Below, piece by piece: positions 1 through 45,982 of a DNA stretch of 45,982 nt. The position numbers were made by a program, and so were the translations under genes. The notes below the pieces were generated by a model. The model made no database searches. It saw nothing but the letters and a program-made list of their open reading frames with translations, and was not told where the DNA came from. This DNA is from Sphingobacteriaceae bacterium. GTDB taxonomy: Bacteria; Bacteroidota; Bacteroidia; Sphingobacteriales; Sphingobacteriaceae. The stretch is taken from NCBI GenBank assembly GCA_947479815.1, contig CANKAT010000017.1:1-45982 (forward strand). The letters are read 5' to 3'. The first letter of the stretch is position 1, and every line of letters begins with the position of its first letter.

Positions 1-4
1 AGTA

Positions 5-1279
5 CTACAGGCTTGGCAGTCCGCCCACTACTTTTGGCAGCGGATTTGTTAAACCATTCAGGTCATAAAAAACCCGCCCACCTTTGACAGTCACTTCACA
101 TTCAAAGCGTTGCTTGCCTTCAATTCGTTGTCCCATGTGATCGAACACCCCAACCCGCCCTTTGCGGATACGTAATACCGTTACATCTCCCTCTGATCCT
201 ACCGAGAGATTACCAAGCTGCTCCCGGTGAATGACTTGCGCAGGTTTCCAGGTTACAGAGTTGATGATCGCTGGAACTTCCATTCCTAGAGTTAAAAATT
301 TATTCATCACATTGAGGATGTCTTTCATCGCTGAATTCATGCTTCCACCATGGTGATCTGTGCTGATCACATCCGGAAAAAAACCGGCTTTAGTTGCCGG
401 AATAGCATGGCTAAATGAAAAGCTTGCTGCTCCATGACCCACATCCCAAATTACACCTCTCTGTCTGGCTTCAAAAACAAAAGGTCTTAACTTACCCGTT
501 AATGGATCAGTAATAGCTTCACGCTCTTTACCTCCGCCGCCATAGGTATGGGTATAAATATCGCCCGGGCGGAATTTTTTCATCGTCAGCTCTTCTAGAG
601 AGAGACCGCTCCCGCCAAAATCAACAATCACAGGAATATTTCCAGCAATTTTTCCCGCTTCAATAGCGCGGTCAATTGGCACCCAATCTGGTTTGTTATA
701 ATGTGCAACTTTAAATCCGACAATCAGGTCATTATACTTTAATGCCATATCAGCAGATAAACGCGCATCCATGTCGGCATTATTTTGCTCAGGTGGCCCT
801 CCGGTCATCCCCTCACCAACAATATTTAGAAATGCTAAAACCCGAGTTCTCGCTCGGTCTATGGTCTGGTCTTTGAATTTTTCAAATGTCCTCCAGCCTG
901 CACTTCCTGCATCCACAACGGTTGTAACTCCTACACGAAAGGTGAATCCATCAGGCTGATTTGCATAATAACTGTTTCTTAGATAGTGGTCAGGCTCAGT
1001 GCCTGCAAAATTATGCGTGTGCATGTCAATGATTCCCGGAGTAACAACTAATCCTTTTGCATTGACCACCCTAGATGCTGTTTTGGGGTCAATATTTTTG
1101 GAAACTGCGGCAATTTTTCCGGCTTTATTGATTGCAACATCCATTAATTCATTGATGTTATTTTTAGGATCAATCACATGGCCGCCTTTAATGATTATTG
1201 CATATTCCGGATCGGATGATTGAGCACGTATAACCTGTGAGCTGAGTAGCATGAAAATTAGGAGATGTATTCTTTGCAT
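5..1279 (-). CDS. Exported amidohydrolase/deacetylase family metallohydrolase
   Basis: This 424-residue protein begins with a Sec signal peptide (residues 1-20, ending VIRAQ) and is probably periplasmic. It has the amidohydrolase TIM-barrel metal site: HTH at 87-89 after PGIID, a candidate carboxylated lysine in VGFKV (K190), histidines in THTYGG (H244) and DVGHG (H282), and the catalytic aspartate in STDHHG (D308). It resembles the amidohydrolase/deacetylase group near dihydroorotases and D-aminoacylases, which hydrolyse cyclic or acyl amide bonds; the substrate cannot be read from sequence. It is the last complete gene of the region 1 locus, so it may remove an acyl or amide group from the imported compound. 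The family call is firm, the substrate unknown. Confidence 0.85.
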   Translation of the reverse strand: MQRIHLLIFMLLSSQVIRAQSSDPEYAIIIKGGHVIDPKNNINELMDVAINKAGKIAAVSKNIDPKTASRVVNAKGLVVTPGIIDMHTHNFAGTEPDHYLRNSYYANQPDGFTFRVGVTTVVDAGSAGWRTFEKFKDQTIDRARTRVLAFLNIVGEGMTGGPPEQNNADMDARLSADMALKYNDLIVGFKVAHYNKPDWVPIDRAIEAGKIAGNIPVIVDFGGSGLSLEELTMKKFRPGDIYTHTYGGGGKEREAITDPLTGKLRPFVFEARQRGVIWDVGHGAASFSFSHAIPATKAGFFPDVISTDHHGGSMNSAMKDILNVMNKFLTLGMEVPAIINSVTWKPAQVIHREQLGNLSVGSEGDVTVLRIRKGRVGVFDHMGQRIEGKQRFECEVTVKGGRVFYDLNGLTNPLPKVVGGLPSL

Positions 1280-1573
1280 TATTAAGCGTGTAATTTAATA
1301 GGACTAATTGTAATTTTTTGAAACAAAAAGCTAAATATCATTAAAATAAAAACAGTAATTAAACTGTTATTATCTGTAGAAAAAAATAGAATTATAACGG
1401 ATGTATTGATTGGAGAGCATATCCCAATAATCAATATTAATAGAAGAAGAATGCAATGCTTCATTAAACAGAATTTTTCGATAGTCAATCCATCCAATTA
1501 TAAGAATAAATTGAATGGATTGAAATACGAATATAAGAAATAGCTCTAGGTGCAGAAACTAAGTTTTAGAGTA
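1280..1573. other. Intergenic spacer, AT-rich
   Basis: This stretch of about 290 bases separates the amidohydrolase from the DUF1080 gene. It contains a 71-codon open frame on the minus strand with a hydrophobic translation, but low-complexity AT-rich DNA readily gives such frames and no family is recognisable. I saw no clear terminator or promoter. Confidence 0.5.
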
Positions 1574-2335
1574 TTAAGGCAATAATGCAGCGGTTTCTGC
1601 TGCCGAAGTTACACCAGGTGCAAGTTCAATAACTTTAAGATTTCGGTAAAAGATTTGAGCACCCTCAGATTCAAGACAGAGGTATCCTTTTTTCTGGCTG
1701 GATTTTCTTATACCATTTACAAACTTACCGTTTACAGAAAGTTTAATTACACCGTCAACACAAACAACTTCATAGGTATTCCATTCGCCCTTACCTTTTA
1801 CACGGTTTTCAATTGACTTGCTTCGATCGCCTCTTGGATTATCAGCAATAGTTGTTACACCCTGCACGCCAAAAAGTTCGCCATGAACATAGGCAATTGG
1901 TGGTTTAACCCCATTCCTTATGTTGAGGTCTACCCACTCGAGGTCGAGCATTTGAATCTCTACTCCATCTGGTAGCGGATTGGTACCAATAGGCTTTGCA
2001 CCACTCCAGGCAAATACGCCTGAATTACCGCCAGCTTCCATATGCTTCCATTCCACATGCAAAATGAAATTTTCATATTGCTTTTCAGAACGTATTACAC
2101 CAATGGGCAAACCCGTATTAGAAAGAGTTCCATCTTTCATTAATTTCCAGGTTTCTTTTGTTGTATTGACATTAATCCATTTCAATTTATTTTCCTTTTC
2201 CTTGGCTTTGGAAAGCACGGCATCCATACTTGTAGATGTACCAAACTCAAATAAGGTTTCCTGAGAATAGGACATATGACTGCTAATTAACAGAATACTA
2301 AGGAACATCAGTCCTTTTTTAAAATAGCTATTCAT
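1574..2335 (-). CDS. Exported DUF1080 protein (3-keto-disaccharide hydrolase family)
   Basis: This 253-residue protein has a signal peptide (about residues 1-25, ending SYSQ) and a single DUF1080/PF06439 domain, a concanavalin-like jelly roll. Recognisable pieces are the motif NSGVFAWSG, a metal or sugar-site segment around GVEIQMLDLEW, and WNTYEVVCVDGVIKLSVNG near residues 185-205. Members of the family have been assigned as 3-keto-glycoside hydrolases that act after a Gfo/Idh/MocA enzyme has oxidised C3 of a sugar. Such an oxidoreductase lies 135 bp upstream in the same direction, which supports that role here. The exact sugar is unknown. Confidence 0.85.
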   Translation of the reverse strand: MNSYFKKGLMFLSILLISSHMSYSQETLFEFGTSTSMDAVLSKAKEKENKLKWINVNTTKETWKLMKDGTLSNTGLPIGVIRSEKQYENFILHVEWKHMEAGGNSGVFAWSGAKPIGTNPLPDGVEIQMLDLEWVDLNIRNGVKPPIAYVHGELFGVQGVTTIADNPRGDRSKSIENRVKGKGEWNTYEVVCVDGVIKLSVNGKFVNGIRKSSQKKGYLCLESEGAQIFYRNLKVIELAPGVTSAAETAALLP

Positions 2336-2390
2336 AATTTATTTTATAATGTTAAAATCATTCTATAATTCTTATTACTCCTCTGAAAAT

Positions 2391-2420
2391 GTCTTTGCGA
2401 GGAGGCACGGAAGCAATCTC
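2391..2420. repeat. REP-like palindromic element
   Basis: The 30 bases here contain TTGCGAGGAGGCACGG followed by AAGCAATCTC. The inverted ends TTGC and GCAA and the pattern TTGCGAGG...CACG...AAGCAATCTC match the dispersed extragenic repeat I know from many Bacteroidota genomes. It lies in the spacer between the oxidoreductase and DUF1080 genes, where it could form a hairpin in the transcript. Only one copy was noticed in this window. Confidence 0.6.
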
Positions 2421-2470
2421 ATAATTAAAGGACAATTCTGTCATTCGCTTTGAGCCCTTCTAAACAAAAC

Positions 2471-3766
2471 TTATACCACCTTTGTCACTCCAGGGATAGC
2501 CGGTTCAGGAACAGGCCATTTCAAGTCCCAAGCATATTGATTAAAATCAGGACCAATAACCTGATTAGAATTCATTGCTTGTTCCCAAGTAATGGTTTGT
2601 CCGCTATAGGCTACCATCCTACTCAAAATACCAAGCATGGTACTGTTAACCATAATCTCACCATCATTCATAGGCTTGCCTGAACGAATGGAAGCAAAAA
2701 GCTCATCATGCTGGACCTGATACATGTCCTTCTTTTCTCCTTGGTAGTCCCAATTATTTTTTCCGCTTATTTTATGGGTCTGCCCTTGATAAAATGCAGT
2801 GCCTTCTGATCCTATAATCTCTACTGAATTTTTGCCTGAACAGCCATCCTGCTGACGGCAAAAATTATATCCTTTAACGCCATTTGCAAATTCAAATTCA
2901 ATAGCAAAATGATCATAAATATTACCCCATTGCTTTTCTACTCTTGACTGCCGTCCACCCGTTCCAAAGGCTCTTATTGGCATTTGACTACCTAAGGCCC
3001 AAGTCATCATGTCTAGGTTATGAACAACCATTTCTACGATAAAATCGCCAGATAACCAGTCATAATAATACCAATTACGCATCTGATATTCCATTTCTGT
3101 CCATTCGGGTTTGCGGGGAAAATACCAGAGTCCGCCACCATTACGCGTAGAGTTAACCATTCTAACCTCGCCAATGTCGCCGTTCTGAACTCTTCCAAAA
3201 AGCTCTCTCTTTGGAGGATCATAACGGAAGCAAAAACCTGAGACTAGCGAAAGGCCTTTTTCTTTCGCCTTTTTTGAAGCTGCCAATACCTTACGTACTC
3301 CCGGAGCATCAACAGCGACAGGTTTTTCACAGAAAATATGTTTACCTGCTTCTACGGCGGCAACAAGCTGATCGGGACGAAAACCAGGAGGAGTAGTCAA
3401 TAAAACCACATCAACATCCGATTCCATAACTCGTTTGTAGGCATCGAAGCCAACAAATCTATTCTCCTTTGGCACCTTTACCTTATCGGGATGGGCTTTC
3501 AGAAGTATGTCATAGGAGCTATCCAAACGATCCTGAAATATATCAGCCATAGCGGTAATGATCACGTTAGGGTCGGCTTTAATTGCCTGACTGGCTGCAC
3601 CGGTTCCTCTGCCACCACATCCGATCAAAGCAACCTTCAAAACACTTTTACTTTGAGCAAAGGTAGTCTTTGGGAATGCTGCACTTAATCCGATAGAACT
3701 GCCAATAACGACTGCTCCTGTTGATTTAATAAATGATCTTCGATCTGTTGTTCCAGACTTTGCCAT
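2471..3766 (-). CDS. Tat-exported Gfo/Idh/MocA family oxidoreductase
   Basis: This 431-residue protein starts with a classical twin-arginine signal (DRRSFIK, R9-R10) and a hydrophobic stretch ending near residue 38, so it is exported folded, probably with its nicotinamide cofactor bound. The Rossmann motif GCGGRGTG is at 49-56 and the family lysine is in CEKPV (K148). The C-terminal half is the substrate-binding alpha/beta domain. Relatives oxidise or reduce sugar hydroxyls, often C3 of glycosides. Its neighbours are an exported isomerase-like TIM barrel and a DUF1080 hydrolase, the usual partners in oxidative glycoside cleavage. Substrate is not determined. Confidence 0.9.
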   Translation of the reverse strand: MAKSGTTDRRSFIKSTGAVVIGSSIGLSAAFPKTTFAQSKSVLKVALIGCGGRGTGAASQAIKADPNVIITAMADIFQDRLDSSYDILLKAHPDKVKVPKENRFVGFDAYKRVMESDVDVVLLTTPPGFRPDQLVAAVEAGKHIFCEKPVAVDAPGVRKVLAASKKAKEKGLSLVSGFCFRYDPPKRELFGRVQNGDIGEVRMVNSTRNGGGLWYFPRKPEWTEMEYQMRNWYYYDWLSGDFIVEMVVHNLDMMTWALGSQMPIRAFGTGGRQSRVEKQWGNIYDHFAIEFEFANGVKGYNFCRQQDGCSGKNSVEIIGSEGTAFYQGQTHKISGKNNWDYQGEKKDMYQVQHDELFASIRSGKPMNDGEIMVNSTMLGILSRMVAYSGQTITWEQAMNSNQVIGPDFNQYAWDLKWPVPEPAIPGVTKVV

Positions 3767-3892
3767 AGTTATAGTATTGATTTTTATAGTTCTTTTAAAA
3801 TAAAATTATATCAGCCAATTGCCCCTAATACAATCAGACTTTTAGGGCTAATGCTTGCTAGCGAGAAATTACCTGTATTAAAACAAATGCCT

Positions 3893-4732
3893 CTATTTTA
3901 ATGCACTTCTAAAATAGTTAACACTTTGAGTCACATCCGGAACATTGTTATACCAGTTATGCTCATATTCAACTGATAATAAGCCCTTAAAATGCTGCCT
4001 TTTCAGTTCTTTAATTACACCGTCGATATTTGAGACACCTGTTCCCCAGTGAACGTCATGCGCCTCTTTTTTATTTTTTTCATTTAAATCTTTTACATGT
4101 AACTGTATAACATGTCCTTCCAATTTTTTCAAAGACTCAATCGGATCAAGCCCTGAACGCACCCAATGGCCAATATCAGCACAAGAACCCATACGTTTAC
4201 TTTGACCTTGAATAGCCGAAAATAGAATATCTGGATTCCAGTAAGGTGATGGCTGGGGATGATTGTGAATGGCGAGATTGATTTTGAACTGGTCACACAA
4301 TTTTGATATCATGGGAATATCTTTTACATCAGGTTCAGATGTAAAGTTTTCCAAACCCATTGCTTTTCCAAATTCGAATAACTGTAACCAATCTGCATCG
4401 CCTTTAGCATTAACTACGCCATAGGAAATCATTTTGATTCCTTTTTCCTTCAATCTCTGTAAAATTTTAGTCCTTTTTACAGCATCCATATGGTAATCCA
4501 TTTTACCTTCAATGCCCCCACCTATAGCCTGACCTGGATAAGCTTCTACATATTTTAAACCGCAGCTATCGATTTTATCAATGGCTTCAAAAAATGTAAA
4601 ACGGTTAAAGGTATAGGCTTGTGCACCTAGTTTCCAGCCTAATTTAGCTTCCGGATTTTGTGCCAATAAATTATTTACTACACCAAAAAGGCATATATTA
4701 AGGACCAAAAAGAGAATCAATTTACTTTTCAT
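3893..4732 (-). CDS. Exported sugar phosphate isomerase/epimerase-type TIM barrel
   Basis: This 279-residue protein has a signal peptide (1-25, ending NLLAQ) and an AP-endonuclease-2/xylose-isomerase-like TIM barrel. Likely metal ligands are E133 (FTSEP), D186 (CADIGHW), H212 (QLHVKD) and E255 (SVEYEHN); H156 and H158 (HNHPQP) also fall in the active-site face. Although the family name mentions sugar phosphates, export makes a phosphorylated substrate unlikely. Barrels of this type placed next to Gfo/Idh/MocA enzymes can epimerise or eliminate from 3-keto sugars, which is the inferred role here. Confidence 0.85.
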   Translation of the reverse strand: MKSKLILFLVLNICLFGVVNNLLAQNPEAKLGWKLGAQAYTFNRFTFFEAIDKIDSCGLKYVEAYPGQAIGGGIEGKMDYHMDAVKRTKILQRLKEKGIKMISYGVVNAKGDADWLQLFEFGKAMGLENFTSEPDVKDIPMISKLCDQFKINLAIHNHPQPSPYWNPDILFSAIQGQSKRMGSCADIGHWVRSGLDPIESLKKLEGHVIQLHVKDLNEKNKKEAHDVHWGTGVSNIDGVIKELKRQHFKGLLSVEYEHNWYNNVPDVTQSVNYFRSALK

Positions 4733-5053
4733 CAGCGTATAATTTGTTTAAAATTTGAATGATATAAATGAATTAAAATATGAACTAAACTACAAGATAC
4801 TATCCAATCATTTAAGACCTTATTCATGTCCTAAATAAATGTCAAATTCCATATCAGAAATTTGATAGCAGCACTTTTAGTGAAGGTAATAAAAATATTA
4901 TTATTAGTAATTTCAATTTTAGGAGTGTTACGGCAGGAATGAAGATCCTTTCCTATTAATGATTATGAAAAAGAAAGATTGGTAGATTAGGCCATCATGA
5001 AAAATACAGCATGAATTATGCAGCAAAAATGCATTGAATAATATATCCCCCCT
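4733..5053. other. Intergenic spacer of about 320 bases
   Basis: I found no gene, tRNA, convincing terminator or TAnnTTTG promoter box on the minus strand in this spacer between the MFS gene and the isomerase gene. Its length would leave room for a separate promoter for the downstream enzymes, but nothing in the sequence shows one. Confidence 0.5.
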
Positions 5054-6331
5054 TTACTCTAAATAGTCTAGATCCTTGGAGAAAGTTTCCTGCATCTTAC
5101 TCAAAGCCCAGAATGCGAGTGCCAGACTTAACAGAGCCAAAGTAATACCAGCATATATAAGTGACCCATCAAACAAGCCCTTTAAATACTGAAAAAGTAA
5201 GGAAAGTGGAACAACAGCTCCTCTAACAAAATTAGGGACCGTAGTAGTTACTGTTGCACGGATATTAGTACCAAACTGCTCCGTTGCGATGGTCATGAAG
5301 ATCACCCAGTATCCAACTGAAAAACCTAAAAACATACAGATAGAATAGAAAGCAAATAAGCTTAGATCGTGGAGCATAAAATAAGATGAAATAGAAATGA
5401 TGGAAAGGAACAGATAAGTATAAACTACTTTAAGTCTGCTCTTGAGGAATTGACTTAAAACACCACTAGCAATATCTCCTAGAACAAGGCCGGCATAGCA
5501 CCAAGCAACAGCAGCACCTGCATTTACCGGTCTTGCAACACCTAAAGCTTTTCCAAATTCAGGAGAAAGAGTGATCAAAATACCGACTACAAACCAAAGG
5601 GGTACTCCAATAATGATACATCTCAGGTACTTAAAAAATCTATCCGCATTGGTGAAAAGTGAAAAGAAATTTCCTCTTTTTGTATGATCATCTCTGACTT
5701 TGCCAAACATACCTGATTCGGCAACACCAAAACGTAAAAGCAATAAAGAAAGTCCTAAACCTCCTCCAATAAAAAAAGAAGTACGCCAGTCAAAATACTG
5801 GGCAATAAAATAAGCAACCACCGCGCCACTCACGCCAACTGCTGCAACAATAGTGGTGGCATATCCGCGCTTCTCTTTAGGCATGATCTCAGCAACTAGC
5901 GTAATACCAGCACCCAGTTCACCTGCAAGGCCAAAGCCTGCAATGAAACGCCACAAAGCATAGCTTTCAACTGTATGCACGAAGCCATTGGCAATATTAG
6001 CAACAGAATATATAAATATAGAACCGAAAAGTACTGATAAACGTCCCTTTTTATCCCCTAATATTCCCCAAAACATACCTCCAACGAGCAATCCAATCAT
6101 CTGAACATTCAAGAGAAAAATGCCATTGTCTGTTAAATCTTGACCAGATAAACCCAGTGACTGTAAACTTGGAACCCTTACAATACTAAAGAGCAAAAGA
6201 TCATAAATATCAACGAAGTATCCAAGAGAGGCAACTAAAACTGCTAAACTAAGCAGCTTAGTTTTATTTTTATTTACCGCCTCAGTAAAATCCGCACCAT
6301 GACCAGGTATCAATGTTGTTTTTGTTTTCAT
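5054..6331 (-). CDS. MFS transporter
   Basis: This 425-residue protein is strongly hydrophobic with about twelve predicted membrane segments. The MFS loop motif between helices 2 and 3 is present (GDKKGRLSVLFGS, near residues 92-104), and a central hydrophilic loop near 205-230 divides two six-helix halves. The conserved acidic stretch ELGAGITLVAEIMP in the first half is typical of the metabolite:H+ symporter/sugar transporter groups. It sits between the PLP enzyme and the isomerase genes of the region 1 locus, so it probably brings the periplasmic breakdown product across the inner membrane. The cargo is not known. Confidence 0.88.
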   Translation of the reverse strand: MKTKTTLIPGHGADFTEAVNKNKTKLLSLAVLVASLGYFVDIYDLLLFSIVRVPSLQSLGLSGQDLTDNGIFLLNVQMIGLLVGGMFWGILGDKKGRLSVLFGSIFIYSVANIANGFVHTVESYALWRFIAGFGLAGELGAGITLVAEIMPKEKRGYATTIVAAVGVSGAVVAYFIAQYFDWRTSFFIGGGLGLSLLLLRFGVAESGMFGKVRDDHTKRGNFFSLFTNADRFFKYLRCIIIGVPLWFVVGILITLSPEFGKALGVARPVNAGAAVAWCYAGLVLGDIASGVLSQFLKSRLKVVYTYLFLSIISISSYFMLHDLSLFAFYSICMFLGFSVGYWVIFMTIATEQFGTNIRATVTTTVPNFVRGAVVPLSLLFQYLKGLFDGSLIYAGITLALLSLALAFWALSKMQETFSKDLDYLE

Positions 6332-6548
6332 TTTATGGATAATTCTATGTTGGATTTAATAAGACTTTAATTAAAAAAAAACGCGTTTGATCCTATTGCA
6401 ACTGAAATAGGCTGTAAAGATTTTTGTTTGAATAGTCTCTTTTCAGCAATATTGTTATAAATCAGATTCAGAATTTTAGGCATAATTATCTACCCTGAGC
6501 AACATTTTGACTTACTACTCAACAGATAATAGGGAAAAATTCGAAAAA

Positions 6549-7841
6549 TTATTTTTTTGCTGCGATCTCCCCGATAGCTCTTACGAATTTATCAAGTTCA
6601 GGCAAACGTGTGTATACATGAGGTGTAACACGAACACAACTGACATTTTCGTAATCAATTGGCACTGTATGGATCTTATAATTGTTAAATAATATTCTTT
6701 CCAAATCCCTTGGTCCAATTCCATCGATACTTACGCCACAAATAGCGCATGAGTATGCTGATTTCAAAGAAGTTTTGATCTTCACTCTAGGAATATTTAT
6801 GACTTGTTCTGCCCAATAGTTTTTAAGATATCTAACACGTTCTTCTTTTCTCTTATTACATATAGCTAACTGGAAATTAATGGCTTCACCGATACCTTGC
6901 TCAATCGGAAAACTTCGGGTACCCAAGGTTTCAAATTTCCTGATGTTTGTACCTCTAGGGTCACCATTAGCCAATAATGGCCATATTTTAGATATTTTAT
7001 CCTGCTTAATCCACATCATACCACTACCGATAGGAGCACTTAAGAATTTATGCAGAGAGGTAGCGAAATAATCACAGCCAAGATCAGGAATTTTAAAATC
7101 AAGTAATGCGAATGAATGCGCACCGTCACAAACAACCTCTATACCATGACGATGTGCCATATCACTGATCTTTCTTACTGGAAGGATCTGTCCTACCCAA
7201 TTAATCACATGAGTAACATGAATAATCTTTGTTTTTGAAGTAATAGCATTTTCAAATGCAGCAACAAATTCGTCATCATTCTCAATTGGAAAATTAAAAT
7301 TTAGTTGTTTATATACGATCCCATCACGCATGGCACGTTGCCTCCAGGCGTTCATGTGATTAGGATAATCAAGTTTACACCCGATAACTTCATCACCTGC
7401 TTTAAGATCCAAACCTAAAATTACTGTATTCAATGCTTCTGTAGCATTACGATTAATAACGATCTCCTCTTTGTTACACCCGGCCAAAGAAGCCAGCTTT
7501 TCGCGCAAAGGTTCTCTTCCCTGATCTAGGATCTCCCACATAAAATAGGAAGGACCCTCATTTGTCAATTTATTATATCGTTCAACAGCTTCCTGAACAA
7601 CACGAGGCGAAGGACTAACACCACCATTATTTAAATTAATAATATTAGGACTTACAGTAAATGCTTGCTGAATAACGCTCCAGTAATCCTCATCGGCAGC
7701 TACATTAATAGGCGACAGATCATTAACCTTTTTATTCGCAGATGAAATTTCTGCTGCATGTAATTGATTGAATAAACTGTTGACAGAAAAAGCTCCTGCC
7801 ATTAAGCCCATTTGCTGTATAAATTGTTTACGTCCTGACAT
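6549..7841 (-). CDS. Exported class V aminotransferase-fold PLP enzyme (copy 1)
   Basis: This 430-residue protein has the class V aminotransferase fold. The PLP lysine is in TSLHKFLSAP (K265) and the cofactor-binding aspartate and histidine are in CDGAHSF (D239, H242). The family covers isopenicillin-N-epimerase-like enzymes, cysteine desulfurases and lyases, so transamination is not assured. The N-terminus (SGRKQFIQQ, then a hydrophobic stretch to HAAE) looks like a Tat signal with RK in place of RR. It follows SusD across a hairpin at 7921-7967 and precedes the MFS gene. An ungapped manual comparison with copy 2 (20776-22068) gives about 339 of 430 identical residues (79%). Substrate is unknown. 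Confidence 0.87.
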   Translation of the reverse strand: MSGRKQFIQQMGLMAGAFSVNSLFNQLHAAEISSANKKVNDLSPINVAADEDYWSVIQQAFTVSPNIINLNNGGVSPSPRVVQEAVERYNKLTNEGPSYFMWEILDQGREPLREKLASLAGCNKEEIVINRNATEALNTVILGLDLKAGDEVIGCKLDYPNHMNAWRQRAMRDGIVYKQLNFNFPIENDDEFVAAFENAITSKTKIIHVTHVINWVGQILPVRKISDMAHRHGIEVVCDGAHSFALLDFKIPDLGCDYFATSLHKFLSAPIGSGMMWIKQDKISKIWPLLANGDPRGTNIRKFETLGTRSFPIEQGIGEAINFQLAICNKRKEERVRYLKNYWAEQVINIPRVKIKTSLKSAYSCAICGVSIDGIGPRDLERILFNNYKIHTVPIDYENVSCVRVTPHVYTRLPELDKFVRAIGEIAAKK

Positions 7842-7920
7842 CGTTGTATTATGTTGAAAATGAAGATAAAAATTTTATGATAAACTTGAGGAGACCTAAA
7901 TACTCCTGAAATATTTAACT

Positions 7921-7967
7921 AAAAGATGGTTTGGAAGGGATATTAAATACCTCTCAAACCACCTTTT
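7921..7967 (-). terminator. Hairpin between susD and the PLP enzyme gene
   Basis: Thirteen bases at 7921-7933 pair with 7955-7967 with one G-U pair on the minus strand, and the inner arms can pair further. The minus-strand transcript leaves the stem in a short T run. It lies 24 bases after the SusD stop codon, so it may reduce read-through from susCD into the enzyme genes. Confidence 0.6.
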
Positions 7968-7990
7968 AATTTATTGATTTAATTTAATCA

Positions 7991-9673
7991 TTAATTCCCA
8001 GAACCATAAGCTGGTGCTTTCTTATCAAACCAGATTCTTTCGGAATTAAGTTTACTAATGGTAAAATCATTAGGAGAAAAGCCCTGATCTGTCATGGCAG
8101 CACCCCAGTTTGTTCTGTTAACTTGACCAGGATCAAGTGTCCACCATCTTCTTGGTAGCACATCAGTTATTACTTCACGAGCAAGCAAAGTAGAATTGAA
8201 TTTTGGATAACCTGTCCTGCGAGCTAATGTAAAGGCCTCGTTAGGTTCACGATAAAAATTCAAAAGCTGCTGAATATAGATCTTCTCCAGATCGTTACTC
8301 CCATTCAATGTTACTTTTGTACTGGCCAGTTGTGCATCAACCAGGGCATCAATATTTGTATATGATGTTGAACCAGCTGCAACGGCAATCTCATTCATAG
8401 ATTTTGCTGAAGCACGAACACCTTTATTATACCATTCGGCGGCAGTTCCCTTAGTGTTAACTCCAGAACCATACCCCTTTTGAATAAATTCTGCTATCTG
8501 CAAACAAACCTCAGCATATGAAAACATAACATCTATTACTGTACCGCTTCCACCATTAACAGTTGGAGCAAAGAATTTACGATTAACAGTTGAGATCAAT
8601 TGATATCTGTTTGGACCACCTCCGTTAAATGGATTTACGAAATAGGTGCTAACAGAAGGATTAGACTGAAAATCAGCTGGTCCACCCTGATACATAATCT
8701 TAGTATCATCTGGATTTATCCAGGCTGGCAAAGTCTTGCTATACTTTACCAGAGAATCTTTATAATTTCCTTGCAAAGAATTTTTATCATAATAAATACC
8801 AAGACGAGGATCACTGGATGACTTCAGAAACTCTATTGCAGTTCCAACTGCAAAATGACGACTATAAATATCAATATTGTAGCCATCAACCCCAAAAGGA
8901 TAATAAGCTGAATTTTTATGTGCAAGCTGATCAGTAGTTGAACTGAAAGGACCTGTTGCATCTGCCATAACCTCCTTAAATATTTGAGTTGTCTTAGTAG
9001 CATCTTGATTCTGATACCTGGCAGCAATTCTTAATTTCAGAGAATTAGCAAGTTTGATCCATTTTGTAACGTCTCCTGCAAAAAAAGCGTCATTATTTCC
9101 TAATGAAATCTGATTGCCAGAGTTCTTTTGAAGTATAATAATTGCATCAGTTAATTCTTTTAACCAAACGGTATATAAGGATTCCTGACTGTCATATTTA
9201 GGACTATATTTAGCTTCATCTCTACCTTTATTAGCTTCGGTATAAGGCATTGAGCCATTCATATCGCTAACTTTTAAAGCCATCATTACTTGAGGGATAT
9301 AAGTAATGGCATTTATTTGCTCGTACTTTTCTTTATCTGCTTTTAGTGCAATTAGCCTTCTAATCTCCACTAAATTTGGGAGAACACTTGAATAAAAAAG
9401 ATTATACCTTCCATTTACTCCGGTAGTAGCTACAGCATAACTTTGACCGGTTACTAATTGACATGCCGACAAAAAATGTGTAAATCCCTCATTCCAATAT
9501 TCCCCACCGCGTGAAGTTTGCATTGGAACCAATGATGAGGTAAAGAGTAACCTTACATCTACATCGGTAACAACATTAGGATTAACATTCACGGTTTCAA
9601 AATCTTTCGTACAAGAGCTTGTAAACAAGGTTGTTAATGCTGTTATTATGATATATATATATTTTCTTTTCAT
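7991..9673 (-). CDS. SusD/RagB family nutrient-binding outer-membrane lipoprotein
   Basis: This 560-residue protein has a lipoprotein signal peptide with the lipobox cysteine at C21 (LFTSSC), so the mature protein is anchored to the outer membrane facing outwards. The sequence right after the cysteine (KDFETVNVNPN) and the overall length fit the SusD-like group 2 family. It caps the SusC channel and binds the substrate before import. It lies 41 bp downstream of its partner susC and shares its transcript. The ligand cannot be read from sequence. Confidence 0.92.
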   Translation of the reverse strand: MKRKYIYIIITALTTLFTSSCTKDFETVNVNPNVVTDVDVRLLFTSSLVPMQTSRGGEYWNEGFTHFLSACQLVTGQSYAVATTGVNGRYNLFYSSVLPNLVEIRRLIALKADKEKYEQINAITYIPQVMMALKVSDMNGSMPYTEANKGRDEAKYSPKYDSQESLYTVWLKELTDAIIILQKNSGNQISLGNNDAFFAGDVTKWIKLANSLKLRIAARYQNQDATKTTQIFKEVMADATGPFSSTTDQLAHKNSAYYPFGVDGYNIDIYSRHFAVGTAIEFLKSSSDPRLGIYYDKNSLQGNYKDSLVKYSKTLPAWINPDDTKIMYQGGPADFQSNPSVSTYFVNPFNGGGPNRYQLISTVNRKFFAPTVNGGSGTVIDVMFSYAEVCLQIAEFIQKGYGSGVNTKGTAAEWYNKGVRASAKSMNEIAVAAGSTSYTNIDALVDAQLASTKVTLNGSNDLEKIYIQQLLNFYREPNEAFTLARRTGYPKFNSTLLAREVITDVLPRRWWTLDPGQVNRTNWGAAMTDQGFSPNDFTISKLNSERIWFDKKAPAYGSGN

Positions 9674-9714
9674 TTCTATTTTTTTAAAATGTTTATTAAT
9701 ACCAATAAAGATTA

Positions 9715-12700
9715 TTAGAAACGGACCTTTACTGAACCGCCAATTGACCGAATCATTGGTAGAAAGCCTTCTTCACCTACTGCTGAAGTTAAATTGGAGT
9801 TTAATGATGCAGGATTAAAATCATAAGGCAAAGAATTGTATAAATACCCAAGATCTCTACCTATAATACTTACAGCAATTCCATTAACCTTTAGCTTGGT
9901 TGCAATACTCTTTGGAAGGGTGTATGATATTGCCACCTGACGAAGTGCAAGCCAGGTACTTTCACGAATCCAAAAATCAGTCACACCGGTTGAAGATGAT
10001 GCATAACGATAATAGAATTGCGGTGCATGTGTTGGCTCAACTAATCCAGCTGCATAAGCTTCTTTAAAAGTCATACCACCCACATCGGCAGCAGTACCAT
10101 TAGCCTGTGTAACCTTCTGACCTATAGGAAATACCCCATCAATGATCATACCGTCGTCATAAGTAATACCATCATATTTACTAGTCCAGGTAATTCCACC
10201 ATGTTCAGCATCTCTTCCAAATAAGGTATTGGGAAGAACTCCAGTATGCGTTCCTGATCTTAAAGACGACAAGGCCATGTCTCCTCCAACTTTTGCATCA
10301 AACAACACATTCATAGACCACTGCTTATATCTAAAATCATTGGAAAATCCAGCTCTGAAATTAGCATTTATATCACCGATATCATTGTACTTATTACTTC
10401 TTTGAGGGAAGGCCGCACGTGCATCATTCCTCCAGGCAAGTACAGTCATTCCAGTTTTGGGATCAGCAGCATTTGTAGGATTAGTATACTTTAAAGACTG
10501 ATTTATAGAACGGATTGTACCATAAGATTTTCCAACTACAGCCCATGAACTTGCGTCAAAAGCCGTTCCTCCAAGGAAGTAATCTGTTCTGCCTTCTGCC
10601 AGAGAAACGATCAAATTTTTATTCTTAGAGAATGTTAACCTAGAATTCCAAACAAAGTTTTTTGTTTTTACAGCAGTTCCATCCAAGGAGATTTCAACAC
10701 CTCTGTTCTGTATATTACCAGCATTGATCTTAACTCCAGAAACTCCAGACTCAATAGGCGTTGAAATGTCAACAATCTGATCATAGGTATTATCTTGATA
10801 AAGAGTAACATCAAAACCTACACGGTTTTTCAGGAAACGCATTTCCATTCCAATTTCCTTTGAAATCTTTCTTTCAGGTTTCAAATTAGGTGTTAAAGTA
10901 CTATTTGAACTGAATCCAGCTTGAGTAGGTTGACCAGGAAGTCCGATAACTTTTCCTGCAAATCTATATCCTGGGTTGATCACAAATGGGTCTGTATCTT
11001 TACCCAATGCTGCAATGTTTGAACGTACCTTTGCAAAGGTTATGATGCTGGGAAGTTTGAAGGTTTCAGATGCAATCCACGAAAGACTTGCTGAAGGATA
11101 ATTGTAAAAATTATTCCCGCTTCCATCTTTATAAGTTAAAGCAGAAGACCAGTCACCACGCCATGTTGTAGCCAAATAAATTTGACTTTTATAATCAAAA
11201 TCAGCACTAGCATAAACAGAATTGATTTTTTTATTATAGTTTATACCTCCAGAAACAAGTGGAGAGTTTACTGAGTTAGAAATAAAATAACTACCTGGAA
11301 CCATAAGTCCACCTGATGTATTTCCTTGTGTATAAGAACTAATTGAATTATACATTTCACCACCGGCAAAACCACTAAATCCTAAATTTTTAATTACTTT
11401 GATATTATTGAATGAAAGTATTCCTTTCACAAAACCACTTTCCTTTTTTGATTGATTCAATGTATAAGAACCTCCTTTAAAGTCAGTAAACTGACCTAGA
11501 GCTTTATTCTCATATTTATCATAGTTATTATTTAGATTTCCCTCAACAGTAAAATTGGCCCATTTTGCCAATTTTGCATTTAAAGCAAATCGACCCATCA
11601 AGTTCCTGCTATCCATAGTAGAAACAGTATTATTCATATTAAACCAAAATTCAGACGCCATAACTTTATTGGTTTCGAGCGGATTTGAACCTCTTGGGGC
11701 TCCACCAGATACCTGACTTGTGTACCTTGATTGTTGGTTCCAATACTTCGTATCATAATTACGCGGGAAAATCCAACTATATGCAACGCCCCAGTTATCT
11801 CCTGCAAATGTATCTGTATACGGTGCCCATGCTAGATTCTGAGGATTGGTTTGATCACTTGAAGTATACGCTGCACTTACATCTGAACTTAACCAACTTG
11901 CCAGCTGATGTGTGATCCTCAAGTTAAAATTATCTCTCTTCATCTTATTTGCAACAGAAATTCCCTTCTGATCATCTTGGGTTGCCGAAAATCTGTATGT
12001 TGTTTTATCTCCAGCTCCTGAGAATGCAAAACTAGTAGTCCCTAAAGAACCATTTTGAAAAGCATCAAGATAATTATTAGGTACAGCTTTATATTCTGTC
12101 CAGGTACCATCATAATTACGAACTTTCTGATTTGCAAATCTAGGACCCCAATTTTCATTTTCACGATCAGTTGCTGGGTCTATATAAGGTTCCTTAGTAA
12201 TAGGATTTATTGGAAATACTTTTGTAGTCCACATTTGATTTGGCTGATAGTTAGCATCGCGGGCATCTGTAAAGAATGCACCAACGCTACCTCCTCCATA
12301 ATCATTCTGAAATTCAGGACCTTTATATGGATCATAAACCATGAAGTTTTGAGAAAAATCAACTCCTATTCCATTGGCCTTACTACCTTTTTTTGTAGTA
12401 ATAAGGACAACGCCATTGATTGCTCTTGATCCGTATAATGCAGCAGCAGAAGAACCTTTCAATATCGAAACACTTTCAAAGTTTTCGCTATTTAGATTTG
12501 ACAGGTCATTTGCAAAATCACGACCACCGGCAACAGACTCATTATCAACTATCACTCCATCAATCACAAATATTGGTTGGTTATTCTGACTTAAGGTTGA
12601 ATTTCCCCTAATCACAATTCTTGAATTTCCAAAAGGTCCAGATGCACTCTGATCAATTTGAACTCCCGCAACTTTTCCCATCAACGAATTGACCGGATTT

Positions 12701-13428
12701 AACTGCTGAGTAGCTGCAAGGTCACTTCCTTTAACTTCAGTAACAGAGAATCCTAAACTCTTTTTCTCTTTTGTCATACCTAAGGCTGTAACAACCACTT
12801 CATTTAATGCAGTGTTTGCAGCAACAAGCTGTACATTTACTATACTTCGTCCATTAGTTGCAACTTCCTGAGAAACATATCCTATGTAAGTAAATACAAG
12901 AGTACTTGCATCATCAGGAACATTAATTGAGTATTTACCATTTAAATCTGTGGTAACACCTACGCTTGTACTTTTTAATTTAATACTTACTCCAGGCAGT
13001 GTTTCACCTTTAGAATCGGTAACTATTCCACTAACTTTAATGTCTTTAACTTCGCTGTTTTGTGGAGAAATTACCACCAATCCATTATCCAGAACACGGA
13101 ATCCAAGTTTGGTATCCTCTAATATCATACCCAAAACATCCATTACCGGAGTGTCTTTAACCGTAAGGGTAATTGATTTATCTACAGGGAGATTTTGTTC
13201 GCTATATAGCAGGCGAATATTGCCTTTTTGCTCAATAATGGAAAGCGCCTTCTTAAATTTCACATTTTGGAAATTCAGGTCGACTTTTAAGTTCTGTGAA
13301 TAACTGTTTGCTGATACTTCTAGGACAAGTAAAAATGTTAATGAGATTGTCCAGTTTAGCATTAATAAGAGTTTATTGATTGAGAATCCGGGTAACAGAA
13401 CTTTATTGTATAGTTCTCTTTTTTTCAT
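9715..13428 (-). CDS. SusC/RagA family TonB-linked outer-membrane transporter with STN domain
   Basis: This 1237-residue protein has a signal peptide (about residues 20-44), an STN (secretin/TonB N-terminal) domain at about 47-122, a CarboxypepD_reg-like domain at about 130-215 (VSGIVTDSKGETLPGVS), a TonB plug at about 222-345 with the SusC hallmark of a VIDGV segment, and a beta barrel ending in the aromatic KVRF. The STN domain marks SusC proteins that signal through an anti-sigma factor; a FecR protein and an ECF sigma factor are encoded directly upstream. It therefore both imports substrate and signals its presence to switch on its own locus. The substrate is unknown. Confidence 0.95.
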   Translation of the reverse strand: MKKRELYNKVLLPGFSINKLLLMLNWTISLTFLLVLEVSANSYSQNLKVDLNFQNVKFKKALSIIEQKGNIRLLYSEQNLPVDKSITLTVKDTPVMDVLGMILEDTKLGFRVLDNGLVVISPQNSEVKDIKVSGIVTDSKGETLPGVSIKLKSTSVGVTTDLNGKYSINVPDDASTLVFTYIGYVSQEVATNGRSIVNVQLVAANTALNEVVVTALGMTKEKKSLGFSVTEVKGSDLAATQQLNPVNSLMGKVAGVQIDQSASGPFGNSRIVIRGNSTLSQNNQPIFVIDGVIVDNESVAGGRDFANDLSNLNSENFESVSILKGSSAAALYGSRAINGVVLITTKKGSKANGIGVDFSQNFMVYDPYKGPEFQNDYGGGSVGAFFTDARDANYQPNQMWTTKVFPINPITKEPYIDPATDRENENWGPRFANQKVRNYDGTWTEYKAVPNNYLDAFQNGSLGTTSFAFSGAGDKTTYRFSATQDDQKGISVANKMKRDNFNLRITHQLASWLSSDVSAAYTSSDQTNPQNLAWAPYTDTFAGDNWGVAYSWIFPRNYDTKYWNQQSRYTSQVSGGAPRGSNPLETNKVMASEFWFNMNNTVSTMDSRNLMGRFALNAKLAKWANFTVEGNLNNNYDKYENKALGQFTDFKGGSYTLNQSKKESGFVKGILSFNNIKVIKNLGFSGFAGGEMYNSISSYTQGNTSGGLMVPGSYFISNSVNSPLVSGGINYNKKINSVYASADFDYKSQIYLATTWRGDWSSALTYKDGSGNNFYNYPSASLSWIASETFKLPSIITFAKVRSNIAALGKDTDPFVINPGYRFAGKVIGLPGQPTQAGFSSNSTLTPNLKPERKISKEIGMEMRFLKNRVGFDVTLYQDNTYDQIVDISTPIESGVSGVKINAGNIQNRGVEISLDGTAVKTKNFVWNSRLTFSKNKNLIVSLAEGRTDYFLGGTAFDASSWAVVGKSYGTIRSINQSLKYTNPTNAADPKTGMTVLAWRNDARAAFPQRSNKYNDIGDINANFRAGFSNDFRYKQWSMNVLFDAKVGGDMALSSLRSGTHTGVLPNTLFGRDAEHGGITWTSKYDGITYDDGMIIDGVFPIGQKVTQANGTAADVGGMTFKEAYAAGLVEPTHAPQFYYRYASSSTGVTDFWIRESTWLALRQVAISYTLPKSIATKLKVNGIAVSIIGRDLGYLYNSLPYDFNPASLNSNLTSAVGEEGFLPMIRSIGGSVKVRF

Positions 13429-13489
13429 ACTTTTGTAAATTACAAGGTTAATAATCTGATTATGTAGTTAGACCTACGATTGGATGATT

Positions 13490-13523
13490 AAAGGCGGGGA
13501 ATGTTAGCGCATTTTTCGCCTTT
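13490..13523 (-). terminator. Hairpin between fecR and susC
   Basis: AAAGGCG at 13490-13496 pairs with CGCCTTT at 13517-13523, with extra inner pairing of AATG and CATT. The hairpin starts six bases beyond the fecR stop codon. It leaves a short TTT run on the minus strand and a six-T run on the plus strand. It probably ends the regulatory transcript, leaving susC to its own promoter in the remaining 60 bases. Confidence 0.55.
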
Positions 13524-13528
13524 TTTGT

Positions 13529-14575
13529 TTAGAAAATTTTTATTTCATTTTCGATTAATTTATAGTGAAAGGATTTTATTAATTGCATGGCTTCTAAGGC
13601 CTGTATAATATTCTCTTTTATAAAAACACCAGTAAAACGATATGATTTTATGGCAGGATCATTTAGAACAATCTTCACATTATACCAGCGTTCTAATTTT
13701 GGCATTAGCTCTTCAAAAGATTCGTTTTCAAAAACTAATTTATTTTCTGTCCATGCTATTTCTTCAATGTATTCCTGATCTCCCAATTTTACAGGAGAGA
13801 TATTGTCTATCATCAGCACTGAGCTTGCACCCTTTTTTAACTTATTATTAATATTATTAACCAATGCAAGTTTTTCTGATGGCTTTAGAAGAAATTTCTG
13901 ATCAGAACGATCATTAATAGTTAATTCAATAGATCCTTTGATAAGTGTGGTTTCCGACTCCTTATCACCTGGATAATCTCTAACATTAAACTCAGTACCC
14001 AATACTTTGATCGCAACCTTATTGGTCTTTACAATAAATGGACGCTTCTTATCATGTGCAACTTTAAAAAAAGCCTCTCCTATTAATATCACGTCACGCT
14101 GATCATGACTTTGCATATCCAGATCATAAGAAAGCTTGCTATCACTATTTAACCTTACATAAGTACCGTCTGGAAGTTTAATTTCCTTCCTTATACCTTT
14201 AGCGGCATAAATATCTACACGTACTTCTTTAGTTGTGGAATGATAATATTCAGAAAAATAAAGGCTGGTTGAAAATATGATAAATGTGATAATGGAGATA
14301 ACAAGTACGTGATTTTTTAAATAGCTATAGAGTACTTTTTCTTTAATTTCAAAATCAAGATCATCCTGCTTGCTTAGTTTATGCTTATCAAAAGCCTCAT
14401 CAAGGTCATTTTGACTACCTTCTTGACCCAAATCCCATACTTGATCTAATAAAGCCTCGTAATATACTGCATCAGGGTATTTTGTCAATAAATATGACAA
14501 TTCACCAAGCTCATCCGGCGTAGCTTCCCCAGCAATTTTCCGGGTTAATAATTCAACTATGCGATTTTCATGCAT
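13529..14575 (-). CDS. FecR family anti-sigma factor
   Basis: This 348-residue inner-membrane protein has a cytoplasmic N-terminal segment (1-87) that should bind the sigma factor, one membrane helix at about 88-107 (HVLVISIITFIIF), and a periplasmic FecR domain with the motif LPDGTYVRLNSDSKLSYD near 134-151. The C-terminal part (FENESFEELMPKLERWYNV) is the conserved STN-like end domain that contacts the transporter. It is encoded between the sigma factor and susC. By analogy with FecIRA it releases the sigma factor when the SusC STN domain reports substrate. Confidence 0.92.
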   Translation of the reverse strand: MHENRIVELLTRKIAGEATPDELGELSYLLTKYPDAVYYEALLDQVWDLGQEGSQNDLDEAFDKHKLSKQDDLDFEIKEKVLYSYLKNHVLVISIITFIIFSTSLYFSEYYHSTTKEVRVDIYAAKGIRKEIKLPDGTYVRLNSDSKLSYDLDMQSHDQRDVILIGEAFFKVAHDKKRPFIVKTNKVAIKVLGTEFNVRDYPGDKESETTLIKGSIELTINDRSDQKFLLKPSEKLALVNNINNKLKKGASSVLMIDNISPVKLGDQEYIEEIAWTENKLVFENESFEELMPKLERWYNVKIVLNDPAIKSYRFTGVFIKENIIQALEAMQLIKSFHYKLIENEIKIF

Positions 14576-14664
14576 GACAATTCAAACTCATTATATGGGG
14601 CGTTTTATATAAGGACAATAAAAAATGAAAAACTCCCTAGTCGGAATTAACATTTATTTAGAAC

Positions 14665-15234
14665 TTATTTAATTTGGAACTCAGATTTAAAGATCTTAGC
14701 TAATTTTTGAGTGGCTGCTACCAAATGGGCATCAACAGTTTTTACTGAGATAGCGAGGATCTCTGCTATTTCCTTGTAACTTAAATTATTTTCTTTTGCA
14801 AGCTTAAATACAAGCTGACATTTTGGGGGTAATGACTGAATTGCGTTTTCCAGCCTCATTTTCAACTCATTATCTATAATAATCTGTTCAGGACTTGAGC
14901 TATCAAAGAAAAAACTAATGTCAGTATCGTCAAGTGAAGATGTTTTATTTTTGGAATTTTTCTTCAGAACATTAAGTGAGAGGTTTTTTGTAATAACAAG
15001 AGAGTAAACATAGACATTTGTTATTTCAACTAAAGTCTTGCGCTGTTTCCATAAGGTCATCATCATGTCTTGAGCAACCTCTTCTGCTTCTTCATTAGAA
15101 TGCAGTATACAAAATGCAAATTTCTTTGCAGGCAAGAATAAAAGATCAAAAAGTTCCCTATAAGTCTGCTCAGAGCCAAAATGGGCTAGACGCGCAACAA
15201 TATCAGGAAGCTTATTAAATTGCCGTTTCACCAA
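14665..15234 (-). CDS. ECF RNA polymerase sigma factor
   Basis: This 189-residue protein has sigma-70 region 2 at about 25-95 (including AEEVAQDMMMTLWKQR) and region 4 at about 130-182 (LPPKCQLVFKLAKENNLSYKE up to SVKTVDAHL), with no regions 1 or 3, as expected for an ECF sigma factor. It lies 89 bp upstream of the FecR anti-sigma gene and is divergent from the PKD protein gene. Its likely target is the susC promoter of this locus. Confidence 0.93.
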   Translation of the reverse strand: MVKRQFNKLPDIVARLAHFGSEQTYRELFDLLFLPAKKFAFCILHSNEEAEEVAQDMMMTLWKQRKTLVEITNVYVYSLVITKNLSLNVLKKNSKNKTSSLDDTDISFFFDSSSPEQIIIDNELKMRLENAIQSLPPKCQLVFKLAKENNLSYKEIAEILAISVKTVDAHLVAATQKLAKIFKSEFQIK

Positions 15235-15715
15235 AATTTTATTTTGTCTAATTCTAAGTTAGCAGAATTTTTATCAAATCAAAGCTTCTTTTTAACACTA
15301 ATTCGCAGAAGGTGAAAAGTTAAAGGCATACAAAAAGCTCTTTTTAAATATATAAAGTAATATTCTCAATAAAAATTCTTGGTGTTACATCTGAAATACT
15401 TTAAATTCCTAAGCTAAATTGACCTTCCGAAAATATGGAAGATCAAGTAAATAAAATACCTATAACTAAAACACATTTACATTGGTTCTAATTGAAAAAT
15501 TCATACTTTTTTAGTCAAATAATGCCTCCAAAATCAATCCTAATTTTATCAAAATATTCAGATGTGCCTTTTGGTCTTCAGCGAAGATTGGCCAGCGGTT
15601 TTACGGGCCGATTTATACATAAATTGATTTAGAGCTTTTTAAAAAACAAAGTGTAATTTTCCGAACAAGAACTGTAAAGCAAATACTATCAAAACGAAGA
15701 TTAAATCTATAGCAT
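15235..15715. other. Divergent intergenic region
   Basis: This region of about 480 bases separates the minus-strand sigma gene from the plus-strand PKD gene. It holds a candidate sigma gene promoter (15254-15283), a small hairpin formed by GACCTTCC and GGAAGATC at 15421-15444, and otherwise AT-rich sequence with no recognisable gene or RNA. Confidence 0.55.
15254..15283 (-). promoter_or_regulatory. Candidate Bacteroidota-type promoter for the ECF sigma gene
   Basis: On the minus strand TTTG (15280-15283) is followed after 18 bases by TAACTTAG (15254-15261). The Bacteroidota housekeeping pattern is TTTG, about 19 bases, then TAnnTTTG, so the -7 box has one mismatch. It would start transcription a few bases upstream of the ATG at 15234. 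Confidence 0.4.
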
Positions 15716-16882
15716 ATGAAAAATAAAATCGTCTTGAACTTCCAGATAAATAAAATAGCTTGGTTAATTATCCTTTTACTTTTAACAGGAAATATATTGG
15801 ATACGAATGGCCAGCCTACCCCAACCTACAACACGGCAAGAAACGGCAAAATATTCCAAATCTTTCAATTTCCCAGAAATCAAATGCCACGAATCGACGG
15901 CGATAAAAGTGATTGGGACATGGTGCCTAAAAACTATACGTATGGAACAAATCTTTTAAACGATACTGAAGATGGTATAGGCACCAACATCGATCCAAAA
16001 GATCTCGACGTAAAAGTGAAAATCGGCTGGGTAAAAGACTTGAATCGTATCTATTTTCTTTACGAGGCCTATGATAATTTTTGGGATTTTGAACGTTTCA
16101 ATCCCGAAGGTTATTTGAACGATATTTTTGAATTGGTTGTGGACGGTGATTTGTCTGGTGGTCCATTTATTCAAAATCCCTCATTAGATCCTGCCAAACT
16201 AAAATGGCAACCTCAAAGCCCTTCCTATATCGAAAACCACTTTAACTTTAGCGGGGTGCATGCACAGAATTACCACATTTTCACACCCCCTGTAAACAAT
16301 GCATGGGTATTGGTATGGGGTAACCAATCTTGGATTTCTGAGTTTCCGCATGCAAACCAGGCCTATTCTTACAATTTTAAACATGGCGAAAGCGGAACTT
16401 TGATTTTGGAAGGATGGATTACTCCATATGACTATGCTCCGTACGAAGGGCCGCAAAGGGCCATAGAATCTGAACTAAAGGAAAATAAGGTTATCGGCCT
16501 TTCATGGTCAATATTAGATTTTGATGGGGGTAAAAGAGAAGGCCATGTCAATCTCTCCCATAATGTTAAAATGGTTAGTAATGCCTCCTATCTTTGTGCA
16601 TTTCAATTAATGCCTTTAGAAAAAGAATTTTTGGAGCCCATTAAGGCAGCATGGACGTTCAAAGTTATCGACGAGGAAAAAGGAATGATAGCCTTCAAAG
16701 ATGAATCCATTGGATCGATAGAAAAATGGAGATGGGATTTTGGCAATGGTGAAACCTCAACAGAACAAAATCCGATTCATTCTTTTAAACAAAAAGGGGT
16801 ACGCAATGTGATTACCTTAGAGGTTGAAGGCCCCAAAGGTAGCTCTAAACGTACCCGGTATTGGGAAGTGATAATACGGTAG
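15716..16882 (+). CDS. Secreted protein with CBM9-like and PKD domains
   Basis: This 388-residue protein has a signal peptide (about residues 1-33, ending NGQ). Residues about 55-290 resemble a family 9 carbohydrate-binding/DOMON-like beta sandwich: it opens with PRIDGDKSDWD and continues through KIGWVKDLNRIYFLYEAYD. The C-terminal 80 residues form a PKD domain (WRWDFGNGETSTEQNP). Such proteins are usually secreted and bind polysaccharide, but no catalytic domain is visible. It stands alone on the plus strand between two minus-strand blocks, so no operon supports a function. Confidence 0.75.
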   Translation: MKNKIVLNFQINKIAWLIILLLLTGNILDTNGQPTPTYNTARNGKIFQIFQFPRNQMPRIDGDKSDWDMVPKNYTYGTNLLNDTEDGIGTNIDPKDLDVKVKIGWVKDLNRIYFLYEAYDNFWDFERFNPEGYLNDIFELVVDGDLSGGPFIQNPSLDPAKLKWQPQSPSYIENHFNFSGVHAQNYHIFTPPVNNAWVLVWGNQSWISEFPHANQAYSYNFKHGESGTLILEGWITPYDYAPYEGPQRAIESELKENKVIGLSWSILDFDGGKREGHVNLSHNVKMVSNASYLCAFQLMPLEKEFLEPIKAAWTFKVIDEEKGMIAFKDESIGSIEKWRWDFGNGETSTEQNPIHSFKQKGVRNVITLEVEGPKGSSKRTRYWEVIIR

Positions 16883-17000
16883 GGCTATAAGTTATTAGTT
16901 TGTTGGTTTTTGCAAAGGCCATAGTGATTTTTTATAGATTCATTCTAATTATAGCATGTAGATGAATTAAAAATCTTGCGCTTTTACCTAAATCTCTCAA

Positions 17001-17047
17001 ATTTTTATGCCTATATGTGTAACCCTATGTTAGGACAAGGCTGTTAC
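17001..17047 (-). repeat. 47-bp direct repeat, copy A (possible insertion-sequence end)
   Basis: This copy matches 19464-19510 at about 40 of 47 positions without gaps, in the same orientation. On the minus strand it opens with GTAACAGCCTTGTCCTAACA. The TAA stop codon of the beta-helix gene lies inside the repeat. No transposase remnant is visible next to this copy, unlike copy B. Confidence 0.65.
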
Positions 17048-19134
17048 TTTTTTGGACCTGTTGATCTTCGTGGCCCAACAGAGCTCATATCGATGGCATT
17101 GAACCCCAGTTTCAAAGCGGGCGAACCTGATTTTAGTGAAAAATTGTAATTGGCAGCATCTACAAACATCGGATCGGCATATTGAGAATGAATATCCTTT
17201 CCAGCCTTTTGCCATTCAGCCATGCTTTTGCCGTTAAAGTCAATTTCTGAAAGGCTTTTTGATGGATTGAAATAAAGGTTTCGATCCATTTCAAATGTTG
17301 AAGTTAGCTTCTCTTCTCCTTTATGGATGGGATGGTAATAAAACGTATAGGGTTCGTCATTCCATTTATTATCTAACAATATTCCTTCCTTCCAGAAAAT
17401 AATGTTGTTTTCGAAATAAACACTTTGATGTGGTTCACTGCGGCTGCGGCTTAGCTGCTGTAATCTTCCCAATGCAAAAATATTATTCCTGACGGTAAGT
17501 TCTTTTGCGAAATGAATGTTGTATCCTGCGAATTTGGTATTGTAAACGATATTGTTTTCGATTAAAATATGAGTTGAGCCTTCATCGTTGTAAATTCCCC
17601 ATCCTCCGTAACGATTGGCATCCACATCATGGATGAGGTTATTTCGTAAAACAGTACCTGGCGAAACTCCGAGGGTATAAATTCCACCCATATCCGAAAG
17701 TAATCCCTGACCGATATGATGAATATGATTGAATTCGATGACATTATCGCGGCTAATACTTCGTTTGTAGCTCCAAACCCAGCCAACCGAAATCCCGGTA
17801 TAAAAACCATCATGGATCAGGTTATGAGCCACATAATTGCCTTCTGTTTGTTGCAATAGAATTCCAACAGCCGATGGATACTTCTGACCGTAATACCCAA
17901 TTTCATTATCTGTAAATTCATTTTTGGCCGTTCTCAAAAAAGGAGAATCTACAAAAGTTGCGCCATTTACCTTGAATCCGCCGGCGGCAATTTGGCTAAT
18001 CTGATTGTTTTTAAAACGATTGCCAACGCATCCTGCTTGCAGATCAAAAGCCCAGTTTCCCAGCTGAGTAAATTTACAATTACTGAATTCGCAATTGCGA
18101 GCTCCTTTCAAAGTAACCGACGCAGAAATGGTTGATGAGCCTTGTCCGTTATTTGTATCACCTTCAGAAAGCTGGAAATTGGTATACCGAAATTCAATAT
18201 TCCTAAAGGTAATATCTTCAACAAATTGCTGGTTTTCGGGGTCGCCTTCCAAACGAACCAATTCTTTTATGACTGGAGCAAAGAATGAAACATCTTCAGG
18301 TTTTTCTTCTGGGAATGGGAAATAGCTCAGTTTCCCGGTTTTTCGATCAAGGTACCATTCGCCAGGAGAATCCAATTCTTCCATCACATTTTCAACTACA
18401 TAACGGGCTCCTTCTTCATTAAAATCGTCAGCAAATACTTTTTTTGAAGGATGTGTAAACGAGAGAAGGTTATTCTTTTCATCAATCGATTCAATAGATA
18501 GGTGGGTATCTGTCCAGAAATGGTAAACTATCACTTCAGCATCACCCAAATTGGTCCATTTTGGGTTTATATCTCCTTTAACAAATTCAAACTTCTGACT
18601 TGCTTTATTATAACCTGTAGTTTTTGGTGTTCCATCTGGCATTCCTTTTACACGTAGAAAACCGTTGTTGGGCTTCCGTGCTCGGGGTCGCGAATCACCA
18701 TTGACAAAAAGTTGATTAAATTTCCATTGTCCAGCAGCAACTTCAGGAATCGTGGTGATCCACCATCCATTTTTCTGCTTTTTCCAGCCTTTTATTTCCC
18801 GTCCGCCACTTAGGATCACAGCTTGATCCTGATACCGGTCAATCAGCATCGCTTGTTTTTTTGATCCTTCAGCTACCGGTTTTATTATCAGGGGTTTCTT
18901 TAGTTCATAGGTACCTCCCATCAATAAAATGGTTGCAATTTCTTCAGGCTTGGATAGTTTTCCGTTTTTTCGGATCTCATCCACAGCCTTTTGGATGTTT
19001 GCAAATGGTTTTTCGGGTTGAGATCCGGAATTCAGATCATTTCCATTTGGTGAAACATAATAGGTTTGGGCTTTGGATTCAAGTTGAATTCCTAAAAAAC
19101 AAAATAATAAAAGCAGACTAGATAAAATTTTCAT
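17044..19134 (-). CDS. Secreted right-handed parallel beta-helix protein
   Basis: This 696-residue protein has a signal peptide (1-23, ending ESKAQ). The N-terminal pattern YYVSPNGNDLNSGSQPEKPF at 25-44 is typical of beta-helix polysaccharide-active proteins, and residues about 300-600 carry repeated short strands such as NVIEFNHIHHIGQ and NNLIHDV. The fold is shared by polysaccharide lyases and by glycoside hydrolases such as GH141; I cannot assign one. It is the last minus-strand gene beyond the ebo block but is separated from it by a transposase fragment, so membership of the ebo operon is doubtful. Its stop codon lies in a repeat that recurs upstream of the gene. Confidence 0.82.
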   Translation of the reverse strand: MKILSSLLLLFCFLGIQLESKAQTYYVSPNGNDLNSGSQPEKPFANIQKAVDEIRKNGKLSKPEEIATILLMGGTYELKKPLIIKPVAEGSKKQAMLIDRYQDQAVILSGGREIKGWKKQKNGWWITTIPEVAAGQWKFNQLFVNGDSRPRARKPNNGFLRVKGMPDGTPKTTGYNKASQKFEFVKGDINPKWTNLGDAEVIVYHFWTDTHLSIESIDEKNNLLSFTHPSKKVFADDFNEEGARYVVENVMEELDSPGEWYLDRKTGKLSYFPFPEEKPEDVSFFAPVIKELVRLEGDPENQQFVEDITFRNIEFRYTNFQLSEGDTNNGQGSSTISASVTLKGARNCEFSNCKFTQLGNWAFDLQAGCVGNRFKNNQISQIAAGGFKVNGATFVDSPFLRTAKNEFTDNEIGYYGQKYPSAVGILLQQTEGNYVAHNLIHDGFYTGISVGWVWSYKRSISRDNVIEFNHIHHIGQGLLSDMGGIYTLGVSPGTVLRNNLIHDVDANRYGGWGIYNDEGSTHILIENNIVYNTKFAGYNIHFAKELTVRNNIFALGRLQQLSRSRSEPHQSVYFENNIIFWKEGILLDNKWNDEPYTFYYHPIHKGEEKLTSTFEMDRNLYFNPSKSLSEIDFNGKSMAEWQKAGKDIHSQYADPMFVDAANYNFSLKSGSPALKLGFNAIDMSSVGPRRSTGPKK

Positions 19135-19160
19135 TGATCTATAGATTAAATAGTTATAAT

Positions 19161-19463
19161 TTAAAAATCGAAATTTAATTGTAGATTTTCAAAAGATTCT
19201 TCAATTTGACCAGGTATGACAGCCTTTTTATTTACGAACATGGTTTTTCCTTGATTACCAAAATTAGTACTTATTGGGCGGCCTATATTAGGATAACCCA
19301 ATTTCTTATTGCTTCTAATTAGATATCCCTGCTCCTCTTAATGACCAGTGTATTTCTTCCAAATCTGTTTTTTACTGAATCCATTAGAAATTAACTCTTG
19401 GATGATAGAATGTTGGCCTTCTTGTGCGAAATACTTGACTGCTTTTATTATAATTTTATAGTG
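19161..19463 (-). pseudogene. Degenerate transposase (OrfA-like) fragment
   Basis: Read on the minus strand, this stretch gives about 100 codons interrupted by one TAA at 19338-19340 and ending in TAA at 19161-19163. The translation includes KAVKYFAQEGQHSIIQELIS, GFSKKQIWKKYTGH, then after the stop EEQGYLI, KLGY and ESFENLQL. This matches my memory of the helix-turn-helix N-terminal part of small transposase OrfA proteins of Sphingobacteriaceae insertion sequences; the usual downstream coiled coil is missing. No start codon is evident. The repeat at 19464-19510 directly upstream would be the element's end. Confidence 0.65.
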
Positions 19464-19510
19464 ATTTTTATGCCTATTTGTGTAAACCTATGTTTAAACA
19501 AGACAGTTAC
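19464..19510 (-). repeat. 47-bp direct repeat, copy B (probable insertion-sequence end)
   Basis: This copy lies immediately upstream of the degenerate transposase frame and 18 bases after the stop codon of the FMN-dependent enzyme gene. On the minus strand it opens with GTAACTGTCTTGTTTAAACA. It matches copy A at 17001-17047 at about 40 of 47 positions. Its place next to the transposase frame suggests that the repeat is one end of the same insertion-sequence type. Confidence 0.65.
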
Positions 19511-19528
19511 CGAAATAGCCTCTATGTT

Positions 19529-20683
19529 TTACACTTTTGTTATTAAATGATTAGGAAAATCCTTTACATTTTCGCAACAAATCTGTTCCATAACTTGCTG
19601 TAACTCTGTTTTTAATAAGGATATAGTATGATTGCCGCCTTGAGATCCCAATGCCGCTACCCCGTACATAAATGAGCGCCCCATGAACGTAAATTCCGCA
19701 CCAGATGCTAGAGTTCTTGCTATATCAGGGCCCGAACGGAGTCCGCTGTCCATCATCACCTTGATTTGGTCTCCGTATTCTTTGGCAATTCGGACCAATG
19801 GTTTTATAGTCGATTCACCCGCATCCAATTGACGTCCTCCATGGTTGGATACGATGATTCCATCCAAGCCCAAACGAACCGCCACTTCGGCATCTGCTTC
19901 ATTGGCTACTCCTTTAAGCACCAATTTACCTTTCCACATATCACGAATGGGCTTTATTTTTTCCTCATTCAACCTTCCTGAGAAAGTTTGATTCATAAAG
20001 TTGCCCAATTGTTTCAGATCTAGATTTTTGGGCATATACGGTTTTAACGTCTCAAAACTGGGTTGCCCATGCACTAGAGTCTTTAATGCCCATTCCCATT
20101 TAGTCATTATTTGGAGGATATTTTTGACCGACATTTTGGGAGGCATAGCAAGCCCGTTTCTTATATCCCTTGGTCTAAAACCAAAAGAGGGCACATCGCA
20201 AAGAATTACCAAAACCGGACAACCTGCAGCATCCGCCCTTTTTATAATAGCGTCTCTCATGCTGTCTTCGGTAGGGTGATACAGTTGAAACCAGGCCTGC
20301 CCTTCTGTAATCTCGGCTATCCGTTCAATACTGCTGGTAGTAACCGTGCTCAGGATAAAAGGTATATTGTGATCAAAAGCAGCCTTAGCTAAAATCTCAG
20401 GTGCGTTGGGCCACATTAACCCTTGCAGCCCCACTGGAGCGATACCAAAAGGAGCATCATACGTATGTCCGAACAATTCCGTTTTCATATCAGACTTGAT
20501 ATGGTTTCTCAAATAATAGGGCAAAAGTTCAACTTCACGAATATCAGAGGTGTTTTTATGTAGGTTTACATCTTCATTACAGCCGCCATCCAAGTATTCA
20601 AATGCGAATCTTGGGATTTTTCGTTCTGCTTTTTGTCGTAAATCGTGTACTGAAGGATACTTACTGTTAATTTTTAATTCCAC
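19529..20683 (-). CDS. FMN-dependent alpha-hydroxy-acid oxidase/dehydrogenase
   Basis: This 384-residue protein lacks a signal peptide. It has the whole set of FMN-dependent 2-hydroxy-acid oxidase motifs: FEYLDGG at 28-34, the FMN lysine in LKG (K257), the catalytic pair in SNHGGRQLD (279-287; H281 as base, R284 for the carboxylate), and the phosphate-binding segments DSGLRSGPD (312-320) and FMGRSFMYG (333-341). The family oxidises lactate, glycolate, mandelate or related 2-hydroxy acids to 2-keto acids. It lies 92 bp downstream of PLP enzyme copy 2 in the ebo block, so it may form a keto acid used or made in that pathway. Catabolic lactate use is the plain alternative. Confidence 0.9.
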   Translation of the reverse strand: MELKINSKYPSVHDLRQKAERKIPRFAFEYLDGGCNEDVNLHKNTSDIREVELLPYYLRNHIKSDMKTELFGHTYDAPFGIAPVGLQGLMWPNAPEILAKAAFDHNIPFILSTVTTSSIERIAEITEGQAWFQLYHPTEDSMRDAIIKRADAAGCPVLVILCDVPSFGFRPRDIRNGLAMPPKMSVKNILQIMTKWEWALKTLVHGQPSFETLKPYMPKNLDLKQLGNFMNQTFSGRLNEEKIKPIRDMWKGKLVLKGVANEADAEVAVRLGLDGIIVSNHGGRQLDAGESTIKPLVRIAKEYGDQIKVMMDSGLRSGPDIARTLASGAEFTFMGRSFMYGVAALGSQGGNHTISLLKTELQQVMEQICCENVKDFPNHLITKV

Positions 20684-20775
20684 TTTAAAGTATTTATTAA
20701 TCTAAATTAAATTTTTATTGATTTTGCTAGCTTAAAGTTATTGGCTCACCTCAAGAATGTATTCAACATAAAAAT

Positions 20776-22068
20776 TTATTTTACTGAAGCAATCTCTGTA
20801 ACCGCTTTTACGAATTTATCTAGTTCAGCCAAACGAGTATATACATGGGGAGTTACGCGAACACAGTTGGCTGTATCGTATACAATTGGAACGGTATGAA
20901 TTTTATATTCATTAAACAATTTACTATCCAGATCTCTCGGGTTAACCCCATCAATACTGATGCCGCATATTGCACATGAATATTCAGGTTTTAAAGAAGT
21001 GTGAATTTTAACCCGAGGAATTCCCTTCAGCTTCTCAACCCAATAATTTTTTAAATAGCGAACCCGATCTTCTTTCCTCTTACTCCCTATCGCATTATGA
21101 AAATTAATTGCCTCACCAATACCCTGCTCAATAGGGAAACTTCGAGTACCAAGGGTTTCAAATTTTCTAATATCTGACGATTTAGGATTTGGATTACAGA
21201 CCAAAGGCCAAATTTTTTCAATTTTTTCTTTTTTGATGTACAGCATCCCGCTTCCAATTGGAGCACTTAAAAACTTATGCAAGGATGTTCCAAAATAATC
21301 ACAGTGAAGATCCGGGATTTTAAAGTCAAGTAATCCAAAAGAGTGTGCTCCATCGCAAATCACTTCAATTCCATACTTATGTGCCATATCAGATATTTTT
21401 CTAACTGGCATAATTTGTCCAACCCAATTCACAATATGTGTTACGTGAATAATCTTAGTCTTGGGGGTGATCGCTTTCTCATAGGCTGCTACTATTTCTT
21501 CATCATTTTCTATTGGGAATGAAAAGCTGAGCTGCTTATAAACTATACCCTCGCGCAGAGCACGTTGCTTCCAGGCACTCATCATATTTGGATAGTCAAG
21601 CATTGCTCCAATAACTTCATCTCCAGCCTTTAAATCCAATCCGAAAATAATGGTGTTTAATGCTTCTGTAGCATTTCTGTTGATTGCAATCTCTTCCTTT
21701 TCACATCCTGCAAGATTGGCAAGGCTTTCACGCAAGGGTTCACGTCCTTGGTCCAGTATCCTCCACATAAAATAGGAAGGACCCTCATTAGATAATTTAT
21801 TATATCGTTCAACTGCTTCTTGAACAACACGAGGCGAAGGACTAACTCCACCATTATTAAGATTTATAATATTAGGACTAACGGTGTAGGATTGTTGAAT
21901 GACACTCCAATAATCTTCATTGGAGGCAATTGCTTCAGAACTTAAATTTTTTACCAGATTATTTGCTGAAGATATTTCTTCGGCGTGTAATTGATTAAAC
22001 AAACTGTTTGCTGAGAAAGCTCCGGCCATTAAGCCTAGCTGCTGTAAGAATTGTTTACGTCCTGACAT
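20776..22068 (-). CDS. Exported class V aminotransferase-fold PLP enzyme (copy 2, ebo-linked)
   Basis: This 430-residue protein aligns without gaps to copy 1 (6549-7841), with about 79% identity by my count. The PLP lysine K265 (TSLHKFLSAP) and CDGAHSF (D239, H242) are kept, as is the N-terminal SGRKQFLQQ export signal, an RK variant of the Tat motif. Differences cluster at residues 41-50, 291-300, 321-350 and 381-400, while the active-site blocks are unchanged, so both copies probably bind similar substrates. It follows eboF by 96 bp in the same direction. Its predicted periplasmic site suggests it acts on a product moved by the ebo system, but no reaction can be assigned. Confidence 0.87.
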   Translation of the reverse strand: MSGRKQFLQQLGLMAGAFSANSLFNQLHAEEISSANNLVKNLSSEAIASNEDYWSVIQQSYTVSPNIINLNNGGVSPSPRVVQEAVERYNKLSNEGPSYFMWRILDQGREPLRESLANLAGCEKEEIAINRNATEALNTIIFGLDLKAGDEVIGAMLDYPNMMSAWKQRALREGIVYKQLSFSFPIENDEEIVAAYEKAITPKTKIIHVTHIVNWVGQIMPVRKISDMAHKYGIEVICDGAHSFGLLDFKIPDLHCDYFGTSLHKFLSAPIGSGMLYIKKEKIEKIWPLVCNPNPKSSDIRKFETLGTRSFPIEQGIGEAINFHNAIGSKRKEDRVRYLKNYWVEKLKGIPRVKIHTSLKPEYSCAICGISIDGVNPRDLDSKLFNEYKIHTVPIVYDTANCVRVTPHVYTRLAELDKFVKAVTEIASVK

Positions 22069-22164
22069 GGAAACCTAAATATTTAAAAAATCAATAAATT
22101 AAGATACAAGATATCTAAAATCCATCACATTAAACTGAACTACCCTATAGTAATACCTGTTAAA

Positions 22165-23535
22165 TCAACCTGAATGACCATCGTTTTTTCTTAGTGATGA
22201 TAGAATAACATTAACTACTTGATTAGCATAAATGGATGAGCCTTCCTGTTTTTGATCCGTAATTAATACCGGATGATACTCAGGCTTAGCCCCTATTCTT
22301 CCATGTGATCCTTTAATCAAATTTGCATCCAGCGGTATAACATCCATTACATACCTGAAGCCAGCCTTCTTTTTCAATAATTTATATCCCGCTCTAAGTT
22401 TTGAACTCATAAACATCTCAACTGGATCGTAACCAGGTTTTTTGTGGATATCCACACAACGCGCATAATCAGGCGCCTTTGCATCATCCTGCCAGAAATA
22501 ATACGTAAACCAGCTGTCTTGATCGGACATTAAAACTAAATCTCCTGAACGCTCGTGGTTAATATGATAAGATGCCTGCTCCTTTTTATCAAGAATAAGT
22601 TCCACACCTGAAACACCTTTCAGTAATTCCATTACCTGATCCTTAACCGATGGATCATTGATATACACATGGGCAATCTGATGATCGGCTACTACAAATG
22701 CTTTTGAAGCTCCCGGATCCAATAATTCTAGTCCGCGTTCTATCCGAACCTCCAATAAATCATGCTCTCTGAAAAGACGATTTAAATGTATAGGATTTTT
22801 AACCGGTGATATTCCATATTCAGAAAGCAGAATAATTTCTGCCCCTTTGTTCTCATAAAATGCGATCAAGCCTTTTAGAACCTCATCAATTTCAGTTAAC
22901 TCGTTGTTTATCTTAGTAAAATCAGGACCAAATTTTTGAAGGCAATAGTCAAGATGCGGAAGATAAATTAAAGTAAGGGTAGGATCATGCAGATCATCTG
23001 TAAGCATGGATGCATCCGCAATCCATTGAGTTGATTTAATATTGGCACCAGGGCCCCAAAACTGAAATAATGGGAAAGTACCCAATTTTTGCTGCAGCAC
23101 ATCACGTAAGCTTGCTGGATGAGAATAACAATCAGGCATTTTACGGCCATCGGCTAGGTAATTAGGCCTGGGGGTTACTGCATAATCGGCACTAGAATAC
23201 ATGTTATACCACCAGAACATAGTTGAACAGGTGAAAGCAGGGTCCTCTTTTTTTGCAATTTCCCATATTTTTTCACCGCTAACCAGCTTATTAGATTGCT
23301 TCCAGAATTTAACCTCACAGTCTGTACGGTCATACCATCCATTGCCCACAATTCCGGTTTCTGATGGCCACTTGCCTGTCAGATAAGTTGATTGTGCAGA
23401 GGTGGTTAATGCCGGTAGCAAAGGATCAATCCTTGTCAGGTGTTTACGGCTTACATAATTGCTCAAAAATGGCATATACTCCCCGATGAGCGAAGTTGAA
23501 AGTCCAACTACATCTATTACGACTGTTTTCTTCAT
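22165..23535 (-). CDS. eboF: EboF: alkaline-phosphatase/nucleotide-pyrophosphatase-fold protein
   Basis: This 456-residue protein has the alkaline-phosphatase superfamily fold of nucleotide pyrophosphatase/phosphodiesterases but no signal peptide. D8 (VIDVVG) and the threonine nucleophile in LPALTTSAQST (T44 or T45) are present, and a late histidine (KGSHGRIG) fits the last metal ligand. The other metal ligands differ from the classic pattern: the PDxxGH box reads LDYCLQKFGP, with D196 kept and Q200 at the histidine position, and the DHG box reads SEYG (E239, Y240). It follows eboE by 10 bp, the usual ebo order, so I assign it as EboF. Whether it is catalytic is open. Confidence 0.85.
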   Translation of the reverse strand: MKKTVVIDVVGLSTSLIGEYMPFLSNYVSRKHLTRIDPLLPALTTSAQSTYLTGKWPSETGIVGNGWYDRTDCEVKFWKQSNKLVSGEKIWEIAKKEDPAFTCSTMFWWYNMYSSADYAVTPRPNYLADGRKMPDCYSHPASLRDVLQQKLGTFPLFQFWGPGANIKSTQWIADASMLTDDLHDPTLTLIYLPHLDYCLQKFGPDFTKINNELTEIDEVLKGLIAFYENKGAEIILLSEYGISPVKNPIHLNRLFREHDLLEVRIERGLELLDPGASKAFVVADHQIAHVYINDPSVKDQVMELLKGVSGVELILDKKEQASYHINHERSGDLVLMSDQDSWFTYYFWQDDAKAPDYARCVDIHKKPGYDPVEMFMSSKLRAGYKLLKKKAGFRYVMDVIPLDANLIKGSHGRIGAKPEYHPVLITDQKQEGSSIYANQVVNVILSSLRKNDGHSG

Positions 23536-23545
23536 CAGATTATTT

Positions 23546-24754
23546 TTATTCTAATAGGCCCTTAACCCAGTTCAACTCCCTAATGATACTCTGATCAATG
23601 GGCATTTTTAACGATTCAGGAAGCACTTCCCAGGTATACGTTTCAACTTCTAAATGATTAGAAAAAGGTATACTCTTCTGAATTTTCAAAACTTCAACAA
23701 TATCCGATTGAGTAGATCTAAGAAGCTGGAGGTTTTCAGCAAATACAGGAACATGGAAATGTGCACGCCATTCTTTCACCATCGGGTTTAACGAGTCGGC
23801 CAAAGCTTCCGGAAGATCTCTGTACCGAATCAAGGAATGATCCAGGTTTCTGGCAACTACCTGGTGCAAATAAGTAGGTTCATTATATTTTGAAAATGCA
23901 TCAGCTATACCTGCTCTTGAATTAATATCGGTAGGCATATCCGCTTTTAGCGCTGCACTGATCTGAATCTTTCCTGTTCTTATTCCTTTTGTGTCAAGCT
24001 GTTCCAAAACTTCAGAATGTTGTTCATACCCTATGGCGAAATGACAGACATCGTAACATAAACAAATATGTTCTTTAATACAGGCTTCAACCTCTGACTC
24101 ACTCATGTTCAAACGAACAGTCAAAATTGACTTTGCCATCGGGATCAACATATTTTCATACCAGACTATAAATTCAGCCCCGGTTTCAAGCATGCCATCG
24201 GGTTCTGGTTCAATATCCAAGTGCATTCGTATGCCGTTCGTTATGTTGAACTTATACAACTCTTCGGCAACAAGAATAATATTGCGGGTTGCTCTATTTT
24301 TTGCCTCTTCAGACAATTTTTTTGTTGGAAACCAATGTCGATAACTAAGCGGAGATGTAGAAATTCCGCCTTCCATTCCCTCCGGTAAAAGTTCAGCAAG
24401 AATCTTAAAAAGCCTGATTGTATATTCAAGTCGCTCCTGGCTTGTCCAATCGGGCGCATGAACCTGATCCTTCACAATTGCATGATGAAAATCGCCGTAA
24501 GGGAAGCCATTCATGGTAAAAACGTAGGCCTGATGATCACTCAACCAGTCTTTAAAAATCTGTATTTCATTCGGATCAAGGAGGTCGGTACTGGCAGAAT
24601 TTGACAAACGCAAACCAATACCCATAGGCTGCCCAGGGCTTACCTCTTTTTTTATGGTAGGAAAATTTTTCTTTATGGCCTCAAAATGATCCATCCAGCT
24701 TTCACCTGAATGTATATTGGTGCAATAGCTTAAATACCCAGACGCAAGTTTCAT
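23546..24754 (-). CDS. eboE: EboE: metabolite traffic protein, xylose-isomerase-like TIM barrel
   Basis: This 402-residue cytoplasmic protein opens with the EboE signature MKLASGYLSYCTNIHSGESW and continues as a xylose-isomerase-like TIM barrel (RMHLDIEPEPDG and CLCYDVCHFAIGYEQH carry the likely metal ligands). Its start overlaps the stop of eboD in an ATGA (24751-24754), which points to translational coupling. EboE is needed with the other Ebo proteins for moving a secondary-metabolite precursor to the periplasm in scytonemin-producing cyanobacteria; its chemistry is unknown. Confidence 0.92.
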   Translation of the reverse strand: MKLASGYLSYCTNIHSGESWMDHFEAIKKNFPTIKKEVSPGQPMGIGLRLSNSASTDLLDPNEIQIFKDWLSDHQAYVFTMNGFPYGDFHHAIVKDQVHAPDWTSQERLEYTIRLFKILAELLPEGMEGGISTSPLSYRHWFPTKKLSEEAKNRATRNIILVAEELYKFNITNGIRMHLDIEPEPDGMLETGAEFIVWYENMLIPMAKSILTVRLNMSESEVEACIKEHICLCYDVCHFAIGYEQHSEVLEQLDTKGIRTGKIQISAALKADMPTDINSRAGIADAFSKYNEPTYLHQVVARNLDHSLIRYRDLPEALADSLNPMVKEWRAHFHVPVFAENLQLLRSTQSDIVEVLKIQKSIPFSNHLEVETYTWEVLPESLKMPIDQSIIRELNWVKGLLE

Positions 24755-25881
24755 GCCTTAACACGTAATAAATGGGAAGCTTTTTTCAGCATTTCAGGAT
24801 CTATCTCATGAACTTCAATACCCTGTCCAATTTTTTGAAGCAGCATAATAGTCAGCTCGCCACCCAGGTGTTCACGAAATTCTTCCAGGCCCAGCAGGAT
24901 TGGTGAATTTTTGTCATTGATATCCATCATTGGATGTACCAGATCAAAACCTAGCTTATTTAAAAGATTGATAATTCTTTGGCTTTCTGGTTCAGACAAA
25001 TAACCTATTAAATTAGAATAGACGGTATCAAGGGCAATTCCCATCGCTACTGCCTCGCCATGCAGCACGTCAAAATTTGACAATTGCTCAAGCTTATGGG
25101 CACTCCAATGACCAAAATCTAGCGGACGGGAAGATCCTGATTCAAATGGATCAAGGCCTGCAATATGCTGCATGTGCAGTTCGGCACATCTGCATATCAG
25201 ATAATTCATTGCTTGGCGATCACGCTTAACCAACGCATCTGCATGGTTCTCAATCCACTCAAAAAATACGGGATCTTTAATGAGCGCAACTTTCACGGCT
25301 TCAGAGATGCCCGACCTGTAATTTCGATCGGTGAGGGTATCTATAAAAAGTTCATCGTTAAACACTGCAATTGGAGGAGCAAAGGTTCCTAGAAAATTTT
25401 TCTTTCCGAAATAATTAATTCCATTCTTTACCCCAATGCCGGAATCATTCTGTGATAATACTGTAGTAGGTATTCGAATATGCCGGATACCTCGATGGGA
25501 AACTGCAGCAGCATACCCTACAAGATCCAATACAGAACCACCACCAATAGCTGCTATATACGAATGCCTATCTATTTTATGCTCATTAACTGCCGCTAGT
25601 ATCTGATCAAAATATTTGATATCATTCTTTAGAATCTCGCCCCCAGGAACGATCAGAATTTCAGGAACTAATTGTACTGCATGATGCAATTTAAAATACT
25701 CTTTCAACTGCTGAACCACCTCAACCCCTACACCTTCATCTACAACAAAAAGGATTTTACGTATGATGCCGGGTCCTTTCAAAAAATCATTCAAAAGCGT
25801 ATTCGATGGGCTAAAAAGTCCGGAAGTAAAAAATACTTTGTATTCAAATTTTACATGGAATGATTGTTGAAGGTATTTCAT
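24751..25881 (-). CDS. eboD: EboD: 3-dehydroquinate-synthase-like sugar phosphate cyclase
   Basis: From the ATG at 25881 this is a 376-residue member of the sugar phosphate cyclase family; an upstream TTG at 25902 is possible but less likely. The NAD-binding GGGSVLDLVGYAAA motif, RIPTTVLSQNDSGIGVKNGI, and the three zinc ligands are all visible: glutamate in SGISEAVK, histidine in LDFGHWSAHKLE, histidine in VLHGEAVAMGI. It therefore looks catalytically competent. It is placed between eboC and eboE, so it is the ebo paralogue and not the shikimate-pathway AroB. Substrate of EboD is not established. Confidence 0.9.
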   Translation of the reverse strand: MKYLQQSFHVKFEYKVFFTSGLFSPSNTLLNDFLKGPGIIRKILFVVDEGVGVEVVQQLKEYFKLHHAVQLVPEILIVPGGEILKNDIKYFDQILAAVNEHKIDRHSYIAAIGGGSVLDLVGYAAAVSHRGIRHIRIPTTVLSQNDSGIGVKNGINYFGKKNFLGTFAPPIAVFNDELFIDTLTDRNYRSGISEAVKVALIKDPVFFEWIENHADALVKRDRQAMNYLICRCAELHMQHIAGLDPFESGSSRPLDFGHWSAHKLEQLSNFDVLHGEAVAMGIALDTVYSNLIGYLSEPESQRIINLLNKLGFDLVHPMMDINDKNSPILLGLEEFREHLGGELTIMLLQKIGQGIEVHEIDPEMLKKASHLLRVKA

Positions 25882-25952
25882 AGTAGGTATGTGCTCTTGC
25901 AAATAATCGGCTAGGCCTGTTATTTAAATCTGATGATAAAGATAGTTTTCAA

Positions 25953-26834
25953 TTAAGTAACAGCAAAACGTTTTGCAAGCCACAAAGATAATGGCAGCAA
26001 TAATGCAATACAGATTGCTGCAACTGGAGATCCAAAAACTGCCGACCAAGCAGCGTCCATTAAGATTAGAGAAATAACTCCTGCTTTAACCGCCTTGCCA
26101 ATATTCTTTCCAATAGGTTCCTTAATTGCTGTAAACAGGGGTCTGAATATCATCCATGCAAATGGGATGATGAAAAATAAGGCGATTAAGACCTGCCCTT
26201 TGGTCCAGGATAGGTAAAGCATGCTACTGATTACTAGGAGGTATAAAAAAGCTCCATAATAAAGCTTATTTCTATTCGAACCGTGTACTTCTCCCTGACT
26301 GATCATGGTTATTGAAAAAATATAGATCAAGGGGATTATACCTAGAAAATACCACTCATTGAGAGAAGCAGCTATGATACTTATACCGAGTAAAAGATTT
26401 AGTCCTCTGCAGAGTCCCATGTTCAAAGGCCCTAGAAATGAATGATGCTTTGCATATTTATTGTAGAGCAGCGCAAAAAAAGCAATCAAAATTGCAATAA
26501 TTCCGGATAGTACAGCGATTGTAAAGGCAGCTGCAATACCCGATAATAAAAGAAAAGCTCCTAGGAAAATGGCTTCATTCAATTTAACAGCCCCACTGGG
26601 TATTGCGCGTTCAGGTCGTTCAATCTTATCCAACTCTGTATCAAAAACATCATTAAAAACAATCCCGCCTCCATATAATCCTATCGTAGAAAAACAAAGC
26701 ATTAACACCGGGAAATAGTCTGTTTCTAAAGTCAGCAAGTAGCCTGAAATTGCAATCCCCGCCAAAACATCTGCAACAGAAGTTACAATGTTGGCCGGTC
26801 GCATTAACCGAAAAAAGTTCATGATCTTTTTCAA
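25953..26834 (-). CDS. eboC: EboC: UbiA-like prenyltransferase family membrane protein
   Basis: This 293-residue protein has eight to nine predicted membrane helices and the first UbiA aspartate-rich motif NDVFDTELDKIERPERAIPS at about 61-80, which binds the magnesium-prenyl diphosphate. The second motif region is around YNKYAKHH. EboC is the only clear integral membrane member of the set and is thought to anchor the system or modify a lipid-linked substrate. It lies 6 bp downstream of eboB and 50 bp upstream of eboD. Confidence 0.92.
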   Translation of the reverse strand: MKKIMNFFRLMRPANIVTSVADVLAGIAISGYLLTLETDYFPVLMLCFSTIGLYGGGIVFNDVFDTELDKIERPERAIPSGAVKLNEAIFLGAFLLLSGIAAAFTIAVLSGIIAILIAFFALLYNKYAKHHSFLGPLNMGLCRGLNLLLGISIIAASLNEWYFLGIIPLIYIFSITMISQGEVHGSNRNKLYYGAFLYLLVISSMLYLSWTKGQVLIALFFIIPFAWMIFRPLFTAIKEPIGKNIGKAVKAGVISLILMDAAWSAVFGSPVAAICIALLLPLSLWLAKRFAVT

Positions 26835-26840
26835 ACCTGC

Positions 26841-27824
26841 CTAGCTGATGATGATCGATGATTTATCTGTTCTTGGTTGCTGACCACCCCGAAGCACGGT
26901 ATTGCCTGCAAATTTTTCTGTTTGATCAACTGATAAGGGAGTGATAAAATCATTCTCATCAATCTGCCCACTTTGTGCAAATGCTGTGATGGCGTTAGAA
27001 TAGGTAATCATTTTGATATCCTCATCACTAATACCCTTCAATTTCATCAAGGCTGCCGTTTTTGGCACAGCTAATGGGTCGCTGATGCCCCAATCTGCTG
27101 CAGAATTAATCATGATACGCTCCGGACCATACAACTTTGCGAGCTCTACCATACGCTCATTACCCATTTTAGTGAAGGGATATATTGTAAATGCTGCCCA
27201 AAATCCGCGATCAAGAACTTCTTTGACAGTTTCCTCATTGTTATGATCAATGATCACCATTTTAGGATCTATACCATGTTCAATGGCAATATCCATACTT
27301 CGTTGAGTGCCCTTTTTCTTATCCCTGTGAGGAGTATGGATCTGAATTGGGAGTCCTGCTTCTTTGGCAAGTTCAAGCTGCATTCGGTAATACTTATCTT
27401 CAGCCGCAGTTTGGTCATCAAAACCGATTTCACCTATCCCAACTACGCCTTCTTTATAGATAAAAAGTGGCAGGAGTTCCATTACTTCTTCGGCCAATCT
27501 TTCATTATTTGCTTCGCGCGAGTTTAACCCGATGGTACAATAATGTTTAATTCCAAATTGGGAAGAGCGAAACCGCTCCCAACCTACAAGGCTACTGTAA
27601 TAATCACGAAAGCTATCAATACCCGTACGGGGCTGGCCTAACCAGAAAGCAGGCTCAATCAATGCCACAATTCCCGCATCTGCCATTGCCTGATAGTCAT
27701 CGGTAGTTCTGGAGCTCATATGAACATGTGGGTCGAAAAACTTCATACCCTTGATGATATCCAAATTCATAGCTTCAGCTACAACCTGGGGTTTTCTGTC
27801 GTCAAATGAATGGCTACAACACAT
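26841..27824 (-). CDS. eboB: EboB: TatD-family metal-dependent hydrolase
   Basis: This is a 327-residue TatD-type TIM barrel. The metal site is complete: HVH at 33-35 (FFDPHVHMSSR), glutamate in GIGEIGFDD, histidines in QIHTPHRDK and VIIDHNNEE, and aspartate in SAADWGISDP. The first 18-26 residues look non-conserved; starts at M19 (27770) or M27 (27746) are possible, the latter beginning MKFFDPHVH as in other EboB proteins. It follows eboA by 18 bp. The reaction is unknown, though hydrolysis of a phosphoester or lactone-like bond would fit the fold. Confidence 0.9.
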   Translation of the reverse strand: MCCSHSFDDRKPQVVAEAMNLDIIKGMKFFDPHVHMSSRTTDDYQAMADAGIVALIEPAFWLGQPRTGIDSFRDYYSSLVGWERFRSSQFGIKHYCTIGLNSREANNERLAEEVMELLPLFIYKEGVVGIGEIGFDDQTAAEDKYYRMQLELAKEAGLPIQIHTPHRDKKKGTQRSMDIAIEHGIDPKMVIIDHNNEETVKEVLDRGFWAAFTIYPFTKMGNERMVELAKLYGPERIMINSAADWGISDPLAVPKTAALMKLKGISDEDIKMITYSNAITAFAQSGQIDENDFITPLSVDQTEKFAGNTVLRGGQQPRTDKSSIIIS

Positions 27825-27842
27825 AATACACGAATTAAATAT

Positions 27843-28718
27843 TTATTCTTCAGGAGTAAGACTACTCCAGTTAAGTTCTTTGTTTTCAATTGCTTTTAAT
27901 AGTTCGGGATAGGACTTTAACAAGTTTTTAGCCAAAACAGAATCAGACTGATATGCCGTTAGCGCTGCAGCCTGCCTGTCTCTTAGGCTCCCCTCCCCAA
28001 ACAGTCGTTTAAGATCAGTCAAAAGGTCATCATCAATAAATTTGCTTGTTAATCGCCAGAGATGTGGATTTATCTTTCTATTCGCTGCCCAGCGCTCATG
28101 GGCAAAATCAACAAGTGTTGAGGCAAGTTCAGCATTAGCGCGTTCATCTATTCCCGATATCTTATTTAAATCCTTTCCTGTAAAAAAAGCTTTAAGAATC
28201 AGCTGATTCCATGCTTTTTCATCAAGGTAGCTAATCGGGTAGGGATTTTTATACATAATAGCCTCAAGTACGAGTCCAATATTGCTCCTAACACCTTCAG
28301 CACATCTCATTAACCATAATTCTGGCCATGCAAATAAAGGCAACGAAGAATATAGTGCTACCAGTTCATTTACCTCAGCAGCGAGAAATAAATTCTCAAT
28401 AGTCTTAACATATTTTTCTTTATCTGTGGGATCAAGATGTAAGAGTAAACAAAGCCGGCCTATTCTGTCAATTGTCCATCCTTCTAAAGTAAAACCAGGC
28501 TTGAGCTTTTCAATTTCAACCCATAATTCATGGTTGATAGCGATTGGCAATTTCCCTGTTTTCCTGGGCATCATGGCAAAAGCTGAATTAACAGCTGAAG
28601 TTTCAGGAGCTAAGAATTTTTCACTTAACCAATGCCAGGTTTCTTCAGTTACATTGGAACGGGTGAGCTCAGTAATGAGTACCCTAAATCTTTCTGCATC
28701 GTAATCAAACATGCCCAC
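27843..28718 (-). CDS. eboA: EboA domain protein
   Basis: This 291-residue protein opens the ebo cluster. It is helix-rich with no signal peptide or membrane segment and no recognisable enzyme motif; sequence such as LPLFAWPELWLMRCAEGVRS and NPHLWRLTSKF matches the EboA family pattern. Its place directly before eboB-F in the canonical order is the main support. Function of EboA is unknown. Confidence 0.85.
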   Translation of the reverse strand: MGMFDYDAERFRVLITELTRSNVTEETWHWLSEKFLAPETSAVNSAFAMMPRKTGKLPIAINHELWVEIEKLKPGFTLEGWTIDRIGRLCLLLHLDPTDKEKYVKTIENLFLAAEVNELVALYSSLPLFAWPELWLMRCAEGVRSNIGLVLEAIMYKNPYPISYLDEKAWNQLILKAFFTGKDLNKISGIDERANAELASTLVDFAHERWAANRKINPHLWRLTSKFIDDDLLTDLKRLFGEGSLRDRQAAALTAYQSDSVLAKNLLKSYPELLKAIENKELNWSSLTPEE

Positions 28719-28802
28719 AAAATTGAATATCAGAAGAAATTAATTATTGCGAAATTTAACAAAAATTAGCAAGAATCTTACGCCTAAATAAGGAATTCGG
28801 GA

Positions 28803-29177
28803 TCAAATACCACCTGACACAAAATAATTCAAGGCAAGAGCTGCTGAAATAATCAGTAAACCAAAAAATTCACGAGTCTTTTCAATATAAGGTTTTGTTG
28901 CCTTCATACTTTCAGTGATACTTGGAGTATGATACTTGGTTATCCAATCACGGACACCATCCTTACCAAAGAACAAAATCAATGCATAGATTAAGTAAAA
29001 TGCGATAAAAAAAAGGTAGACCAACGGAAAATACAAGTCAAAACCAGCAATTCCGCATAAAATGGAGGCTACCATATAAATGGGTACCCAAAGCCAGGAA
29101 TCGCTGTCATTTAAATTAACCCAGGCAAATGCCAAAAAGAAAAGGCAGAAAATGCTATTCAGGATGAGCAGTAACAT
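28803..29177 (-). CDS. TMEM220-family small membrane protein
   Basis: This 124-residue protein has four predicted membrane helices (about residues 1-20, 29-45, 48-68 and 103-122) and the motif WVNLNDSDSWLWVPIYM near 19-35 seen in the transmembrane 220 family. Function of the family is unknown. It lies 84 bp upstream of eboA in the same direction with no clear terminator between, so it may be transcribed with the ebo genes. Confidence 0.75.
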   Translation of the reverse strand: MLLLILNSIFCLFFLAFAWVNLNDSDSWLWVPIYMVASILCGIAGFDLYFPLVYLFFIAFYLIYALILFFGKDGVRDWITKYHTPSITESMKATKPYIEKTREFFGLLIISAALALNYFVSGGI

Positions 29178-29319
29178 ACAAAGCGATTAATATTTTATAT
29201 ACTAAGGTAACAAAATCAATGGTTAGGTGCTAATGAAAAGCTTTATTTAATAACAGGATCAATTAGATTCCTGAAAATGAGTTTATATACCAAACAAATA
29301 GAAATCAACCGAAAAAAAA

Positions 29320-30147
29320 TCAGCTGAATAAAGAATATTGACCAAATTTTGTCTTTGCATTTTTCATTGACTGTACAGCATCGGTAGAATTAATATGATA
29401 AACTTTACTCTCCATTTCTCTAGATGCCACAATGATCTCGGTACCTTGCGATCTACTCTTAAATAATTCAAGAACGAGACTAGGATTATTATTATCTCTG
29501 GATAGATGTGAAAGCAGAAGATGGCTCATATGAGTTCCGTTAGTGTAGAATAATTCGAGTGCCTGTTTATTTGATAGATGACCAAGTTCGCCACTAATCC
29601 TTACTTTTAAATGATGGGGGTATCGCCCATTTTCAAGCATCTCTTCATCATAATTTGCCTCAAGGAAAGCTGCATGGCAACTGGAAAAATAACGAATCAC
29701 ATGCTCACATGGAGTTCCGATATCAGTAAATACGCCAACATTAACTCCATTGCAACTAATAATAAAGCTATGTGGCTCAGCGGCATCATGAAATTTAGGA
29801 AAAGCCGTAATTTCAAGGCCTCCAATTTGAACCGCCTCATGCGCTTTAAAAGTTTTTAAAAGATGGGGTTCTAAACTAAATCCAGACATTTTCAAAGTGC
29901 CATCCGTTATAAAAACAGGGAGTTTATATTTTTTAGCAATTACCGGAATTCCTCTAATATGATCAGAATGTTCATGGGATACAAAAATAGCTCTCACCTT
30001 ACTCATCGATAAGCCAAGACGTTCCAATCGTTTTTCGGTCTCACGACAGGTGATTCCTGCATCTACAAGTATTGCATCCTGCTGATTTTCAATGTAATAA
30101 CAATTACCATTGCTGCCAGAATTTAAGGATGTAAATGATAGTGCCAT
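29320..30147 (-). CDS. MBL-fold metallo-hydrolase, YycJ/WalJ type
   Basis: This 275-residue cytoplasmic protein has the metallo-beta-lactamase signature SHEHSDH (H58, H60, D62, H63) and the N-terminal LNSGSNGNCYYIE typical of the YycJ/WalJ group, a conserved exonuclease-like family linked to DNA repair and cell-wall signalling in Firmicutes. It ends 142 bp before the TMEM220-family gene and faces away from the plus-strand barrel gene. Confidence 0.88.
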   Translation of the reverse strand: MALSFTSLNSGSNGNCYYIENQQDAILVDAGITCRETEKRLERLGLSMSKVRAIFVSHEHSDHIRGIPVIAKKYKLPVFITDGTLKMSGFSLEPHLLKTFKAHEAVQIGGLEITAFPKFHDAAEPHSFIISCNGVNVGVFTDIGTPCEHVIRYFSSCHAAFLEANYDEEMLENGRYPHHLKVRISGELGHLSNKQALELFYTNGTHMSHLLLSHLSRDNNNPSLVLELFKSRSQGTEIIVASREMESKVYHINSTDAVQSMKNAKTKFGQYSLFS

Positions 30148-30270
30148 TCGTATTGAAGAGTAAAGATCCGCATTGATCTTGCTATGGGTTAAAATTATAG
30201 AAAAAGCATTAAAGACTTCCTATAATGTGATTATATTCGCTCTTATTCTGAATTAAATACTAATTAATAT

Positions 30271-30813
30271 ATGAGAATTGTAGCCCAAATATTTTGCATC
30301 TCCGCAATGTGCATGCTGAGCCTGAGCGCACAATCCCAACAAAGGCGACTTGTCAACTATACAGAGGTTAGCGCTTTAATTCAAAACAGTACATCCTTAA
30401 CTGATAATTCGAAGTTTAGTGGTTTAAGAACCAGAACAGGCGTTACAAAACTTCTTGATCAGCATACGGGAATTGGATTCGCATTGGGAACAGATAATTA
30501 CCGTAAAGGCAACGGAGCAAGTTATAACACACTGCCAATCACTCTAAATGCTTCATACTACTTGAATCCAGACCTTATTGGTTTAAAAGTTGATGTTTAT
30601 GGGGGTTATGCAGTAAAGCTTTTCAATAATTTAAATAAAGGATTAACAGCAGGTGCTGGTTTATCGTACTCCGTTTCTGTTAATAAGGGCTTAAATTTAG
30701 GCCTCCAAACAGGTTATAATTATCAAAAAATCGACTTCCCTGCTAATTTCATGATTGATAACAGTTTTGATTTAGGAAGCATTCGCTTAGGTATAGGATT
30801 GACATTCAAGTAA
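30271..30813 (+). CDS. Small outer-membrane beta-barrel protein
   Basis: This 180-residue protein has a signal peptide (about 1-23, ending SAQSQ) followed by alternating polar and hydrophobic strands such as TGIGFALGTDNY and GLNLGLQTGYNYQ, ending IRLGIGLTFK. The terminal aromatic-lysine strand fits an eight-stranded porin-family barrel. No function can be assigned. Confidence 0.75.
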   Translation: MRIVAQIFCISAMCMLSLSAQSQQRRLVNYTEVSALIQNSTSLTDNSKFSGLRTRTGVTKLLDQHTGIGFALGTDNYRKGNGASYNTLPITLNASYYLNPDLIGLKVDVYGGYAVKLFNNLNKGLTAGAGLSYSVSVNKGLNLGLQTGYNYQKIDFPANFMIDNSFDLGSIRLGIGLTFK

Positions 30814-30863
30814 GCAAAAGAGCATGTATTTCTTGGCTATTGTATAAAGCCATTCCAACTCGC

Positions 30864-30894
30864 TCTGCCTTATTAAATAAAATCACTAATTTTG
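30864..30894 (+). promoter_or_regulatory. Candidate promoter for aguB-aguA
   Basis: TAATTTTG at 30887-30894 is a perfect match to the Bacteroidota -7 box TAnnTTTG. TCTG at 30864-30867, 19 bases upstream, fits the TTTG -33 box with one mismatch. The aguB start codon is 30 bases downstream. Confidence 0.55.
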
Positions 30895-30923
30895 CATTTT
30901 TACGGTTCCTATAACATTCCAAT

Positions 30924-31811
30924 ATGTCAAAAAGCACCTATAAGATAGCTGTATTACAGCTAAACCTGAATGATATTGCAGAAAACAATTTAAAAAAATG
31001 CATTGCCTGGGTACGTGAGGCCGCCAAAAAAGGAGCAGAAGTTATCTCACTGCCAGAATTATACAGCAGTCATTATTTCTGCCAGACAGAAGACACAGAG
31101 AATTTTGCATTAGCTGAACCGCTATATAGCACCTCTTTTATTGCTTTTAGCGCGCTTGCAAAGGAACTTGGAGTAGTAATCATTGTACCTTTCTTTGAAA
31201 AAAGAATGGCAGGTATTTATCATAATAGTGCATACATTATTGATACCGATGGGTCAGAAGCTGGATTATACCGCAAAATGCATATCCCAGATGATCCTCA
31301 TTTTTATGAAAAATTCTATTTTACACCTGGAGATATCGGATTCAAAACTTTTCCTACTCAAAAAGGCAACATAGGGACACTAATCTGCTGGGACCAATGG
31401 TACCCAGAAGCTGCAAGATTAACGGCTTTGCAGGGAGCAGAGGTATTATTTTATCCTACAGCTATTGGATGGCACCCTTTAGAAAAAGCTGAATACGGTG
31501 AAAAACAACACGGGGCCTGGATGAATGTAATGAAGGGGCATGCTGTGGCAAATGGTGTTTATGTAGCTGCAGCAAATCGCATCGGACTCGAAAAATATGT
31601 GCCTGGCACTGAAGGGATTCAATTCTGGGGCTCTTCCTTTATTGCTGGCCCGCAGGGTGAGATACTGGCACAAGCATCTCATGATCAAGAAGAAATTCTG
31701 ATCGCAGATGTTGACCTTCAACTCCAAGAGAATGTACGCCAAAACTGGCCATTTTTCAGAGACCGAAGGATTGATGCTTATGGTGATATTACAAAAAGAG
31801 CGATCCTTTAA
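30924..31811 (+). CDS. aguB: N-carbamoylputrescine amidase
   Basis: This 295-residue nitrilase-superfamily protein hydrolyses N-carbamoylputrescine to putrescine, CO2 and ammonia. The triad is E45 (LPELYSSHYF), K118 (YRKMHIPDD) and C155 (ICWDQWYPEAARL). The length and the KMHIPDDP segment fit the AguB subfamily. The agmatine deiminase gene starts one base after the stop codon, which supports the assignment and suggests co-translation. Confidence 0.93.
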   Translation: MSKSTYKIAVLQLNLNDIAENNLKKCIAWVREAAKKGAEVISLPELYSSHYFCQTEDTENFALAEPLYSTSFIAFSALAKELGVVIIVPFFEKRMAGIYHNSAYIIDTDGSEAGLYRKMHIPDDPHFYEKFYFTPGDIGFKTFPTQKGNIGTLICWDQWYPEAARLTALQGAEVLFYPTAIGWHPLEKAEYGEKQHGAWMNVMKGHAVANGVYVAAANRIGLEKYVPGTEGIQFWGSSFIAGPQGEILAQASHDQEEILIADVDLQLQENVRQNWPFFRDRRIDAYGDITKRAIL

Positions 31812-31812
31812 T

Positions 31813-32850
31813 ATGAGTACTGAAAGACGATTCCCCGCTGAATGGGAAAAACAGCAAGGTATAGTACTCTGTTTTCCAAGTAACGGGAATGACTGGCCTG
31901 GAAAATTTGGGGCAGTTCAGTGGGCTTTTGTTGAATTCATAAAAAAAATAGCAAGCTATGAGGAAGTTTTCCTAGTTGTAGCAAATCAAAAGATAAAGGA
32001 AAAAGCTAATTCAATGCTTAAAAAGGCTCATGTAGAGCTAAAAAATGTATCCTATATCATCCAGAAGACCAATAGAAGTTGGATGCGCGACTCTGGTCCG
32101 ATTATTATTAAAAACGGAAGTAAAAGAGAGGCCTTAAATTTCAACTTTAATGGTTGGGCTAAATACAAGAACTTTCAACTTGACAGAACTATACCCTCAG
32201 CAGTTTCCTCATTTTTAAATATCCCACCTACGCAGGTCATGTACAAAGGCAAGCCTGTAATTCTTGAAGGAGGCGCTATCGATGTAAATGGGAAAGGAAC
32301 CTTACTTACTTCCGAAGAATGCCTGATGCATCCTGATATTCAGGTTAGAAACCCTGGATTTACAAAAGACGATTATGAGGCAATCTTCAAAGAATTTCTA
32401 GGAGTTACGAATACCATTTGGCTTGCTGATGGAATAGCGGGAGATGATACCCACGGGCATATAGATGATCTGTGCAGGTTTGTTAATGAAAATACGATCA
32501 TAACCGTAGTAGAATCTGATCCCAAAGACAGTAATTATCGTGCATTGCAAGAAAATTTGAAACGCCTTCAGCATGCTAAATTAGAAAACGGAAAGACACC
32601 AACAATTGTTAGCTTACCTATGCCGGGGCAACTCGATTTTGATGGCTTACGCTTGCCTGCCAGCTATGCAAATTTTCTGATTCTAAATAAATCAGTACTT
32701 GTTCCTGTGTTTAACGATCCAAAAGACCGTGAAGCCCTCCAAATCATTGCAGATTGTTTTCCCGACAGAGTCATCATTCCAATCGGTGCAATTGACCTAA
32801 TTTGGGGCTTTGGGACGCTTCATTGTTTAAGTCAGCAAATTCCGGAATAA
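31813..32850 (+). CDS. aguA: Agmatine deiminase
   Basis: From the ATG at 31813 this is a 345-residue agmatine deiminase, which converts agmatine to N-carbamoylputrescine, the substrate of the enzyme encoded just upstream. Family motifs are WMRDSGP (90-96), LEGGAIDVNGKGTLLTSEEC (151-170), DDTHGHIDD (211-219) and the nucleophile cysteine in GTLHCLSQ (C338). An in-frame ATG at 31708 would add 35 residues but lies inside aguB and adds nothing conserved. Confidence 0.94.
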   Translation: MSTERRFPAEWEKQQGIVLCFPSNGNDWPGKFGAVQWAFVEFIKKIASYEEVFLVVANQKIKEKANSMLKKAHVELKNVSYIIQKTNRSWMRDSGPIIIKNGSKREALNFNFNGWAKYKNFQLDRTIPSAVSSFLNIPPTQVMYKGKPVILEGGAIDVNGKGTLLTSEECLMHPDIQVRNPGFTKDDYEAIFKEFLGVTNTIWLADGIAGDDTHGHIDDLCRFVNENTIITVVESDPKDSNYRALQENLKRLQHAKLENGKTPTIVSLPMPGQLDFDGLRLPASYANFLILNKSVLVPVFNDPKDREALQIIADCFPDRVIIPIGAIDLIWGFGTLHCLSQQIPE

Positions 32851-33043
32851 AAATCAAGGCTATAACTAAAGGTTCTAACTAAAGTGATTGCGAGATTCAA
32901 TTTTATTTACTGATTAAATCTAGACATTGCTAAATAATCGAAATCCCATTTGCTAATGAGTTCTCTTGTAAATCTCCGACTTGAGTTTTAATAAATTTAG
33001 CCTCCTTAAGCGATAGAATAACAGTTCTCCTGTTAAGCTTTGA

Positions 33044-33583
33044 CTAGCTATCTGTTAGGGGTATAGATTTTGATGGTAACTCATTTTCAGGATTATCCTC
33101 TCGATCAGGTTGTTCTACCATTAGGTAAGGAACGGTAAACGTATCTGCCTGATTTCTGAACTGAAGCCTACCTTCCACCTTTTCTATAAGCTCACGCTCA
33201 TCAATTTCACCATCAATACGAATAGAACCGTTTATAATTGCTCCAGGTTCGATCTTAATAGATCTGGCCAAAATATTGCCAGCAATATTAGCCGTACTTT
33301 TTATCTCTGCATATTCAGACGAACGAATATCACCTGACACTATACCGCTAATAATACAAGAACGAGATATAATATTACCTGAAATTTCGGAGGGGACAGT
33401 GATATTTACCTCTTTTAGAGAAAAAATATTGCCGAATAACTTTTCATCCAGGATTATTGAACTTGCTGAAATAAAATTATCATCGACCTTAATAATTGTA
33501 GTATGAAAATCTGCGACAATCTCTTTTTTAGCAGTTTTTCTGCCGAAAATATTCTTTAAAAAATCTACTATCTTGATGATCAT
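33044..33583 (-). CDS. Bactofilin-like polymer-forming protein (long form)
   Basis: This 179-residue protein carries a bactofilin domain of short beta-helix repeats (FISASSIILDEKLFG through NISARSIKIEPGAIINGS, about 35-125) with a basic N-terminus (FLKNIFGRKTAKKE) and an acidic, proline-rich C-terminal tail of about 50 residues. Bactofilins form cytoplasmic filaments that place cell-wall enzymes. It diverges from an M23 peptidase and a second bactofilin. A perfect -7 box (TAGATTTG on the minus strand) is at 33658-33665 upstream of it. Confidence 0.75.
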   Translation of the reverse strand: MIIKIVDFLKNIFGRKTAKKEIVADFHTTIIKVDDNFISASSIILDEKLFGNIFSLKEVNITVPSEISGNIISRSCIISGIVSGDIRSSEYAEIKSTANIAGNILARSIKIEPGAIINGSIRIDGEIDERELIEKVEGRLQFRNQADTFTVPYLMVEQPDREDNPENELPSKSIPLTDS

Positions 33584-33861
33584 TTTGAGATTTGTTTAGA
33601 AATACGCTATAAAAAATAAATCCAAATTCAAGCTTTCTTTTCAGAATAATACTGATGCAAATCTAAAAAATGCCGGATTTCTACAGCTGAATACTAGCGG
33701 CCAAATTAAAACAGGGTAAAAAAAAGATCAAAATATGACACGTATTACCCCTTAAATTTTTTATAAAAATGACAAAATGTTTTAAAAAAACAATAAAAAA
33801 ATGTAACATAGCCTTTTAAAAATCCCCTTTTGGAAAGAATAATTTTAGAATATTAACATCA

Positions 33862-34710
33862 ATGATATTTTCAAAATCAGACATTAGTACTGTATTAATT
33901 GTTGGTTCTAACAAAGGCGAAACCAAATCTCTACGTGTTAAAACAAAACACATTAATAGATTAAGGCATTATGCATTTTCGATTGTAATTGCTTTAGTAT
34001 CACTTGTAGGAACAATTGTTTTTCTTTCAATGGAGATCAGTAAGAAGGAAAAAGAAAAGATTGCTTATACTAGAGAAATTGCTCGATTGAAAGGTCAGAT
34101 TCCTGCACCTACAGATACCATACAAGCACGAAACTACATTCAGAGCATTGAAAATAAACTTAAAAAGATCAATGAATACCTCAAAAAAAGAGGCATAAAA
34201 GGATTTTCAGTTAGCAATATAGGTGGTAATGACCAATCTGTAGATGAGCTCAGTTTAGAAGAAGCCTATGCATTATATGATGATCGACTAAAAGAGATAC
34301 TCATGGGTGTAGCTTTTACTCCAATTGGCTACCCTGCCAATTATATTATTAATTCAACCTTTGGTTATCGTAGCGATCCGGTAAAAAGAGGAAGAGTTGA
34401 ATTTCATCCTGGACTTGATTTCAAAGGCAGAAGAGGAGATGCGGTAAAAAGTACTGCCGATGGGAAAGTAATCCTTGCCGGATGGTTTCAGGGATATGGA
34501 AAATGCATCCGAATACGTCACAAAAACAATCTTGAAACTTTATATGGACATTTATCAAAGATCAATGTAAAGGAAGGCCAAGTGGTGAACACTGGCCAGG
34601 TTATTGGACGGGTTGGTTCAACCGGGCATTCAACAGGAAATCACCTCCATTATGAAGTTCGTAAAAATGGCAAACCAGTCAATCCGCGTAAATTCCTTAA
34701 TTTAAACTAA
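33862..34710 (+). CDS. Membrane-anchored M23 family peptidase
   Basis: This 282-residue protein has an N-terminal cytoplasmic segment, one membrane helix at about 38-57 (AFSIVIALVSLVGTIVFLSM), a coiled-coil stretch at about 58-120, and a C-terminal LytM/M23 domain. The zinc and catalytic residues are in FHPGLDF (near 182-188), YGHLS and NHLHYEV. It is a peptidoglycan DD-endopeptidase or an activator of one. A bactofilin gene starts 4 bp after its stop; bactofilin-M23 pairs are known to act together in shaping the cell wall. Confidence 0.92.
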   Translation: MIFSKSDISTVLIVGSNKGETKSLRVKTKHINRLRHYAFSIVIALVSLVGTIVFLSMEISKKEKEKIAYTREIARLKGQIPAPTDTIQARNYIQSIENKLKKINEYLKKRGIKGFSVSNIGGNDQSVDELSLEEAYALYDDRLKEILMGVAFTPIGYPANYIINSTFGYRSDPVKRGRVEFHPGLDFKGRRGDAVKSTADGKVILAGWFQGYGKCIRIRHKNNLETLYGHLSKINVKEGQVVNTGQVIGRVGSTGHSTGNHLHYEVRKNGKPVNPRKFLNLN

Positions 34711-34714
34711 GCTG

Positions 34715-35077
34715 ATGGCAATTCAAAAATCTACATCAACACCAACTTTGATCAGCAAAGGATGCATTGTTGAAGGAAGAATAGAATCTGATGTTTTTGT
34801 CAGGATAGATGGCCATATTAAAGGAGATGTTTTTATTGGCGAAGGGCTTATCGTCGGAGAAAACGGACTGATTGAAGGCAATGTCAATACCCGCGAAATC
34901 GTGATTTTTGGAACAGTAAACGGCACAGTAAAAGCTGATTCTATTGCTATTAAAAGCTCCGGGAAAATTCTTGGAGAACTGCATACCAATAGTTTACAAG
35001 TTGAAAAGGGTGCAATTTATGTTGGAAAAGTGATCATGAAAAATAATTACACAAAAAAAGAAATTTTTGCTGTTTAA
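34715..35077 (+). CDS. Bactofilin (short form)
   Basis: This 120-residue protein is nearly all bactofilin domain (about 10-110), with repeats such as GCIVEGRIESDVFVRIDG and GLIVGENGLIEGNVNT. It has no membrane segment and should polymerise in the cytoplasm. It starts 4 bp after the M23 peptidase stop, so the two are almost surely co-translated; the filament would localise the peptidase through its cytoplasmic N-terminus. Confidence 0.92.
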   Translation: MAIQKSTSTPTLISKGCIVEGRIESDVFVRIDGHIKGDVFIGEGLIVGENGLIEGNVNTREIVIFGTVNGTVKADSIAIKSSGKILGELHTNSLQVEKGAIYVGKVIMKNNYTKKEIFAV

Positions 35078-35263
35078 CCCAAGCAAAACAATTACTCATT
35101 AATTGATTGAATCAGAATAATAACAATTAGGTATTGTTTTCTTTACAAATTACCTGATTTTAAAATATCATATTTGACTACTGTTTCATTCATACGATTG
35201 AAGCTATAAACAATGAAAATCTAAGTCCTATTTTTATAAAAACAATCTTACAATTGCAATAAA

Positions 35264-36931
35264 ATGAAAATTAAAATTCTGTTTATCACCTTATTATGCC
35301 TTTCTGGAATTTCTATAAATGCTCAGCAGGTAAAATCAATAAACTCGTCAAAAAGTTCGGATATTCCTCGCCCAAAATTAGTAGTAGGAATTATGGTTGA
35401 CCAAATGCGCTGGGACTATTTATATCGTTTTTATGAGCGTTATGGTAGCGGAGGTTTTAAAAGAATGCTAAATGAAGGATTTTCATGCGAGAATGCTTAC
35501 ATAAACTATATTCCGAGCGTAACAGGTATTGGACATTCTACGGTCTATACAGGCTCAGTTCCTGCAATTCATGGCATTACAGGTAATGACTGGATTATTC
35601 AAGCAACAGGAAAAACAATGTACTGCGCTGAAGATACAACGGTATCTACAGTAGGCAGTACCTCTGAATCAGCCGGTAAAATGTCACCAAAAAACATGCT
35701 TGTTACTACCATGACAGATGAACTTAGGCTGGCAACAAATTTTAGATCGAAAGTTATCGCAATTGCATCCAAAGACCGTGGATCTATCCTACCGGGAGGC
35801 CATACCGCAAATGCTGCCTATTGGTATGATGGAAGTTCTGGCAACTGGATCACAAGTACTTATTATATGAAGGCACTTCCATCATGGGTAAGCAAATTTA
35901 ACGATCAAAAATACCCTGAAAAATATTTGAAACAGGATTGGAATACTTTATACCCGATAAATACCTATTTGCAAAGCAGCAAAGACGACGTTCCCTATGA
36001 AGGTCGGTTTGCGGGCATGTCAAGTTCAACTTTTCCGGTAAAAACTTCAGAGATGCTAAAAAGCGGTTTGGGACTAATAACCAGTACTCCATACGGCAGT
36101 TCATTAACCTTAGATTTGGCAAAAGCAGCTGTGGATAATGAAGGTCTTGGTGCTGATGCGATTACAGATTTTCTAGCAATCAGCGTTTCTTCACCCGATT
36201 ATATTGGACACCAGTTCGGTCCGAACTCTATTGAAGTAGAAGACACTTACTTACGCCTTGACCGCGATCTAGCAACCTTGTTCAGTCACCTAGACACCAA
36301 AGTGGGAAAAGGGAATTACACCGTTTTTCTGACTGCCGATCATGCTGTTCAACACAATTCTGGATTCCTTGCCGATAACAAGATCAGTACAGGCGTGTTT
36401 GAAAGTTCGCCGGTATTGAAAAAATTAAATACTGTATTACAAGCAGAGTTTAAAGTGAAAGACCTCGCACTAAGCTTGAGCAATTATGCTGTTAGTTTGA
36501 ACAATGAAGCTATTGCAGCAAACAAGCTAAGCGAAAGCGCCATTAAGAATACTACCATTGAATTTCTGAAGAAACAAGAGGGTGTTGCTTTCGCCATAGA
36601 TATTGCAAATGCTCAAAACTCAACAATTCCTGCGGTATACAAAGAAAAAATTATCAATGGCTATCATCCTGAACGTAGCGGGGTCATTCAAATCGTTTTG
36701 GAACCGGCTTGGTATTCAGGTTCATCAGCGAGATCGACAGGTGCCACTCACGGCACAATGAACCCTGCAGATACTCATATTCCAATGGTATTTATGGGAT
36801 GGGGCATCAAGCAAGGAAAAACAAATACCTCGTATAATATGACAGATATTGCACCTACCATTTCTGGCCTCCTGCATATTCAGGAACCTAATGGAAATAT
36901 AGGCAAGGCTGTGAATGAGGCGATGAAATAA
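35264..36931 (+). CDS. pafA: PafA-type alkaline phosphatase
   Basis: This 555-residue protein has a signal peptide (1-20, ending SINAQ). The catalytic residues of Elizabethkingia PafA (T79, N100, K162, R164) all appear here at a constant offset of 8: T87 (PSVTGIGHST), N108 (TGNDW), K170 and R172 (SKDRGSILPGGH). D46 (MVDQM) and a late DH pair (TADHAV) complete the two-zinc site. It is a periplasmic or secreted phosphomonoesterase that releases phosphate and, in relatives, works even when phosphate is plentiful. Confidence 0.93.
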   Translation: MKIKILFITLLCLSGISINAQQVKSINSSKSSDIPRPKLVVGIMVDQMRWDYLYRFYERYGSGGFKRMLNEGFSCENAYINYIPSVTGIGHSTVYTGSVPAIHGITGNDWIIQATGKTMYCAEDTTVSTVGSTSESAGKMSPKNMLVTTMTDELRLATNFRSKVIAIASKDRGSILPGGHTANAAYWYDGSSGNWITSTYYMKALPSWVSKFNDQKYPEKYLKQDWNTLYPINTYLQSSKDDVPYEGRFAGMSSSTFPVKTSEMLKSGLGLITSTPYGSSLTLDLAKAAVDNEGLGADAITDFLAISVSSPDYIGHQFGPNSIEVEDTYLRLDRDLATLFSHLDTKVGKGNYTVFLTADHAVQHNSGFLADNKISTGVFESSPVLKKLNTVLQAEFKVKDLALSLSNYAVSLNNEAIAANKLSESAIKNTTIEFLKKQEGVAFAIDIANAQNSTIPAVYKEKIINGYHPERSGVIQIVLEPAWYSGSSARSTGATHGTMNPADTHIPMVFMGWGIKQGKTNTSYNMTDIAPTISGLLHIQEPNGNIGKAVNEAMK

Positions 36932-36962
36932 GGGATAATAAATTTTTAATAGTTTATGCAAT

Positions 36963-36999
36963 AAAAAAGCAGGTTCTGTAATAGGTTCCTGCTTTTTTT
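36963..36999 (+). terminator. Strong intrinsic terminator after pafA
   Basis: AAAAAAGCAGG at 36963-36973 pairs with CCTGCTTTTTT at 36988-36998 around a 14-base loop, followed by a T run. The flanking A and T runs would let it act on both strands. It ends the phosphatase transcript ahead of the next sigma gene. Confidence 0.85.
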
Positions 37000-37171
37000 A
37001 ATGATTTTTTTTAATGAAAATCCAAATAAAAAATAAAATTTTAGTAGTGATAAATACTAAAATTTAACTATAAAGATAAAAATTATTTAATTAAGATAAA
37101 ATCCTCCTCGTTTAAATTTTTACTTTGCTAATGTATTATTGTTTCGTTACATTCAATTAACGATAGCAAAA

Positions 37172-37783
37172 ATGTCTTATTATCAAACACTTACTGATCG
37201 AGGTTTAACAACTCTTTTAAATAAAGGAGATGAAAAAGCTTTTACCGAAATTTACGAGCGTTACCATAGCCTGCTATATATATATGCCTATAAAAAACTA
37301 CATAGCAAACAAGAAGCACAGGATATTATTCAAGAGGTTTTAACGGTCCTTTGGAAAAGCCGATTCGATTTTTCAATACAGACTTCTCTGCCATCATACC
37401 TTTTTACTGCCGTCCGCAATAAAGCATTAGATCTTTTTTCACATAAAAAAGTTGAAGCAAAGTATTTTGTTTCATTACAGAATTTTATAGTAGATGCTGG
37501 AATGCAAACAGATTTTCTCATTCGTGAGAATGATTTAAAAAACCTAATCGAAAAAGAAATTCAGGCACTTCCTCCCAGAATGAGAGAAGCATTCTTACTG
37601 AGTAGAAAAAACAGGCTTAGCCATAAAGAAATTGCCAGTATTATGGAAATATCTGAACAAACTGTTTCCACTCAAATTAAGAAATCATTACGTATTCTTC
37701 GTGTCCGCTTAGGGCTAATAGCCTACCTAATGATGCTGCTATCAGATAAATTTCAAGATTGTTTTGAATCTACTATTAATTAA
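37172..37783 (+). CDS. ECF RNA polymerase sigma factor (second locus)
   Basis: From the ATG at 37172 (MSYYQTLTDRG) this is a 203-residue ECF sigma factor. Region 2 is at about 22-90 (KQEAQDIIQEVLTVLWKSR) and region 4 at about 125-180 (LPPRMREAFLLSRKNRLSHK, then EQTVSTQIKKSLRIL). A TTG at 37139 would add 11 residues without conservation. A near-consensus -7 box TTACTTTG lies at 37120-37127. It heads the second sigma-FecR-SusC-SusD locus. Confidence 0.92.
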   Translation: MSYYQTLTDRGLTTLLNKGDEKAFTEIYERYHSLLYIYAYKKLHSKQEAQDIIQEVLTVLWKSRFDFSIQTSLPSYLFTAVRNKALDLFSHKKVEAKYFVSLQNFIVDAGMQTDFLIRENDLKNLIEKEIQALPPRMREAFLLSRKNRLSHKEIASIMEISEQTVSTQIKKSLRILRVRLGLIAYLMMLLSDKFQDCFESTIN

Positions 37784-37882
37784 GCGCTGAATAATCTTCA
37801 ATATTTATTTTCATTCCGAATACCCATCACCTAGTGGCTTTGCCGTCTTAGTAGTATAGAAATAATAATTCTTTAACTACTC

Positions 37883-39049
37883 ATGAAAGAAGCAAAGGAA
37901 TTGCTTGAAAAATACAATGTGGGAAAGTGTACCCCAAAGGAATTGCTATTGCTTCAAAAATGGTTTCATCTTATGAACCTAGACGAGGTTTCTGAGCTTA
38001 CTGAAGCAGATTTGAATAATGCACAACATGCATTACAACATCAAATGACTAGCGTGATCAGAAAATCTAATTCACTTACACTTTGGCCTCAAATCATAGT
38101 TGCAGCAGCTATTCTGATAATCATCTCCATCGGAACATTTTTTTACTTGAATTATTTAGATAAGCCAATCTCAAAGCAAACAATTTCCAAGGTAAAAAAT
38201 GACATATCCCCTGGTGGTAATATAGCTACCCTTACCCTGGCCGATGGTAGCAAAATAAGCTTAACTGATGCTGAAAATGGTCAGCTTGCAGAACAATCTG
38301 GAATTAAGATTAATAAAACTGCTGATGGCCAATTGGTATATGAAGTCCGTCATCTCGAAGGAGGCACGACTGAGAGATCTCTCCCTGCTGTCGAGATGAC
38401 GTACAATACTATTGAAACACCTCCAGGCGGACAATATCAGGTAAACCTGCCGGATGGAAGTAAAGTTTGGTTAAATTCTGCTTCCTCTTTGCGTTACCCG
38501 GTCAGATTTACTGGTACTGAACGAAGAGTAGAAATAAGTGGAGAAGCTTATTTTGAGGTTGCACACAATAGTAAAATGCCTTTCAGAGTCATAAATAATA
38601 GTCAAACGGTTGAAGTTTTAGGTACTCATTTTAATATAATGGCCTATCCCGATGAATCTAGCACCAATACTACCTTATTGGAAGGTTCTGTGAAAATTAT
38701 AAAAGAGAATAAAAGTAAAATTATCTCACCAGGACAGCAGACACGAGTAATGAATGGAAATATAGATGTGCTAAGTGTTGATGTAAATGAAGCTGTAGCT
38801 TGGAAAGATGGTTTTTTTATGTTCAAAAACGAGGATATTCAAAGCATCATGCGACAGATATCTCGCTGGTACAACCTAGAAGTTCAGTACCAAGGCATTA
38901 TTCCTAAGAAATTTTTTGGCGTAAAAATATCCCGTTCTAGAAATGTATCTGAAGTTCTGGAAGTTCTGGAATCAACTGGTTCAATCCATTTTAAAATCAT
39001 TCCCGGTAATTCACTAGGGAGAGAAAGGAGGATAATAGTTATGCCATAA
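37883..39049 (+). CDS. FecR family anti-sigma factor (second locus)
   Basis: This 388-residue protein has a cytoplasmic N-terminus (1-65), one membrane helix at about 68-90 (IIVAAAILIIISIGTFFYL), and a periplasmic FecR domain holding LPDGSKVWLNSASSLRYP and EISGEAYFEVAHN. The C-terminal end (FKNEDIQSIMRQISRWYNLE) is the STN-like closing domain. It lacks an added catalytic domain. It follows the sigma gene by about 100 bp and precedes the STN-bearing susC, as in the first locus. Confidence 0.93.
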   Translation: MKEAKELLEKYNVGKCTPKELLLLQKWFHLMNLDEVSELTEADLNNAQHALQHQMTSVIRKSNSLTLWPQIIVAAAILIIISIGTFFYLNYLDKPISKQTISKVKNDISPGGNIATLTLADGSKISLTDAENGQLAEQSGIKINKTADGQLVYEVRHLEGGTTERSLPAVEMTYNTIETPPGGQYQVNLPDGSKVWLNSASSLRYPVRFTGTERRVEISGEAYFEVAHNSKMPFRVINNSQTVEVLGTHFNIMAYPDESSTNTTLLEGSVKIIKENKSKIISPGQQTRVMNGNIDVLSVDVNEAVAWKDGFFMFKNEDIQSIMRQISRWYNLEVQYQGIIPKKFFGVKISRSRNVSEVLEVLESTGSIHFKIIPGNSLGRERRIIVMP

Positions 39050-39078
39050 CCCCAACTAAAAAAAGGGTAATTGAAAAA

Positions 39079-39105
39079 AACCGGAGCGCTACGAACGCAC
39101 CGGTT
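39079..39105 (+). terminator. Hairpin between fecR and susC (second locus)
   Basis: AACCGG at 39079-39084 pairs with CCGGTT at 39100-39105, and GCG at 39086-39088 with CGC at 39096-39098. The stem lies 30 bases after the fecR stop. The tract that follows is not T-rich, so it may be an attenuator or an RNA-stability element instead of a full terminator. Confidence 0.45.
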
Positions 39106-39191
39106 CAAATTTGTCATTAAGACAATTCAGGCCTACCCGCTTATTAATAATGTGATATCGACAAACTTATAAACCTAAACGATACAAATGT

Positions 39192-42100
39192 ATGAAAATT
39201 CCTTCTCATAGGATGTGCAGTGAGCAATATTCCACCGCCTATAAACTACTACTGATTATGAAACTTTCTTTTGTTTTAATGGTCACAATTATAATTCAGG
39301 CTAGTGCCTCGGGTTATGCTCAAAAAATCACTTTATCTCAAAAAGATGCAACTCTTGAGCAGGTATTTTGGTCAATAAGCAACCAAAGTAAGTATGAATT
39401 TGTATATGATGCAGCAATGCTAAAAGAAGCAAAATCTGTGAATGTAAAATTCAAAAACTCTACGGTTGAGAGCGTGCTTGACCAATGCTTCACAAACCAG
39501 GCTTTGACTTATACAATTAATGATAACATTGTAATAGTTAAAAGAAAATCACTTCTCTTCCAGTCACCTAAATCACCAGATTTAACTCCAATTATTGAGG
39601 AGACTCCGCCAATTATTATCAAAGGGCAGGTGACCGATTCAAAAGGAGAATCACTTCCAGGAGTGAGCGTTAGAGTAAAAGGCACAACAATTGGCACAAC
39701 TACAGACCTTAATGGTAATTATAACATTACTTTTGATGACAATAATTCAGTACTTGTATTTACCTATATCGGTTTTGTAACAAAAGAAGCTAGCACCAAT
39801 AATCGTTCTGCTATTAATGTAATTCTTGAAGCTGCAAATACTGCATTGAATGAAGTTGTGGTCATTGGATACGGCACTTCGAATCTGGCCAACTTAACCG
39901 GCTCAGTATCTACAGTTAATGTAGAAAAAACAATGTCATCCCGCCCGGCAACGAATGTTGCTTCAATGCTTGAAGGTCAGATTTCAGGGGTATTTATACA
40001 TACCAATTCCGGACAGCCAGGTGCTGAAGGAATGAATGTACTAATCAGAGGGCAGGGAAGCATGGGTGATTCTCAACCACTTGTAATTGTGGATGGCATG
40101 GAATCTTCAATGGACAATATCGACCCATTTGACATCGAAAGCATTAGTGTTCTTAAAGATGCAGCGTCTGCTTCAATCTATGGAACACGGGCTGCAAATG
40201 GTGTCATACTTGTTTCAACAAAACGTGGGAAAAAAGGGCCAATCCAAATAAAATACAATACCTATTTTGGGAAACAAGATCCTACCTCAGTACCAGATTT
40301 TCTGGGATCAGCAGATTATGCAGAATTGTATAATGAGGCAAGAGCTAATGCCGGATTAACCCCGACATTTACTACCGATGCAATTGCCAAATACCGGGCA
40401 GGAAATGATCCAATGTATCCTAGTACAGATTGGATGTCTGTGTTGTATTCTGGTCAGGGCACTTCACAATATCATGGGCTGAATTTTTCTGGAGGGACAG
40501 ATGCTACTCGATATAATATATCGATGGCTTACAATGATCAAAAAGGAGTAATAAAGGCTGTAGATGCTAACCAATTAAACTTCCGCTTCAATGTTGACAA
40601 TAAGATTAATAAATGGCTGGATATCGGTATAAATACAGCACTGAATCGTGCAGTCAATACCATTCCATTAACAGGTCCGGAACTTACCCGTGGAGGTGAT
40701 CTTCAGCAATTCTATAATTCTGTAACGCATATACCACCTACTCAAAAACTAAAATTAGCCGACGGTAGTTGGTCAGGAGAATATCCTCTGGGGAATTTTG
40801 CAGCCTGGATTGATAATGGAAACCTAAGGTCAACCAAAGCAAACCAATTGGTCGGTTCCATTTTTTCGAATGCAAAAATAATTAAAGGACTTTCCTGGAA
40901 AAACAGGGCAAGTTTAGATTATACTTTCAGAGAAACTACGAATCACATTTCTCAGTTTACATATGGTGGTGGACAGGTTTCAGGACCATCATCGAACCAG
41001 GAAAATTTGGACAGGTTTGGAGTAATTGATATGGAATCATTATTCAATTACGACAATAGGTTTGGGAAACATGGTTTAAAAGGCCTTGCAGGAGTATCAA
41101 CTCGTACTGAGGATATGTATTCTACTATGGCCTACCGCTTAGGTTTCCCTTCAAATGACCTACAAGCCATCAGCGCTGGTAGTACAGCCGGATTGCTAAA
41201 TTCAGGTACAGACAGAAGAGCAACACTGGGATCATATTTTGCTAGAGTTAATTATGATTATGATGGCAAATATATGTTCGAGGCCAATATCCGCAGAGAT
41301 GGTTCTTCAAAATTTGCAAAAGGTAATCGTTGGGGATGGTTTCCTTCATTTTCTGCTGGCTGGGTGATGAGCGACGAAAATTTCATGAAAGATATAAAAT
41401 GGCTTGATTTCCTAAAAATTAGAGCATCTTGGGGTAAATTGGGTAATCATAGGATTGCAGACTATATGTTTCTACCTCTGATTACCTTGGGACAGAACTA
41501 TGCATTTGGAGGTGCGAGCGCAACAGGTGCAGCGCAGACAGCCGCTAACAATCCTGATATCACCTGGGAAACAACTACAGAAAAAAATATAGGTGCTGAT
41601 CTAAAACTCCTAAAGAACAAAATCTCAGTAAGTATTGATGCTTATGACAGATATACTGATAATATCCTGACCGTTATACCTGTATCTGGGACATTCGGAC
41701 TACCAGCTCCAACAGTAAATTATGGGGCAATGAGCAATAAGGGTATTGAAGCTGAAATGAGATACTCAAAATCAAAAGGTGAATTACAGTTTGATATATC
41801 AGTTAACGGATCATATAACAAGAACAATGTCGAAAAGTATTTCAGCAGAGATATTTTTGATGTTGCAGGTGAAGGCGGTGCAATTGTAAGAGAAAAGGGT
41901 AAACCATGGAATTCTTATATAGGATATGAGTGGATTGGATATTTCCAGACCGATGCAGAAGCGAAATCAAGTGCAGTTCATACCCCAAATGTTGGTGCTG
42001 GCGATTTGAAATTTAAAGATCAGAACGGTGATGGTAAGATTGATGGAAGTGACCGCGTTGTTCTCGGAAATACTGTTCCAAAATTTACTTATGGTATGAA

Positions 42101-42599
42101 CCTTGGCTTCAGATATAAAGGATTTGATTTCTCAACATTCTTCCATGGTACTGAAGATGTATCCGGATACCTTAGGGTTCGTGGTTATATGCCATTCATG
42201 CGTAATGGTAAAGCATTAAGTATGCACCTTGATCGCATGATCGTGCAAAACGGAGTTGTTACACAACAAGGATATTTCCCTAAAACACAACTGGAAGGTG
42301 GAGCCGGAGGAAAAAATGTTGTTTCTAGCGGATTTTTAATTCATGATGCATCATACCTGAGAATGAAAAATATCCAGCTTGGATATACTTTACCATCTTC
42401 ATTGTCAAAGAAGGCATTTATGTCACGGGCCAGGATTTATGTGAGTGGCGAAAACCTACTGACTTTCACTAAGTTCCCTGCTGGATATGATCCGGAGGCA
42501 AATAATACTGCATTTCACGGTCATGTTGTAGATGGTGCTGCGGGTTGGAGTTATCCTCAAGTGAAGTTCTACACGGTTGGGCTTAATGTTAACTTTTGA
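39192..42599 (+). CDS. SusC/RagA family TonB-linked outer-membrane transporter with STN domain (second locus)
   Basis: This 1135-residue protein has an extended N-terminus before its signal peptide (hydrophobic part about 18-42), an STN domain at about 44-117, a CarboxypepD_reg-like domain at about 142-225 (IKGQVTDSKGESLPGVS), and a TonB plug from about 235 with the SusC pattern VVIGYGTSNLANLTGSVSTV and VIVDGMES. The barrel follows, ending in VGLNVNF. The STN domain links it to the FecR and sigma proteins encoded upstream. It shares architecture but is clearly diverged from the first-locus SusC, so a different ligand is likely. Confidence 0.95.
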   Translation: MKIPSHRMCSEQYSTAYKLLLIMKLSFVLMVTIIIQASASGYAQKITLSQKDATLEQVFWSISNQSKYEFVYDAAMLKEAKSVNVKFKNSTVESVLDQCFTNQALTYTINDNIVIVKRKSLLFQSPKSPDLTPIIEETPPIIIKGQVTDSKGESLPGVSVRVKGTTIGTTTDLNGNYNITFDDNNSVLVFTYIGFVTKEASTNNRSAINVILEAANTALNEVVVIGYGTSNLANLTGSVSTVNVEKTMSSRPATNVASMLEGQISGVFIHTNSGQPGAEGMNVLIRGQGSMGDSQPLVIVDGMESSMDNIDPFDIESISVLKDAASASIYGTRAANGVILVSTKRGKKGPIQIKYNTYFGKQDPTSVPDFLGSADYAELYNEARANAGLTPTFTTDAIAKYRAGNDPMYPSTDWMSVLYSGQGTSQYHGLNFSGGTDATRYNISMAYNDQKGVIKAVDANQLNFRFNVDNKINKWLDIGINTALNRAVNTIPLTGPELTRGGDLQQFYNSVTHIPPTQKLKLADGSWSGEYPLGNFAAWIDNGNLRSTKANQLVGSIFSNAKIIKGLSWKNRASLDYTFRETTNHISQFTYGGGQVSGPSSNQENLDRFGVIDMESLFNYDNRFGKHGLKGLAGVSTRTEDMYSTMAYRLGFPSNDLQAISAGSTAGLLNSGTDRRATLGSYFARVNYDYDGKYMFEANIRRDGSSKFAKGNRWGWFPSFSAGWVMSDENFMKDIKWLDFLKIRASWGKLGNHRIADYMFLPLITLGQNYAFGGASATGAAQTAANNPDITWETTTEKNIGADLKLLKNKISVSIDAYDRYTDNILTVIPVSGTFGLPAPTVNYGAMSNKGIEAEMRYSKSKGELQFDISVNGSYNKNNVEKYFSRDIFDVAGEGGAIVREKGKPWNSYIGYEWIGYFQTDAEAKSSAVHTPNVGAGDLKFKDQNGDGKIDGSDRVVLGNTVPKFTYGMNLGFRYKGFDFSTFFHGTEDVSGYLRVRGYMPFMRNGKALSMHLDRMIVQNGVVTQQGYFPKTQLEGGAGGKNVVSSGFLIHDASYLRMKNIQLGYTLPSSLSKKAFMSRARIYVSGENLLTFTKFPAGYDPEANNTAFHGHVVDGAAGWSYPQVKFYTVGLNVNF

Positions 42600-42645
42600 T
42601 ACAATGAACAACATTATAAACTATTTAATCATAGAAATTAAGGTT

Positions 42646-44223
42646 ATGAAAAAAATAACATATATATGCTTTGGGATATTTATCAGTTTGGGAATGATAT
42701 CCTGTACTGAAAAATTCTTAGATGCCGTACCTAATGATCAATTAAGTGGGGCTACTTTCTGGAAATCAGAGAGTGATATTAACATGGCTCTAGCAGGTGC
42801 TTATCGCGGATGGGATAATGGAATGGACGTAGTGATGCGAGATGCGATGACAGATAACGATTATAGCTGGTTAACCGTCACCGGCTACCAACAGGTTGGT
42901 AACGGCACAATAAACCCGCAAAATGTAAACGTTGGCAATGGAGGACGTGTATTCAGCTATGTTCAAATTCGGAAATACAATTCATTTCTGGAAAATATTG
43001 AAGCAATGACAATTGATGGAGCATTGAAGGAAAAGTTAAAATCAGAAATTCGGTTTTTAAGAGCATATGATTATTTCCTAAAATCAATGTTCTTCGGAGA
43101 CATGCCTTTGATCACAAAAACAATAGCATCCACTGAATTACCGGCCAGAACTCCGGTTGCCCAGATCCATGCATTCATATTGGATGAGCTCGATAAGATT
43201 AGTAAAATACTTCCTACTCAGAATAACATCACTGCAAAAGGTCATATAACAAAGGGGGCAGCGCTCGCATTAAAAGCTAGATTAGAACTCTATACAGGGA
43301 AATATGCTGATGCCATGATAGATTCTAAAGCGGTAATCGACATGGGTGTTTATGAACTTTATCCTAATTATGAGCAATTATTTTATCGTCAGAATAAAGC
43401 AAGCAACAAAGAAGCAATCGCTGAGATTCAGCATATTCAAAATGATTATTCCACCTCTATTCCTTGGCAGAGGCTTCCAGCATGGAAAGGTGGTTATTCT
43501 GAAAATGCCGTTTCCAAAAGTATTGTAGATGAATACGAGACCAACAAGGGATTGAAAATATCTGATGATCCAACATACGATCCTTTAGATCCATTTTCAA
43601 ACCGCGACCCAAGATTGGCAATGTCTATTGCTTATCCAGGTTCCAACTGGTTTGGCAGAATCTATACTGCATTGGATCCACAATTTGGTGGAACTGCCAA
43701 CGCGGATTATTATCTCAGCGACGGATCTAAATCCGCACAAATGTCTAAAAAGTACCTTGATCCAGGAATTTTGAATGCTGAACGTCAGAATTTTGATGCA
43801 CCGATTATGGTAATCAGACTAGCTGAAATGTATCTTACTTATGCTGAAGCTGCTTTGGAAAGCGGTCAAAACATGACACTCGGACTTGAATATTTAAACA
43901 AAATCAGGACCCGTGCAGGACAAATCAATGCCTCAGTATTAACCCGCGACCTTGTTCGTCGTGAAAGAAGAGTTGAACTGGCATTTGAAGGTTTGAGATA
44001 TTTTGACATCAAACGTTGGGATTTGGGTCCGACTGTAATGAGCGGTCCATATTATGGAAGCCGACTAGGTACGGTTAATCAAACAACTGGAAAAGTTACA
44101 TGGGCTACGGGATATATTGTAGTTGAAAACAGGACATTCTATCCTTTAAGAAAATACCTGTTACCAATACCTCAATCAGAAATTGACGTAAATTCTAAAA
44201 TGACTCAAAATGCCGGATATTAA
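42646..44223 (+). CDS. SusD/RagB family nutrient-binding outer-membrane lipoprotein (second locus)
   Basis: From the ATG at 42646 this is a 525-residue lipoprotein with signal MKKITYICFGIFISLGMISC, placing the lipid-modified cysteine at residue 20; an in-frame ATG at 42577 overlaps susC and would bury the signal. The tetratricopeptide-like core is visible (EIRFLRAYDYFLKSMFFGDM) and the SusD C-terminal motif RRERRVELAFEGLRYFDIKRW is perfect. It is the classic RagB/SusD type, whereas the first-locus protein belongs to the SusD-like 2 group. Confidence 0.95.
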   Translation: MKKITYICFGIFISLGMISCTEKFLDAVPNDQLSGATFWKSESDINMALAGAYRGWDNGMDVVMRDAMTDNDYSWLTVTGYQQVGNGTINPQNVNVGNGGRVFSYVQIRKYNSFLENIEAMTIDGALKEKLKSEIRFLRAYDYFLKSMFFGDMPLITKTIASTELPARTPVAQIHAFILDELDKISKILPTQNNITAKGHITKGAALALKARLELYTGKYADAMIDSKAVIDMGVYELYPNYEQLFYRQNKASNKEAIAEIQHIQNDYSTSIPWQRLPAWKGGYSENAVSKSIVDEYETNKGLKISDDPTYDPLDPFSNRDPRLAMSIAYPGSNWFGRIYTALDPQFGGTANADYYLSDGSKSAQMSKKYLDPGILNAERQNFDAPIMVIRLAEMYLTYAEAALESGQNMTLGLEYLNKIRTRAGQINASVLTRDLVRRERRVELAFEGLRYFDIKRWDLGPTVMSGPYYGSRLGTVNQTTGKVTWATGYIVVENRTFYPLRKYLLPIPQSEIDVNSKMTQNAGY

Positions 44224-44229
44224 GCGGTA

Positions 44230-44271
44230 AATTAAAGAATGAGCCTATATTTTTAGGCTCTTTCTTTAATT
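44230..44271 (+). terminator. Intrinsic terminator after susD
   Basis: Sixteen bases at 44230-44245 pair with 44256-44271 with one mismatch, around a ten-base loop. The 3' arm is T-rich. It begins seven bases after the susD stop, so susCD probably ends here and the PLP enzyme gene relies on read-through or its own promoter, as in the first locus. Confidence 0.8.
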
Positions 44272-44318
44272 GAATAACAAACTGAAACAGCATAGTATAA
44301 ATAAATTATAAAACCAAC

Positions 44319-45605
44319 ATGGAAAGATCTACCTTTTTAAAATCCTTAGCGGGAGTGGGTGCTACCACCATCGGACTAGGATCTCTAAGTTCATTCAAAT
44401 CGGATATTAATACCATTAATCCTGATTTAATGCCCGCTCATATTACAGGTTTAATACCTGATTTCGCAAAGGTGAGGGATGATTTTCCCCGCGTTAAGCA
44501 GGAAATTTATATGGACAATGCTTCAACTCATCCAACAAATATATACACTTCCTCTGCTGTACATCGTATTACGGAATGGACAAAAAATGACGTAGGGTCA
44601 CCGTGGTGGCCGGCTTGGGCTGATTCTAAGCAAGAGTGTAAGAATCGTTTTGCACAATTAATTAATGCAGACCCTGGAGAAATTGCATTTGCAAGAAGTA
44701 CTATAACATCAGAAAATGATATGTTAAATGGAATGGACCTTACTGGGGGGAACGTAGTTTTAACTGATCTGCATTACTCTGAAAGTATTTATGGATATAA
44801 AATGCGTGAATTACGTGATGGTCTTAAATTGAACATTTTTAAAACTAAGGACTGGCAATATACAGCTAAAGACCTCGAACCACTAGTGAATAAAAAAACA
44901 AAACTGATAGCCATTACTTTAGTTTCAAACGTCAATGGCTTTCTTGTCAAGGATGTAAAAGCCATTAGCGATCTGGCACATGCGAACGGGGCAATCCTTT
45001 ATGCTGATATCATTCAGGGTGTAGGGGCAGTTCCAGTAGATGTTAAGGCAATGGGTATTGACGTCGCTGCTTGTTCTACTTTTAAATGGCTTCAGGGTGG
45101 AGGAAAAGGCTTTGGATTCTTTTATGTCCGTAAAGATCTTCAAGACACTGTTGTTCGTCCATCCCATCTTGATGGTGGAATAGCATTTAATTATGCACCA
45201 TGGGTAGAAAAACCTGATTCTTCTCGCGATGAAATTATATTTAGTCCACAGAAAGGTCCAAGTATGTATGAAGTAAGCTACCCAAATTACGAAGGTGTTA
45301 TTGGTGCCTTGGAATCAATTAAATATATAAACGCGCTTGGTATAACTAATATCCGAAATCATGCACGGCAATTGACTGATCGACTCGCAAAAGAAATGCC
45401 TCGTCTTGGATATCCATCTATTACACCAGAAGGTAATGAAAGCCCTATCATGTCTTTTATATGCAAAAATCCGGCTGAAGCCATGCGTAAGTTGGAAAGC
45501 GCGAAAATACATGTTGCCATGCGTTTTGGAAATAAAATGCGTATTTCTCCATCTGTATTCAACAATCTAGCCGATGTAGACCGTCTTTTGGAGGTCCTTT
45601 CATAA
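44319..45605 (+). CDS. Exported class V aminotransferase-fold PLP enzyme (copy 3, divergent)
   Basis: This 428-residue protein has the class V aminotransferase fold with the PLP lysine in STFKWLQGGGKGFGF (K256) and the aspartate and glutamine in YADIIQG (D230, Q233). The N-terminus MERSTFLKSLAGVGATTIG looks like an export signal with one arginine where a Tat signal has two. It is far from copies 1 and 2: the active-site surroundings (KWLQGGG in place of HKFLSAP) differ, so its substrate probably does too. It lies downstream of SusD just as copy 1 does in the first locus. Lyase or epimerase activity is as likely as transamination. Confidence 0.85.
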   Translation: MERSTFLKSLAGVGATTIGLGSLSSFKSDINTINPDLMPAHITGLIPDFAKVRDDFPRVKQEIYMDNASTHPTNIYTSSAVHRITEWTKNDVGSPWWPAWADSKQECKNRFAQLINADPGEIAFARSTITSENDMLNGMDLTGGNVVLTDLHYSESIYGYKMRELRDGLKLNIFKTKDWQYTAKDLEPLVNKKTKLIAITLVSNVNGFLVKDVKAISDLAHANGAILYADIIQGVGAVPVDVKAMGIDVAACSTFKWLQGGGKGFGFFYVRKDLQDTVVRPSHLDGGIAFNYAPWVEKPDSSRDEIIFSPQKGPSMYEVSYPNYEGVIGALESIKYINALGITNIRNHARQLTDRLAKEMPRLGYPSITPEGNESPIMSFICKNPAEAMRKLESAKIHVAMRFGNKMRISPSVFNNLADVDRLLEVLS

Positions 45606-45615
45606 AATCTAATTA

Positions 45616-45654
45616 AAGAAGGAGTAATAATTAAGTATTACCTCCTTCTTTTTT
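45616..45654 (+). terminator. Intrinsic terminator after PLP enzyme copy 3
   Basis: AAGAAGGAG-TAATA at 45616-45629 pairs with TATTACCTCCTTCTT at 45636-45650 with a single-base bulge, followed by a T run. It closes the transcript of copy 3. Confidence 0.85.
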
Positions 45655-45798
45655 ATTTTTAAAAACTTCCTTAAGCCAAATTGAAATATTACTGATGGAA
45701 ATGCTGGCTTTCAAAGAAATTTCAACTGCTAAATGGAAATTTTGATAGTTTTACTATGCCTACTACCCATATTTAATTATACACTTTAAAATGGCACC

Positions 45799-45982
45799 AT
45801 GAAAAATATTGACAGGCGGGAATTCATATCTGGACTTGCACTTGTAGGAGCCGGAATTGCAACAGTAAATTCATTGCCGGCATTGGGCCTAGAAAACCAG
45901 AAATTGACAAGAATCGGTATTATCGGACTCGACACTTCCCAGGTGACGATGATCATCAGTCATATTAACAATATACCTGGAC
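45799..45982 (+). CDS. Tat-exported Gfo/Idh/MocA-like oxidoreductase, cut by the window end
   Basis: The first 61 codons are visible. They start with a twin-arginine signal (MKNIDRREFISGLALVG, R6-R7) and, after a hydrophobic stretch, reach the opening strand of a Rossmann fold (LTRIGIIGLDTSQ). This fits an exported Gfo/Idh/MocA oxidoreductase like the one in region 1, but the second glycine of the nucleotide motif is replaced by LDTS, so a divergent subgroup is likely. The rest is outside the window. Confidence 0.65.
   Translation, partial: MKNIDRREFISGLALVGAGIATVNSLPALGLENQKLTRIGIIGLDTSQVTMIISHINNIPG

Follow-up and report, generated by a model that had tools for sequence, protein, structure and literature searches.

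Two long-separated PvdN-like PLP enzymes in an ebo-SusCD locus of a Sphingobacteriaceae bacterium

A 45,982-nucleotide stretch of DNA from a Sphingobacteriaceae bacterium (contig CANKAT010000017.1; hereafter referred to as the window) carries two similar genes for PLP enzymes, one behind an ebo cluster and the other within a SusCD uptake locus. Are the two genes recent duplicates, and do they tie the two systems to each other? An earlier note on this DNA had argued from them that the compound handled by ebo and the one imported by SusCD share a chemical group, for example an amine or amino acid.

Two PLP enzyme genes, an ebo cluster and a SusCD block

The genes described below between positions 5 and 29177 are on the reverse strand, with one exception that is indicated. 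Copy 2 (20776–22068) starts 96 bp after eboF and copy 1 (6549–7841) directly follows a SusD gene; each has an ATG start and encodes 430 residues. The two proteins were aligned by BLASTP with zero gaps, 339 of the 430 residues being identical (79%) and 385 positive. The coordinates, the lengths and the gapless ~79% identity given in the earlier note were thus borne out, and so were the contexts that it described, copy 1 lying in a sigma/FecR SusC/SusD locus and copy 2 after EboF. Its statement that the active-site blocks are unchanged holds for the core strings LNNGGVSPSP, INRNATEALNT and SLHKFLSAPIGSGM, but not for their flanks, which differ by M162H and G260A. Copies 1 and 2 are the only close family members in the genome of the window, where three further matches were 25–33% identical over partial lengths. 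One of these three (44319–45605; N-terminus MERSTFLKS), a third class V PLP gene of the window, is about 25% identical to both copies and directly follows the SusD gene of a second sigma/FecR/SusC-like/SusD locus, the SusC-like ORF of which is so called without a family scan.

Both copies matched PF00266 (Aminotran_5) at 125.8 and 128.8 bits, respectively (cut-off, 21.5), and K265, which we take to be the PLP lysine from its place in an SLHK motif, is invariant. The best NCBIfam models for both were those of PvdN and SufS, each far under its cut-off: 127.4 and 144.6 bits against 650 for the PvdN equivalog NF051467, and 126.0 and 133.3 bits against 475.1 for SufS TIGR01979, with the SufS-type alignments stopping ahead of the catalytic cysteine loop. 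An AlphaFold2 model of copy 2 (29 alignment rows; mean pLDDT, 85.9; pTM, 0.87) matched the PvdN structure 5i90 with a Z score of 44.2 (rmsd, 2.0; 370 aligned residues; 21% identity), in a tie with the C-DES cystine lyase (Z, 43.5). Foldseek ranked plastid Nfs2 first and PvdN second for this model, and SufS-type structures were also among the top matches. PvdN of Pseudomonas is Tat-exported and takes part in periplasmic pyoverdine tailoring. The window enzymes resemble it in their predicted class V fold of fold-type I, in the tied top Z score and in the best NCBIfam model, but differ from it in their scores of 127 and 145 bits against the cut-off of 650 and in an RK, instead of RR, N-terminal motif; the Pfam scan, which covered 30 window proteins, named no pyoverdine gene. 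Among 117 rows of the PLP family, in which seven genomes of the genus and at least one other genome are entered twice, the N-termini were Tat-like by pattern with RR in 93 and with RK in 20, and 4 gave no match, although two of these four (G054 and G050) show RR by eye. Both window copies have RK, as against the twin-arginine RR of the 93 rows. From their N-termini, copies 1 and 2 are probably exported proteins, the RK weakening the Tat prediction.

The window contains all of eboA–F. EboA (27843–28718) scored over the cut-off of its domain model (NF035938; 167.2 bits, cut-off 50) but under that of its family model (NF035937; 222.1 bits, cut-off 320). It is followed by the TatD-type metal hydrolase EboB (26841–27824; PF01026), the UbiA-like prenyltransferase EboC (25953–26834; NF035940, 400.2 bits, cut-off 250), EboD of the sugar phosphate cyclase type (24751–25902; NF004852 (PRK06203), 553.6 bits, cut-off 333), EboE (23546–24754; NF035939, 494.7 bits, cut-off 250) and the phosphodiesterase-type hydrolase EboF (22165–23535; PF01663), EboB and EboF being named from Pfam class and position. 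Upstream of eboA lies a gene for a small membrane protein (28803–29177), presumably TMEM220, which we use as a working label; it is next to ebo in many loci of the genus. Further upstream, at 30924–32850, the called ORFs of a carbon-nitrogen hydrolase and a peptidyl-arginine-deiminase-family protein share about 100 bp, and this pair stays near ebo in G016, G008, G019 and G009.

Copy 2 is followed by a gene for an FMN-dependent alpha-hydroxy-acid dehydrogenase (19529–20683; PF01070), a pair also found in G016 (L034), and by a gene for a GH141-type beta-helix protein (17044–19134; PF13229, PF21231) that G016 lacks at the corresponding place. A PKD-domain protein gene (15716–16882; PF18911), the only one of these on the forward strand, separates the copy 2 unit from the SusCD block. 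The block of about 10.5 kb (~4930–15396) consists of genes for an ECF sigma factor (14665–15234; PF08281, PF04542), a FecR anti-sigma factor (13529–14575; PF04773, PF16344), the TonB-dependent transporter SusC (SusC1; 9715–13428; PF07715, PF13715, with an STN match just under cut-off), a neighbouring SusD of the SusD-like_2 type (SusD2; 7991–9673; PF12771), copy 1 and an MFS transporter (5054–6331; PF07690). Behind it are genes for a xylose-isomerase-like TIM barrel protein with a signal-like N-terminus (3893–4732; PF01261), a GFO/IDH/MocA dehydrogenase with an RR N-terminus (2471–3766; PF01408, PF22725), a member of the DUF1080/3-keto-disaccharide hydrolase family (1574–2335; PF06439) and, at the contig edge, a metallohydrolase of the amidohydrolase/deacetylase family (5–1279; NF006689, 419.5 bits, cut-off 371). 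A search for a promoter pattern gave one match in the window against 2.75 expected.

This arrangement has points in common with two known types of system. It has the complete eboA–F set, as known from Nostoc scytonemin clusters, Bacteroidota and eustigmatophyte plastids, but joined to SusCD and to genes for predicted exported PLP, oxidoreductase and amidohydrolase enzymes; none of the window proteins that were scanned was assigned to a scytonemin gene. The order sigma, FecR, SusC, SusD, enzymes and MFS is that of SusCD utilisation loci with ECF sigma/FecR control, but here it belongs to an ebo locus, and the first gene behind SusD is that of a PvdN-like enzyme.

Origin of the two copies

We built three protein trees of the PLP family (37, 49 and 23 rows, the second and third from subsets of the collected rows). 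All three pair copy 2 with the G016 gene (support at least 100/99), outside a clade formed by G010 and the copy-1 group (96–97/93–95). A tree in which the copies are not sisters is the outcome that the earlier note itself had named as refuting its proposal, and the AU test rejected copies 1 and 2 as sisters (p = 3.5e-52). It also rejected a clade of the two copies plus G016 (p = 6.4e-6) and a single clade of the ebo-adjacent rows (p = 0.008); a single clade of the rows linked to SusC1 and SusD2 (SusC1D2) was not rejected (p = 0.34). The 12 rows linked to ebo or to SusC1D2 group together in a single clade (100/99). The description of the genes as almost duplicated was overstated, copy 2 being equally near (79%) to genes of Chitinophagaceae.

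A recent duplication inside the locus of this strain, the origin that the earlier note implied, is suggested by the equal length, the gapless alignment and the shared contig, yet comparisons with relatives speak against it. Copy 2 is 96% identical to the G016 gene after eboF, and copy 1 is 92–93% identical to the PLP genes after SusD in G002, G019 and G009 (93% to that of G019). Copies 1 and 2 agree at only 42% of their 124 shared four-fold sites, inside the range of 31–48% observed for 33 of 44 other gene pairs in the genus. Copy 1, moreover, sits in a block that is missing from G008 (see below). Taken with the AU test, the four-fold sites and the empty junction of G008 led us to reject a recent duplication, to which we attach next to no credence. 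Gene conversion between the copies was likewise discarded at the protein level, where 13 windows of 60 residues were compared and copy 1 was in each at least as close to G019 as to copy 2. These results argue strongly that the two copies parted long ago within a single family of Bacteroidota, that of PvdN-like, fold-type-I PLP enzymes with a predicted Tat-type signal.

An rpoB tree (18 rows; G010 partial, G008 without a match and a G011 fragment excluded) groups the window with G016 and G001, and a tree of the joined Ebo proteins (15 rows) groups it with G016, G008 and G001, G008 being nearest. We at one time favoured a transfer of SusC1-SusD2 within the genus, from a four-fold agreement between the window and G019 of 54% for SusC against 30–38% for EboB–F. 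We do not claim this transfer, because rpoB gives agreement of similar height and order (62%, a value that codon bias may affect) and because the tree of SusC plus SusD matches the species order, with support of 71/69; the alternative clade of G002, G019 and G009 was also unrejected (p = 0.27). The four-fold agreement with G017 was 84%, 72% and 69% for the GH141, PKD and TIM barrel genes, respectively, against 29–43% for EboB–F, 40% for GFO and 50% for DUF1080, which suggests a more recent exchange of the former three within the locus.

The two flanking differences mark the clades. In an alignment of 110 rows (6 distant ones excluded, one pair identical), H162 and A260 were fixed in the copy-1 clade (9/9 rows) and absent from the 95 other rows compared; M162 occurred in 97% and G260 in 100% of 92 other rows, and copy 2, G016 and G010 also have both. 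By placement in the class V fold, position 162 is near the start of the helix that follows the PLP-facing loop and position 260 is five residues before K265, so that both sites would be near the cofactor. Since this difference is fixed, the two copies may have different substrates. Enzymes with H162 and A260 are also found directly after eboF, without SusCD, in G006, G017 and G011; the residue change is therefore independent of the context.

Linkage of the PLP gene to ebo and SusCD

Copy 1 belongs to a SusCD block that is present or absent at one junction. As revealed by blastn of MAG contigs against the window, a contig of G008 (L304) aligns with window positions 16597–15397 (94%) and then, 10 bases on, with 4929–2471 (95%); as assembled, it has at this junction none of 4930–15396, the entire sigma-FecR-SusC-SusD-copy 1-MFS block. 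G017 (L037) has the same block-less junction within about 120 bp (15281 and 4894). No shared repeat of 10 or more bases was found between 400-base windows at the two block ends, and there is therefore no insertion-element signature at the block, the G+C content of which is 0.358 as against 0.380 in the remainder. The G016 contig has copy 2, the FMN dehydrogenase and the PKD gene in common with the window, is without GH141 and ends ahead of the junction; SusD2 and a second PLP gene were not found in this 82%-complete assembly. A gain of the block in the lineage of the window would be a simpler reading than a loss.

To place the PLP gene relative to ebo, we searched all 20 genomes of the genus for PLP (E 1e-60) and EboE. 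Ten genomes had a PLP match, nine of which were counted, the match in G014 being only 44% identical. EboE was present in 15, and G010 adds an eboF fragment beside its PLP gene. In each of the nine PLP-bearing genomes, the PLP gene is next to the ebo locus and has an ebo gene, or a fragment of one, on its contig. It lies directly after EboF in G016, G010, G017, G006, G011 (where the gene is split across two contigs and was counted as one by inference) and the window (copy 2), and after SusD in G002, G019, G009 and the window (copy 1). In G002, G019 and G009, the SusCD-PLP block is directly behind eboF. The blocks of G019 and G009 have the gene order of the window block, and that of G002 has it without MFS; an MFS gene follows PLP also, at 50%, in L220. 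The locus of G009 reads EboF-sigma-FecR-SusC-SusD-PLP-MFS-GFO-DUF1080. The locus of G006 reads EboF-PLP-GFO-DUF1080-GSDH-amidohydrolase-SelA-like. G018 and G003 have the same sigma/FecR genes after EboF, followed by another SusCD pair without PLP, and G001 is without SusCD and PLP but retains DUF1080, GSDH, amidohydrolase and SelA-like genes. Seven of the 16 ebo-bearing genomes lack such a PLP gene, among them G007 and G008, the contigs of which end at EboE, and G005, the contig of which ends in EboF. The confinement of PLP to ebo-bearing genomes was not significant among the 20 genomes (9/9 against 7/11; p = 0.094).

Close homologues of SusD2 were found in 4 of the 20 genomes of the genus, and in 1 of 395 genomes of the class, which was its own; all six genomes seen with a homologue of at least 76% have the PLP gene after it. 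SusC1-SusD2-PLP was also seen in the Cytophagales locus L217 (an uncultured Dyadobacter MAG), and SusD2-PLP, cut by the contig start, in L246 (Cytophagaceae bacterium SCN 52-12, also Cytophagales); in both, ebo sits on another stretch.

Outside the genus, the picture is different. A scan of the genome collection gave 456 confirmed PLP relatives, the best 80 of which were kept for context; many of these are from Chitinophagaceae and are 73–79% identical to copy 2. Among the best 80 loci, several of them cut by contig ends, eboF was present in seven, all in genomes of the genus, and SusD2 in five (three from the genus, L217 and L246); 45 of the 80 PLP genes lacked a gene on the same strand within 250 bp. 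Of the 399 genomes of the family, 48 carried the PLP gene (E 1e-150) and 124 EboE. Both occurred together in 5 of the 379 family genomes outside the genus, fewer than expected (odds ratio, 0.33; Fisher p = 0.024), on different contigs in four and about 318 kb apart in the fifth (G262). No PLP-ebo adjacency was seen at the non-genus loci inspected, and none of 20 ebo loci examined from other genera had PLP, SusC1D2 or amidohydrolase. GSDH-type beta-propeller genes, recalling ScyD/ScyE, occur near ebo in several other genera (L163, L170, L175, L283); the sole model match for the GSDH-type protein of the genus was weak (22.9 bits; cut-off, 80).

The argument that near-duplicates in two systems point to a shared chemical group fails, because the copies are not sisters and their family is widespread, mostly without same-strand neighbours. 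The coupling of ebo with SusCD proposed along with it fared better: the two systems are likely tied to each other, because the SusCD-PLP block lies behind eboF in three genomes, all nine PLP genes of the genus adjoin ebo and the 12 linked rows form one clade.

The genes after PLP in the window mostly encode proteins with signal-like N-termini (TIM barrel, GFO/IDH, DUF1080 and amidohydrolase), and relatives add a GSDH-cytochrome c protein and a SelA/DgaE-like PLP lyase, again mostly with such N-termini. The amidohydrolase gene lies downstream of ebo in the window, G010, G017, G011 (on a second contig), G006, G002, G018, G003 and G001. The ebo contigs of G016, G019, G009, G007 and G008 end before its position, and in G016, G008 and G019 it is on another contig with the same neighbours (L303–L305). 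The G005 contig ends in EboF and that of G014 about 2.3 kb after it, with other genes there; no amidohydrolase was found at E 1e-100 in these two genomes. In total, the 20 genomes have 13 full-length orthologues of the locus amidohydrolase and one partial one. Both families are expanded: the window genome has 18 paralogues of the amidohydrolase (E 1e-100) and 14 of the SelA-like enzyme (E 1e-40), and the same 14 of the 20 genomes carry both families (6–25 and 4–18 copies, respectively), the other six having none at these thresholds. These 14 all bear ebo, and two ebo-bearing genomes lack both families (p = 0.003, uncorrected for kinship). Among six amidohydrolase stretches fetched from the window genome, five had both families together and three had SusCD. 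Partly, the copies of the two families form tandem arrays beside SusCD (L297–L302). The pairing resembles that of the DgaE/SelA-like ammonia lyase with amidohydrolase in that both families close the locus in relatives, and differs from it in the signal-bearing versions and in a SelA-like score of 160.8 bits against a cut-off of 385.3. RidA, M19 dipeptidase and MlrC-type genes are near such genes elsewhere in the window genome and would fit amino-acid chemistry. It is possible that the ebo-SusCD locus belongs to a larger, amino-acid-directed programme.

Possible chemistry of the locus

The evolution of the PLP pair is strongly supported; what follows on its chemistry is conditional. The reading that we prefer, although we regard it as evenly balanced between right and wrong, is that a PvdN-like periplasmic enzyme acts on an amino-acid-type group within a variable, ebo-headed processing locus of the genus, copy 2 with the FMN dehydrogenase behind eboF being the form shared with G016. 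The PLP enzyme would work in the periplasm and form an external aldimine with an alpha-amino-acid-type group of a compound supplied by SusC1D2, by Ebo translocation or by both. It would remove or alter that group by decarboxylation, elimination or deamination, after which GFO/IDH, DUF1080, amidohydrolase and SelA/DgaE-like enzymes and the MFS carrier would complete the pathway; the shared substrate and this direction of the pathway are presumed. DUF1080 proteins are described as including characterised or proposed 3-keto-sugar hydrolases (PMC9007349), the role of Nostoc ebo as delivering a precursor into the periplasm to an enzyme located there (PMC6282210), and PvdN as thought to decarboxylate and oxygenate its substrate (PMC7497351); EboC-type enzymes of other genera are described as farnesylating quinolines, 8-HQA best (PMC9235831). 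Together with the signal-like enzyme set, this literature on DUF1080, EboC and PvdN makes it the most economical proposal that a PLP enzyme acts in the periplasm on a group of the amino-acid type.

Other readings accommodate parts of the same evidence. Copy 2, with M162 and G260, could tailor the Ebo-translocated compound, as ScyE is proposed to tailor scytonemin, and copy 1, with H162 and A260, could act on a SusCD nutrient, the locus but not the substrate being common. The clade-fixed residues, the pairing of copy 2 with the same FMN dehydrogenase in G016 and the independent presence or absence of the copy-1 block all fit such a division, but the H162/A260 enzymes found directly after eboF without SusCD do not, and we consider it possible though rather unlikely. 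The association could also be one of neighbourhood only, a broadly useful exported PLP enzyme having landed in a recombination-prone cargo site where ebo and SusCD chemistry are separate. The region is indeed a mosaic by its four-fold agreement with G017, the SusCD block and GH141 come and go, the SusCD types vary among genomes and PLP relatives are mostly solitary. We nonetheless judge this explanation unlikely, since the nine PLP genes of the genus all lie next to ebo, since among the compared rows one PLP clade is made up solely of ebo- or SusC1D2-linked members and since the block is directly behind eboF in three other genomes. That the copies are housekeeping paralogues of cysteine desulfurase or selenocysteine lyase, to which they are related by superfamily and by the SufS-type structures among the top matches, is highly improbable in view of the SufS scores (126 and 133 bits; cut-off, 475), the Tat-like N-terminus and the highest Z scores, which belong to PvdN and C-DES.

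The preferred reading of a periplasmic PLP step could be extended, by analogy and as little better than a long shot, to a loop in which an Ebo-built prenylated molecule would be exported, tailored by the PvdN-like enzyme in the periplasm and taken up again through SusC1D2 under sigma/FecR control; ebo would then be a metallophore or signal system of Bacteroidota. 8-HQA, for its part, is a metal chelator. Our search of the open-licence literature found no publication that describes such a PLP enzyme at an ebo or SusD locus, and on the ebo compound in Bacteroidota it yielded only that EboC-type enzymes prenylate quinolines in vitro.

A locus that unites ebo with an outer-membrane transporter of the nutrient type and with probably exported enzymes offers a concrete handle on a poorly understood pathway. 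Its two PLP enzyme copies, with two fixed clade differences and a block that is present or absent, constitute a natural experiment on specificity.
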